Assembly: GCA_948144175.1 (NCBI GenBank)
Contig: CANXME010002275.1
Span: 1,616,001-1,680,000 of the forward strand
Length of the DNA: 64,000 nt
Direction of reading: 5' to 3'
Source: Closterium sp. NIES-65
Taxonomy: Eukaryota; Streptophyta; Zygnematophyceae; Desmidiales; Closteriaceae
A model generated the notes under the pieces. It had not been told where the DNA came from and made no database searches. It saw only the letters and a list, made by a program, of their open reading frames with translations. Positions 1 through 64,000 of the stretch are shown piece by piece. Both the position numbers and the translations under genes were made by a program. Numbering within the stretch: the first letter of the stretch is position 1; each line of letters begins with the position of its first letter.

Positions 1-36
1 TCTTGCCACTTACTCTCATCCCACTGGAGCCCTGTA

Positions 37-582
37 ATGAAGAGTTCTCACCTTCTTGAAGACATCATACCTCCTCGCACACGTCGTCCACTAATGGGAG
101 TGGATCCTGCATGGAGCTTGGAGCGCACGGGTCATGGGATGCAGTCAAGTGGTGATTTGCAGTGTGATCGCGCGGATGTGATGAAACATCACTCATACGA
201 TCAAGACGACGGGAAGCAACGCATGGTTGGTCAAGCGCGCATCGAAATATCACATGCAACGGAGAACACCGGGACCAAGAATGCTGCAATTTCAAACGGA
301 GGGCACCAAGTGACAAAAGGAGAGAAAATGAAGGGCAATGATGGAAAGGTCGAACGCTCAACTCTCATGTGCTGGTTTTGCAAGCAACTGGGCCACCCGT
401 TCTACAAGTGTCACACGACACCACCAGGATGGTCACCACCGGGGTGGAAACAACAAAACCGAAGGAGGACCAACCGACGTACCAACAACAGCCGTTCGAC
501 ATCTCCTCGAAATGGTGGCAGCCCCAAATGTGACAACAATGGTATAAAGCAGCAAGGAGCAACCGGGAAAGACACAAAATGA
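37..582 (+). pseudogene. copia gag, C-terminal part with CCHC zinc knuckle
   Basis: The 181-codon frame ends in a basic, Asn/Arg-rich tail. At residues 112-125 it has CWFCKQLGHPFYKC, a canonical CX2CX4HX4C retroviral-type zinc knuckle, which in copia elements binds the genomic RNA during packaging. The N-terminal capsid part is not recognisable and may lie upstream of the window. The frame stops at 580-582 and the protease continues in another frame, so gag and pol are separated by a frameshift or decay. The zinc knuckle is certain; the rest is assigned by position. Confidence 0.6.
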
Positions 583-1232
583 CGGTTACAAGCATTGCAA
601 CGGTTCGATCGTCACAGACAACCTCACCAAGTGCTGGGGGCTCTCTATGGTTGCTGGACAGCGGATGCAGCCAGCATATGACCTTGGACAAAAGGTGGTT
701 CGAGGGTTTGAAGGAACTGGACGAACCAGTTAAGGTGGAGCTTGCTGATGGGAGCACTCTTAACAGCTCAATGGTGGGCACGATAAGAGTAAATGCACCC
801 GATGGGACAACGGTGTGATACATAGAAGTGCTCTACGTACCCAACTTGAAGAGCAATCTCCTCTCCTTCTGTCAGCTGCTGAAAAAGGGAGCCCGGATCC
901 GCACCACAGCTGATGGCGACACCGAGATCTCCATGCCTGATGGAGATGGAGGTGTACGAATTGGGCTTGGCAAGGACGTGCATGGAGTGCTCATGGTGGA
1001 ATATGAGCCAGCACTTGCCTTTGACCATAGATGTGGACATACTCATGAGGATGCGTCATCAAATACGCATGGTGATCCTGCATCCGTCACCTACCGTATC
1101 GCACATATGGCTTGTGTCATACGGGACATGACACGTGGATCAAGGTCCGCGGGGGGAAAAGGGGACTCCATGGAAAACTCCCCTGGAGCTGACGAAGACA
1201 ACGCAACGAAAGGAAGAGGTGCTGCAGCATAG
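579..1232 (+). pseudogene. copia aspartic protease and start of the gag-pre-integrase domain (decayed)
   Basis: The frame holds WLLDSGCSQHMT at about 647-682, the DSG(A/C) active-site signature of copia aspartic protease, followed by the family pattern in which a loop leads to VLYVPNLKSNLLSFCQLLKKG (read in two parts). A stop at 816-818 (TGA) interrupts it just before this second part, which continues to about 1010. No HHCC integrase finger or DDE core follows, so the polyprotein is broken off here. Its role would have been to cut the Gag-Pol polyprotein. With the in-frame stop and the missing downstream domains it is a remnant. Confidence 0.65.
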
Positions 1233-1977
1233 GACTTATCTGCAGCAGACATCTCCGTACGGGTGGCGGTTGAAGATGAGGCTGGAAACAGTTTGGAGAA
1301 TGCAACAACGGACGAAAGCATGGTGGACTTAGCATTCAAGGAGCTGAAAATACCCGAATGCATGACCAAGGATCAGCATGCAATTGCGAAAGGACATGAC
1401 ATCACCTGCAGCCGCATGTGCGGCATCCAACGGATTTCCCCTGGTGCTACATCTGAAAAGGGTCAACACGTCGATGACGCTGATGCAACACTCACCTGGA
1501 CGGGCTCCTTGAAGTGTGTAGCACAACCGAATGTCACGTAACTCCACACACATCACTCGTGTGTTAGCAGCCATGGGCAAGCTTACACATACGAGTGAGA
1601 GGGGGAGTGGGGTGTGGAGTATCTTGGTGCACAACAGAACTGGATTTGAGAGTCCTTCTCATTTTCATTGGCATTTACACTCAAGAGGTATCCGTCATGG
1701 AAACTACTATCATCAGTGACCAAGACCGGGGGAGCAGCCAGAAGCTGGATGGGAGCTGCTCCTGGTCCAACTCGCCTCGAGTGGAAGATAACACCACCAC
1801 GTGAGGATAAGCTACTGCTACTACTGATCAATGGCAAAAGGCAAGCTATTAATGATGCAAGCGTGCTTGAGCTGCAAGAGTGAACCAAGACGACAGGAGC
1901 TACAGGAGATGCCATATTGCCAGCTTACCATGGGGCAGCTGCTGCTGGTCGTGCAAGAAGACAGCTGTTGTTTCTGC
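1233..1977. other. No recognisable gene (outer element internal region)
   Basis: Short open frames occur on both strands, but none resembles integrase, reverse transcriptase or another known domain. The stretch probably belongs to the body of the outer retroelement. Confidence 0.4.
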
Positions 1978-2262
1978 AGCCAACCAGGTGCAGCCCGCCA
2001 GACACAGCCAGCCAGGTGTTGCTGCAGACCGCCAGCCGTTGCTGCAGATCGCCAGCCGTTGCTGCAGACCGCCAGTCGATGCTGCAGACCGCCAGTCGAT
2101 GGTGCAGACCGCCAGTCGATGCTGCAGACCGCCAGACGATGCTGCAGTCCGCAAGTCAATGCTGTAGTTCGTCAGTTGATGTTGCAGTCCGCCAGTCGAT
2201 GCTGCAGACCGCCAGTCGATGCTGCAGTCCGCCAGGCAGTGCTGTCCGCGAGCTAACACTAG
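1978..2262. repeat. Tandem array of about 21-bp CTGCAGACCGCCAGTCGATG-like units
   Basis: About 13 imperfect units of the pattern GCTGCAGACCGCCAGTCGAT follow one another. Several frames stay open through the array and give low-complexity peptides on both strands, so I do not treat them as genes. Confidence 0.75.
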
Positions 2263-3951
2263 TTCCGTAAGCCTGCTGGTTTAAGGGGGAGTGAAACACG
2301 ACAGCATGACTGACATCATGGCTGACAATAGCATCATGAAGCAGAGTGAGCAGAAGATTGACCAAGCGGAGTGAGATGATAAGTCACGCTGGTGCTGAAG
2401 GAATACTCACTTGGTTTAAGGCAAAAGCAAGCCGTTGCTTGCCAGTGCTATTGGTGCACAAGGGCTGGAGCTGTAGGAGATGCAGTCCTCGTGCTTCAGC
2501 TGTTACCATGGGCAGACTCTGCTATTGGTGCAGGCCGCCAGCAGCAGCTGCTCCCTTATGCCAGCCGCTGGTGCTTCTTTGCACCTGATGAATTCAGGGA
2601 GTATCACAAGACAAGATGAAGTCAGAACAAGCTTCATCAAGGATGAGAGTGAACGACGGATAGAACGAGAAGTAAGCAAGCAAGCTACCCCAGTGATGGC
2701 AGAATGTATGAAGGGTGTTTACTCACAAGGCAGATGGAGCTGGAAAAGTGCAGCTGCAAAAAGCAAGGTGCTGTTGCTGCTGCCATGCTGTCGGCAGGAG
2801 ATGCGGTCGGCTACTGGGCGCCACCAGCTGCATCTACCGTCCGTCAGGGGGAGCTGCAGGGCGTCAGGGGGAGCTGCAGGCCGCTAGATGCTGCTGGTGC
2901 TGCCGAGCGAGAGTTGCTACAATCCGCCAGTTGCCACTGCTCCCATGCGCCTCCTGGTGTGGGGGGGGCATGCCAAGACACCACAGGTTAAGCCACTTGT
3001 AGCTTCATCCAGGAGGAAACGAAAGGCAAGCAGAATAAAAAGGGAAAAGGCAAGCTACTACTGCAGGGCTAGCAGATCCTGAGGTTCCTCACCGTGAGGC
3101 GCTGCAGCAGGATGACAGGTGAAGCTGAAGGCGGCCAGGTGTTGCTGCAGGCCGTCAAGTGCTGCTGATCCTGCCGGGTGATACTGCTGCCAAGCGCCAC
3201 CAGCTGTTGCTGCGGAGCGCCAAGTGCTGCTCCAAGCGGCTGCAGGCCAATGGTCGTGCTGCAGGCTGCCAGGATCTGCTGCAGATCGGCACGAGAAGCT
3301 GCCCTGCTCAAGCTGCTGGCGCATCCGCCTCTCGTCAGGCGCTGCTAGTGTTGTCGCCGACCGTCAGGAAAAGCTGGTACCGTCCAGCAGAGCTGCTGCT
3401 ACCGTACCGTGCACCAGCTGTAAGTGTTGTGATAAACGACACATTGGGTGAAGGAGATTAAGCGCGTGTGGGAGGTTGTCACACGCAATGCTACACGTAA
3501 GTAACGGCGTCTTTGACTGTGAGAACGAGTAAGCTCACCTTCAGTGCACATGGCAGGGGGAGTACCCTGTGGCTATCGGGCGTCAGGGGCTGCTGATGAA
3601 GTCCGCCGTCAGTTTTGATGCTGCAGTGCGTCGTTAGCAGCTGCTGCAGCTGCTGATGGCCGCCGGGTGATGTTGCTGATGAGCGTCGGGAGCTGCTGCA
3701 TCCGCCATCAGCTGCTGCTGCCGCGCGCATGTTGATGCAGATCCACGCGCGAAGATAGCAGCAGTCACGTGGCAGCATGCCACGCTGATGATCTGCGCCA
3801 ACGACAGTAGTCGCACAGCAGGTGAAGTCGCCATTGCAGCTGCGTGACAGGAGAAGCAGTCGCGCGACATACTGCTGGTCGTCACGGGCGCCGATGCAGT
3901 CGTGTTACTGGCCGTTTTGTCATGCTGATTCAGTTGCGCAACAGAAAGGCA
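2263..3951. other. CTG/CAG-rich internal sequence of the outer element
   Basis: Dispersed GCTGCTGC and GCTGCAGG motifs continue, including a short tandem TCAGGGGGAGCTGCAGG at about 2845-2882. No conserved protein domain is visible. The same composition reappears at 18722-18990, which supports joining the two parts as one element. Confidence 0.45.
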
Positions 3952-4450
3952 TGAAATGTTGCTGGCAGGAAGGTATCAGCCTTAGTAGGCTTGAGTAAGC
4001 TTGAGTAACAGGTACAAGATGCTCTCTGGAATTCTCTGGACATTACAATATGTTTTTACAAATTTGACAGTACAATTTTATAGAGCACATTCAAAAATCG
4101 AGTCGCACTACCAAGTCGCGACACCCTGAATTCCCTATTGGTAACCCTTCCCTTGTAAATGAACCTTGCCGTGAAATTCAGGGGATTATTGCGGTACGGG
4201 ATAGGACGGCGAGTTTGATTACGGGGCTGTAATTTCGTCGGTGTGGTTGGCGAAGTCGGCAAGGCGTCGGAACTTGGGTGTTCTGCATTTCGTAATTTTC
4301 ACGCGAGGGTTTGACTTGGGCTGCGCGTCAGGACCTGGTTGCCCAGCTGCAGGTTGAGGCGCTTGACTAATCGGAGGTTTGGGTGAGGTGGCGATTGACT
4401 TCCGCCCACCTGCACTGTACTTGGCAGCATTCGGCTGCCACACTGTTACA
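3952..4450 (-). repeat. gypsy 3' LTR (499 bp)
   Basis: On the plus strand it starts TGAAATGTTGCTGG and ends CACTGTTACA. It matches the other LTR along its full length, with about 12 differences in the first 150 bases by eye. The last codons of the chromodomain frame run into it (stop at 4219-4221). Confidence 0.9.
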
Positions 4451-4770
4451 TTACTTCCCCCTCCAAGTGGCGCCGTCCACGGCGCCAAACCGTGGCTGGT
4501 CAAGTACCGATTCACAGCAGTTGCAGCACGGTCAAGCTGGCTTTCCGGTTCCCATGAGTCGTCACTAGCGGGCTGGTCCTTCCAATGAACGAGAAACTCA
4601 CGACCATGAGGTGTGTCGCGATGAGCAGTGATAGGTGCAACCTGAAACAGGCTGGGGCTGCCTTCGAACATCGGTGGCAGTTGGCGTGTGGCTGGACGGT
4701 CATGAGAAGGTGCACGGAAAGGGCGGAGGCGCTGGACATGGAAGACGGGGTGAATCTTCATATAGCTGGG
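4219..4770 (-). pseudogene. gypsy integrase C-terminus with chromodomain
   Basis: The open frame (from 5199 down to 4219) contains the integrase C-terminal module FKVGDQVLLST and then HPVFHVQRLRPF. The chromodomain follows, with FLVHWKDQPASDDSWEPE at its core; aromatic residues of this type bind methylated histone tails. In chromoviruses this domain guides integration to heterochromatin. A basic tail (KSNPRVKITKCRTPKF) extends into the 3' LTR. It lies in a different frame from the integrase core upstream, so a frameshift separates them. Confidence 0.85.
4451..4465 (-). other. Polypurine tract of the gypsy element
   Basis: On the minus strand the bases just before the 3' LTR read GGAGGGGGAAGTAA, the usual plus-strand priming site. 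It abuts the LTR edge defined by comparison with the other LTR. Confidence 0.75.
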
Positions 4771-6079
4771 TAGTTGGAGCCAGTAGTTGACCGGTGAGAG
4801 GACTCGGATGATGGTGAACGGGCCAATGAAACGAGGGGCAAGTTTTCTGGTTGTGCCTTTGCGTAGGAGAGGTAGGTGGTCAGTGGAGAGAAGCACTTGA
4901 TCGCCAACCTTGAAGCGGATATCTTTGCGGTGGGAGTTGGCATAGTGGGTCTGTTTGGCTTGTGCTTTAAGGATGGAGGTGCGAGCGGCGTCAATGGCTG
5001 ATTCGAGTGAAGTGAAGAACGCAAAGGCTGCTGGTGTGCGTGAGAGGTGGGAGGGTGGGGTTGTGTGGGCGTGGGTGCTGTCCGGTTGCGAGGTAAAAGG
5101 GTGGCTGGCCGGTGGAAAGGTGGGGTGTGCTGTTGTATGCGAGTTCGATGGCGGTGAGGTGGAGATCCCAATCAGTTTGACGAGCGGTAACTTGTGCACG
5201 GAGGGCGTCTTCTAGCGTGCGGTTCATCCGTTCAGTTTGCCCGTCCGTTTCAGGGTGATATGCGGTAGAAAACTTCAGCCGGGTTCCATGAAGCTTGAAG
5301 AGGCTTTGCCAAAAGTTGCTCAAGAAGCGGGGGTCACGGTCTGAAATTATGGCAGATGGGAGACCGTGTAAGCGGACTATGTGATCGAAGAAGAGCCGGT
5401 CGTTTCGGGTGCGGTGACGGTTGTGTGGGTGGGGATGAAGTGAGTCATTTTGGAGAGTCGGTCGACGACTACTAGGATGGCGTTGTAGCTGCGGGGTGTT
5501 CGGGGCAGGTCCATGATGAAGTCCATGGTGACTTCATCCCACACTTTGGTTGGTGGAGGGATGGGTTGGAGGAGTCCGTAGCGGTTGGTGGTGCGTGCTT
5601 TTAGTTGTTGGCAGGTTGGGCAGCTAAGAATGAAGTCACGGACATCGGCATGCATGCGTGGCCAATGGTAGTCATTGGAGAGGCGTGCGTAGGTCTTCTC
5701 AGCACCAAAGTGGTTGCCGGTAACGGTGTCATGGTATTCGGAGAGTAGCAGCTGCCGTAAGGAGCGATCTGCAGGGACACAAATGGTCTTGGTGACGGTG
5801 TTGAACCAAAATGGGTCTTCAAATGAGTAGGCCGGGTCCTCGGGTGCTTGCGTGACAAAAAACAGGTCACGTTTGTAGGCTCGCTGAAATTCCGTGATGA
5901 AGGTATCATCCCAAGTGATGTTGCTGATTCCATGGAGCTGCAAGGGTGGGTTCGGAGTATGAGGTGGAGGTGATGAGGTGGGGCTGGTTGGGGCTTGGTG
6001 GGGCTGGTTGGTGGTTGGTTGGGGCTGGTCGTTGGATGGTGGGGCTGGTGGTGGGGGTCGGGACAAGATGTCGGCTGGG
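4771..6079 (-). pseudogene. gypsy integrase (HHCC finger and DDE core, frameshifted)
   Basis: The frame 6234-5377 carries the zinc-binding finger, with histidines in YHDTVTGNHFG and cysteines in CPTCQQLK. It continues into the catalytic core with the first Asp in VTMDFIMDLP and the motif VVVDRLSKMTHFIP. After a break near 5324-5376 the frame 5323-4991 holds YHPETDGQTERMNRTLED, the region of the catalytic Glu; the second Asp (IISDRDPRF) lies in the gap between frames. Integrase inserts the cDNA into the genome. At least two frameshifts separate the parts, so it is inactive. Confidence 0.85.
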
Positions 6080-7609
6080 TTGAGTTTCCCAGGGTGGTAG
6101 ATAATCTGAAGTGAGGGTATGAACTGCTCCAAAAACTCAGCCCATCGGGCTTGGCGGCGGCTGAGCACGGGCTGTGTTTTCAGGTGTTGAAGAGGGCGAT
6201 GGTCGGTGTAGACGGTGACGGGCTGCAGCTCCACGTAACAACGCCATGTCTTGATTGCGTGGACAATGGCAAGGAGCTCCCGATCGTGTGTGGCGTAGTT
6301 GCACTCTGCCGGTTGAAGTTAGCGTGACTCGAATGCAAGTGGCTGCATCCCATGGCCGTGGTCTTGGCAAAGAATGGCACCAACGGCGACATCGGAGGCA
6401 TCGGTCCATATGAAGTATGGGCGCGATGGGTCAGCGACGGTGAGGACCGGTGTAGAGGTGAGTGCTGATTTGATTGAGTTGAAGGCGGTCTGCTGCGGTA
6501 GTCCCCATTGAAAGGCAGCTCCTTGACGGAAGAGATCGGTCAAAGGGGCGCAGATGTGAGAGAAGTTGAAGATGAATTTGCGGTAATACTTGGCGAGGCC
6601 GATGAAACTTTGCAGCTCCGCTACCGTGCGTGGTGCTGGCCAATCAGCAAGGCATTGGACCTTTGCAGGGTCCATAGCAATGCCCTTGGAGCTGATGACA
6701 TGGCCGAGAAAGCCGATGCTTGAACGGGCGAAGGTGCACTTGGAGAGCTTGGCGTAGAGGCGGTGTTGGCGAAGCGTGTCGAGGACGATGCGTAGGTGCT
6801 GAGCGTGTTCCTCGAGTGACTTGCTGAAAATGAGGATGTCATCGAGGAACATGATGACAAAGCGGTCGAGGAAGGGCCGAAAAATGTCGTTCATGAGTCC
6901 CATGAACGTGGCTGGTGCGTTGGTGAGGCCGAACGGAAGTACTCAGAACTCGAAGTGGCTGTAGCGGGTGCGAAACGCTGTCTTGTTGATGTCGTCTTCG
7001 GCGAGGCGGATCTGATGGTGACAGGAGCTTGCTGAAAACCGTTGCTTCTCCAAGCATGTCGAACAACTCCTCGACACGGGGTAGTGGGTACTTGTTCTTG
7101 ATCGTGATGGCGTTGGGGTAGCGGGTAGTCGATGCAAAGGCGCAGATCACCTTCCTTCTTGCGAGTGAAAAGCACGGGGGCAGCGTATGGTGAGGTGCTG
7201 GGGCGGATGAAACCCTTCTCGAGAAGGTCGTCGAGTTGTCGTCGTAGTTCCAAAAGTTCAGCGGTGCTCATGCGATAGGCTGGGCGCACGGGTGGTGTAG
7301 AACCTGGAATGAGGCGGATGCTATGGTCAATAGCACGCTCGGGTGGAAGTTCGGTGGGTAGATCATTGGGAAATACGTCCGTATAACCGTTGAGCAGATT
7401 CTGTATGGATGGTGGCAGAGAAGTAGCTGATGCTTCAGATTCGGGAGTCGTAAAGATGTCTAGGAGATGAGGAGGAGGAGGTGAAGGAGGGGTGGGGGCT
7501 GGTGGATTGATAACTTCAGAGGCGGGGCGGATGATGGGACGGCGTGGCTGCTGGGTTGGGTGGGGTGGAGAAGGAGGAGGTGTGTTGATCACTTCGGGGG
7601 AGCCGGGTG
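6080..7609 (-). pseudogene. gypsy reverse transcriptase and RNase H (broken)
   Basis: The frame 7592-6891 holds the start of the RT domain ([20 protein letters not shown], then [11 protein letters not shown]). The next part, [22 protein letters not shown], is in another frame at 7090-7020. The catalytic [11 protein letters not shown] lies at about 6850-6820 in a third frame, followed by the thumb and connection (FLGHVISSKGI, FIGLAKYYRKFI). RNase H begins with FIWTDASDVAVGAIL near 6410, has a stop at 6319-6321, and resumes with CNYATHDRELLAIVHAIKTW and VYTDHRPLQHL. These would copy RNA to DNA and remove the RNA. The multiple frame changes and the stop make it a pseudogene. Confidence 0.88.
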
Positions 7610-8770
7610 TGTCAGAATGTTATAATTGTCTAGCCTGCAGTGGGGTACTCTATAGCGAGTACAACCCAATTAGGGTTTCCTATTTGTATGCCAACTGCTG
7701 CTAGTGCAACCCCTCCTCTCTTCTTCATTCCTCATTTCTTCACATGCTATCAGAGTATCTACGCTCCTGGCCTGTGGGCCCACCTAACTGCTTAGCTGCT
7801 ACTTTGTGTGCTACTCTTAGCGGCCCCGTCGCTGCCCTTCTCGGCCCCTCGCGGCCCCTTCGCGGCCCCGTTGCCGCCCTTCCAGGCCCCTCGCGGCCCC
7901 TTCGCGGCCCCGTCGCCGCCCCTAGCGGTCCCGTCGCTGCCCCTAGCGGTCCCGTCGCCGCCCCTAGTGGCCCCGTCGCCGCCCTTCGCGGCCACGTCGC
8001 CGCCCTTCGCGGCCCCGTCGCCGCCCCTAGCGGCCCCGTCGCCGCTCTTCGCGGCCCCGTCGCCGCCTCTAGCGGCCCCGTCGTGGCCCCGTCGCCGCCT
8101 CTACCGGCCCCGTCCCCGCCCCTTTGCGGCCCCGTCGCGGCCCTTCTCGGCCCCTCGAGGCCCCTTCGCGGCCCCGTCGCCGCCCCTAGCGGCCCCGTTG
8201 CCGCCCTTCCAGGCCCCTCGCGGCCTCTTCGCGGCCCCGTCGCCGCCCCTAGCGGCCCCGTCGCCGACCTTTCAGGCCCCTCGCGGCCCCTTCGCGGCCC
8301 CGTCGCCGCCCCTAGCGGCCCGTCGCCGCCCTTCCAGGCCCCTCGCGGCCCCTTCGCGGCCCCGTCGCCGCCCCTAGCGGCCCCGTCGCCGCCCCTAGCG
8401 GCCCCGTCGCCGCCCCTATCGGCCCCGTCACCGCCTCCAGCGGCCCCGTCGCCGCCTCTTGCGGCCCCGACGCCGTCCCTTTCGGCCCTGCCTCGACCCT
8501 GCCCCGGCCCCGGCCCCGGCCATGCTCCGTCGCCTGTCGCGGCGCACCGGGGGCCCGTGCACCGCCCCCCCCCCTCTTTTCCCGTCGCCTGTCGAGGCGA
8601 CCTCAGGGGGCCGCCCTGGGGGGGGGGGGGGGGGGGGGCGAGCGTCGCCCCTTCTACCGCCTGTTTTGGCGCCCAAGGAGGCCGCGCGTCGGCCCCCCCC
8701 CCTCCCCCCCCCCCCGTAACCTCCCTACCCGCCGTCCCGCCCTGCCCTGTGTTAGGGTCTGGGGGTGGCG
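7610..8770 (+). mobile_element. LTR plus GC-rich leader of a non-autonomous element, inserted in gypsy pol (no 3' LTR)
   Basis: A 135-bp LTR (7610-7744, TGTCAGAATG to TTCTTCACA) is followed directly by TGCTATCAGAGTA, a mutated tRNA-Met primer site, and then by about 900 bp of GGCCCCGTCGCCGCC-type tandem repeats. The LTR is of the same family as the solo LTR at 19545-19675. No 3' LTR is seen. Gypsy coding sequence resumes near 8770, so the right edge is approximate. The bases GGGTG before the LTR and at about 8762-8780 may be the target duplication, but that sequence is too G-rich to trust. Confidence 0.65.
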
Positions 8771-9483
8771 AGTAGGGGGTGGCGGGTCTGTGGTCTCCCC
8801 TGTGTGGTCACAGGGTGGTGTTGACTGCTGCGCGGGAGCTATGCGAGGAGGAGGGAGAGGGGGGATATGGAAAGATGGAGATGGGGCAGGTTGGGGTGGA
8901 TGGGTTGATGAAGCTGAGCTGGTTGGGGATGACCATGGTCGGCGAAAGGAGTGGGATGGGAGGTCGTAATTGTCGACTGTAACAGTTCCGTTGCGCCAAT
9001 AAATCCGCGGTCCGAACTGGTGCAACCATGGTCGACCGATAACCCCTTCGTACCCGCCGAGATGCAGTTGCTTGAACGTGACCGCCGCATCCAGGCTTCC
9101 AAACATGCAATGCACGGGGAGGAGAGTAGGTCCGCAGCGCCGCCGAGTACCATCTGCCATGATCACGTCCTGCGAGTTGCTGTTGGGATCTTTGGGGAGA
9201 GAAAGTTAAGCAGCAATTGTGGGAGAGAGGAAATTCGCTGAAGCGCCGGTATCGAGCAGAAAGTCAACGTAGCGATTCTTTATTTTTGCATGTAGAATGA
9301 TGGCGGGGAATGGAGCGTTTGATGTGGTGTAGAGTTCAGAGGTGCCGATGAATAATGGGGTCGGAAGAAGCGGGGCATGCGATGCGCCGGAGGTCTGCCC
9401 CACTGCTACTGGTGCTGTCCGTTTCCCGGAGATCTTTTGAAGTTGCGGCGATTCGGGCAATGTCGCTTGATGTGGCCGGCTTT
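8771..9483 (-). pseudogene. gypsy zinc knuckle end, aspartic protease and linker to RT
   Basis: Reading down from the copia insertion, the first codons complete the gag zinc knuckle (AGHIKRHC follows CGK on the other side of the insertion). The protease follows, with FLLDTGASANFLS as its DTG active site at about 9270-9240. A stop follows, then DADVAVTF-like sequence and GGYEGVIGRPWLHQFGP, which corresponds to the conserved D/G-x-LGMDWL region of gypsy protease. A proline-rich linker leads to the point where the 7610 insertion interrupts it. Confidence 0.75.
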
Positions 9484-9608
9484 TGTGAAGAATGAGGAAT
9501 GAATGAACTAACAAGCAGGTGGGTACAAGTAGGAAAACCTAGAAGTGTTGTACCACATATTGTCTACCCCACAAAAGCCTACACAGACTATAGTATAAGA
9601 GTTTGACA
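9484..9608 (-). repeat. 3' LTR of nested copia element (125 bp)
   Basis: Plus-strand ends are TGTGAAGAATGAGG and GAGTTTGACA. It is flanked on the left by the duplication GCTTT and on the right by the pyrimidine complement of the purine tract (CACCCCCATA). Confidence 0.93.
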
Positions 9609-9805
9609 CACCCCCATAGGCAAAGTGGGGGAGAACAAGAGGTCACAAGACCAGTCAAGCAAAGCAAAGCAAGCTCAGGGTGGATCACAACGTCACCACA
9701 CAGTCTGAGCACAAGAGCAAGGCCAGAAGGCCAGTTCATATGCAAGATCATATATAAAGGTAAACAAGCAAGTGCAGGTATAGAAAGATCACAGTACAAG
9801 CAAGG

Positions 9806-11787
9806 TCAAGAAGTGAGCAAGTGAGGCCAAGTAGGCACAAGACCTAGCATCGTACAGAAGCGCTGATGATCACAAGGCGGAAGTGCCTTGGTAAGGATAT
9901 CAGCAGTGTTGGCCTCAGAGGCCACGTACGCAAGGCACAGCTGACCACGCTGCTGCAGCCCACGAGCAAGGAAGTAGCGAAGAGCAATGTGCTTCGTTCT
10001 GTGCTCCAGTCTGTGCTCCCGACACAAGGCCAACATGGCCTTGTTGTCTACGTACAGAACTGGAGGAGAACGAGGCAGCTCTCCTAGGTCAGTCAGCAGG
10101 TAGGTGAGCCAGCGTAGCTCCTGTGCAGCCATGGCCCCCGCGTAGATCTCAGCCTCACAGCTGGAGCCGAGAACAGAAGACGAGCGGGTAGACCGCCACG
10201 AAACAGAGCCGGAGCCAAGACTGAAGGTGTAACCCTGTGACGACCGCTGCAGAGCCTGGTCGTCAGCCCAAGAAGTGTCTGCGTGACCTGTGAGGACCAC
10301 TGGACGTCGCCCTCCAAGCACTAGCCCCATGCCCGACATACTGCACAAGTAGCGCAACACCCTCTTCGCAGCAGCCATGTGCTCTGGTCGGTGTCTGCCA
10401 GGAGCAACATAGAGTGCCAAGATGCTAAGAGGGTATGCAAGGTCAGGTCGTGTGCAGGTCATCAGGTACATGAGGCAGCCAACAAGCTCTGGGTACGGGC
10501 CACTCGGCTCTACGGACTCATCCGAAGGCAGAGCTGAGAGCGAGTGGCGAGTAGACAGAGGAGTGGCCTGAGGCGAGGAGTACGTGAAGTCGAAGCGCTG
10601 AAGGACCTGCTGCACCATGTGTGACTGAGTTAGGGTAATGGTGTGCTGTGCTCTGTCCCGGGTGATCTACAAGCCAAGATAGCTGCGCAGTTCACCCAGG
10701 TCTGTGCACGTGTGTCTCTTCTGCAGCTCGGACTTCACGTGGGCGAGTCCAGCAGTGTCAGCTGTGGCAAAGACCAAGTCGTCGACGTACACGAGGATGT
10801 AGAACGGCGGCAAAGAGGTGTCGGTGCGCAGAAACAGCGACGGGTCGGCTGTAGAAGGAGCAAACCCAAGAGCCGCAAGTGTAGTCCTCAGTGTGTCGTG
10901 CCACTCACGGGGCGCCTGGCGGAGACCGTAGACTGGCCGCCGGAGGCTCCACTGGGTACCAGGAGGAAATGACCCAGTGAAGCTAGGTGGGCGGCGCAGC
11001 CAGATCTCCTCGTGCAGGCTGCCCTGCAGGAAAGCTGTGCTGAAGTCAAGAGAGTGAAGCTCGTAGTCGCGCTGAGCGCCTATATGCAGCAGCACCCGAA
11101 GAGTGGCCATCTTCGGGGTGGGAGAGAAGGTCTGAAAGTAGTCAACTCCCTGCCGCTGAAGCCTCGAGCCACGTAACGCGCCTTGAAGACAGGCGGAGAA
11201 CCCGGCGGCCGCTTGACCCTGAAAATCCACATGCCACTGACGATGTTCGACCCAAGCGGGGGAACCTCGTCAACGTAGGTGCCTGTGGACTTCCAAGAAG
11301 CCATCTCTTTGTCCATGGCTGACTGCCACTGAGAGGAGTAGTGACCCTCGATTGCCTCAGCGTACGATCGAGGAGTCGGGATGTCTGGTGCATCCGGGTC
11401 TCCCTTAGGGGCAATCAGCGTGGACACGAGATGGGGCAAAGCAGCAGCAAAACACTGGAACTCCTCCTGCCTGTCCTCAAGGATGTCCGTGCTAAGAGCA
11501 CACTCACCCCTGACGGACGGAGGACAGACAGACTCAGACTCAGCAACAAGACTAACAGCGTAGTCTAGACGACAGCGAGCAGCAAAGTCGACAAGCTCAG
11601 CAACTAGGGCCGACGCAGCAGTGGACTCAAAGGAAGGGTCAGTGACAGCAGTAGCCAGGAGACGCGTGAAAGAAGGAGTGGCAGCACGAAGAGAGTCACA
11701 CTCCGGGTCAGCAAGAGTAGGAAGAGAGGACTCTGGAGGAGACGGCAATGGGACACGCAGAGGAGCAGTGGAAGGACGCAATGCCAT
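9806..11787 (-). pseudogene. copia reverse transcriptase and RNase H
   Basis: The RT domain starts near 11330 with the copia signature WKSTGTYVDEVPP...GSNIVSGMWIFRVKR. It continues with DFSTAFLQGSLHEEIWLRRP and VYGLRQAPREWH, and has the catalytic LVYVDDLVFAT at about 10795-10763. RNase H follows with VGCLMYLMTCTRPDLAY, the GLVLGG..LTGHADTSWADD and SSSVLGSSCEAEIYAG motifs, and ends with ILTKALPP before the stop near 9806. The frame changes near 11150 (FSGRELTTFR against the expected QQQGVDYF) and again near 10660. It is therefore not translatable as one chain, though all motifs are present. Confidence 0.9.
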
Positions 11788-12761
11788 CCGGAATGTGCCT
11801 GGGACCGCAGGAGGACGCGGACGCGCAGTACGACCACTAGTGCGAGCAGCACGAACAGGCGACGCAGGACGAGACGCAGGCTCACGACGCTCAGCAAGAC
11901 CTCCAGTAGGACCAGTGTAGGGAGAAGGAGCAGGTAGGGGGGAGGCGGGCTGTAACTGTGACTGCGACTGGACAGGCGGTGGACATGCTAAGGGAGGGGC
12001 AGGACCAGTGGAAGGCGGAAGACCAAGAACCTGCTCAATGAGCGGAACGAAGTACGGCCTCGATCGCGCAGCACCTCCAGAACCAACAGGGACAGCACCA
12101 GTACCTCCAGCGGCAGCACCAGCGCCAGCAGCACCTCCAGCTTCAACAGCGCCAACTCCAGCACCCTCAGACGCACCAGCGCCAGTAGATACACCAGCGC
12201 CAACACCCCCAGCAGCTCCAGCTCCAGTAGCTCCAGCAGCACCAACACCAGCAGGACCGGCAGCTCCAATACCGCCAGCAGTTCCAGCAGGACCAACTCT
12301 AGCAGCCCCAGCAGCACCCCCAGTCCCAACAGCTCCAGTACCTCCAGGACGAGCACCTCCGGGACCAGCAGCAACAGTAGTACCTCCAGCTCCAGCAGCA
12401 CGGCTCCAGCGCCGGGCAAACCACTCGCGTAGCTCCTGTGGACAGAGTGGCTCCCGCCTCTACGAAGCACCGTCGACGGCCACACGAGCAGACCCAGCGC
12501 CCCCAGGCTCCGCACCCCCATGCTCAGCACCCCCTGACTCAGCACCCCCAGGCTCAGCACCTCCCGACTCAGCAACCCCAGGCTCAGCACCCCCAGAATC
12601 AGCACCCCCAAGCTCAGCACCCCTGGACTCAGCACCGCCAGACCCGGCACCTGCAGGCTCAGCAGCTCTAACAGCACCAGAGTCAACAGCTACCTCGACA
12701 GGCTTCACTGCGTCTACCTGGGACACACCTGACGAGGCAGGACCCTTAGGGGGGAGGGGGT
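11788..12761 (-). repeat. Low-complexity linker between integrase and RT with pentapeptide (AEPGG-like) repeats
   Basis: In the integrase frame (12984-12460) a 15-bp unit encodes GGAEP/GGAES/GGAEH about 15 times. Further on, GCTCCAGCAGCTCCA-type repeats give Ala/Gly/Pro-rich chains in one frame and Leu/Glu-rich chains in another. The same linker occurs in the copia elements at 49032, 48588 and 62907, so it is a family trait. Confidence 0.7.
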
Positions 12762-13806
12762 CTACCGGGGGAGGACCTGGCACAAGGAAGAGCGGCGGCG
12801 TGGGAAGGGGCGCAGTGCGGTAGGGGAAGAGACGGTAGTAAGGTACCGACTCGTCAAAGGTGACGTCCTGGGAGGACAGAACACGGCGCGAGGTAGGGTG
12901 GTAAAACTGCCAACCAGGCGTGTCAGGGGGGAAGCCAAGGAAAACGCAGGGAACAGCATGGGGGGACAGCTTGTCCGCAGACAAGTCGCGGACAAACGCC
13001 CGAGATCCCTAGACCCGAAACGCAGACGCATCGCTAACCTTCCCCGTCCACCGCAAGGTGGGGGAGGTCTCTGGCAAGGAGACCCGGGGCTGAAGGTTGA
13101 GCTGATGCGCGGCGTACTGAACCGCAAACGGCAACAGAAAATGGGGGGCAGCCGCATGCATCATGGACGTACGAGCGACGTCCATGACCATGCCAATGCG
13201 GCGCTCAGCAATCCCATTTTGCTGTGGAGAGGCTGGAAGCGTGAAGGTCTGGCGGATGCCCTGTGTACGACAGAAGGCTCCCAGACAGGCAGAGGAAAAC
13301 TCCCCGCCTCCTTCAGAGTGCAGACGTAGAACAGGAAAGTCCGAGCCGAAACTCTCTCTGAGCTAGAGACGAGCCGCGCGGATCCAGTCGATCAACACCT
13401 CAGTGACGTCACCCTTGCTGCGCAAGGGGAAGACTGTGGTGTAGCGCGAGTAGTCGTCAACCACCAACAGGAAGTAACGCTCGTGCCCTTGTCCACGGAC
13501 GCGGGCGGGGCCCCACACGTCCATGTGGAGCGTCTGCAGTGGAGCCTCTGACCGAGGAAACTCGGAGGAGTGAGGGGCGGCGCGCTGTCGCCCCTCGACG
13601 CAGGGGACGCAAGTAGGGCCAGGCCCCGAAGGTAGGGGAGGGAGAGACCGGGGGAGACTAGAGACAAGGACACGGGAGGCCATGCTTCGGAGACGAGGCA
13701 GGGAGGGGTAACCAAGGCGGTGGTGCCAAAGGAGAGTCTGGTGGGACAGGAGACGACACGAACAGGGAGCAGACTCAGGACCAGACCTGGACGCTGCAGC
13801 ACACAA
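12762..13806 (-). pseudogene. copia integrase (GAG-pre-integrase finger and DDE core)
   Basis: The finger is seen as LLWHHRLGYPSL and CVPCVEGRQR (HHCC type). The core follows with LHMDVWGPARVRGQG, carrying the first catalytic Asp, and VVDDYSRYTTVFPL. After a stop at about 13363-13365 the frame resumes with a segment reading LHSEGGGEFSS where relatives at 52500 and 62990 have LHSDRGGEFSS, so the second catalytic Asp is changed to Glu. QQNGIAERRIGMVMDVAR carries the catalytic Glu, followed by VPCVFLGFPPDTPGWQFYHP of the C-terminal part. Two stops and the changed Asp make it inactive. Confidence 0.9.
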
Positions 13807-13824
13807 CTGACTCGACGCAGCTAC

Positions 13825-14658
13825 CTAGCCAGACTCAGCAGCCGGAGGAGACTCACTAGTAAGGGTGTACAGGCTCGACCCTGGCCGACGGGTGAACGTG
13901 GCCAAGTGTCGACCTGTCTGAGCACACGTGCAGTGGGTCACCCGCTGACTCGCACGAGTGAACTGGTCAACCCCCCTATCCTGTAGGTCCGCTCCACTCA
14001 CCAGGTTCGTAGAGAACGAGGGGAGGTAGAGACCTGACAGGGTGCCAGAGGGGGCTGCCGGGCACGGTAAGACAGTGGAGAAGCTAGCAAGGACAGGACC
14101 CCCAGAGGGGTCCGACAGGGAGACTGCAACCGGCCGACTAAGCGGCGTAAGCGTGGTGCGGTCTCGAAAGAAGGAGCGGGACGCACCCGAGTCAAGGGTG
14201 AAGGTGTGTAAGGCCTGAGCCGAGGTAGTACCTGAGAGAGCAGACTCACCAGCACCTGGGGCAGCAGATGCACTAGCACCTGGGGCAGTAGATGCACTAG
14301 CACCTAGAGCAGCAGCCTCACCAGCACCTAGAGCAGCAGCCTCAATGCCCGGGTCAGGCGGTACACACAGGTAACAGTCACCCTCAACACCCGTAGTCAC
14401 AGCATACATGGCAGCAAGGATAGCATCATAGTCAAGATCAAAGATGGCAACCCCCTCCCTAGACAGATCTCCCCAGCGAGAGATCTCTGACGCCTCAGGG
14501 AACTGGTGACGCCACGCGTCCGTCAGGCGGCCGAAGCAGCGCTGGGTGGAGTGCGGGCCCCCGCACTGCTCACCAGTGCGGTCGCCGGTACGGAGGACCT
14601 AAGTGCAAGGACCAGTACCTCCACCGCGCTGACGCGCAGCGTACCACTCACGAAGCTG
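13825..14658 (-). pseudogene. copia protease with upstream Cys/His motif
   Basis: LHTFTLDSGASRSFFRDRT at about 14217-14160 contains the DSGAS active site of copia protease, followed by LPCPAAPSGTLSGLYLPSFS and a sequence leading to the integrase finger. Upstream, near 14620-14540, is the Cys/His-rich segment C-x13-C-x3-H-x4-C (ending GEQCGGPHSTQRC), with one residue replaced by a stop. This motif sits where a CCHC zinc knuckle is expected. The Ala/Gly-rich stretch at 14230-14360 is a short repeat (LGASASTAPGA). Confidence 0.8.
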
Positions 14659-15741
14659 CTAAGGGGAAAGGGTCTCACGACCGCGCTGTTGCTGCTGGCG
14701 CGGACCACCACCGGACCCACTCCTCTGCGCAGAGTCGCGACCCGCTCCACTGCCGCCGCCGCCGCCGCCTCCGCCACCTCTGCCTCCTCCTCCACCTCCG
14801 CCGCCTCCGCTTCCTCCGCCACCACCGCCGCCTCCTCCGCCTCCACTGCTGCCACCGCTGCCTCCGCCCCCGCCACCACTCCCACCACCACCCCCACTCC
14901 CTCCACTGCCTCCACCACCACCTCCACCGCCCCCGCTAGCCCCTCCTGTTCCCTTGCCCCCCTTGCCCTTGCCGGTGCGGCGTCTCCCGCTAGGGGCAGA
15001 CGCAGCACCGACCCCGTAGAAACCAACGAGGTCGCCAGCAGCTGTAGAAGCAACAAAGGGCAAGAGGGGGGAGGGGGAACACCCCTCAAAGACGGGGGTG
15101 CGAGGGTCACCACGAGAGGCTCCTACAGCTACTATGCTCTTCTCTGCTGCTAGGAGGCGCTGCTCGAGGAGGTCAACGGTGAGAGTGGTGGGGCAAACTG
15201 AGAGGAAGTGGTCCCTGACTAAGCGAAGAGAGTCAGGGAGCCGGGTGACTATGTAGTAAAGGGTGATGTACATGGGGGGGGGGTTCTTGGCGCAGAAATC
15301 AGCAGGAAGCGCAGCGCGGTAGCGAGTGTCACTAGTGCGGAGGTGTGTAATGAGGTCAGTGAGTGTGGGAAAGGTAAGGTCAGGGAAGAGGTACGGTAGC
15401 ATGAGGCGGCTCAGTGCAGCAGTGGCAAGGGAAGAGTAGCGTGCAACTACAGCGCCATACAAGGTCTGAGCACTCTTGTACTGGCTAAAGTGTGCACGCT
15501 CAGTGGTCGGTAAGTGGCGACGCACAGCAAGACGGGCAGCAGCATCGCGTGTCGCCCACTGTGAGCGAAGAGTGCTGTCAGCAGTAGCAGGCGGGGCAGG
15601 GGAGGCACCAGAGGTGAGGTCGAACAGAGAGAGGCCGTCTGCCCTATCGCACTGGAGGAAAAGCTGGAGGTCATCGATCCAGACCTCAAAGTCAACAGCA
15701 CGACCCTCAGTGTCAAAGGAAAGAACACTGGGGGTAGCCAT
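14659..15741 (-). pseudogene. copia gag, 360 codons, with poly-glycine tail
   Basis: The frame starts ATG at 15741 (MATPSVLSFDTEGRAVDFEVW). It has the copia capsid pattern: VWIDDLQLFLQCDRADG near residue 20, SQWATRDAAARLAVRRHL near 63, HLRTSDTRYRAAL and MYITLYYIVTRLP near 150-190, and LLEQRLLAAEKSIVAVG near 210. Residues from about 250 are a GRRRTGKGKGGKG basic patch and then some 80 Gly/Ser residues, in place of the usual basic nucleocapsid. Translation stops at 14659, where the relative at 49032 reads through into the Cys/His motif. The frame is otherwise intact. Confidence 0.85.
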
Positions 15742-16876
15742 GACTGCAAAGGTCTAGCAAAGAGTGAGCTCACCAGTACGGGTAAGGAGGGCCGGGGCGC
15801 GCCAGTAGGACTGGTAGCAGCTCGACGGCAGGGCGGCTCGGCGGCTCAGCTGCTAGGCTGCTGGGCGGCTCGGCTGTCGGGCGGCTTGGCGGTCAGCTGC
15901 TGGGTGGCTCAGCGGCTCGGCTGCTGGGCGGCTCGGTGGCTCTGCTGCTGGGCGGCTCGGCTGTCGGGTGGCTCGGCGGCTCGGGCAGCTCGGCGGCTCT
16001 GCTTCTGGGCGGCTCGGCTGTCGGGCGGCTCGGCGGCTCTGCTGCTGGGCGGCTCGGCTGCTCTCCTGCTGGGCGGCTCGGCGGCTCTGCTGCTGGGCAG
16101 CTCGGTAGGGGCGGCTTGGGGCCGTTTAGGGACGGCGATAGGGCCGTGTAGGGGCGGCCACGGGGCCGCTTAGGGTCGGCGACGAGGCTGCTAAGGCGCG
16201 GCGACGGGGCCGCTAGGTGCGGTGACTGGGCCAGCAGGGGCGGCGACGGGGCCGCTAGGTGCGGCGACGGGGCCGCGTATGGGCGGCGACGGGGCCGCGT
16301 AGGGTGAGGGGCGGTGACGGGGCCGCTGGGGGCGGCGACGGGGCCGCTAAGGGCGGCGACGAGGCCGCGGAGGGGCGGCGACGGGGCCGCGTAGGGGCGG
16401 CGACGGGGCCGCATAGGGTGAGAGGCGGCGACGGGGCCGCTAGGGGCGGCGACAGGGCCGCTAAGGGCGGCGACGGGGCCGCGGAGGGGCGGCGACGGGG
16501 CCGCTAGGGGCGGCGACGGGGCCGCGTAGGATGAGAGGCGGCGACGGGGCCGCTAGGGGCGGCGACGGGGCCGCTAAGGGCGGCGACGGGGCCGCGGAGG
16601 GGCGGCGACGGGTCCGCTAGGGGCGGCGACGGGGCCGCGTAGGGTGAGAGGCGGCGACGGGGCCGCTAGGGGCGGCGACCGGGCCGTCAAGGGCGGCGAC
16701 GGGGCCGCTTATGGGCCGTAACGGGGCCGCGTGAGGGGCGACGACGAGGCCGCTAGGGGCCACTAGGGGCCTTGAAAGGGCGGCAAAAAGCGCGCCTCGG
16801 GCAGGAGCGATTGGCGCTCCGGTTAGAAGGGAAGTTTTCAGTGGTGGGCCCAAGGTAGCGTTCCCACTAGGGAACT
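15742..16876 (-). repeat. GC-rich tandem-repeat leader of nested copia element
   Basis: Between primer site and gag lie two arrays. One of about 25-30-bp GCGGCTCGGCTGCTGGGCG units lies at 15840-16110. One of GGGGCGGCGACGGGGCCGCT units lies at about 16150-16790. All frames are low complexity. The same kind of leader occurs in the other copia and coding-free elements here. Confidence 0.8.
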
Positions 16877-16888
16877 TGCTCTATACCA
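16877..16888 (-). other. Primer binding site of nested copia element
   Basis: Immediately inside the 5' LTR the minus strand reads TGGTATAGAGCAAG, matching the initiator tRNA-Met 3' end pattern TGGTATCAGAGC with one change. Confidence 0.8.
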
Positions 16889-17013
16889 TGTGAAGAATGA
16901 GGAATGAATGAACTAGCAAGCAGGTGGGTACAAGTAGGAAAACCTAGAAGTGTTGTACCCCATATTGTCTACCCCACTGTAGCCTACACAGACTATAGTA
17001 TAAGAGTTTGATA
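16889..17013 (-). repeat. 5' LTR of nested copia element (125 bp)
   Basis: It is a full-length match of 9484-9608. Its outer end reads GATA where the other copy reads GACA, so the terminal dinucleotide has mutated. The duplication GCTTT follows at 17014-17018. Confidence 0.93.
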
Positions 17014-17810
17014 GCTTTCCCGCACGAGTAGCTCGTTAGCGTAGACTGGTTGCGTATGCGCTGGTCCACTACACCGAGCTCCATGGGAGTAGGACCGTTG
17101 AAGCGGTTCGTATGTCCAGCAGTGGTGGGTTGCCCGATTCGACCTTGGAATCTCTGGTACGCTGCAAAGTTGATGGTGTCAAAACGCTCGGCGACACGAA
17201 TCATCTCATTCAATGTCGTAGCGCCGCGGAGTTCAACCTCGGTACGAATTTTTGGCTTCAGACCACGCTTAAATTTGTCCATCTGTTCAGCAGCAGGGAT
17301 GTTAGGGATCTCAAGCACGAGCTCGCGGAAGCGGTTGATGTACTTAGGGACCGAGCGATGCTGGCGTAATTCAGCAAGGTTGTCACGTGCGCGCTCGATG
17401 GCGTTGACCGGTTCGAAGTTCATTCTGAGAGATGCAGAAAATTCCTCCCAAGTTGAAATCGCAGCGTGGCAGCTCTGCCACCAAGTAGCAACAGCTCCTC
17501 GTAGCATCATGACAGCGTGACGAGCCCACTCAGCTTGGTTCACGTGGCATAGGAACAGGTACTCCTCCATTTGGAAAAGCCAACTTCCCACAGGTAAGTC
17601 CCGTTTTCCAGGGACAAACGGCTCAGGTTGAGGTGCTTTCAGACGTGCAGAGACCACAGCAGGTGCTGGCGCCGGCACCTGTGTGCCCAGGAGTCCACGT
17701 TCCTGGAGTTCGCCGAGGATCCGGTCGCGCACCTCGCGTTCAATTTCTCGGCGCATATTGGCGACAAACTCGTTCCAGAGTTCTGGAGTCATATCAGACG
17801 GCCCAGCCAT
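17014..17810 (-). pseudogene. gypsy gag, N-terminal part, cut by the copia insertion
   Basis: The frame starts ATG at 17810 (MAGPSDMTPELWNEFVANMR). It has the gypsy Gag pattern: FVPGKRDLPVGSWLFQMEEYLF near residue 75, AVMMLRGAVATWWQSC, LAELRQHRSVPKYINRFRELVLEIPNI and QMDKFKRGLKPKIRTEVEL, followed by PTPMELGVV. The zinc knuckle begins SYSCGKA and is completed on the other side of the insertion at 9483 (GHIKRHC). The first Cys of CX2CX4HX4C is Ser here. Capsid assembly is its usual role. The coding part shown is open, so it was not badly decayed before the insertion. Confidence 0.88.
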
Positions 17811-17851
17811 AGGGTCTAGAATATGGCACGAGCGTACGAAATGAATAACCA

Positions 17852-17864
17852 GGCTCTGATACCA
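17852..17864 (-). other. Primer binding site of the gypsy element
   Basis: The minus strand reads TGGTATCAGAGCC one base inside the LTR, a perfect match to the classical plant initiator-tRNA-Met primer site. Confidence 0.9.
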
Positions 17865-17865
17865 G

Positions 17866-18716
17866 TGAAACGTTGCTGGCAGGAAGGTAGCAGCCTTAGT
17901 AGTCTTGAGTAAGCTTGAGTAACGGGTACAAGATGCTCTCTAGAATTTTCTGGAAATTACAATATGCCTTTACAAATTTGACGGTACAATTTTATAGAGC
18001 ACATTCAGAATTCGAGTCGCACTACCAAGTCGCGACACCCTGAATTCCCTATTGGTAACCCTTCCCTTGTAAATGAACCTTGTCGTGAAATTCAGGGGAT
18101 TATTGCGGTACGGGATTGGTCGGCGAGTTTGGTTACGGGGCTGTAATTTCGTCGGCGTGGTTGGCGAAGTCGGCGAGGCGTCAGAACTTGGGTGTTCTGC
18201 ATTTCATAATTTTCGCGCGAGGGTATGACTTGGGCTACGCGTCAGGACCTGGTCGCCCATGTCAGAGGTCCACTGGTGATCCCCGATTGATCCTAGGGAA
18301 GGGTTACAGGCTCGTTGTCCTGGGGGGTTATGGGCGCACTAACCCGCTACTTAAACAAGCCCTTTTATCCCAATGGTCTAGTGGTTGGGATTCTGACATG
18401 GTATCAGAGCGAAGGTCTCGGATTCGAATCCCGGTGTGTGCACTTCGGGCATCCCAGTGCGGGGGGGTGTCAGAGGTCCACTGGTGATCCCCGATTGATC
18501 CTAGGGAAGGGTTACAGGCACTTTGGTCTGGGGGGTTATGGGCGCACTTTCCCGCTACACAAACAAGCCCTTTTATCCCAGTGGTCTAGTGGTTGGGATC
18601 CTGACAGCCCAGCTGCATGTTGAGGCACTTGACTAATCGGAGGTTTGGGTGAGGTGGCGATTGACTTCTGCCCACCTGCACTGTACTTGGCAGCATTCGG
18701 CTACCACACTGTTACA
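17866..18716 (-). repeat. gypsy 5' LTR, interrupted by a TRIM
   Basis: It matches 3952-4450 in two parts, 17866-18259 and 18612-18716. Removing the inserted 347 bp and one copy of the GCCCA duplication restores 499 bp, exactly the length of the other LTR. Confidence 0.92.
18260..18606 (+). mobile_element. Terminal-repeat retrotransposon in miniature (TRIM) with tRNA-like promoter boxes
   Basis: Two 139-bp direct repeats (18260-18398, 18468-18606; about 10 differences; each TGTCAG to CTGACA) flank a 69-bp core. The element is flanked by the 5-bp duplication GCCCA (18255-18259, 18607-18611). The core starts with a perfect TGGTATCAGAGC primer site (18399-18410) and ends in a G-rich tract, as in LTR retrotransposons, with no coding capacity. 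TGGTCTAGTGG (18374-18384) resembles a tRNA A box and GATTCGAATCC (18421-18431) a B box, spaced almost as in a tRNA gene. Confidence 0.9.
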
Positions 18717-18721
18717 AGGCA

Positions 18722-19503
18722 AGTCGCGTGGGTGCGGGATGGGGCAAACAGCAGCACCGCGCCATGAAGAAGTTAATCGCCAGCAGCAGCTAAGTCGCGC
18801 AAGAGAGCCAGCTGCTGCTCTCTCAATTTAAGCATTTCAGTCGCGCCCTGGCATCTAAGCTGCTACAGAAGAAATCCGGACTGCTGATAGAAAGCATGGC
18901 AGCAGCTGCTAACTACTCATCTACAGCTGCTGCTGGTCGACAAGCATTCCGCCATGATGAGTCAACATTTCGCCATGTCTACAGATGCAGCAGCCATGAT
19001 CGAGTCGCGGCTAAACTAGATTGTGAAGAGCATAAGGCGAAACTCTGCATAGGCTCTCACGGGACTCCTCTAAGGAGAAACGGGTTGTGAAGACGAGAAG
19101 AGCAGCGAGGGAAAAACAACCTCGACTGTGACTTGGGTTGAGATTGCCAAGAAACCCTAGGTACACTAACGAGATCTGGAGGAGGCACGCGGAAGTGATA
19201 GGATGCGCGGAGCAGGGGGCAGAAACTAGAGGAACAGAACTCGACACGAGAGGTGCGAGACGTGCAGCCGAAGATTTCGCACGTGCGGTAACCTACAACT
19301 TGAACAGTAACTGCAAGAGGGATTCTCCGCCGATGCATTTTAGGAGGAGCTACAAGCCTCCGTGACTCACGCCATTACACTTCCGCAATCAACGGATACA
19401 ACGCATCAGTTCAACCACCAGGGTAAGTGTGTTTGTGGTAAGCCACCTTATCCCTCCATCCTCCACAAGAATGAACCTCACTAAAACCTACAGCAAGGGG
19501 GGG
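18722..19503 (+). other. 3' internal part of the outer copia-like element
   Basis: CAG-rich sequence resembling 2263-3951 occurs at 18722-18990, followed by unremarkable sequence and a purine tract at 19491-19503. No protein domain is visible in any frame. Confidence 0.5.
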
Positions 19504-19544
19504 TGTTGGAAATATAAAGCATAAGAAAATGTATATGCTGTTAG

Positions 19545-19675
19545 TGTCAGAATATTATGTTTCTCTAGTCTGCAGTGGGGTACTCTATAGTGAGTACAGC
19601 CCTTTTAGGGTTTGCTATATGTATCCCAATGTTTGCTAGTGAACCTCCTCTCTTCTTCATTCCTCATTCTTTACA
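19545..19675 (+). repeat. Solo LTR (131 bp)
   Basis: The sequence runs from TGTCAGAATATT to TTCTTTACA, flanked by the 5-bp duplication GTTAG at 19540-19544 and 19676-19680. It belongs to the same family as the LTR at 7610-7744. No internal sequence remains, which is the expected outcome of recombination between the two LTRs of one element. Confidence 0.9.
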
Positions 19676-19767
19676 GTTAGGTTTTAGTGTAATCCTCTAA
19701 ATAAGCCTCTAGGCCCTACAATAATTGTACCATTATTGTAGGGGCTGCATTATTGGAGTCTAGAGGT

Positions 19768-21048
19768 CGTCAGAATATGTTCTTTATCTAGCCTGCAGTG
19801 GGGTACTCAATAGTGAGTACAACCCTTTAGGGCTTCCTATTTGTACCAACTTGCCTGCTAGTGCAATCATTCCATTTTCTGTTTCTATCATTCTCGATCC
19901 TGCTTGGCACAACCTTCTAGTCTCACTGTGGCCTAGGCTACTAAGCCTAGGCCCTACTCCTAGTGTTTTTGATATGGTATCTAGAGCAAGCACGTTCGTG
20001 CTGCCTCCCTTAATGGGCCCACCAACTGCTTCCGCTGTCGTTCTGTCTATCGCGCGCCCCGTGGTGCGTGACGTGTTATTTTCTTTCCACCACGCGCTCC
20101 TAGCGCGTGGCGGCTTTTTCTGCCCGCCGCGCGCTCGGGGCGCGTGGCGGTTTCATCGTCCGTCGAGGCGCCTACATGGGGCCCGTGCGCTGCCCCCCAT
20201 CGCTCGTCGCGGCGCCCTCAGGGGGCACGCGCGCGGCCCCCCATCGCCCGTCGAGGCGTCTTCAGGGGGCCCGCCCGCCGCCCCCCCCCCCCCCCCCCCG
20301 TCGCCCGTCGCGGTGCCTTTAGGGGGCCCGCGCGCTGCCCCCGTCGCTCGTCACGGCGCCCTCAGGGGGCATGCGCGCGCCCCCCCCCCCCCCCCCCCCC
20401 ATCGCCCGTCGTAGCGCCCTTGGGGAGCCTGTCCGCTGCACCCCCGTCGTCGACCCTACAGCCGCCCCTGGCCCCTGGAGCAGCCGCCCCTGCAGCAGTC
20501 GCCCCTGGCCCCTGGAGCAGCTGCCACTGCAGCAGCCGCCCCTGGCCCCTGGAGCAGCCGCCCCTGCAGCAGCCGCCCTTGGCCCCTGCAGCAGTTACTC
20601 CAGTAGTCCGCGGCGCCAGTTACACCAGTAGTCCGCGGCGCTGTCCCGGTAGCCACTGTGCCAGCCGCTCCTGTCGCCCGTGTGTTTGCAGCTTTAGCCG
20701 CCGCCTCCCATCTCCTCTCCTCTCATAGTCCCTCCTCCTCCTCACTTGCCTTCTGTGACTGCCTCTAGCTCTGGTTGTGCTTGTGACTTATTCTATGACT
20801 TCTTGCTATGCTGATTATACCCAACTTTGACTATGGGGGTGTGTCAGAATATGTTCTTTGTCTAGCCTGCAGTGGGGTACTCAATAGTGAGTACAACCCT
20901 TTAGAGTTTCCTATTTGTACCAACCCGCCTGCTAGTGCAATCATTCCACTTTCTGTTTCTATCATTCTCGATCCTGCTTGGCACAACCTTCTAGTCTCAC
21001 TGTGGCCTAGGCTACTAAGTCTAGGCCCTACTCCTAGTGTTTCTGATA
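19768..21048 (+). mobile_element. Coding-free LTR retroelement (207-bp LTRs)
   Basis: LTRs at 19768-19974 and 20842-21048 differ at about 9 positions, and the duplication GAGGT is at 19763-19767 and 21049-21053. TGGTATCTAGAGC (19975-19987) is the primer site and CTATGGGGGTG precedes the 3' LTR. The 867-bp interior is GC-rich with repeats of GGCGCCCTCAGGGGGC type and a CCCCTGGAGCAGC block, with no gag or pol. Each LTR contains the inverted repeat GGCCTAGGCT/AGCCTAGGCC (19930-19953), mutated in the 3' copy. Confidence 0.92.
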
Positions 21049-21225
21049 GAGGTTTGGGGGTAGAATTATTGGTACTCCTTTATTGGAGGTACCATTATTG
21101 GTGTGGATGGGTGGACTGAGAACAGGGTAACTGTATAGATAAATGCTCTGCTGTATAAGGCCATAATATATTCTATTGTTCTAAATCCATTCAGTTGCAA
21201 GGTTCTCTTGCTATTCTATTCTACA

Positions 21226-22005
21226 ACCAAGACTTCCGCTACGCCGACACCATGCCTTTCTAGCAAAAAACAGGCCGAAAATTCAGCCAAGGTTTAGAAA
21301 AAAACACTGAAAAATCAGCCAAGGTACATAACAAAAATCTCTGGATTCAGCCTAACCCTTAAAAAAATGCCTGATCTAACGCTGAATCAGCGTAAAAAGG
21401 CTGATATCTAGGGCACTGGTTGGAAGTGGACAAGTGCATTTGCAGCATTGTGGTCATCTCGGAGGGCGGGATCCAACGCGCCCTAGTGTCTCTCGTTTGG
21501 AGTAGGGCTTGCCCTGCTCCTCACACACGGTTACGACTGTTGTTGGTGTTGCGCGCTTGCTCTTCGGTGTACTTAACCAATTATCATAAAAAATAGTTTC
21601 CGTGATGTTTCCTGGGAAGCAATGTAAAGTTGAATTTTGTAACTTTCACTTGTTCATTTGAGCAACATGTGTGTCGTTTGTTCAACCCCTGTGGTGGTGA
21701 CCTGTCACTGCCTCCTCGATCCTTCCAGTCCACACGATTCGAGATGCATGTCACAGCAAAAACTGTTCCGCGTCGCGGTGGGACACATCGAGCATCTCTG
21801 AGTTTCACCCCCAAAATACGTGTAGGCGCAGACAGACATTTGTGGCTCTCATTCGCGCTTCGATCCGCGCCTCAAACTCTGTCCAGAGAGAGAGTGCAGC
21901 CCCCAGCCAGATACAAGGCTGACAATTTCGTTCGTCCCACTCCAGCTCTCCCTCCCTCACAATCGACTCATGATGGTTCTTATATCCACATCTTGGAGAT
22001 GCTTA
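21226..22005. other. Intergenic sequence, no gene seen
   Basis: AT-rich sequence with AAAAACAGGCC/AAAAATCAGCC motifs occurs at 21260-21400. An open frame at 21630-22052 runs into the MITE and has no recognisable domain, so it is not called. Confidence 0.5.
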
Positions 22006-22185
22006 GGGTTCATTCTTGGCTCGTGTCTGACATGAGGTCAGACACGAAGTGAAGTTGAGGAAACCCGAAGTGAGCTGGAACTCTAGCAAACCAATGTTCG
22101 GAAGACCCGAAGTGGGCCGCTTCGGGTCTTCCGAACCTCCATCCAAAAATCTACTTCGTGTCTGACACGAGGTAGGAATGCACCC
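22006..22185. mobile_element. PIF/Harbinger-type (Tourist-like) MITE, 180 bp
   Basis: The ends are GGGTTCATTC and GAATGCACCC, imperfect inverted repeats that continue inward as CTCGTGTC...GACACGAAGT in opposite orientation at both sides. The element is flanked by TTA on each side (22003-22005, 22186-22188), the 3-bp duplication typical of Harbinger elements. A perfect 16-bp inner hairpin lies at 22097-22112/22120-22135. Confidence 0.7.
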
Positions 22186-22188
22186 TTA

Positions 22189-22938
22189 GGCTGCTATCTT
22201 TAGCTAAGTACTGTCATGGAAAGTCTGCAAATGAATGGATTTTTTTTTTTAAATAAACCAGTCAGGATGTTTTGTACGAATACAATCAGTTATATAGATT
22301 TAAGGCCCGCATTATGCTAAGCACCATCTCTCTATTGAGCTAGATTGTAGATGTGAATCTGAATGGGCAGCCGATTCCACATTACTTATAGAGTATGAAA
22401 GCATGGCCTGAACGCGCCCTTGACGATCATTTCCCCGTTTCCTCCCCTTCAACCCCCACAGCTCATTCAACCTAGATTCTGTGGTGTTCTGTCATTCCTG
22501 TGGTGGATTGGATGGCCTATCCGAATCGAAGCCCTTCTGAGCTGTACAGTACAAGTGACCGTCGTGTCAGGGGAAGCACTGGATCCGTACTTGGAGCCTC
22601 GCAGTGCCGCATGCCCCATACAGTGCGCTGCTGCTTGTGCTTGTCGGTTCGACTTCCCAGCTTGCATTTTCACTCCCATGCACTGCTCGCCCTCGCTCCA
22701 GCTCAGTGCACCCGCGGCCTGTTGGAGGCTTGCTCGTCGTGCAACAGCCTTGCTGCCTGCCGACCATGCCTTCATCTGTAGAATGACGCACCGCGCTCAC
22801 AAGCCGCAGCGATAGACCGCCATCAGCAGCTGTCGTTCTTTCGCGCAGCGCGCTATTGACAGGCAGGCCAGTGGCGATCGCACCTCGTGGTCGCGGGGCC
22901 GCGATCACCGCGCACCCACCTGTTGAAAGCCGCGCAGA
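22189..22938 (+). other. Upstream region of the receptor kinase gene
   Basis: No convincing gene is seen on either strand. The sequence turns GC-rich from about 22560. It presumably contains the promoter and 5' UTR, but I see no clear TATA box at a fitting distance. Confidence 0.35.
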
Positions 22939-25900
22939 ATGACTCATTTGCGGAGACAGCGCTCGCTTCCGTCATTCGCGGGGCCGCGCATTGCCTTGCT
23001 CATAGTAGCCGTAGCGCACGTCGTCGCGGCGGGTCCACTTGCGACGCTCCGTCGCGTGGAAATCGTCTCAGGCGATACAGCCGCTGTGGCTGTAGCCAGC
23101 CATCGCCGGAGTGCGCTAAACACAGCAGTCGTCACGTTGTCGCCGCCGCCACCCGTAGCGCCTTCGACTTCTGGTAAACCCTTGGCGCCGCCGGCCGCAC
23201 CGCAACCTCCCGGCTCCAGCGGGAACGCGTCGGCAAGCGAGTACGGCCCGGAGTTCCCGCCGACGTACGACCAACGTGAGTTGCGACGCTTCCTTCTCCG
23301 TTATGATCTTGTCGCTATTGCGTGTCGCACCCACAGTGTGTCAACTGCGACGCACACATCCTGATCCCGTTACAGTTTCGCTCAGCTGAAACCAGTCCGT
23401 CGGATGGAGAGCCACAATCAATCTCCAACCGCCCGAATCGGCAAACAGTAAAAAACCAGCGGAATCTTACGAAAGTTGCTCTTGTCTGTGCGCGTGCCTA
23501 TGCGCGTGCGCGAGTGCGTGCGCGGGGGAATGGCAGGGCTGGCGTTGGCGGAGCTGCGGGTGGCGATGGACCCGGAGGGCTTGGAGCTGGAGTCGTGGGA
23601 CTCGGACGTCGGCTGGCCCTTCTGGATGGGCGTCCAATGCGACCAGTGGAACCAAGTCATCAAACTGTACGTGAGCCAAGTCGTCAAACTGTACGACAGC
23701 CAAGTCGTCAAACTGTACGTCAGCCAAGTCGTCAAACTGTACGTCAGCCAAGTCGTCAAACTGTACGTCAGCCAAGTCGTCAAACTGTACGTCAGCCAAG
23801 TCGTCAAACTGTACGTCAGCCAAGTCGTCAAACTGTACGTCAGCCAAGTCGTCAAACTGTACGTCAGCCAAGTCGTCAAACTGTACGTCAGCCAAGTCGT
23901 CAAACTGTACGTCAGCCAAGTCGTCAAACTGTACGTCAGCCAAGTCGTCAAACTGTACGTCAGCCAAGTCGTCAAACTGTACGTCAGCCAAGTCGTCAAA
24001 CTGTACGTCAGCCAAGTCGTCAAACTGTACGTCAGCCAAGTCGTCAAACTGTACGTCAGCCAAGTCGTCAAACTGTACGTCAGCCAAGTCGTCAAACTGT
24101 ACGTCAGCCAAGTCGTCAAACTGTACGTCAGCCAAGTCGAGCACTTTCGGCATCGTTCTTGAGTTCTCGGATGGCCGTGCAGTGCCACCACCCGAGCGAG
24201 TTGTCCAACTGTACGAACAAATCGTCCAACTGTACGAACGAATCGTCCAACTGTACGAACGAATCGTCCAACTGTACGAACGAATTGTCCAACTGTACGA
24301 ACGAATCGTCCAACTGTACGAACGAATCGTCCAACTGTACGAACGAATTGTCCAACTGTACGAACGAAAATCGTCTAACTGTACAAACGGATTGTCCAAC
24401 TGTACGAACGAATCGTCCAACTGTACGAACGAATCGTCCAACTGTACGAACGAATCGTCCAACTGTACGAACGAATCGTCCAACTGTACGAAGGAATTGT
24501 CCAACTGTACGAACGAATCGTCCAACTGTACGAACGAATCGTCCAACTGTACGAACGAATCGTCCAACTGTACGAACAAAATCGTCCAACTGTACAAACG
24601 GATTGTCCAACTGTACGAACGAATCGTCCAACTGTACGAACGAATCGTCCAACTGTACGAACGAATCGTCCAACTGTACGAACGAATCGTCCAACTGTAC
24701 GAACGAATCGTCCAACTGTACGAACGAATTGTCCAACTGTACGAACGAATTGTCCAACTGTAGGAACGAATTGTCCAACTGTACGAACGAATCGTTCATC
24801 CCAATATCCCCTGCCCGTGCCCATCCCATTCCCCCGCCCGCGCCCATCCCATTCCCCCGCTCGCGCCCATCCCATTCCCCCACCCGTGCCAATCCCCATT
24901 CCCTTTCCCCCCACCCGCCCATCCCTATCCCCCCTCTCCCCCCATGCTCCTACACAGGTCGCTGAGCGGCAACGAGCTGACGGGCAGCATCCCCGAAGGC
25001 ATCTCGCACCTCACCGCGCTGCAGCACCTGTGAGTCTCGGCTGTAGCACAGCTGCGGGTCACGGCTAGACGGCTGTAGCACAGCTGCGGGTCACGGCTAG
25101 ACGGCTGTGCTATAGTCGTCTCTCTTGAGGCATGGGGCTGTGGCTTGCGGCATAGGTATAGGAGCATGGAGCATGGGGCATGGGGCTTGGGGCATGGGGC
25201 ATGGGGCATGGGGCACGGGGCATGGGGCATGGGGCATGGGAAAGAGACGTTTTGGTTGCCGTGTAGGACGCTCCCCTCTCAACCTCCATGTCACCCGTCC
25301 CCTCCTCTCCCCTGCCCCTTGTGTTTCCCATCGGCCCTATCATGAATCGGTCGCGCGTGATGGGCCACGCCACGGGCACGAGCACGGGCAAGCGCAGGGA
25401 CGTGAGGGGCAATGTGCTGCAGGGGTCGCTGGTGGGGGACATCGGCCGCCTCTCCGCCCTCACCTACCTGTTAGTGCCGCATTGCGCCCTGCGCCCTGCG
25501 CCCTGCACCCTGCGCCCTGCGCCCTGCGCCCTGCGCCCTGCGCCCTGCACCCTGCGCCCTGCGCCCTGCGCCCTGCGCCCTGTGCCCTGCAGTCTGCTCA
25601 CACATGTTGGCTGCACTGCACTGCACTGCACTGCACTGCACTGCACTGCACTGCACTGCACGCACATCCCTGCCGATCCACCTGCCTCCCCCCACCACAT
25701 CCGAGTGCCCCCCATCACATCCGAGTGCCCCCCATCACATCCGAGTGCCCCCCATCACATCCGTGTGCCCCCCATCACATCCGTGTGCCCCCCATCACAT
25801 CCGTGTGCCCCCCATCACATCCGTGTGCCCCCCATCACATCCGTGTGCCCCCCACGGCACCACCTCTCATTCTCCCTCCCCTTCATTTCCCGCTCCCGCT

Positions 25901-28900
25901 CTCGTCCCTCCGCCTCCTCGCCATTCTCACCCCCATCTCCCCTTCCCCTTCCCCAATGCTCCCCCATGCTCCCTTCCCCCTTGCTCCCACTCCCCATGCG
26001 GCCACCCCCCATGCGGCCACCCCCATGCGGCCACCCCCCATGCGGCCACCCCCATGCGGGCACCGCCCATGCGGCGACGGGGCATGCGGGCACGGGCCAT
26101 GGGCACAGGGACCTGTCCAACAACCGCATCAACGGCTCGCTGCCTCACTCGCTCTCCAACCTCACCGCCCTGCGCCACCTGTGCGTGTCTCACTGCGGGC
26201 TCTCACTGCATCCCTGCATGCTCTCACTGCATCCCTGCATGCTCTCACTGCATCCCTGCATGCTCTCACTGCATCCCTGCATGCTCTCACTGCATCCCTG
26301 CATGCTCTCACTGCATCCCTGCATGCTCTCACTGCATCCCTGCATGCTCTCACTGCATCCCTGCATGCTCTCACTGCATCCCTGCATGCTCTCACTGCAT
26401 CCCTGCATGCTCTCACTGCATCCCTGCATGCTCTCACTGCATCCCTGCATGCTCTCACTGCATCCCTGCATGCTCTCACTGCATCCCTGCATGCTCTCAC
26501 TGCATCCCTGCATGCTCTCACTGCATCCCTGCATGCTCTCACTGCATCCCTGCATGCTCTCACTGCATCCCTGCATGCTCTCACTGCATCCCTGCATGCT
26601 CTCACTGCATCCCTGCATGCTCTCACTGCATCCCTGCATGCTCTCACTGCATCCCTGCATGCTCTCACTGCATCCCTGCATGCTCTCACTGCATCCGTGC
26701 ATGCTCTCACTGCATCCCTGCATGCTCTCACTGCATCCCTGCATGCTCCCCACTCGTCTCGTGCATGCCACATGCGTCCATGCCCCACGTGCCTCTACTG
26801 CCCCACGTGCCTCTACTGCCCCACGTGCCTCTACTGCCCCACGTGCCTCTACTGCCCCACGTGCCTCTACTGCCCCACGTGCCTCTACTGCCCCACGTGC
26901 CTCTACTGCCCCACGTGCCTCTACTGCCCCACGTGCCTCTACTGCCCCACGTGCCTCTACTGCCCCACGTGCCTCTACTGCCCCACGTGCCTCTACTGCC
27001 CCACGTGCCTCTACTGCCCCACGTGCCTCTACTGCCCCACGTGCCTCTACTGCCCCACGTGCCTCTACTGTCCCACGTGCCTCTACCGCCCCACGTGCCT
27101 CTACTGCCCCATTCCCATAGCACCATTCCCATTGCACCATTCCCATAGCACCAATCCCATAGCACCATTCACCAAGCGCGCCCACGCCATCTCCCAACCC
27201 AGTTCCACCTTCCCTCGCCCCCTCTGCCCATCTCCCCTTGTCCCCTCGCCGACCCTCTCTGCTTCTCCCCGTGCCCTCCTCCCAACCCTAACTCCCCTCT
27301 CCCCCTCCCCCCATCCCCCTCCCACCATCACCCTCCCCCCGGCAGCGACCTGCATCATAATCCCATCAGCGGCGCGCTGCCCTCCTCCATTGCCGCCCTC
27401 TCGCTGCTCACTCGACTGTGAGTCGCGCTAAACTCACCAGGTTACTCACTGAGAAGCTTACCGGTATCACCGCACCACCAACTCTTGCCACACCACCAAC
27501 TCTTGCCACACCACCAACTCTTGCCACACCACCAACCCATGCCACACCACCAACTCTTGCCACACCACCAACCCATGCCACACCACCAACTTATGCCACA
27601 CCACCAACTCTTGCCACACCACCAACCCATGCCACACCACCAACTTATGCCACACCACCAACCCATGCCACACCACCAACTCTTGCCACACCACCAACCC
27701 ATGCCACACCACCAACTTATGCCACACCACCAACCCATGCCACACCACCAACCCATGCCACACCACCAACCCATGCCACACCACCAACCCATGCCACACC
27801 ACCAACCCATGCCACACCACCAACCCATGCCATACCACCAACCCATGCCTCACCACCAATAATGGCCCTCTCCTCTCCTCTCGCCCCCGACATGTTGTCC
27901 GCGCCCGTTGGTCCTCCTCCGTGTGCGCCCTGAGCAGCGATCTACACGATGTTGACTTCACGCCCGCCCCGCTGCCGCCCTCTCTTGGCGCCCTCTCCTC
28001 CCTCCACTACCTGTGAGACCCCCTCCCTCCACTACCTGTGAGACCCCCTCCCTCCACTACCTGTGAGACCCCCTCCCTCCTCCTCCCTTGGTCCTCCTCT
28101 TGCCCCCTCCTCGTTCTCCCATCCCCCCCTGTCGCTTTCAACGCATGCATGGCAACGCATGCACGGCAACGCATGCACGGCAAGGCATGCACGGCAACGC
28201 ATGCACGGCCAGGCATGAGGTTAGAAAACCATCCCATCCCATCCCATCCCACCATCCCATCCAATGCCATCCCATCCCATGCCATGCCACGCCAAGCCAT
28301 GCCACGCCAAGCCATGCTATCCCCCGTGGCGCCGAATGCTGCTCGCTGTATGTCACTCCCATGCGCTCTTCCACTTGCCCCCCTCTCTCACCCATCGGCC
28401 TCTTCCTCCCCCCCTCCTCCACGCGGGGCAAGGCAGCGACCTGGCATACACGCACCTCACCGGCCCGCTGCCCGCCTCCATCGCCAACCTCTCCGCCCTC
28501 AACTTCCTGTACGCCCCGCCCCGCCCCGCACCGCCCCCTCTTGCCCGCATGTGCCCTGCCACGCCATGCTGTGCCCTGCCACGCCATGCCGTGCCTTTTT
28601 GACCTCCTCTCACACCACCAACGCACCACCATGCTCTCCCCTGCAGAATTCCCTCCTCTCTTTTCTCTCTTCATGCCCACCCCTCACCACCGTGCTGTAC
28701 CGTACCATGCCATGCCATTCCATGCCTTGTACGCCACACCACTCTGCACCTCACCGCACCTCGCCCCGCACAGCTCGGTGGACGGCAACGCCCTCACGGG
28801 CTCCATCGACATCTTCCCTCCCAACTCCTCCCTGCAAGCCATGTGAGTCCAAGCCATGTGAGTCCAAGCCATGTGAGTCCAAGCCATGTGAGTCCAAGCC

Positions 28901-31900
28901 ATGTGAGTCCAACGCATGTGAGTCCAAGCCATCTGAGTCCAACGCATGTGAGTCCAACGCATGTGAACCTATCGCAGTTGACCATGTAACTGGCAATGCT
29001 GCCGCTTCCCTCACCTCACCTCTGCTTGCTCGTTCCTTCCTAATATCCCTCTCTTCCCCTCTCCTCCCCTTCCTCCGACCCCTCTCCTGTTGCCCTCCCC
29101 CTCTTCCCTTTCTCTCACCTGCCCCTCGACTACCCACATCTTGCTGTGCATCCGCGGTCATGCCCGGGCATGTGCCAGTCTAGCGGGGCACAACCAGCTG
29201 GAGGGGGCGGTGCCGGACGTGGCGCTGCATCCGCGCCTGCGCCTGCTGTCACTGCACGACAACAACCTCACGGGCCCCGTGCCCGCCGCCGACCTCAACT
29301 CCTCCACCACCACCGTCGTGTCAGTCCCCTCCCCTCTCAACCCAACCCGCCCCATCCTCCTCACTTCCCTCTCAACCCAACCCGCCCCATCCTCCTCACT
29401 TCCCTCTCAACCCAACCCGCCCCATCCTCCTCACTTCCCTCTCATCCCAACCCGCCCCATCCTCCTCAATTCCCTCTCATCCCAACCCGCCCCATCCTCC
29501 TCAATTCCCTCTCATCCCAATCCGCCCCATCCTCCTCAATTCCCTCTCATCCCAATCCGCCCCATCCTCCTCACTTCCCTCTCATCCCAACCCGCCCCAT
29601 CCTCCTCACTTCCCTCTCATCCCAACCCGCCCCATCCTCCTCACTTCCCTCTCATCCTAACCCGCCCCATCCTCCTCACTTCCCTCTCAACCCAACCCGC
29701 CCCATCCTCCTCACTTCCCTCTCAACCCAACCCGCCCCATCCTCCTCACTTCCCTCTCATCCCAACCCGCCCCATCCTCCTCAATTCCCTCTCATCCCAA
29801 CCCGCCCCATCCTCCTCAATTCCCTCTCATCCCAATCCGCCCCATCCTCCTCACTTCCCTCTCATCCCAACCCGCCCCATCCTCCTCACTTCCCTCTCAT
29901 CCCAACCCGCCCCATCCTCCTCACTTCCCTCTCATCCTAACCCGCCCCATCCTCCTCACTTCCCTCTCAACCCAACCCGCCCCATCCTCCTCACTTCCCT
30001 CTCATCCCAACCCGCCCCATCCTCCTCACTTCCCTCTCATCCCAACCCGCCCCATCCTCCTCACTTCCCTCTCATCCCAACCCGCCCCATCCTCCTCACT
30101 TCCCTCTCATCCCAACCCGCCCCATCCTCCTCACTTCCCTCTCATCCCAACCCGCCCCATCCTCCTCACTTCCCTCTCATCCCAACCCGCCCCATCCTCC
30201 TCACTTCCCTCTCATCCCAACCCGCCCCATCCTCCTCACTTCCCTCTCATCCCAACCCGCCCCATCATCCTCACTTCCCTCTCATCCCAACCCGCCCCAT
30301 CCTCCTCACTTCCCTCTCATCCAAGGTAAAAAAAAACGACTGTATTTTTGAAAATTTACCGTAAAAAACGGTACCGTAAAAAACGGTACCGTAAAAAACG
30401 GCCGTAAAAAACGGTAAAAAACGGTTCCAAAAGGTGATTTTCGTCTAAAGAAAAAATCGGCCATATTATGGGACCGAATTGATGGGAAAAACCACCAGGA
30501 TGAAGAGGACGATCCCCTCTTTGCTTGTGTGCATGCGTAAGCATGATCGAAAATGTATTCGACCTTGTTTTTGCCTTTTTTTTCTTGGTGATAAGAGTTC
30601 TCTAACAAAAAAACGGCCGTATTTTTGAAAATTTACCGTAAAAAACGGACCGTAAAAAACGGACCGTAAAAAACGGTTACCGTATTTTTGAACCTTGCTC
30701 TCATCCCAACCCGCCCCATCCTCCTCACTTCCCTCTCATCCCAACCCGCCCCATCCTCCTCACTTCCCTCTCATCCCAACCCGCCCCATCCTCCTCACTT
30801 CCCTCTCATCCCAACCCGCCCCATCCTCCTCACTTCCCTCTCATCCCAACCCAACCCGCCGTCTCTTTCCAATCCACCAGTCAGCGGCCTGGCCGCACAT
30901 TCATTCTCGTGGCCTCCACTGTGTTGTGTTGTGGTGGAACGCCAAACGTGGCACAACCTCCTCTCCCCGCACCTTGCACCTCCGCTTACCCCTTTTCCCC
31001 TTCCTCCCCCTCCGTTCGCCTATTTGCCCTCGGTGTGTCAGCCTGGCGGGCAACCCGCTATGCACGTCATCGCGCTACTACAGCACGTGCAATGTGTGGC
31101 AGCAGCGCCGCCTCTGCACGCTGCCGTGCAGCAGCAGCGGCGAGAGCCCGAGCCCGGTGGAGTACGTGCGGTCGCAGGAGTGCGTGTGCGCGCTGCCCGT
31201 GGTGGTGCGGCTGTTCCTGCAGAACCCCTCCTACACGCTCTTCAACTCGGAATACGCCGACCGCTTTCAGCGCGATGTCGAAGCACAGCTCAATCTGCAG
31301 GAGGGGCAGGTGGGTGGTGACGGCTGGGGAGAAGGTAGGGTGAGCGTGGGTTGGGGGAGGCAGTGAGGATGAGGGGGGTGGGGACAGGTGGGAGCGGCTG
31401 GTCCTGCAGAACCCCTCGTACGCTCTTCACCGCTCTTCACCGCCGACCACGCCGACCTCTTCCAGGCGGACGAGCAGGCGCAGGTGCAGGTGCACGAGGG
31501 GCCGGTGCGTGACGGCTGGGGGACGGCACCTTGGCGTGGGTGCAGGTGGGGCCGAGGTGGGTTCAGGTGGGGGCAGGTCGGTGGAGTGGGGTGAGGGATG
31601 GGAGCATGTGGGTGGGGGTTGAGAGTAGGTAGGTGGGTAGAGGGCAACTGGTACGGGAGGGAAGGAGGGCGTGTGTTGTGTTGGTCCACGTGCAAGCGGG
31701 CATTCGTGGTGCCCGACGCCCGTGTGTACTCCATGTGCCACACAACACAACACAAGGCTCACTCTGCCCCTCCCATCTCCTTCACATGCCGCCCACTCAC
31801 GCATGCCGCCCACTCACTCATGCCGCCCACCCACGCATGCCGCCCACTCACTCATGCCGCCCACTCAATCATGCCGCCCACGCATGTGTATGGGCAGGCG

Positions 31901-34900
31901 TGGTTGGACAGTGTGAGTCAGCGCGAGGACAACCTGGAGGTCGCCACACTGCGCATCTACTCTGCCAAGGTGATCTACCCTGCCAAGGTGATCTACCCTG
32001 CCAAGGTGATCTACCCTGCCAAGGTGATCTACTCTGCCAAGGTGATCTACCCTGCCAAGGTGATCTACCCTGCCAAGGTGATCTACCCTGCCAAGGTGAT
32101 CTACCCTGCCAAGGTGATCTACCCTGCCAAGGTGATCTACCCTGCCAAGGTGATCTACCCTGCCAAGGTGATCTACCCTGCCAAGGTGATCTACCCTGCC
32201 AAGGTGATCTACCCTGCCAAGGTGATCTACCCTGCCAAGGTGATCTACCCTGCCAAGGTGATCTACCCTGCCAAGGTGATCTACCCTGCCAAGGTGATCT
32301 ACCCTGCCAAGGTGATCTACCCTGCCAAGGTGATCTACCCTGCCAAGGTGATCTGCCCCCCACCCTCTCTGCCCCCCACCCTCTCTGCTCGCCAGCTTCC
32401 ACCCTCCACACGCCATCCTTGCCCCTCCACACGCCATCCTTGCCCCTCCACACGCCATCCTTGCCCCTCCACACGCCATCCTTGCCCCTCCACACGCCAT
32501 CCTTGCCCCTCCACACGCCATCCTTGCCCCTCCACACGCCATCCTTGCCCCTCCACACGCCATCCTTGCCCCTCCACACGCCATCCTTGCCCCTCCACAC
32601 GCCATCCTTGCCCCTCCACACGCCATCCTTGCCCCTCCACACGCCATCCTTGCCCCTCCACACGCCATCCTTGCCCCTCCACACGCCATCCTTGCCCCTC
32701 CACACGCCATCCTTGCCCCTCCACACGCCATCCTTGCCCCTCCACACGCCATCCTTGCCCCTCCACACGCCATCCTTGCCCCTCCACACGCCATCCTTGC
32801 CCCTCCACACGCCATCCTTGCCCCTCCACACGCCATCCTTGCCCCTCCACACGCCATCCTTGCCCCTCCACACGCCATCCTTGCCCCTCCACACGCCATC
32901 CTTGCCCCTCCACACGCCATCCTTGCCCCTCCACACGCCATCCTTGCCCCTCCACACGCCACCCTTGCCACTCCACTCCACCCTGTATCGCGCCTCGCCT
33001 CTCCTCTCCAAGTCCTTTCCAATCATCACATCCCTTCCCACTTTTTGCATCCGCTCCCAATCATCGCATCCCTCTTAAGCTACTCTCCTTGTCCCTCCTC
33101 TCCTCTCGACCCCTTCCCTCTCTCCCTTCCGCTCCCACCTCCCCTCCCCCCCTTGGCCAGGTGGAGGTGCCATGGACGGAGGAGCAGAGGGGGCAGCTGT
33201 ATGCGGCGTTGGGGCGCCTCACGCGCCTTAGTGCCATCTTTGGAGGCGTCACGTTCGGTGAGGGCCCTCCTTGCTCAAGTAACAGGGCCGCGTTTGCCGC
33301 ACCACCCACTGTCATGTCCTCTCATCAGTGCCCCACCTCGCCCCACCTCGCCCCACCTCGCCCCACCTCGCCCCACCTCGCCCCTGCTGGCCCGTGGTGG
33401 CCCGTGGTGGCCCGTGGGATGAGAGGTGCTGTACAGTTGTCCCACTCTGCTTGCCCTCTGGATTGGTGCTCTCTTTTCTTTCAGGGCAACCAAAAATGTT
33501 TCTGGCAGACCATGGACGTAAAGTCGTTCTAGGCCCACAAAAGTAAACATATGTTAACCACGTAAAGTCATGTAAACGTAAACCTTTATAAACGGAACTG
33601 CCAACTTAGCACACACGGTCACTCGTTCCTGCCACTGCCTCTGTTGTCACCCTTGCCCTTCCCTTCCCTTCCCTTCTCTTCCCTTCCCTTCCCTTCCCTT
33701 CCCTTCTCTTCCCTTCCCTTCCCTTCTCTTCCCTTCCCTTCCCTTCTCTTCCCTTCTCTTCCCTTCTCTTCCCTTCTCTTCCCTTCCCTTCCCTTCCCTT
33801 CTCTTCCCTTCCCTTCCCTTCCCTTCCCTTCCCTTCCCTTTCCTATCTGTCTCACGGTGCCGCCATCCCGCCCTCCCCACAGATGGCCCGCCACCCCCAC
33901 CAGTGCCCAGCCCGCCACCGCCCCCGCCCACGCTCGCAGTCACCACTGAAAGCAGTACGCCCCCCCTCGCTGCCTCCCCTGCCACTGCCTCTCCTCATGC
34001 CTTGTGCTTCCTTCCCACTCTTCCCTCATCCCAATATTCACCCCTTGCATTCTTTACTCATCTAATTCTGCAATCTTCTCTCCCTCCTCTGTCTCTTCCC
34101 CGTCCGCCCTCCTCCCTGTGCGCGCCTGGGTCAACGTGCCCCGTGCGTGCCGGTGCGTGCGTGCAGAGAGCACATTCCCGGTGTGGGCCATAGTGGTCAC
34201 GGCCGTGGGGCTGCTGTGCTTCGCCGCCTCGCTGCTGCTGCTGCTCTGGCTGCGCCACCAACGCAGACGCCAGATGCTCCGTGAGTGCCGCCCGCATTCT
34301 CAGTGAGTGCCGCCCGCATGCTCAGTGAGTGCCGCCCGCATGCTCAGTGAGTGCCGCCCGCATGCTCAGTGAGTGCCGCCCGCATGCTCAGTGAGTGCCG
34401 CCCGCATGCTCAGTGAGTGCCGCCCGCATGCTGACAGTTGGAAGGACCAGACGGGCCAGCATGAGAGGTGTGGGGCCAAGGGGCAGAAGTGTGAGAGGCA
34501 GGGGCGAGGAGAGGATAGGAGGAGTGGCTTGGAGGAGCAGCACGTGAGCAGCGTGCGGTGAGCCACAGGGACGACCTTCGAGTCTGTCTCTTCTCACCTG
34601 CTCTGCACGAGCGACTGCCACACCTTGCCCTCTTCCCTGCTCTGCTTCCATCAGCAATGCAAAGAGTGCGCATGTGAATACCCCCAACGTCACCTGCCCT
34701 CCCCCCCCAGGGCCCAGCAAGTCGAAGCTGACAATGCGCCTGCAGGAGCAGTTTGTGCGCCCCATCGCGCTGGCGGAGATCGAGGCGGCCACGGACGGCT
34801 TCTCGGAGGCGCGGCTGCTGGGCGTGGGCGGGTACGGGTCCGTGTACCGCGGGGACGGGCTCAACGGCGAGCAGTGGGCCGTCAAGCGTGCCACAGTCAC

Positions 34901-37900
34901 CACCGTGCAGTCCATGGGCGTCTTTCAGAACGAGGTGAGTCCATGGGCGTCTTTCAGAACGAGGTGAGTCCATGGGCGTCTTTCAGAACGAGGTGAGTCC
35001 ATGGGCGTCTTTCAGAACGAGGTGAGTCCATGGGCGTCTTTCAGAACGAGGTGAGTCCATGGGCATCTTTCAGAACGAGGTGAGTCCATGGGCGTCTCTC
35101 AGAACGAGGTGCACGGGGGATGAGGGGATGAGGCGTGCAAAGGGATTGCAAGGTAGCGTTGATGGAACTGCCCCTCTCGCCCCCCGATCCGTCCTGTTTT
35201 CCATCCTCCTCCATTGCATTGCATGTGCACCCCTCCTAATCGGCGGCCTTGTGTCGTTTTCTTCCACTCGCCTGCTGCCTTTTGTCAACTTCCACCCGCC
35301 TCCCTTCCCCCGCCCTCCACCCCCCCTGTCCTTCTCCTCTATATCCTGCTCTCCCTCTCCCCTGCTCCGTTCTGCGCCCCATGTCCCACGAGCCACACAT
35401 CACCACCGTGATGCCAGCGGTTAATGTCAGCTCGTGGAATAGGCTACACCTTGCTGGTCTTTGGTTATTCAGGTTACAACTTTCAGTTAGTTTAGTTTTA
35501 GGTTGGGTTGGGTGTAGACTTTTTTATCCCCAACCTATCCAACCCTATCCATCCAACCCTATCAATTCAGGATCTTCATGATTTGGATGGACTCCTCAAA
35601 TCGCCTCCTGCTGTCACGTCATCCACCCAACCCAACCCGTCCTAGCGAGCGATAGTAAAGCCATGTACCTCTCTTTCGAATCAATGCGGCCACTTTGCCG
35701 TGCCCAGCATGCGCTGCCGCCCTGCCCGCCACGTGCACGTGATACCATCACAAGCCCCACGCACTCACCGCACTGCCTTACGAGCCTCGAACCACCTGCG
35801 CTCTCCCTCCCCTCCCACGCCGCCCTCCACACACCCTGTCCACCAGGTGCGCCACCGCAGCCTGATGCCGCAGGGTTGACACGCGTCAACCACCCAATCC
35901 GACCGCCCCATCATTGCCCAATCCCGACCACCCCATCATTGCCCATCTCCCCCCCCCCCCCCCCCCCATCATTACCCATCTCACCCCCCCCCATCATTAC
36001 CCATCTCACCCCCCCCCATCATTACCCATCTCACCCCTGGCCATCATTGCCCATCTCACCCCTGGCCATTGTGATCCATCGTCCCCCCCCCGGGCACCAG
36101 GTGGACGTGATATCGGCCATGAGCCACCGCAACCTGATAGCGCTGCTGGGGTACTGCGAGGACAAGGGCGAGCAGATCCTTGTCTACGAGTTCGCCGCTA
36201 ACGGCACCCTCTCCGCCCACCTGCGCCCGCCCGCCGGTGAGCGCCAGTCGATGGGTGCGTGGGAGGCCGCTGCCACGCACATGTGTGTGTGGCTGCATGG
36301 CTGGGTGGGTGGGTCCATGGGTGGGTGGGTGGGTGCATGGGTGCATGGGTGCATGGGTGCATGGGTGGGTGGGTGGGTGCATGGGTGGGTGGGTGGGTGC
36401 ATGGGTGGGTGCATGGGTGCATGGGTGGGTGGGTGGGTGCATGGGTGCATGGGTGGGTGCATGGGTGCATGGGTGGGTGCATGGGTGGGTGGGTGGGTGC
36501 ATGGGTGGGTGCATGGGTGGGTGGGTGGGTGCATGGGTGGGTGGGTGGGTGCATGGGTGGGTGGGTGGGTGCATGGGTGGGTGGGTGGGTGCATGGGTGG
36601 GTGGGTGTGGGTGCATGGGTGGGTGGGTGGGTGCATGGGTGGGTGGGTGGGTGCATGGGTGGGTGGGTGCGTGGGTGGTTGGGTGGGTGCGTGTGGGTGA
36701 CATTGAGCACGAGTGGCAGTGTGCGCAGACTGCCTCTGCACCAGTCGTGGCAGCTATCACTGTGCAGTGCTGTGGGGCTTTGTGCCGCTACTCTTTTCTC
36801 GCCCTATATTTCTCCTCTCCTCTTTAACCACCCTTCACCCCCTTACGTGCCTCCCTTAACTTCCTCTGCTTCCTTTCCTTTCCTCCCCGTCCTTTCTGTA
36901 TCGTCCCCACCCACCCCTCCCCCCACCCACCCCTGTGAGCAGACAAGCCGACGGCGCCGCTGACGCTGCAGCAGCGGGTGGAGGTGGCGCTGGGGGCGGC
37001 GCAGGGGCTGTTCTACCTGCACTCGTTCGCGCGCCCGCCCGTCATCCACCGCGACGTCAAGTCCGGCAACATCCTGCTCGACCAAGACATGCAGGTGGGT
37101 ATGGCCGGGGTACACTTGCAGGTGGGTGTGGCCGGGGTACACTTGCAGGTGGGTGTGGCCGGGGTACACATGCAGGTGGGTGTGGCCGGGGTACACTTGC
37201 AGGTGGGTGTGGCCGGGGTACACTTGCAGGTGGGTGTGGCCGGGGTACACTTGCAGGTGGGTGTGGCCGGGGTACACTTGCAGGTGGGTGTGGCCGGGGT
37301 ACACTTGCAGGTGGGTGTGGCCGGGGTACACTTGCAGGTGGGTGTGGCCGGGGTACACTTGCAGGTGGGTGTGGCCGGGGTACACTTGCAGGTGGGTGTG
37401 GCCGGGGTACACTTGCAGGTGGGTGTGGCCGGGGTACACTTGCAGGTTGGAGACGGTATTGCGGGTCGGAGGAACATGTGCGAGGGGGAAGGGGAATGCG
37501 GGTGGGGATAAAAGTGGAGGGAGAGGGGGACATATGGGAGGGGATATGCAGGCGGGGGTGTGCATGTGCGCTCATGCTCCTCTGTCGCTGCCTTGAACGT
37601 CCGAGGTTGTTTCCCACACCACTGTCGCTGTGTGGCCCTTGTCCCCCTCCGCCCGTCCCCGCGACTGCCCCGCTGTGTGTTTCCCTCCTCTCCTCCTCTC
37701 CCTGCGCGTGTGTGCACAGGCGAAGGTGGCGGATTTTGGGCTGCTGAAGGCGTCCAAGGGCGAGGGCGTGGCGCACAGCACGCAGGTGGCGGGCACGCCG
37801 GGGTACCTGGACCCCGAGTACTACTCCGCCTTCAAGGTCACCGCCAAGAGCGACGTGTACAGGTGCCAGCACGCTCTTCCATCTTCATGTCATGCCCGCT

Positions 37901-39781
37901 CTGCTCCCTGCCCCGCATGCTATGCCTTTTGCTCACGCACTCCCCTATGGACCCCCCACCCCCCCTCCGCTCACACGCAGCTTCGGCGTGGTGCTGCTGG
38001 AGATCCTGACGGGGCTGCCGCCCATCTTTGAGAGCCTCGACGCCAATGAGTCCACCGACGGCGAGCGCCAGATGACCAGCCTGGCCAGATGGGTGAGAGG
38101 CGCAATGGGTGAGAGGCGCAATGGGTGAGAGGCGCAATGGGTGAGAGGCGCAATGGGTGAGAGGCGCAATGGGTGAGAGGCGCAATGGGTGAGAGGCGCA
38201 ATGGGTGAGAGGCGCAATGGGTGAGAGGCGCAATGGGTGAGAGGCGCAATGGGTGAGAGGCGCAATGGGTGAGAGGCGCAATGGGTGAGAGGCGCAATGG
38301 GTGAGAGGCGCAATGGGTGAGAGGCGCAATGGGTGAGAGGCGCAATGGGTGAGAGGCGCAATGGGTGAGAGGCGCAATGGGTGAGAGGCGCAATGGGTGA
38401 GAGGCGCAATGGGTGAGAGGCGCAATGGGTGAGAGGCGCAACGCAATGGGTGAGAGGCGCAATGGGTGAGAGGCGCAATGGGTGAGAGGCGCAATGGGTG
38501 AGAGGCGCAATGGGTGAGAGGCGCAATGGGTGAGAGGCGCAATGGGTGAGAGGCGCAATGGGTGAGAGGCGCAATGGGTGAGAGGCGCAATGGGTGAGAG
38601 GCGCAATGGGTGAGAGGCGCAATGGGTGAGAGGCGCAATGGGTGAGAGGCGCAATGGGTGAGAGGCGCAATGGGTGAGAGGCGCAATGGGTGAGAGGCGC
38701 AATGGGTGAGAGGCGCAATGGGTGAGAGGCGCAATGGGTGAGAGGCGCAATGGGTGAGAGGCGCAATGGGTGAGAGGCGCAATGGGTGAGAGGCGCAATG
38801 GGTGAGAGGCGCAATGGGTGAGAGGCGCAATGGGTGAGAGGCGCAATGGGTGAGAGGCGCAATGGGTGAGAGGCGCAATGGGTGAGAGGCGCAATGGGTG
38901 AGAGGCGCAATGGGTGAGAGGCGCAATGGGTGAGAGGCGCAATGGGTGAGAGGCGCAATGGGTGAGAGGCGCAATGGGTGAGAGGCGCAATGGGTGAGAG
39001 GCGCAATGGGTGAGAGGCGCAATGGGTGAGAGGCGCAATGGGTGAGAGGCGCAATGGGTGAGAGGCGCAATGGGTGAGAGGCGCAATGGGTGAGAGGCGC
39101 AATGGGTGAGAGGCGCAATGGGTGAGAGGCGCAATGGGTGATAGGCGCAATGGGTGAGAGGCGCAATGGGTGAGAGGCCTATTGGTGGGATGGGCACAAG
39201 AAGGAGTCAGTCCTCCCCCCCCTGCTCTCAGCTCAGTCCCCCCCTCCCCCTGCTCTCACCTTGTCTCACTGCTCCTCCCTCCTCCATCAGCTACACTCAG
39301 TGTTTCTTTCCTCCCTCACTTCTCACTCCCCAAGTATGCTCCACTACAGCCGCCTCACACCCCCCTTTCTCACTTTCCCTTCCCCCTGGCCACACCTCTC
39401 CTGCTTCGCCCCTCTCCGCAGTGTGCACCGTACGTGCAGACGGGCAATGTGGCCAAGATAGTGGACCCGCGGCTGGGTGCGGACTGCCCGGTGGACACCG
39501 TCAAGGCCATGGCGGAGGTGGCCATGGCGTGCGTGCAGCGCCACAGCAAGAACCGCCCCGACACGGGCGAGGTGGTGCGGCGTCTGGGGGACATCCTTGC
39601 GCGCCTCACGGGCGACGAGAGCGCCGCCACGCTGGGCCACCTGCGGTCGCAGAGCTCGAATGTGGGCGCCGTTGCCATTCCCGAGGACGGCGAGATTGAT
39701 CCCAACATTGCGCTGGTGGGCAACATGGAGGGGCCGTACGATGAGAGCACTGCTGCCATGTCACAGATCATCCCGCGCTGA
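22939..39781 (+). CDS. LRR receptor-like kinase (LRR-VIII-1-like), 21 exons, 953 aa
   Basis: Exons: 22939-23275, 23537-23666, 24958-25029, 25398-25469, 26109-26180, 27346-27417, 27938-28012, 28437-28508, 28774-28842, 29179-29319, 31042-31309, 31898-31969, 33161-33257, 33883-33954, 34167-34280, 34711-34934, 36101-36236, 36943-37094, 37720-37862, 37981-38092, 39422-39781. All introns are GT-AG, phases agree and the sum is 2862 nt. A signal-peptide-like segment (residues about 15-33) is followed by an LRR N-cap ([12 protein letters not shown]), about eight LRRs mostly on single 72-nt phase-2 exons ([15 protein letters not shown]), and a Cys-rich juxtamembrane region with [18 protein letters not shown], as in the hydrogen-peroxide-sensing LRR-VIII-1 kinases. 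Then come a Pro-rich stretch, a membrane helix near 546-566 ([20 protein letters not shown]) and a kinase with [23 protein letters not shown] and DFG, so it is probably active and of RD type. It likely signals at the plasma membrane; the ligand is unknown. Exons 1-2 are the least certain. Confidence 0.85.
23652..24138 (+). repeat. Donor-anchored minisatellite, intron 2 (24 bp x about 20)
   Basis: The unit begins with the donor-like GTACGTCAGC and ends with TCGTCAAACT, a copy of the last bases of exon 2. The first unit straddles the exon-intron boundary at 23666/23667. Its frame is open and would encode repeats of VKLYVSQV if not spliced. Confidence 0.92.
24203..24793 (+). repeat. Minisatellite, intron 2 (21 bp x about 28)
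   Basis: The unit is GTCCAACTGTACGAACGAAT plus C, with a few variants. AACTGTACG resembles the exon-2 donor, so it may derive from the neighbouring 24-bp array. Confidence 0.9.
25030..25397 (+). repeat. Intron 3: 32-bp duplication and CATGGGG heptamer array
   Basis: A 32-bp unit starting CGGCTGTAGCACAGC is present about 2.3 times from 25037. A GGGGCAT heptamer array runs at about 25158-25241. Confidence 0.8.
25470..26108 (+). repeat. Intron 4: four short tandem arrays
   Basis: A GCCCTGC heptamer runs at about 25484-25592, CTGCA pentamers at 25611-25660, a 20-bp unit ATCCGTGTGCCCCCCATCAC about nine times at 25690-25850, and CATGCGGCCACCCC units at 25995-26065. Confidence 0.85.
26181..27345 (+). 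repeat. Intron 5: 21-bp array (about 26 copies) and 18-bp array (about 18 copies)
   Basis: CTCTCACTGCATCCCTGCAT plus G repeats from 26199 to about 26750, starting 18 bases after the donor. CCCCACGTGCCTCTACTG repeats from about 26782 to 27106. Confidence 0.9.
27474..27853 (+). repeat. Intron 6: 18-bp array, about 21 copies
   Basis: The unit is ACCAACCCATGCCACACC, with CTCTTG and CTTATG variants interspersed in a higher-order pattern. Confidence 0.9.
27998..28076 (+). repeat. Intron 7: donor duplicated in 25-bp units (3 copies)
   Basis: The end of exon 7 (CCTCCACTACCT) and the donor GTGAGACC occur three times in tandem, so three equivalent 5' splice sites lie 25 bp apart at 28013, 28038 and 28063. 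Use of the second or third would shift the frame. Confidence 0.93.
28828..28980 (+). repeat. Intron 9: donor-anchored 15-bp array (about 9 copies)
   Basis: The unit GTGAGTCCAAGCCAT starts at the donor and ends with the exon-9 end (GCCAT). One copy has CTGAGT. Read through from the exon, the second codon is TGA, so only the first donor keeps the frame. Confidence 0.93.
29335..30860 (+). repeat. Intron 10: 35-bp array, about 32 copies, interrupted by a MITE
   Basis: The pyrimidine-rich unit (CCCAACCCGCCCCATCCTCC, then TCACTTCCCTCTCAT) runs 29335-30321 and again 30698-30858. Variants AATTCC and CTCAACC form blocks, and a block of about 350 bp appears twice (29340-29690, 29690-29980), which suggests a large duplication inside the array. 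Confidence 0.9.
30322..30697. mobile_element. hAT-type MITE, 376 bp, inserted in the intron-10 minisatellite
   Basis: The ends are CAAGGT and ACCTTG (the latter within GAACCTTG). The 8-bp duplication CTCTCATC lies at 30314-30321 and 30698-30705, a length characteristic of hAT elements. Near both ends there are CCGTAAAAAACGG motifs and a shared segment GTATTTTTGAAAATTTACCG. There is no coding capacity. Confidence 0.85.
31390..31527 (+). pseudogene. Frameshifted duplicate of the end of exon 11
   Basis: CGGCTGGTCCTGCAGAACCC to GACGGCTGGGG copies 31204-31335 (exon end, donor and early intron) with divergence. It would encode [20 protein letters not shown] against [20 protein letters not shown] in the real exon. 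A 10-bp duplication (CGCTCTTCAC twice, 31421-31440) shifts its frame. It lies within intron 11 and is probably skipped. Confidence 0.8.
31952..32353 (+). repeat. Intron 12: donor-anchored 18-bp array (about 22 copies)
   Basis: The unit GTGATCTACCCTGCCAAG ends with the exon-12 end (GCCAAG) and starts with its donor GTGATC at 31970. The frame stays open across all units (VIYPAK repeats), so use of a later donor would lengthen the protein by 6 residues per unit. Confidence 0.93.
32396..32970 (+). repeat. Intron 12: second array, 21 bp x about 27
   Basis: Units of ACACGCCATCCTTGCCCCTC plus C are nearly identical, which suggests recent homogenisation. Confidence 0.92.
33651..33842 (+). repeat. 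Intron 13: polypyrimidine array (CCCTTCCCTT/CTCTT)
   Basis: Almost 190 bases consist only of C and T on the plus strand, with mirror symmetry of CCCTT units. An earlier CGCCCCACCT decamer array lies at 33331-33380. Confidence 0.85.
34271..34432 (+). repeat. Intron 15: donor-anchored 22-bp array (about 7 copies)
   Basis: Each unit starts GTGAGTGCCGCCCGCATGCT. The unit end ATGCTCA resembles the exon-15 end ATGCTCC. The donor is at 34281. Confidence 0.92.
34906..35108 (+). repeat. Intron 16: donor-anchored 29-bp array (about 6-7 copies)
   Basis: The last 23 bases of exon 16 (CATGGGCGTCTTTCAGAACG, then AG) together with the donor GTGAGT are repeated directly after the real donor at 34935. A 29-bp unit means that later donors shift the frame. 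Confidence 0.93.
36290..36700 (+). repeat. Intron 17: GGGTGGGTGGGTGGGTGCAT array (G-quadruplex prone)
   Basis: Tetramer GGGT runs are broken by GCAT. Many stretches hold four or more G-triplets separated by single T bases on the coding strand. Confidence 0.9.
37090..37447 (+). repeat. Intron 18: donor-anchored 27-bp array (13 copies)
   Basis: The unit starts with the donor GTGGGTGTGGCCGGGGTACA and ends TTGCAG, a copy of the exon-18 end (ATGCAG). Each unit junction CAG|GTGGGT could act as donor or, with its AG, as acceptor. The frame is open (VGVAGVHLQ repeats). Confidence 0.93.
38082..39178 (+). repeat. Intron 20: donor-anchored 16-bp array (about 67 copies)
   Basis: The unit GTGAGAGGCGCAATGG starts at the donor (38093) and ends with a copy of the exon-20 end (ATGG). 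Apart from one partial duplication near 38440 and one GTGATAGG variant near 39138, the units are almost identical over 1.1 kb. Confidence 0.94.
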
Positions 39782-39981
39782 GTGGTTGCCGTGTCCATGC
39801 GTGAACATGAAACCAGAGCAGCATGGGTACTAATGGACGTCTCGGTATGGGCACGTGTTTACAGCAGAAATAAAGTATAGGGTCCTTTTATAAGACACAA
39901 TTTGTATTAAGATTTATTGAATGGATGCACTATCAGGCCCCGAATATAAGCGGGTGCGCTTATGACAACATCCTGAATAGG
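39782..39981 (+). other. 3' UTR and downstream sequence of the kinase gene
   Basis: AATAAA at 39869-39874 lies 88 bases after the stop codon and is the likely polyadenylation signal. AT-rich sequence follows. Confidence 0.6.
39869..39874 (+). terminator. Polyadenylation signal AATAAA
   Basis: This canonical hexamer follows the stop codon at 39779-39781 at a distance normal for a 3' UTR. Confidence 0.55.
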
Positions 39982-40033
39982 TGGGTGTTTGTGCTTATAA
40001 CATGATGGCCGCCCATGTGCTGTGAAGAGCTGT

Positions 40034-40060
40034 CCTCTACGAGGACATTCCTCGTAGAGG
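40034..40060. other. Perfect 12-bp hairpin
   Basis: CCTCTACGAGGA and TCCTCGTAGAGG flank the loop CAT. Function unknown; it lies in the 5' part of the presumed DNA transposon. Confidence 0.6.
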
Positions 40061-40178
40061 AGCGGCTCGGGGTCCTCTGGAGGGAGAGCTCTGGCAGGGG
40101 GGTTAGTCCGGCTGGAACTTCATTTTGTGCTCATGGAGCTTGAGATTAGCTCAACCCTAGCTCGAGGCTGGCTCTACC

Positions 40179-42310
40179 ATGCGTAGGAAAATCCCTGTAA
40201 AAATGTTGTGCCCTCGTCCTAACGTCCAGGTTAACAACTATGGGCGCATCAGCTCGCCCGGTGACGACATACAGATAGCGATGGCGAAAATGACGCACAA
40301 GCCGACATCCTTGGCGGGATGCTGTAACGCCAGCTCAGGTGCGAGCAGTGACGAGGAGGAAGGCGACGAGGACCACGGCGACGAGGGCAACGAGGATTGG
40401 CCGGAGAACAGGCACAGTGACAGAGCATCTAAAATTAACGTACATGCTGGCGGGATCGAGGATGACGAGGGGCGGACGCGGCCAATCGGCTAGGGCGATG
40501 AAGTGGAAGAGTGGCGCGCCAGGTACTCTGATGACGACGGAGGTGCGGATGCGGCGGAATCTGCGGATGCTGATGCGCCTGGAACTGCGCATGCTGCAGA
40601 TGAGGAAGCGGTGGCGACAGTGCAAGCCCCCGCGGCCACGAGTGAGGATGTGGATGCGGGAGCGACCGTGGATGCGGCAGCGGATGCGGATGCGGCAGTG
40701 GTTGCGGATGCGATTGCGGTAGCGATGCGGATGCGGATGCAGATGCTGCTGATGCTGGCGCGGATGCTGACTTCTTTGAAGGAGAAGACGAGGACGACGA
40801 CTTCTATCGCCTCGATGACGACGATGTGCCTTTGTTGAAGAGGAAGCTGCGTCTTCATCTGCGCGGCACCACTAAACGCACAAGGGTGGTGCTCTCAGAC
40901 GACGACATCCCTGTGGAGGAGCCTCAACACCGCCTCAGTGCTGCTGAGAAGGGGAAGATGAAGATTGTTGAAGGCCCATCCAATGAATACCGTCGCCGTC
41001 GCACGTGGAAGGCGAAGAAAAAGAACGATGGATCATCGGTTTCCAGCAAGGGTGCGAAGAAGAAGAAGACCGCCCAGGGCACGGATTACATCGTCGTCAA
41101 CGAGATGCACGTGAGCAACGATGAGTATGCCACGGCTGCACGACCACTTCCCTCTTTCCCTGAGAACGCGAAGCCTAAAGACCTCACACTTCGTAACGCT
41201 GATTCCCGTCCTCCATCCCCACGCAGTCGCGGTGAGAAACGGACTAGGCGCTCTTGGAGCGTGCGTGAGAAGATGAGGTGGGCGCGACGCTACAAGGAGC
41301 CCAGCTCCCTCAAGAAGACATTATTTGAATCCTCTGCCTCCGTTGCGTGCATTCGACGATGGGCTGCGCAGACGGATTCGGGTGCGTAGAAGGGTGCGAC
41401 GAATTGCTGCAAGCGTCTAAACGGCACGGGCCACCACTCACACCACCCCGACATGGAGGCGGCATTGTACCGGTACATCTGTCTATAGCGATCAAAGGGG
41501 GTGGCGATATCCGTGAAGGACACGTAGAAGTGGAGCCGCAAATGGATGAAGAGACACCATCCCGACAAGAACTGGAAGGCGTCATCTCGCTGGAGTCAAC
41601 GCTTCCGCGACCGCTGGAACTTGGTCATGCGTATGAAGACCAAGGATTGTGAGTTGTATGTAAAATTCACCTTGGATCGTGGACTGAAAATGCCTAGCAT
41701 TGAAAATACCTCATGTTCTAACATTCCCTCTTCAAATGCGGTTCCTTTCCATGGCAGAATGAGCTAAGGACTGTGAGGCAGTCTGGAACTTCATCAGGAT
41801 CAACCGTGCCCAACATAACATCGACCTCACCCCATCATCAACGCGGACCAAACACCTCTCTTCATCGAAATGCCGGCCGAGAGGACCCTTGACCACTAGC
41901 GCGAGCTCTGTCCCAATCCGCACCCCTGGCTACGAGAAGACGCGGCTCACCGAAATGCTCACGTGCACGGCATCCGGGGAGAAGCTGCGCCCGTGGGTTT
42001 GGTTCAAAATGAAGAACGTGTCGACGTGTGAAGTTCTCAAAGGTAAGCGGCAACACCTTGGGTTTGACAGATTAGTTCTTGAGTGATGTTCCGCAGCTTG
42101 TTGGCTCTGATGCTTTCATCTCCCTCTATGCCTGGCAAGAGTCGTGGTCCACGTACAGGATAACGGGTGGATGGACGAGGATGCAATGAAGACATGGCTG
42201 ACCAAGGAGGTGCTGCCCCATCTCAACCCCAAGCGCGGCCATAACATGAGGCGTGCTATGCTGGTGTTGGATACCTACCGAGGCCACATCACCCATATCA
42301 TGCTTCAAGC
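40179..42310 (+). pseudogene. pogo/CENP-B-like transposase, N-terminal and central part
   Basis: The reading shifts between frames. An acidic start (SSDEEEGDEDHGDEGNEDW) and a DADADA-rich stretch at 40503-40800 are followed by a basic, Lys-rich segment and SWSVREKMRWARRYKE, which may be the start of the helix-turn-helix. WSQRFRDRWNLVMRMKTKD at about 41590-41650 fits the CENP-B-type second DNA-binding helix. The DDE domain begins with RLTEMLTCTASGEKLRPWVW at 41949-42008 and continues with VQDNGWMDEDAMKTWL and AMLVLDTYRGHITHIM (second catalytic Asp, about 42258-42300). Stops and frameshifts separate these pieces. A copia element cuts the frame near 42310. Confidence 0.7.
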
Positions 42311-45300
42311 CTATCGCAGCTGGAGCTAGCGACGGACGACGCCAGATTCGACCTCCACAAGACAGCTCCGGTCGGAAGGCTTAAACAGTAACCTTGAGTA
42401 GATCTATACGTGTGGCCACAGTTTGCGTAGGACGAGTCTGAGAAACCTGTGAGTGTAACTGACTGCTTCCCTCCAAGGATAAGTCCCATGCTAGATGTGC
42501 TCGCCACATACTTCAACACCCTCTTAGCAGCCGACAAGTGAGAAGATCGGTGTCTCCCAGGCTCAACAAAGTGTGTTAGGACGCTAAGAGGGAAAGCTAG
42601 GTCTGGGCGAGTACAGCTCATCAGGTACATAAGACAACCCACCAACTCAGGATATGGATCACTGGACTCAAATAGCTCGTCCGAATGTGGAGCCGTGATC
42701 ACATGATCCACACTAGAAGGGGTGAGCTATACTTTGGAGAACGAGAAGCAAAACCGCGTGAGAATCTGCTCAACTAGATGTGACAGCGTTAGCGTAATGG
42801 TGCGAGCTGCCCTGTCCCTGGTGATCTGCAGGCCGAGGTAGCGCTGTAGCTCACCAAGGTCAGTGCAAGTTTGTCTCCTCTACAGTTCCTCCTTCATCGA
42901 GGTCAGTGCTGTGCAGTCGGTGTCAAGATAGTGAGTGTAGTAGGAGCTAGGTTTAGGTAGGGCCTAGGCTTAGTAGCCTAGGCCAAGGGGAGTCGAGATA
43001 GTTGTGGCAAGGAGAAGTCGAGAATGGGAATGATGCAATATGAGAAACAAGTACAAGTTATAGTTCAGGAAGGGTGCACCACTAAGCAAGAACAAATGTA
43101 TGACTACACTACAGCTAGAACTATATGCAGTTATATATAATTCTGACATTCCCCCGTAACTGCATGCAGGAATAGCTAAGTGAAAGACACAACCTGTACG
43201 GGTACACCACAGACAAAGAAAACAGCAACATCAGACAAGGCAGCAGAACAGGTTCGGCAGCAAAGGGGCAGGCGACAGCAAGGCACTTCTGCCACCCCCT
43301 TACTCTCCTCCCCCCCCGACCACAGGAGGGGCGGCAGGGAGAGAGAGGAGGCGGACTGGCGCTGGCTGGTCACCCCCTCCATCCCCTCACCCTCCCCCTC
43401 CCCCTCCCCCCCACACTGCTGCAGGAGCAGCAGAGGGGGGAAGAGAGGAGAGGTGGAGGGACGGCTGCTGGTTGGTCTCACACCCGCCACCCCAGTGCCA
43501 CTCCCCCGGCTCCCCCACACCCTCACACCCTCCCCCCCAGCGGCAGCTGCAGCAGTGGGGACGAAAGGAGGAGGAGGGGAAGGGAAGCACACCACCCATC
43601 ACCCCCACACCCGCCACCCCCATACCCTCCCCCCCACGGCTGTAGGGAGACGAAGGAGGAGGGGGGGGTCGGGGAGAAAGCCGCAGAGCGGCTACAGAGG
43701 GTCGGCGCAGGTAGGGCAGGGGCGACTGCAGCGAGTGCAGGCGCGGGGTGAGGCAGAGGCGGCTGCACCGAGTGCAGGAGCGGGGGCGGCTGCTCCAAGG
43801 GTCGGCGCTGGGTGGTGCAGGGGCGGCTGCACCGAGTGCAGGCGCGGGTGAGGCAGGGGCACCGTTGCGGGCGCCAAGGGCGGGTCCGCGGCGGCTCAGG
43901 GCACCGTCGCGGGCGCCAGGGGCGGGTCCGCGGCGGCGCAGGGCACCGTCGCGGGCGCCAGGGGCGGGTCCGCGGCGGCTCAGGGCACCGTCGCGGGCGC
44001 CAGGGGCGGGTCCGCGGCGGCTCAGGGCACCGTCGCGGGCGCCAGGGGCGGGTCCGCGGCGGCTCAGGGCACCGTCGCGCACCACGGGGCACGCGACGGG
44101 CAGTTCAGGGCACCGTCGCGTGCCACGGGGCGCACGACAGGCAGGGCACCATCGCGTGCCACGGGGCGCACAACGAGCAGGGCACCGTCGCATGCCACGG
44201 GGCACGCGACGGGCAGAAAAGATGTCACGCGCCACCCGGGCGTGGGACAGGACGAAAATCGCCACGCGCCCGAGGCGCGCGACCGGAAGAACAGTAGCGG
44301 AAGCGTGAGGCGGGCCCGCAGGCCTGGACTTAACTGGCTCTGATTCCATGTCAAGATAGTGAGTGTAGTAGGAGCTACGTTTAGGTAGGGCCTAGGCTTA
44401 GTAGCCTAGGCCAAGGGGAGTCGAGATAGTTTTGGCAAGGAGAAGTCGAGAATGGGAATGATGCAATATGAGAAACAAGTACAAGTTATAGTTCAGGAAT
44501 GGTGCACCAGCAAGCAAGAACAAATGTATGACTACACTACAGCTAGAACTATATGCAGTTATATATAATTCTGACAGTCGGGAGTGGCAAAGACCAGGTC
44601 GTCAACGTAAACCGGTCCGTAGACCGTAGAGTGTAGACCGGCCGACGCAGCTGACACTGGGTCCCAGGAGGGAAAGAGCCAGTGAAGCCAGACGGACGAC
44701 GTAGCCAGATCTGCTCGTGCAGACTCCTCTAAAGAAACACTGTGGAGAAGTCCAAGGATTGCGACTCGTGGTCGCGCTGAGCTGCAACGTGTAGCAACAC
44801 CCGAAGAGTGGTCATCTTCGAGGTGGGAGCCCCGTCTCGCTAACTGAAGCAACTCGCCACGTAGCGCGCCTTGAACACCGGTGGTGATCCAGGCGGTTGC
44901 TTCACCTTATAGGGCCACATGCCACTAACAACGTTCGCCCCAGTTGGTGGGGCTTCGTCGATGTAGGCGCATGTGGACCTATATGACGCCATCTCTGCCT
45001 CATCAGGTGCTATCCAATATGGGGCGTAAATCCCGCGAACGCCTCCGCGTAAGTGCAAAGGGTGGGGATGTCAAGGGCGTCTAGATCCCCCTTAGGGGTA
45101 AGCAGCATGGCGCACTGATAGGGAACAGCAACCGAAAGGAAACCAAGCTCGAACTGCCTGTCCTCTGGGACCTCTAGGGGAAAGATGGGAACACCCTAGT
45201 GGATGGAGAACAAGCACGACCACTCACCAAGTGAGAGGCTTAGTCAAGGCGGTAGGACGAGGCAAAGTCAACGATAGTAGTAACAAGAGCCGAGACAGAC

Positions 45301-45592
45301 AGCGGGGGGGCAGTGGGGTGAGTGACCAACGCGGACAAAAAACGGGGGACAACAGGACGAGAAGCACAGAGGTAGTCAGAGAATGGGTCTGGAGACCTAG
45401 TAAGGGGCGACTCAGGAGGCTGTGGAAGGACCGAAGGAAGTGGAACACGAGAGCAGAGAACAAGGTGAAACGGGTCATCGGCTCGGTAACGGGACGGACT
45501 AAGCTCTGGGAACACAACTCGACTAAGAAGAGAATGACGAGACCACAAGGAAAGGGAATGGTCAGGGATGGTAGGGGACCATGAACTAGCAT
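42311..45592 (-). pseudogene. copia reverse transcriptase and partial RNase H (split by an LTR element)
   Basis: The part right of the nested element (44582-45592) has the pre-RT linker (CSRVPLPSVLPQPPESPL) and the RT start, with several stops (YIDEAPPTGANVVSGMWPYKVK, PPVFKARYVA). At 44640-44580 it reaches the YVDDLVFAT catalytic motif, immediately before the insertion. The part left of it (42311-42915) continues with the RT end and RNase H: VGCLMYLMSCTRPDLAF, SMGLILGGKQSVTLTGF and the start of the SSSC motif, where the gene is cut off. It is non-functional. Confidence 0.85.
42921..44576 (-). mobile_element. Coding-free LTR retroelement (228-bp LTRs)
   Basis: LTRs at 42921-43148 and 44349-44576 differ at about 5 positions, with the duplication GTCGG at 42916-42920 and 44577-44581. 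The primer site (minus strand TGGAATCAGAGCC, 44336-44348) and the purine tract next to 43148 give minus orientation. The 1.2-kb interior is GC-rich, with about five copies of a 42-bp repeat (GGGCGGGTCCGCGGCGGC...) at 43868-44080 and a repeated CACGGGGC(A/G)C block at 44080-44220. No gag or pol is present. The LTR carries the hairpin GGCCTAGGCT/AGCCTAGGCC (42961-42984). Confidence 0.93.
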
Positions 45593-46612
45593 GCAGGTTC
45601 TAGGTCAGGCAGGTCGCGCAATTGTTGCTGCTCTGCCTTCTGTGGCATCTGCTGCGGCTGCACTTGCCCCTTCTGCTGCTCTTGTGGCTTTGGGTGTGGC
45701 TCCTCCTCTGCCCTCTCCTGCTGCGGCTGCAACTGCACCTGCTGCTACAGTCGTGGCTCCTCCTCTACTCTCTCCTGCTGCAGCTGCAAGTGCACCTGCT
45801 TCTGCATTCGTGGCTCCTCCTCTACTCTCTCCTGTTGCAGCTGCAAGTGCACTTGCTGCTGCAGTCGTGGTTCCCCCTCTACTCTCTCCTGCTGCAACTG
45901 CAACTGCTCCTACTGCTGGCGCTGCTGCCGTGCTCTCTCAAACCGCTCCCGCTCCTCCCTCTCCAACCAGAGAAGACACTGCTCACGGGTCAGGAAATGT
46001 ACAGGGCGCGGCGTAGGCACCGCAATGCCAGTGCCTTTAGCTCCAGCACCCTCAAACCGCTCCAGCTCCGCAATGTCGACCACCGACACCCCCGGTGCCT
46101 CCAGTATCTCCTGCAGGAACGCCCCTAGGCTCCGTGGCAACCGGCTGCAGAGACGAACGAGGAGGGAACTGCGGGACGGACGGGAACTCCTGGGGCTGCT
46201 GCTGCTGGGGCTACTGCTGCTGGGCCGCTCCGCTACCTCCTCCTCCACCGCCTCCACCTCCACCTCCACCACCACTCCCACCCCTTCCGCCACCTCCACC
46301 ACTGCTCTCTCCGCCACCTCCACCACCACTCCCTCCACCACCTCCACCGCTGCCCCCTCTGTCACCCCCACCACAGCCACCACCTCCTCCCGTCTTACCG
46401 CTCTTCTTGCCCCCTTTGTTGCACTAGAAACGGAGGCCGAGTCGGCAGCAGAGTCAAGGAACAAAGGGGCGACAAGCTTGCCTGGGGCGTGCTCCAGTAG
46501 GCGCACATCGTTCTCGATCCTACTCCCTAGGTAAAATCTAAGCTTACGAAGCCATCCAGGAAAATCAACCGGTCATCCCTCCTGATCAAAAGTGAGAACT
46601 CGTAAAGTAGCC
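45593..46612 (-). pseudogene. copia gag with glutamine-rich repeats
   Basis: The frame starts ATG near 46612 (MATLRVLTFDQEG, then a stop) and continues with WLRKLRFYLGSRIENDVRLL, an N-terminus of copia Gag type that differs from the 125-bp-LTR family. A Val/Glu or Gly-rich tract at 46210-46400 is repeat DNA. Near 45910 it enters four tandem units of about 19 residues, LQQERVEEEPRLQQQVH, likely coiled coil. At least two stops interrupt it. Confidence 0.6.
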
Positions 46613-47560
46613 ATAGCGAGGGACTTTGGTGCGGCTAGACTAAACGGGTATGGTCAAGGGTGGTCTAGCACGGTTGAGTGCGGTATTGAACGGTTCCGGG
46701 GTAGCGAGTAGGAGTACGTGTGAGGTCGCGGGTGGGGAGGTGGATTAGGGTTTCCAGGTGGGGCTAACAGGTGGGGCGGCGGGTGGGGCAGCTTGCGGGG
46801 CGGCGGGGTATAGGTGGGGCGACAGCTAACTGGTGGGGCGCCGGCTAACTGGTGGGGCAGTGCGTGGGGTGGCGGCTTATGTTGGGGCGGCGTCTAGCAG
46901 CAGGTGGGGCGGCGCCTAACTGGTGAGCCGGCGGGTGAGGCAGCTTGTGGGGCGGTGTAATGCGGGTGGGGCGGTGGGTAACAGTAGGCGGGGCAGCAAA
47001 TTATGAGCGGGGCAGCGGTTAATGGTGGGGCGGCGTTTTTGGCAGCGGGTGGGGCAGCGTCTCACGGGTGGGGAAGCGGTTTTGGCAGCGAGTGGGGCGG
47101 CAAATTACAAGTGGTGCGGCGGTTAACGGGTGGGGTGGCGCTTTTGGCAGCGGGTGGGGTGGCGGTTTTAGCAGCGGGTGGGGCGGCGTCTTACGGATGG
47201 GGCGGTGAGTAACAGGTGGGGTGACGGATGGGCTAGCGGGTGGGGCGATTTTCGTGGTCGCGCACTGTGCGTACGGTTGCGCGTGCAGATGCGCGTGCGA
47301 TCGTGCGTACGTACTGCGCGAGGGGCCGCACGTACGGATGTGGCGTGTCATGAGCGTGGGGCTGCGTGTGCGGGTGCTTGCAGGCTGCGCGCGCGACAAT
47401 GCGGATAGCGCGTTCGTGGGGGAAGGAACGGGTGGGCGCGCGGGTCGATAGTGGCGAGTGGGACACACGGGTAGGGTAATACGGGTGGGGCGCTATAGGG
47501 AACGATCAACAGGCGGGCTAGGGCGGGGCACGGGGCGGTGGGCCCATCAGAATGGAGCAC
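46613..47560 (-). repeat. GC-rich leader with GGTGGGGCGGCG repeats
   Basis: Irregular repeats of about 25-30 bp containing GTGGGGCGGC run from about 46735 to 47250 between primer site and gag. 47250-47560 is GC-rich with GTGCGTACG motifs. No gene is seen. Confidence 0.7.
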
Positions 47561-47573
47561 GAGCTCTATACCA

Positions 47574-47721
47574 TGTTAAAGAGTAAAGTGCGTAATGAAT
47601 AACTTGGGAATGACAATGACAAGGAAGATATGTGAAACCCTAGCCAACCCTAGCAAACCCTAAGAATATATGTACACCACCTAGACTAACAATTATTAGC
47701 TATAACAAATATAGCTTGACA
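47574..47721 (-). repeat. 5' LTR (148 bp) of the copia element in the pogo transposase
   Basis: The ends are TGTTAAAG and CTTGACA. Transposase coding sequence begins directly after it. The matching 3' LTR is missing. Confidence 0.8.
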
Positions 47722-48336
47722 CGCTCAGCATCACCCCTGCCGTAATCCCTGCGGGCTGCACCAGCCAAATCCAACCCGTGAACGTCTCCATGAACCGGTG
47801 CTTCAAGGCCGCAGTGCGAGCACGCTATGCCAGGTGGTTCATGCATGAAGGCATGTATTTGAAGACGAAACTCGGTGAGTATACGTTCCATGCCATAACC
47901 ATGAACGGTACCTAGCGTACCCTTGCCCCTGCCTCTCACCCCTCTGAAGGGAACCTGGGAAGGCCTCCGCATCACGTGGTGCTGCAGTTGGGGAGGCGTA
48001 AGATCAAGTCCCAACAGAGGTGATGATTGACGCATTCTGACACTGAGGGATCTCAAGCAAGCTCGACAAGATCAAGAACCACATGGTGATGTCTTACATG
48101 TGTCTCGGGGGAAGCACAAGCGACAACACTCGCCTACTTGGGCAGGCTCCGGAGGGGGGGAGGAGGAGGAGCAGCTGCAGGTGGAGGGCGTCAGAGAGGT
48201 CGGCGTGGCAACTGGGCCGGAGGTGCTGTACCAAGAGACCCCCAACTACCGCAGAGCGGTGGCCGAGGCTGACCGGATGATCGAGCCCAGGCATACGGCC
48301 AAGCATGATTGGCGAGTGCCATACTTGGGAGTGTAG
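47722..48336 (+). pseudogene. pogo/CENP-B-like transposase, C-terminal part
   Basis: Reading from the LTR edge, SITPAVIPAGCTSQIQPVNV is the segment before and at the third catalytic position of pogo-type DDE transposases, where the family has QPLD; here Asp is replaced by Asn. FKAAVRARYARWF follows, as expected. After frame changes the last part is 48100-48336 (EADRMIEPRHTAKHDWRVP). It completes the gene cut at 42310. With the changed catalytic residue it is inactive. Confidence 0.75.
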
Positions 48337-48587
48337 GAGCCTGCATCTACTAATGCAGATGCGGAGGGTGTTACCAAGGGTGACTAGGTAGAAGTGGAAA
48401 TTGATGAATGTATGAATGTACCCCCCTTAATGCACAAAGTCCCGTTTAGTAGATACCCCTTGTTTTTAAGATAACCCCTAAACCCTTGTCTGTTTACAAA
48501 ACAGTGTCTTAACTCATACACGCACTAAGGTATTTTATAATCAGGAACACCCATCTCTAAAAAACACCCTAATTGAAGATATCCCCT

Positions 48588-48719
48588 TGTCAGAAGCACG
48601 AACGAGAATGTGTGAACTATCAGCATGTAGGAGTACAAGTAGTAAACCCTAATTGTGTTGTCCCCCATATTGGCTACCCTACTACAGCCTACACAACAAG
48701 CAGCGCATATAGTTTGACA
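48588..48719 (-). repeat. 3' LTR (132 bp)
   Basis: Its first 50 bases (plus strand) match 62855-62905, which identifies the truncated partner LTR. Confidence 0.85.
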
Positions 48720-49031
48720 CACCCCCATAGGCCAAGTGGGGGAGAACAAGAGGTCACAAAACCACTCAACAAAAGCAAAACAAGCTCAGGGTGGATCATA
48801 AGGTCACCACACACTCTGAGCACAAGCAAATGGCCACAAGGCCAGTTCATATGCAGAGTTGTACACAAAAAAGCATAACAAGCAATACAGTGATCAAAAC
48901 CTAGCAAGAGTAAGCATGCAGGTACAAGTAGGCAAGAAGTAAGCAAATGAGGCCAAGTAGGCACAAGGCCTAGAACAGTACAGAAACGCTGATGATCACA
49001 AGGCTGAAGGGCCTTGGTAAAGGTATCAGCA

Positions 49032-49156
49032 TGTCAAACTTATATGCTATAGTCTGTGTAGGCTGTAGTGGGGTAGACAATATGGGGTACAACATTTCTA
49101 GGTTTTCCTACTTGTACCCACCTCTTTCCTAGTTCATCCATTCCTCAATTCTCACA
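49032..49156 (+). repeat. 5' LTR of nested copia element (125 bp)
   Basis: It runs from TGTCAAACTTATATG to CAATTCTCACA and is directly followed by the primer site. Confidence 0.94.
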
Positions 49157-49261
49157 TGGTATAAGAGCAGGTTCCCTAGTGGGAACTTCCTAGGGCCCAC
49201 CACTGAAAATCATTTTTTTTTCTGACCCGAGCTCGAGTCGCCCCTGCCCGAGGCGCGCCCC

Positions 49262-50155
49262 GTGGGCCGCCCTCTAGTCACCGCCCTTCTAGGCCCCTCA
49301 AGGCCCCTTCGCGGCCCCGTCGCCGCCCCTAGCGGCCCCGTTGCCGCCCTTCCAGGCCCCTCGCGGCCCCTTCGCGGCCCCGTCGCCGCCCCTAACGGCC
49401 CCGTCGCCGCCCCTCCAGGCACCTCGCGGCCCCTTCGCGGCCCCGTCGCCGCCCCTAGCGGCCCCGTTGCCGCCCTTCCAGGCCCCTCGCGGCCCCTTTG
49501 CGGCCCCGTCGCCGCCCCTAACGGCCCCGTCGCCGCCCCTCCAGGCACCTCGCGGCCCCTTCGCGGCCCCGTCGCCGCCCCTAGCGGCCCCGTTGCCGCC
49601 CTTCCAGGCCCCTCGCGGCCCCTTCGCAGCCCCGTCGCCGCCCCTCGCGGCCCCGTCGCCGCCCCTCGCGGCCCCGTCGCCGCCCTTCGCGGCCCCGTTG
49701 CCGCCCCTAGCGGCCCCTGTCGCCGCCCTTCCCGGCCCCATCGCTACCCTCTAGCGGCCTCGTCGCCGCCCTTAGCGGCCCCGTCGCCGCCCCTTGCGGC
49801 CCCGTCGCCGCCCCCACCCCCCCCCCCCCCCCCCCCCCCCCCTCCCCCCTTTTTGGCCCCTCCCTGGCCCCTTCACTACCGAGCCGCCGAGCAGCCGAAC
49901 AGCCGAGCAGCCGAGCCGCCGAGCAGCCGAGCCGCCAAACCGCCGAACCGCCGAGCCGCCCAGCAGCCGAGCCGCCGAGCCGCCGAGCAGCCGAGCCGCC
50001 AAGCAGCCGAGCCGCCGATTCGCCAAGGCCGCCGTCGAGCCGCCACTGCCACAGCCAAGCCGCCGCCACCGCTGTTGCAGCCCTGTGACTCCCGGCGCGC
50101 CCCGGCCCTACCCACCCGGACTGGTGAGAGCACTCCCTGCTAGACCACTACTGAC
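49262..50155 (+). repeat. GC-rich tandem-repeat leader of nested copia element
   Basis: GGCCCCGTCGCCGCCCCTAG units with a higher-order period of about 120 bp run 49290-49800. After a C-run, GCCGAGCAGCCGAGCC repeats run 49880-50030. Leader repeats of both kinds also occur, in the same order, in the 9484-17013 copy. Confidence 0.82.
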
Positions 50156-51225
50156 ATGGCTACCCCCCCAGTGTCCTTACCTTTGATGCTGAGGGTCGTG
50201 CTGTTGACTTCGAGGTCTGGGTCGATGACCTGCAGCTTTTCCTACAGTGCAATAGGGCAGACGGACTCTCCCAGTTCGATCTCACCTCTGGTGCCTCTCG
50301 TGCCCCGCCTGCTGATGCTGACAGCACTGTTCGCTCACAGTGAGCCACGCGCGATGCTGCTGCCCGTCTTGCTGTGCGTCGCCACTTACCGACCGCTGAG
50401 CGTGCGAACTTAAGTCAGTACAAGAGTGCTAAGTCCTTGTACGACGCTGTAGTTGCACGCTACTCTTCCCCTGCCAGCGCTGCTCTTAGCCGCCTCATAC
50501 TGCCGTACCTGTTTCCTGACCTCGCTGCCTTTCCCACTGTCGCTGACCTCGTTACGCACCTTCGCACTAGTGACACCCGCTACCGCGCTGCGCTTCCTAC
50601 TGAGTTCTACGCCAAGAACCCCCCCCCCCATGTACATCACCCTCTACTACATAGTCACCCGGCTCCCTGACTCCCTTTGCTCGGTCAGGGACCACTTCCT
50701 CTCTGTTTGCCCCACCACACTCACCGTTGACCTCCTCGAGCAACGCCTCCTGGCAGCTGAGAAGAGTATAGTCGCTGTAGGAGCCTCTAGAGGTGACTCG
50801 AGTGCCCCTGTCTTTCAGGGGTGCTCCCCCTCCCCCCTCTTGCCCTCTATTGCCTTTGCTGCCGCCGTCGACTTCGTTGGCACCGAGTCGGTCGGTGCTG
50901 CGTCTGCCCCTAGCGGGCGACGCCGCACCGGCAAGGGCAAGGGGGGCAAGGGCGCTGGAGGGGCTGGCGGGGGCGGTGGAGGTGGAGGTGGAGGAGGCCG
51001 AGGGAGTGGGGGTGGTGGTGGGAGTGGTGGCGGGGGTGGGGGCTTTGGTGGCGGCGGTGGCGGCGGAGGCGGCGGCGGCGGTGGCGGTGGGAGCGGAGGA
51101 GGAGGCGGTGGCGGCCGTGGCGGCGGAGGAGGTGGAGCTAGTCGGGGTGGCTCTGCGCAGCGGGGCGGCTTAGGTGGTGGTCAGCGCCAGCAGCAGCAGC
51201 GCACTCGTGAGACCCCGTCCCCCAA
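50156..51225 (+). pseudogene. copia gag, frameshifted, with glycine-rich tail
   Basis: ATG at 50156 is followed by a run of seven C (five in the other copy), which shifts the frame after MAT. The expected chain then runs FDAEGRAVDFEVWVDDLQLF and so on, with TGA replacing Trp at 50342. A second C-run at 50619-50629 has 11 C where the relative has 10, shifting the frame again before MYITLYYIVTRLP. From there the frame is open through LLEQRLLAAEKSIVAVG and a tail of about 80 Gly/Ser residues into the protease. Confidence 0.85.
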
Positions 51226-52566
51226 GCAGCTTCGTGAGTGGTACGCTGGGCGTCAGCGAGGTGGGGGTACTGGTCCCTGTACCTACGTCCTCCGTACCGG
51301 CGACCGCGCTGGTGAGCAGTGCGGGGGCTCGCACTCCACCCAGCGCTGCTTCGGCCGCCTGACGGACGCTTGGCGTCACCAGTTCCCTGACGCCACTGAG
51401 ATCCCTCGCTGGGGAGAGCTGTCTAGGGCGGGGTTTGCTATCTTTGATCTTGACTATGATGCTATTCTTGCTGCCATGTATGATGTGTCTACTAGTGATG
51501 AGGGTGACTGTTACCTGTGTGTTCCGACTGACCCGGGCATTGAGGCTGCTGCTCTAGGTGCTGGTGAGGCTGCTGCTCTAGGTGCTAGTGCGTTTGCTGC
51601 CCCTGGTGCTGGTGAGTCTGCTCTCTCAGGTACCACGTCGACTCAGGCCTTACACACCTTCACCCTTGACTCGGGTGCTTCCCGCTCCTTTTTTCGAGAC
51701 CGCACCATACTTACGCCGCTTAGTCGGTCGGTTGCGGTCTCCCTGGTGGACCCCTCTGGGGGTCCTGTCCTTGCTCGCTTCTCCACTGTCTTACCGTGTC
51801 CGGCAGCCCCATTTGGCACCCTGTCAGGTCTCTACCTCCCCTCGTTCTCTACGAACTTGGTGATTGGTGCGGATGTACAGGATCGGGGGGTTGACCAGTT
51901 CACTCCTGCGAGTCAGCGGGTGACCCACTGCACGTGTGCTCGGACGGGTCGACACTTGGCCACGTTTACCCGTCGGCCGGGGTCGAGCCTGTACACAATG
52001 ACTACTGAGTCTCCTCCGGTTTCTGAGTCTGGTCAGGTAGCTGCGTCGAGTCAGGTGTTTGTTGCAGCGTCCAGGTCTGGTCCTGAGTCTGCTCCCTGCT
52101 CGTGTCGTCTCCTGTCCCACCAGACTCTCCTTTGGCACCACCGCCTTGGTCACCCCTCCCGTGTCCTTGTCTCTGGTCTCCCCCGGTCCCTCCCTCCCCT
52201 CCCTCCGGGGCCTGACCCTACCTACGTCCCCTGCGTCGAGGGGCGGCAGCGCGCCGCCCCTCACTCCTCCGAGTTTCCTCCGACAGAGGCTCCGCTACAG
52301 ACTCTTCACATGGACGTGTGGGGCCCCGCCCGCGTCCGTGGCCAGGGTCAAGAGCGTTACTTCCTGTTGGTGGTTGACGACTACTCGCGTTACACGACGG
52401 TGTTCCCCTTACGCAGCAAGGGTGACGTCACTGGGGTGTTGATCGACTGGATCCGCGCAGCTCGTCTCCAGCTCAGAGAGAGTTTCGGATCAGAGAGAAG
52501 TCCTGTTCTGCGTCTGCACTCTGACAGAGGCGGGGAGTTTTCCTCTGCCTGTCTGGGAGCCTTCTG
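51226..52566 (+). pseudogene. copia Cys/His motif, protease and integrase N-terminal half
   Basis: The open frame continues from gag. CTYVLRTGDRAGEQCGGSHS and TQRC give C-x13-C-x3-H-x4-C at about 51280-51346. HTFTLDSGASRSFFRDRT (from 51656) is the protease active site. LLWHHRLGHPS and CVEGRQ form the integrase finger, LHMDVWGPA carries the first Asp, VVDDYSRYTTV follows, and LHSDRGGEFSS the second Asp. A TGA at 52565-52567 ends the frame one codon after CLGAF, where a Cys codon is expected. Confidence 0.88.
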
Positions 52567-53232
52567 ACGTGCACAGGGCATCCGCCAGACCTTCACGCTT
52601 CCAGCCTCTCCACTGCAAAATGGGATTGCTGAGCGCCGCATTGGCATGGTCATGGACGTCGCTCGTACGTCCATGGTCCATGCGGCTGCTCCCCATTTTC
52701 TGTGGCCGTTTGCGGTTCAGTACGCAGCGCATCAGCTCAACCTTCAGCCCCGCGTCTTCTCGCCAAAGACCTCCCCCACCTTGCGGTGGACGGGGAAGGT
52801 TGGCGATGCGTCTGCGTTTCGGGTCTGGGGATCTCGGGCGTTTGTCCGCGACTTGTCTGCGGACAAGCTGTCCCCCCGTGCTGTTCCCTGCGTCTTCCTT
52901 GGCTTCCCCCCTGACGCGCCCGGTTGGCAGTTTTACCACCCCACCTCGCGCCGTGTTCTGGCCTCCCAGGACGTCATCTTTGACGAGTCGGTGCCTTACT
53001 ACCGTCTCTTCCCCTACCGCACTGCGCCCCTCCCCCCGCTGCCACTCTTCCTTGCGCCAGGTCCTCCCCCGGTAGACCCTCTCCCCACTTAGGGTCCTGC
53101 CCCGTCAGGTGTGTCCCAGGTAGACGCAGTCGAGCCTGTCGAGGTAGCTGTTGACTCTGGTGCTGCTAGCGGCGCTGAGCCTGCGGATGCCGGGTCTGGG
53201 GGTGCGGAGCCTAGGGGTGCTGCGCGAGTGGT
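52567..53232 (+). pseudogene. copia integrase C-terminal half and linker
   Basis: After the stop the same frame continues: GIRQTFTLPASPLQNGIAER with the catalytic Glu, HAAAPHFLWPFAVQYAAHQL, and VPCVFLGFPPDAPGWQFYHP. The frame meets a stop at 53090-53092. The following linker has few AEPGG-type pentapeptides, far fewer than the relatives. Confidence 0.85.
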
Positions 53233-55799
53233 TTGCCCGGCGCTGGAGCCGTGCTGCTGGAGCTGGAGGTACTACTGTTGCTGCTGGTCTTGGAGGTGCT
53301 CGTACTAGCGGTACTGGAGCTACTGGGACTGGGGGTCCTATTGGGGATGCTGGAGATAGTCCTACTGGAGTTGAAGCTGCTGGAGCTGCTGGAGCTGGAG
53401 CTGCTGGTGGTGATGCTGGCGCTGGTGCTTCTGAGGGTGCTGGAGTTGGCGCTGTTGGAGTTGGAGGTGCTGCTGGCGCTGGTGCTGCCGCTGGGGGTAC
53501 TGGTGCGGTCCCTACTGGTTCAGGAGGCGCTGCGCGGCCGAGGGCGTACTTCGTTCCACTCCTTGAGCAGGTTCTTGGTCTCCCGCCCTCTACTGGTCCT
53601 GCTCCTCCCTTAGAGTGTCCACATCCTGTCCAGTCGCGGTCACAGCTACGACCAGCCTCCCCCCTACCTGCTCCTTCTCCCTACACTGGTCCTACTAGAG
53701 GTCTTGCTGAGCGTCGTGAGCGTGCGTCTCGTCCTGCGTCGCCTGTTCGTGCTGCTCGCACTAGTAGTCGTGCTCCGCGTCCACGTCCTCCTACGGTCCC
53801 AGGCACACACCAGATGGCATTGCGTCCTTCCACTGCTCCTCTGCGTGTCCCGTTGCCGTCTCCTCAAGAGTCCTCTCTTCCTGTTCTTGCTGACCCGGAG
53901 TCTGACTCTCTTCGTGCTACCAGTCCTACTGTCACGCGTCTCCTGGCCACTGTTGTCACTGACCCTTCCTTTGAGTCCACTGCTGCATCTGCCTTAGTTG
54001 CTGAGCTTGTCGACTTTGCTGCTCGCTGTCGTCTAGACTACGCTGCTAGTCTTGTTGCTGAGTCTGAGTCTGTCTGTCCTCCGTCCGTCGGGGGTGAGTG
54101 TGCTCTTAGCACGGACGTCCTTGAGGACAGGCAGGAGGAGTTCCAGTGTTTTGCTGCTGCTTTGCCTCATCTCGTGTCCACGCTGATTGCCCCTGAAGGA
54201 GACCCGGATGCACCAGACATCCCGACTCCTCGATTGTATGCTGAGGCGATCGAGGGTCCCTACTCCTCTCAGTGGCAGTCAGCCATGAACGCAGAGATGG
54301 CTTCCTGGAAGTCCACAAGCACCTACGTCGACGAGGTTCCCCCACCTGGGGCGAACATCGTCAGTGGCATGTGGATTTTCAGGGTGAAGCGGCTGCCGGG
54401 TTCTCCGCCTGTCTTCAAGGCGCGTTATATGGCTCGAGGCTTCAGTCAGCAGCAAGAAGTTGACTACTTTCAGACCTTCTCTCCCACCCCGAAGATGACC
54501 ACTCTTCGGGTGCTGCTGCACATAGCCGCTCAGCGCGACTACGAGCTTCACTCTCTTGACTTCAGCACAGCTTTCCTGCAGGGCAGCCTGCACGAGGAGA
54601 TCTGGCTGCGCCGCCCACCTGGCTTCACTAGGTCGTTTCCTCCTGGTACCCAGTAGAGCCTCCGGTGGCCAGTCTACGGTCTCCGCCAGGCGCCTCGTGA
54701 GTGGCACGGCACACTGAGGACTACACTTGCGGCTCCTGGCTTTGCTCCTTCTACTGCCGACCCGTCGCTGTTTCTGCGCACCGACACCTCTTTGCCGCCG
54801 TTCTACATCCCCGTGTACGTCGACGACTTGGTCTTTGCCACTGCTGTACCTGCTGGACTCGCCCACGTGAAGTCCGAGCTGCAGAAGAGACACACGTGCA
54901 CAGACCTGGGTGAACTGCGTAGCTACCTTGGCTTGCAGATCACCCAGGACAGAGCAATGCGCACCATTACCCTGACTCAGTCACACATGGTGCAGCAGGT
55001 CCTTCAGCGCTTCGACTTCACGTACTCCTCGCCTCAGGCCACTCCTCTGTCTACTCGCCACTCGCTCTGAGCTCTGCCTTCGGATGAGTCCGTAGAGCCG
55101 AGTGGGTCGTACTTAGAGCTTGTTGGCTGCCTCATGTACCTGATGACCTGCACACGACCTGACCTTGCATACCCTCTTAGCATCTTGGCACGCTATGTTG
55201 CTCCTGGGAGACACCGACCAGAGCACATGGCTGCAGCGAAGAGGGTGTTGCGCTACATGTGCAGTACGTCGGGCATGGGGCTAGTGCTTGGAGGGCGACG
55301 TCGAGTGGTCCTCACAGGTCACGCAGACGCTTCTTGGGCTGACGACCAGGCTACGCAGCGGTCGTCACAGGGTTACACCTTTAGCCTTGGCTCCGGCTCT
55401 GTTTCGTGGCGATCTACCCGCTCGTCTTCTGTTCTCGGCTCCAGCTGTGAGGCTGAGATCTACGCGGGGGCCATGGCTGCATAGGAGCTACGCTGGCTCA
55501 CCTACCTGCTGACTGACCTAGGAGAGCCGCCTCGTTCTCCTCCAGTTCTGTACGTAGACAACAAGGCCATGCTGGCCTCGTGTCGGGAGCACAGACTGGA
55601 GCACAGAATGAAGCACATTGCTCTTCGCTACTTCCTTGCTCGTGAGCTGCAGCAGCATGGTCAGTTGCGCCTTGCTTACATGGCCTCTCAGGCCAACATT
55701 GCTGATATCTTTACCAAGGCACTTCCGCCTTGTGATCATCAGCGCTTCTGTACGATGCTAGGTCTTGTGCCTACTTGGCCTCACTTGCTCACTTCTTGA
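53233..55799 (+). pseudogene. copia reverse transcriptase and RNase H
   Basis: The 501-codon frame 53151-54656 holds an Ala/Gly linker, then KSTSTYVDEVPPPGANIVSG, DYFQTFSPTPKMTTLRVLLH and DFSTAFLQGSLHEEIWLRRP. TAG replaces Trp at 54654-54656. The frame resumes with VYGLRQAPREWH and the catalytic VYVDDLVFAT (about 54814-54843), with a stop at 55068-55070. RNase H follows (SGMGLVLGGRRRVVLTGHAD, SSCEAEIYAGAMAA, TAG at 55482-55484) and ends IFTKALPPCDHQRF before 55799. Removing three single stops would leave one chain, so loss is recent. Confidence 0.9.
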
Positions 55800-55996
55800 C
55801 CTTGCTTGTACTGTGATCTTTCTATACCTGCACTTGCTTGTTTACCTTTATATATGATCTTGCATGTGAACTGGCCTTGTGGCCTTGCTCTTGTGCTCGG
55901 AATGTGTGGTGACGTTGTGATCCACCCTGAGCTTGCTTTGCTTTGCTTGACCGGTCTTGTGACCTCTTGTTCTCCCCCATTATGCCTATGGGGGTG

Positions 55997-56121
55997 TGTC
56001 AGGCATATATGCTATAGTCTGTGTAGGCTGTAGTGGGGTAGACAATATGGGGTACAACATTTCTAGGTTTTCCTTCTTGTACTCACCTCTTTCCTAGTTC
56101 ATCCATTCCTCAATTCTCACA
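55997..56121 (+). repeat. 3' LTR of nested copia element (125 bp)
   Basis: It runs from TGTCAGGCATATATG to CAATTCTCACA and is followed by CAGCA. Confidence 0.94.
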
Positions 56122-56126
56122 CAGCA

Positions 56127-58004
56127 GTGTTGGCTCGAGAGGCCACGTAAGCAAGACGAAGCTGTCCACGTTGCTGCAACTCTCGAGCAAAGAAGTAACG
56201 CAGAGCGATGTGCTTCGTACTATGCTCTACTCTGTCCTCTTGACACAGGGCAATCATGGCCTTGTTGTTGACGTACAAGACTGGAGGAGAAATTGGCGGC
56301 TCGCCCAAGTCGGTCAACAGGTAGGTGAGCCAGCGTAATTCCTCTGCAGCCATGGCCCCTGCGTAGATCTCAGCCTCACAAGTGGAGCTCAGAACAGACG
56401 ACGAGCAGGTGGACCGCCACGAGACAGAGCTGGAGCCAAGGCTCAAGGTGTAACCCTGTGACAACCGCTGCGTAGCCAAGTCGTCAACCCAAGAAGCGTC
56501 TGCATCACCAGTGAGGACAACTCCAGCCCGTCCTCCAAGCACGAGTCCCATACCTGACGTACTACACAAGTAGCGCAACACCCTCTTTGCGGCCTCCTTG
56601 TGCTGTGGTCGGTGTCTGTGCAATGTAGCGTGCCAGGATGCTAAAAGGGTAAGCAAGGTCAGGTCTAGTGCAGGTCATCAGGCACATGAGGCAGCCCACA
56701 AGCTCTGGATACGGGCCACTCGGCTCTACGGACTCATCCGAAGGCACAGCCGAGAGTGAGTGACCGGTAGGCAGACGAGTGGCCTGTGGTGAGGAGTACT
56801 GGAAGTCGAAGCGCTGAAGGACCTGGTGCACCATGTGTGACTGAGTCAGGGTAATGGTGCACCGTGCACTGTCCGAGGTGATTTGCAAGCCAAGATAGCT
56901 GCGCAAATCTCCCAGGTCTGTGCACGTGTGTCTCTTCTGCAGCTCCGAATTCGCGTGGGCGAGTGCCTCAGTGTCAGCAGTAGCAAATACCAAGTCGTTG
57001 ACGTACACGAGGATGTAAAACGGCGGCAGCGAAGTGTCGGTGCACAGAAACAGTGAGGGGTCAGCATTCAAAGGAGCAAACCCATGAGCCACAAGCGTCG
57101 TCCTCAGTGTGTCGTGCCACTCGCGAGGCGCCTGGCGGAGACCGTAGACTGGCCACCGGAGGCTCCACTGGGTACCTGCAGGAAACGACCCAGTGAAGCC
57201 AGGTGGCCAGCACAGCCAAGAGAGTGAAGCTCGTAGTCACGTTGAGCGGCGACGTGCAGCAGCACCCGAAGAGTGGTCATCTTTGGGGTAGGGGAGAAGG
57301 TTTGGAAGAAGTCTTCTCCATGTCGCTGACAGAAGCCTCGTGCAAACGAGCCTTGAAGATCAGCGGAGAACCCGGCGGCTGCTTCACCCTGAAAATCCAC
57401 ATGCCATTGACGATGTTCGCCCCAGGTGGGGAAACCTCGTCGTTGTAGGTGCCTGTGGACATCCAGGATGCCATCTCTGCGTCCATGTCTGACTGCAAGT
57501 GAGAGGAATAGGGACCCTCTATCGCGTCTGCGTAAGAGCGCGGGGTCGGGATATCTTGTGCATCCGGGTCTCCCTCAGGTGCAATCAGCATGGACATGAG
57601 ATGAGGTACAGCTCAAAGACCTCCTCCCTATCCTCAACGACGTTCGTGCCAAGAGCAGACTCACCCCAAATGGACAGAGGACAGACAGACTCAGACTCAG
57701 CAACAAGACTAGCAGCGTAGTCGAGACGACAGCGAGCAGCAAAGTCGACAAGCTCAACAACTAAGGCAGACGCAGCTGTAGACTGAAAGGAAGGGTTAGT
57801 GACAACAGCGGTGAGCAGACGTGTGACAGTAGGGCTGGCAGCATGAAGTAAGTCAGACTCTGGGTCCGGACCGTCAGCAAGAGAGGACGCAGGAGGAGAA
57901 GGCAGAGGGACACGCGGTGGAACAGAGGAAGGACGAAGTGCCATCTGGTGCGTGTCGGAGAAAGGAGGAGGACGCTTACGGGGAACACGACGACCAGTAC
58001 GCAC
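56127..58004 (-). pseudogene. copia reverse transcriptase and RNase H (host of the nested element)
   Basis: Minus-strand pieces are: pre-RT linker 58004-57585 (STAASALVVELVDFAARCRL), RT start 57597-57277 (YADAIEGPYSSHLQSDMDAE, ANIVNGMWIFRVKQ), 57400-57104 (DFFQTFSPTPKMTTLRVLLH), then the catalytic YVNDLVFAT at 57015-56990, in which the first Asp of YVDD is Asn, and RNase H 56656-56127 (GLVLGGRAGVVLTGDADASW, SSTCEAEIYAG). It breaks at the nested insertion, and its last codons lie at 48945-49026 (LGLVPTWPHLLTS). Part of the QGSLHEEIWLRRP region is deleted near 57215. Confidence 0.88.
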
Positions 58005-58920
58005 AGCGCGGACAGGCGACGCAGGACGAGACGCAGGCTCACGATGCTCTATAAGACCTCATGGGTGCGCTGTGTAGGGAGCAGGAGCAGGCAGTGGGGA
58101 GGCTGGCTGTAATTGCGGCAAGGACTGGTCAGGCTGTGGACACAGTAAGGGAGGGGTAAGGCCAATAGAAGGCGGGAGACCAAGAACCTGCTGAAGAAGA
58201 GGAACGAAGTACTGTCGCGGCTGCACAGCGCCTCCAGAACCAGCACCAACAGCACGCCCCCAGGGCCAGCACCTCTTGCTCCAGGGTCTCCAGCTCCAAC
58301 GCCTGCAGCACTACCTGCTCCAGCAGCTCTAGTACCTCCAGCAGCTCCAGCTCCAGCGGCTCTAGCTCCAACTCCCGCATCACCTCCAGCTCCAGTACCT
58401 CCACTACGAGCACCTCCGGGACCAGAGGCTCCAGCACCTCCAGCAGCTCCAGCTCCAGCAGCACCTCTAGCTCCAGCAGCACCTCCAGCTCCAGCAGCTC
58501 CAGCAGCACCTCCAGCTCCAGCAGCTCCAGTACCCGTAGCACCTCCAACTCCAGGGCCTCTAGCGGCAGGCCCCTCAGCTCCAGCAGCACCACTCCGGAG
58601 GCTCCAGCGCCGAGCAACTCACGTAGCTGCAGTGGAGAGAGGGGCTCCCGCCGAGACAAGACACCCGTAGGACCTCCAGGCTCAGCACGCTCGGGCTCGG
58701 CACCCCCAGGCTCAGCACCCTCAGGCTGAGCACTCTCAGGCTCAGCACCCCCAAGCTCCGCACGCTCAGGCTCAGCACCCCCAGGCTCCGCACGCTCAGG
58801 CTCAGCACCCCCAGGCTCCGTACCCTTAGACTCAGCAACCCCAGGCTCAGCACGCTCAAGCTCACACCCCCAGGCTCCGCCCACTCAAGTCCAGCACCCC
58901 CAGGCCCCGCACCTGCAGGC
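58005..58920 (-). repeat. Integrase-RT linker with pentapeptide and Leu/Glu repeats
   Basis: AEPERAEPGG units encoded by 15-30-bp repeats run about 58690-58880. CTCCAGCAGCTCCAGCTCCA repeats run 58260-58600. It matches the linker position in the other copia elements. Confidence 0.7.
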
Positions 58921-59990
58921 TCAGCACCCCCATACGCAGTACCCCGAGCAGCACCAGAATCGACAGCTACCTCGACAAGCTCGACAGGGTCTACCTGGGA
59001 CACACCTGAGGGAGCAGGACCCTGAGGGGGGAGGGGGTCTACAAGAGGAGGACCTGGTGCAAGGAAGAGAGGCGAGGGAGGTTGAGGGGCAGTGCGGTAG
59101 GGGAAGAGATGGTAAAGGGAACCGACTCGTCAAACGTGACGTCCCGAGAGGGCAGGACACGGCGCGAGGTGGGGTGGTAAAATTGCTAGCCAGGCGTGTC
59201 AGGGGGAAAGCCAAGGAAGACACAGGGAACGGCGCAGGAGGAGAGCTTGTCCGCGGAAGTATCGCGGACAAAAGCACGACATCCCCAGACCCAGAACATT
59301 GATGCATCGCCAACCTCTCCCGTCCAACGCGGTGTCGGCGAGGTCTCCGGCAAGGAGACACGGGGCCAGAGGTTGAGCTGATGTGCAGCGTAGCGGGCTG
59401 CAAACGACCACAGAAAATGGGGGGCAGCCGCATGGATCATGGAGGTACGATCGACCTCCATGACTTAGCCAATGCGGCGCTCAACAACCCCATTCTGATG
59501 CAAAGAGGCCGGAAGTGTGAACGTCTAGCGAATGCCCTCCCCACGACAAAAGTCCCCCAAGATGTCGGAGGAAAATTCACCACCTCTGTCAAAGTGCAGA
59601 CGCAGGACGAGAAGGTTCGTCGAACCGCTCCCGGAGCTGGAGACGAACAGCGAGTGTCCAAGAGATCAAAACATCAGGGACCTCCCCTTGCGGCGCAAGG
59701 GGAAGACCGTGGTGCAACGCGTGTAGTCGTCGACAACCAGCAGAAAGTACCGCTCGTGGCCCTGTCCACGGACGCGGGCTGGGCCCCACACGTCCAGGTG
59801 GAGAGTCTGCAGGGGAGCAGTCGTCAGGGGGAACGAGGAGGAGTGAGGAGCGGGACGCTGCCGCCCCTCGACACAGGGAAGGCAGGGAGGGGCAGGCGAG
59901 GGTGGGAGGGGAGGCAGAGACCTGGGAAGGCCAGAGACAAGGAGACGGGAGTGCATGCCACGGAGGCGTGCAACGGAGGGGTGACCTAGG
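58921..59990 (-). pseudogene. copia integrase (frameshifted)
   Basis: CLPCVEGRQRPAPHSSSF, LHLDVWGPARVRGQGHERYF and VVDDYTRCTTVFPLRRKG lie at 59956-59666. The middle part at 59661-59437 is frameshifted around the second Asp. MEVDRTSMIHAAAPHFLWSF and VPCVFLGFPPDTPG are at 59461-59186. The last part continues to 58990 through a stop where TGG is expected. Confidence 0.85.
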
Positions 59991-61259
59991 TGGTGGTGCC
60001 AGAGGAGCGTCTGGTGCGACAGGGCGCGACATGAGCAGGGGGCCGCTAGCTGACCTGATGCAGACGCAGACGCAGCTACCTGAGGAGGCGCAGTAGTCAG
60101 TGTGTATAGACTCGACCCAGGCCGACGGGTGAACGTGGCCTGGTGCCTGCCAGTCCGGGAGCCGGCGTGAAGGTATCAACCCACTGATCCTGAAGGACGG
60201 CGTTGCTCACCAAGTTTGTAGAGAATGAGGGGAGGTGGAGACCTGAGAGTAAGCCAAACAGAACCGCCGGACAAGGCAGAAATGTGGAGGAACGTGCAAG
60301 GTCTGGGCCCCTAGAGGGGTCAGCCAGAGAGACAGCAACAGGTGCAGAGAGCGGTGTGACTTTAGTTCTGTCGCGAAAGGCTGAAGCATCTGAGTCAAGC
60401 GTGAAGGTGTGCAAGGCTGCAGCAGACGCGGTACGAGATATAGCAGACTCACCAGCACCTAGAGCAGCAGACTCACTAGCACCTAGAGAAGCATCCTCTA
60501 TACCTGGGTCTGGCGGCATACACAGGTAACAGTCACCCTCAGCACTAACAGTCAAGGCATACATGGCAGAAAGGATAGCATCATAATGAAGAGCAAAGAT
60601 GTCTACACCCTGCCTAAGCAGCTCTGCCCAGCGGGGGAGCTCAGCCGTGTCGGGAAACTCTGTGCGGAAGGCGACGGTAAGATGAGAGAGGCAGCAGTAC
60701 TGGGTGTGGAGCTTCTCGCATGTCTGACCAGTGCGGTCACCTGTACAAATGACATACGGGCAGGGACTACTACCCCCAGCCGCCCCACACTGAGCAAACC
60801 ACTCACATATCTCCTAGGGCGAAAGCTGACGCTGCTGCTGCTGCCTCTGACCACCGCCAAGGCCTCCCCTCTGAATGGTACCACCCCGGCCGCCACCACT
60901 GCCACCACCTCCACTCCCAGTGCCGCCACCAATGCCGCCGCCACTGCCGCCACTACCGCCACCACCGCCGCCACCTACACCTCCACCCCCATCACCACTC
61001 CCTCCGCCACCGCCACCCCCTCCACCGCCCCCACCACCGCCTCCACCTCTGCCGCCCCCACCGCCCCTACCTCCCCTGCCCCTGCCGCTGCGGCGCCTCC
61101 CACTAGGGGCAGACGCAACTCCTACCTCCTCAGCACGAAGGTAGTCAACAGCCGCAGCAGAGGCGACTGAGGGGAGAAGGGGGGAGGGCGAACACCCCTC
61201 AAAGAAGGGAGTGCGAGGAGTGCCACGAGAAGCGCCTACAGCGACTATGCTAGTCTCAG
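59991..61259 (-). pseudogene. copia protease, Cys/His motif and Gly-rich gag tail
   Basis: LHTFTLDSDASAFRDRT at about 60410-60360 has DSDAS in place of DSGAS, which would disable the protease. The Cys/His motif C-x13-C-x3-H-x4-C is present near 60770-60690 (starting CPYVICTGDRTGQTC), with all four ligands kept although most other residues changed. The region 60870-61090 is the Gly-rich gag tail, here as CCACCGCC repeats on the plus strand. Confidence 0.8.
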
Positions 61260-61857
61260 CTACAAGGAGGTGCTTCTCGGCAGGTCAACAGTGAGGTTGG
61301 TGGGGTCAATGGCGAGAAGGAGGTCCTTGGCAGCGCTAAGAGATTCAGGGAGGCGGGTGACTATGAAGTGGAGAGTGATGTACATGGGAGGAGGGTTCTT
61401 CGTGAGAAACTCGGCGGGAAGCGCAACACGGTAGCGAGTGTCACTAGTGCGAAGGTGAGTGACGAGGTCGACTACTGTGGCAAAGGCGGACAGCTCTGGG
61501 TACAGGTAAGGCAGGAGAAGGCGGCCTAAGGCAGCAATGGCCGAGGAGGAGTAACGATCGACTACATCGTCGTACAGTGCTTTTGCAGTCTTGTGCTGTC
61601 CGAAGTGAGCACGTTTGGCTAACGGCAGGTGGTTGCAAACGGCTAGGCGAGCAGCAGCGTCACGAGTAAGCCACTGGGAGCAAGCTACACTGTCAGCTGT
61701 GGTGGCAGGGGTGGGAGAGGCGCCGGACATGAGGTCAAACAGTGAAACACCGTCCTTGGAATCGCTCAGTAAGTACAGCTGAAAGTCGTCGAGCCCAGCG
61801 TCGAACCCTGTCGGGCGGCCTTCCGGATCAAAGGAGAGAACACTGAGCATGGCCATG
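61260..61857 (-). pseudogene. copia gag, N-terminal 199 codons
   Basis: The likely start is the ATG at 61855-61857 (MAMLSVLSFDPEGRPTGFDA), in frame with a longer open frame that extends into the leader repeats. FQLYLLSDSKDGVSLFDLMS, SQWLTRDAAARLAVCNHL, HLRTSDTRYRVALPAE and MYITLHFIVTRLPES follow the family pattern. It ends at a stop after DLPRSTSL, where relatives have LLEQRLL. Confidence 0.82.
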
Positions 61858-62842
61858 GCGGGCAGAGTAGGCGGGCGCGCTAGTAGCAGAGTAGCACGCA
61901 GGCAGGGCAAAGCAGGGCGGCAGCTAGCAGGGCAGGGCGGCGCGGTGGCGAGTGGAGCGCAGGTAAGGCAAGGTGCGTGGAGGCGAGCGGCGCAATGCAG
62001 AACGCACGGCGGCGGGCGGCGCTCTGACAGGGCAGGGCACATTGCGGCGGGCGGCGCGAAGGCAGAACAAGGCGCGCGGCGGCGGGCAACACGCGAGCAA
62101 GGCAGGGCGCGCGGGCAGGGCAGAGCGTGCTGCGGTGGGCAGCGCGCGGGCAGCACAAGGCGCACGGCGGCGGCGGGTGGCGAGCAGCGCGCGGGTAGGG
62201 CAGGGCGCGCCGCGGCAGGCGGTGGGCGGGCAGGGCAGACGCGCTGCGGCGGGCAACGAGTGGGCAGCACAGGGCGCGCGGCGACGGGCGGCACGCGGGC
62301 AGGGCAGACCGTGCGGCGACGGGCGGTGCGCGGGCAGCACAGGGCGCGCGGCGGCTGGCAGCGCGCGGGCAGGGCAGGGCGCACTGCAGCGGGCGGCACG
62401 CGGGCAAGGCAGGGCGCGCTGCAGTAGGTAGCGCGCGGGCAGCACAGGGCGCGCGGCGGAGGGCGGCGCGCGGGCAGGGCAGGGCGCGCTGCTGTGGGCG
62501 GTGCGCGGGTAGGGCAGGGCGCGCTGTAGCGGGCGGCACGCGGGCAAGGCAGGGCGCGTTGCGGCAGGCAGCGCACGGGCAGCACAGGGCGCGCAGCGAT
62601 GGGCGGCGCGTGGGTAGGGCAGGGTGCGCTGCTGTGGGCGGAGCGCGGGCAGGGCAGGGCGCGCTGCGGCGGGCGACGTGCGGGCAAGGCGGCACGGCGT
62701 GCGCGCGGGCAGGTCAGGGCAGGGCATGCGCAGGCAGCGCAACGCAGGGCAGGGCAAGGCAGCACGGCGCTAACACGGCGGCACGACGGGTGGAACAGCG
62801 CTACTCGGTGGGCCCTAAAAAAACGGTCCTAGGCTAGGACCT
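61858..62842 (-). repeat. GC-rich tandem-repeat leader
   Basis: Units of about 39 bp of the type GCGCGCGGGCAGGGCAGGGC run for nearly 900 bp. Frames are open on both strands (Cys/Pro/Ala-rich on the minus strand) but are repeat artefacts. Confidence 0.82.
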
Positions 62843-62854
62843 GCTCTGAAACCA

Positions 62855-62906
62855 TGTCAGAAGTACGAACGAGAATGTGTGAACTATCAGTAGGCAGGAG
62901 TACAAG
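62855..62906 (-). repeat. Truncated 5' LTR of the 48588-62906 element
   Basis: TGTCAGAAGTACGAACGAGA to GGAGTACAAG matches the first 50 bases of 48588-48719 and then breaks off. Confidence 0.85.
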
Positions 62907-64000
62907 GCTGATCCCTTGGATCCGCGCTGTTCGTCTCCAGCTCCGCGAGGGGTTCGAGACGGACCTTCCAGTCCTTCGTTTGCACTCTGACAGAGGTGGG
63001 GAGTTTTCCTCCGACCTCTTGCGGGCCTTTTGTCGTGCGGAGGGCATTCGCCAGACGTTCACGCTTCCGGCCTCTCCACAGCAGAATGGGGTTGCTGAGC
63101 GCCGCATTGGCTTAGTCATGGAGGTTGCTCGTACCTCCATGATCCATGCGGCTGCCCCCCATTTTCTGTGGTCATTTGGAGTCCTGTATGCTGCGCATCA
63201 GCTCAACCTCTGGCCCCGTGTCTCCTTGCCAGAGACCTCGCCCACACTCCGTTGGATGAGGGAGGTTGGCGATGCGTCGGTGTTCCGAGTCTGGGGATGT
63301 TTAGCCTTTGCCCGCGATACGTCCGCGGACAAGCTCTCCTCCCGCGCCATTCCCTGTGTCTTCCTTGGCTTTGTCCCTGACATGCTTGGCTGGCAGTTTT
63401 ACCACCCCACCTCGCGCCGTGTCCTGCCCTCTCAGGACGTCACATTTGACGAGTCGGTTCCTTTTTACCGTCTCTTCCCCTACCGCACTGCCCCTCTCCC
63501 TCCTCCGCCGCTCTTCCTAGCACCAGGTCCTCCTCTTGTAGACCCCCTCCCCCCTCAGGGTCCTGCTCCCTCAGGTGTGCCCCACGTAGACCCTGTCGAG
63601 CCTGTCGAGGTAGCTGTCGACTCTGGTGCTGCTAGAGGTGCTGCGTCTGTGGGTGCTGAGCCTGCGGGTGCGGGGCTTGGGGGTGCCGAGCTTGAGCGTG
63701 CGGAGCCTGGGGGTGCTGAGCCTGGGGGTGCTGAGTCTAAGGGTGCGGAGCTTGGGGGTGCTGAGCCTGCGGGTGCGGAGCCTAAGGGTGCTGAGCCTGA
63801 GCGTGTGGAGCCTGGAGGTGCTAAGCCTGGGGGTGCTGAGCCCGAGTGTGCTGAGCCTGGGGGCCCTTCGGGTGTCTTATTGCGGCCAGAGTCTCTCTCT
63901 CCACTGCAGCTGCGCGAGTGGTTTGCTTGGCGCTAGAGCCCCCGGAGTGGTGCGGCTGGAGCTGGAGCTGCTGGAGGTGCTGGAGCCGCTAGTCCCGGAG
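62907..64000 (+). pseudogene. copia integrase fragment with pentapeptide-repeat linker (runs off the window)
   Basis: The frame enters in mid-integrase at LIPWIRAVRLQLREGFETD. It has LHSDRGGEFSSDLLRAFCR with the second Asp, QQNGVAERRIGLVMEVAR with the catalytic Glu, and VPCVFLGFVPDMLGW-like sequence. From about 63640 a 15-bp repeat encodes GAEPG/GAESK/GAEPE pentapeptides up to about 63870, then REWFAWR and a stop at 63934-63936. The first catalytic Asp, protease and gag are missing on the left. It is closely related to the integrase at 58921-59990 but in opposite orientation. Confidence 0.88.

Follow-up and report, generated by a model that had tools for sequence, protein, structure and literature searches.

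Tandem arrays across eight 5' splice sites of one Closterium receptor-like kinase gene, probable counterparts of the amphioxus mirage minisatellites

Why should eight of the twenty introns of a single gene begin within a tandem array whose repeat unit carries the 5' splice site itself, and how can such a gene still yield an orderly message? The question is posed by a gene for a leucine-rich repeat (LRR) receptor-like kinase in the alga Closterium sp. NIES-65. It lies in a stretch of 64,000 nucleotides of contig CANXME010002275.1 that was analysed as a whole and is called the window here. Any answer depends on the exon model (Table 1). Exons 2 to 21 form one open frame of 840 residues with a single final stop, the 19 introns between them all follow the GT-AG rule, and the donor of intron 1, which completes the set of 20, is GTGAGT. 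The spliced product is 98% identical to a deposited protein of the same strain (P0001), with the whole query covered, and tblastn with P0001 matched 20 of the 21 exons. The exception is the proline-rich exon 14, whose junctions are consistent with P0001 despite the missing match. Both the kinase domain and the leucine-rich repeats of the protein exceed the Pfam cut-offs, and close relatives occur in the strains NIES-68 (P0002, 84%) and NIES-53 (P0003, 89% over part). Given the frame, the GT-AG borders and the matches to P0001, the exon boundaries of the original prediction, which had been drawn from the letters of the DNA, are sound. The scripts for the statistics, the exon-tail search, the donor similarity and the GC skew used a provisional exon 1 (23148-23274 instead of 22939-23275); the array counts are unchanged by this, because intron 1 has no array. 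Beyond the kinase, P0001 extends into sequence encoded at approximately 40218-41386 (within 39782-41386 of the window), which is probably a fusion of two adjacent genes in the annotation. According to passages of the genome paper, the NIES-65 annotation was made with Augustus and PASA using RNA-seq (PMC10407611).

Eight of the 20 donors are crossed by a tandem array, and none of the 20 acceptors is. The arrays were taken from a set that kept the best-scoring row of each overlapping group of Tandem Repeats Finder (TRF) predictions with a score of at least 50; periods below 10 were excluded where stated. The eight introns (2, 7, 9, 12, 15, 16, 18 and 20), the periods and the donors are as first described, but the arrays do not start exactly at the exon-intron boundary, as had been claimed. 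Their starts lie 4, 5, 7, 8, 15, 15, 16 and 26 nt upstream, within the exon, and in all eight cases the boundary falls inside the first repeat unit. Within the arrays TRF matches are 93-100%, and every unit contains the GT donor, mostly intact across copies. Counting the first copy, the donor hexamer is kept in 7/9 copies in intron 9, 22/22 in intron 12, 7/7 in intron 15, 6/7 in intron 16 and 13/14 in intron 18. The in-register count for intron 20, 22/68, is too low as a measure of intact donors, because the register shifts after copy 22.

Table 1. The kinase gene, its donor-spanning arrays and related intronic copies. Positions refer to the window; the slash marks the exon-intron boundary, followed by the last exonic position. 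Copy number is array length divided by period (the TRF value for intron 20 is 67.8).
Feature	Position	Strand	Unit (bp)	Copies	Exonic part (nt)	Donor	Remarks
LRR receptor-like kinase gene, 21 exons	22939..39781	+					tblastn with P0001, continuous frame, Pfam
Kinase gene, exon 1	22939-23275	+					
Kinase gene, last exon	39422-39781	+					
Intron 2 donor array A	23652..24139	+	24	20.3	15	ACT/GTACGT after 23666	
Diverged copy of exon 2 tail and donor, in intron 2	24164..24215	+					score 32; 0/1000 shuffles as good
Intron 2 array B	24203..24795	+	21	28.1			begins on donor equivalent of exon 2 copy
Intron 7 donor array	27997..28080	+	25	3.4	16	CCT/GTGAGA after 28012	
Intron 9 donor array	28835..28966	+	15	8.8	8	CAT/GTGAGT after 28842	
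Diverged second copy of exon 11 end, donor and first intron bases, in intron 11	31387..31521	+					
Intron 12 donor array	31955..32358	+	18	22.4	15	AAG/GTGATC after 31969	
Intron 15 donor array	34274..34432	+	22	7.2	7	TCC/GTGAGT after 34280	
Intron 16 donor array	34909..35111	+	29	7.0	26	GAG/GTGAGT after 34934	
Possible diverged 19-nt copy of exon 17 bases 20-38, in intron 16	35848..35866	+					upstream of acceptor; weak
Intron 18 donor array	37090..37447	+	27	13.3	5	CAG/GTGGGT after 37094	
Intron 20 donor array	38089..39178	+	16	68.1	4	TGG/GTGAGA after 38092	

Protein models of three strains bear on which of the many donors is used. No insertion is present at any of the eight array junctions in the NIES-65 protein or in that of NIES-68, nor at the five of eight junctions that are readable in the NIES-53 protein (introns 12, 15, 16, 18 and 20). 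The latter model has anomalies of its own, namely unrelated residues at intron 9, a discrepancy of 30 residues at intron 10 and, at intron 14, a gap; introns 10 and 14 carry no donor-spanning array. P0004, the middle of which appears garbled by eye, was left out of the comparison. Retention of the whole array would introduce a stop codon in five of the eight introns (7, 9, 15, 16 and 20) and open, in-frame repeats in introns 2, 12 and 18. In these last three introns the use of inner donors would likewise yield open in-frame peptide repeats, and introns 18, 12 and 2 may thus give rise to rare splice variants of varied length. From this protein-level evidence we infer that the exon-proximal donor is used at the eight array introns, which fits the earlier suggestion that arrays are tolerated since the outermost donor stays usable.

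In introns 2, 12, 15 and 18 the first copy, which contains the exon end, deviates from the consensus of the array. For intron 12 the exon has TCT (Ser) where the copies mostly have CCT (Pro), which is the state of NIES-68 and NIES-53; at intron 2 the exon reads ATC (Ile) and the copies GTC (Val), the state of NIES-68. On the simplest reading, the arrays of introns 2 and 12 would predate the substitutions in the exons. With inner copies holding the older exon state, the first copy would therefore evolve largely apart from the array. A single inner copy in intron 12 also reads TCT (Ser), and some exchange between the exon copy and this array may have occurred.

Arrays of any kind are abundant in this gene, where they cover 8822 of 13982 intron bases (63%), compared with 96 of 2525 bases in exons 2 to 21 and 7676 of 47366 bases in the remaining window. 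This density in introns and scarcity in exons indicates that births are frequent and filtered. The ratio of eight donors to no acceptors (two-sided sign test by hand, 0.008) agrees with selection against acceptor-spanning duplications; the zero acceptors taken alone have a P of 0.07-0.20 under uniform birth. By how much the donors exceed chance hinges on assumptions that one gene cannot settle. If every array is shrunk to one founding unit and placed uniformly, 1.5-2.6 donor-spanning arrays are expected against eight observed (P from 0.003 to 0.00005, by array filter). When 0-80 nt are protected at the 3' end of the intron, 2.4-3.6 are expected (P from 0.0014 to 0.022; 2.9 and P 0.005 with the last 40 nt forbidden, 3.6 and P 0.022 with the last 80 nt). 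A compact-intron null, in which the arrays were born when the intron had its array-free length only, predicts 2.4-3.5 if no zone is protected, 3.3-4.6 if 40 nt are and 5.7-7.9 if 80 nt are. Its P values range from 0.0018 to 0.56, and eight is unremarkable with 80 nt protected. The original prediction that random birth of minisatellites would not yield eight such arrays thus holds under several nulls and fails under a generous one, the compact-intron null with 80 nt protected. Non-spanning arrays with a period of 10 or more are uniform along the introns (KS P 0.56, n=31), and a broad 5' hotspot is therefore not favoured. A second spliced gene as a control was not found among those 10 of the 98 open frames (at least 150 aa) of the window that were examined; seven of the 10 hit retrotransposon domains, in one case at scores just under the Pfam cut-offs, and three match nothing.

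We consider it likely that these are minisatellites of the amphioxus 'mirage' type, and that duplications across donors survive by means of the exon-proximal donor without any need for a dedicated seeding machinery. Short tandem duplications would arise repeatedly in this array-rich gene, presumably by slippage or fill-in end joining followed by unequal exchange. If such a duplication includes a donor, it should have almost no effect, because the spliceosome would go on choosing the copy next to the exon and leave all further copies in the intron. In contrast, duplications within exons or across acceptors would change the message and be removed by selection. Once established, a donor array could expand freely, as in intron 20 with its roughly 68 copies. 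What speaks against this reading is that several nulls leave a 2- to 5-fold donor excess, which would call for a birth bias, and a modest bias at donors may act alongside tolerance.

A stronger version of such a bias, a process tied to donors (transcription pausing, R-loops or breakage with fill-in end joining) that duplicates them preferentially, would account directly for the observed eight where uniform placement or placement with a protected 3' end predicts far fewer, and for what look like recurrent events at a single donor, that of intron 2. Passages on Lipomyces, moreover, propose donor duplication through repair of asymmetric breaks (PMC7138796). However, no excess is left when compact introns with 80 nt protected are assumed, and the non-spanning arrays show no concentration towards the 5' end. 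The recurrent donor-duplicating process that had been proposed for this gene is thus not established, given that the excess depends on the null, and we regard it as rather unlikely. Its R-loop variant finds no support in base composition: positive GC skew, the sign of the G-rich coding strand of an R-loop-prone repeat, was found in only three of nine donor-array units, while one unit has zero and five have negative skew (intron 7, -0.62). Selection for the arrays themselves, in which rows of U1-binding donors would strengthen or regulate splicing, could explain why the hexamer is retained in most copies, as in introns 12 and 15. Yet recent expansion alone yields near-identical copies, 12 of the 20 introns, including the long introns 5 and 10, do without a donor-spanning array, and retained arrays would add stops in the majority of cases; this alternative appears very unlikely.

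A further possibility is that the arrays represent stages of intron gain through tandem AGGT duplication, a mechanism documented elsewhere (passages of PMC3443670). The motif AG/GT is indeed present at the junction in three units (introns 12, 16 and 18) but is absent from the other five. Moreover, the array ends 212-989 nt short of the acceptor in all eight introns, so that donor and acceptor are not both in the duplicated segment and the array did not make the intron. Intron gain consequently does not fit and is the most improbable of the alternatives. The pattern might also be an artefact of the assembly or of a wrong gene model, as arrays are hard to assemble and gene models near arrays are prone to error, for example in the NIES-53 protein at introns 10 and 14 and in the middle of P0004. 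Against this stand the variation of the units in length, sequence and first-copy variants and the continuous frame, conserved in NIES-68. In addition, passages of the genome paper describe an assembly built from long reads (PMC10407611), in which copy numbers could still be off. We therefore judge an artefact to be highly improbable.

Some introns appear to hold older traces of the same kind of event. Exon-tail searches placed three of the 20 donors (introns 7, 11 and 16) above the pooled 99th percentile of 30.4, with intron 12 just below, and none of the 20 acceptors; the search used exon tails only and is blind to arrays with a short exonic part. In intron 11 the diverged second copy comprises about 109 nt of exon 11 and scores 86 against a shuffle maximum of 32, above the pooled percentile. 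The copy of the exon 2 tail in intron 2 scored 27 in the exon-tail search; the best of the other introns reached 22, and the pooled percentile was not attained. Array B, which starts on the donor equivalent of this copy, scores 32 with its own donor against 16 with the best other donor and may be read as an older donor array. On the acceptor side, the exon 17-like stretch of intron 16 (score 28; 1/1000 shuffles) is the best of 20 comparisons and exceeds the best other intron (18), but stays below the pooled percentile, and the acceptor itself lies outside the alignment. This weak match, which would count against the preferred reading, may indicate that a duplication once reached the acceptor side. 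The shuffle control, which permuted blocks of two bases, is rough, and the stretches were picked after the exon-tail search.

Across the gene, 7 of 33 non-spanning arrays resemble their own donor (rank 2 or better) where 3.3 are expected; leaving out four arrays that start less than 20 nt from the donor, and hence overlap the junction window trivially, the count is 5 of 29 against 2.9. Arrays that lie further upstream in an intron are more uniform than those downstream (permutation P 0.005-0.03 with five filters; P 0.03 without the donor-spanning arrays), and a trend in array length is weaker (P 0.04-0.23). Together, the old exon-tail copies in introns 2 and 11 and the uniformity gradient give a hint that introns have grown from their 5' side, although the gradient could also stem from C-rich downstream arrays closer to the polypyrimidine tract. 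In its full form, which we put forward tentatively and with more doubt than belief, this idea would make the introns a kind of conveyor. They would grow from their 5' ends by recurrent duplication at the exon-proximal donor, the spliceosome committing to the first of many identical donors, while older arrays and copies of exon ends are pushed downstream and decay. If this were true, the introns would be a layered record of past exon ends.

Several features of the window lie outside this argument. An A/T-rich insert of about 375 bp at 30323-30697 breaks up the 35-bp array of intron 10. Its termini are imperfect inverted repeats (CAAGGT...), and it is flanked on both sides by the 9-mer CTCTCATCC, a sign that is ambiguous within an array; these features suggest a small non-autonomous DNA transposon. 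The regions 4219-17810 and 50453-54656 contain pieces of retrotransposons, both Ty3-like and copia-like (integrase, chromodomain, RVT_1, RVT_2, gag). Two distant arrays at 7816-8488 and 49277-49814 have closely similar GC-rich units, and 16106-16760 resembles the reverse complement of these units, both as judged by eye.

Repeats that carry splice sites are known from other systems. The minisatellite in intron 7 of the human factor VII gene has units with donor copies at the start of the intron, in a single intron. The amphioxus mirages are described, in passages of two papers, as minisatellite-like tandem duplications over an exon-intron boundary in Adh3, the globins BflGb6 and BflGb9 and troponin C, with similar repeats in PGBD5; many units contain splice signals, those of Adh3 measure 10-72 bp, and the messages are spliced normally (PMC3087553, PMC3902484). 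Repeats that span the boundary and splice signals within the units are common to these passages and to the Closterium arrays. The described mirages, however, affect both boundaries, with one in each globin gene named, whereas the Closterium gene, from a streptophyte alga, has eight, at donors only, with units of 15-29 bp in as many as about 68 copies. With two defining features present and undisturbed splicing suggested at the protein level, the Closterium gene would be best filed with the mirages. In Chlamydomonas and Volvox, passages of a survey report dense tandem repeats in introns that are commoner near intron-exon junctions; their density (units of 1-50 bp) is U-shaped over both intron ends, unlike the uniform non-spanning arrays of Closterium, and these passages report no boundary-spanning arrays (PMC3887541). 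In intron gain by tandem genomic duplication, as far as the passages describe it, splice signals are duplicated too, but the Closterium arrays make no new intron (PMC3443670). The stwintrons of Lipomyces, in the passages that describe them, resemble the Closterium introns in a proposed duplication of the donor where an existing intron begins; they differ in that a single additional copy, 4-7 nt long, is present, both donors are used and there is no array (PMC7138796). Among the literature matches listed, by title and opening of the abstract, which say little about print at large, there was no description of donor-spanning minisatellites in Closterium or another streptophyte.

The gene thus extends the mirage phenomenon of lancelets to Closterium, and does so in dense form. 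It stands out by the number of arrays that a single gene carries, by their restriction to donors and by its lineage. Closterium belongs to the Zygnematophyceae, the sister group to land plants. For splicing, the locus poses a clean question, namely how the first among about 3 to 68 near-identical donors is chosen. For the genome, it illustrates how introns might grow longer while the protein stays unharmed, and if the bias towards donors holds genome-wide, it would explain part of the intron growth in array-rich genomes.
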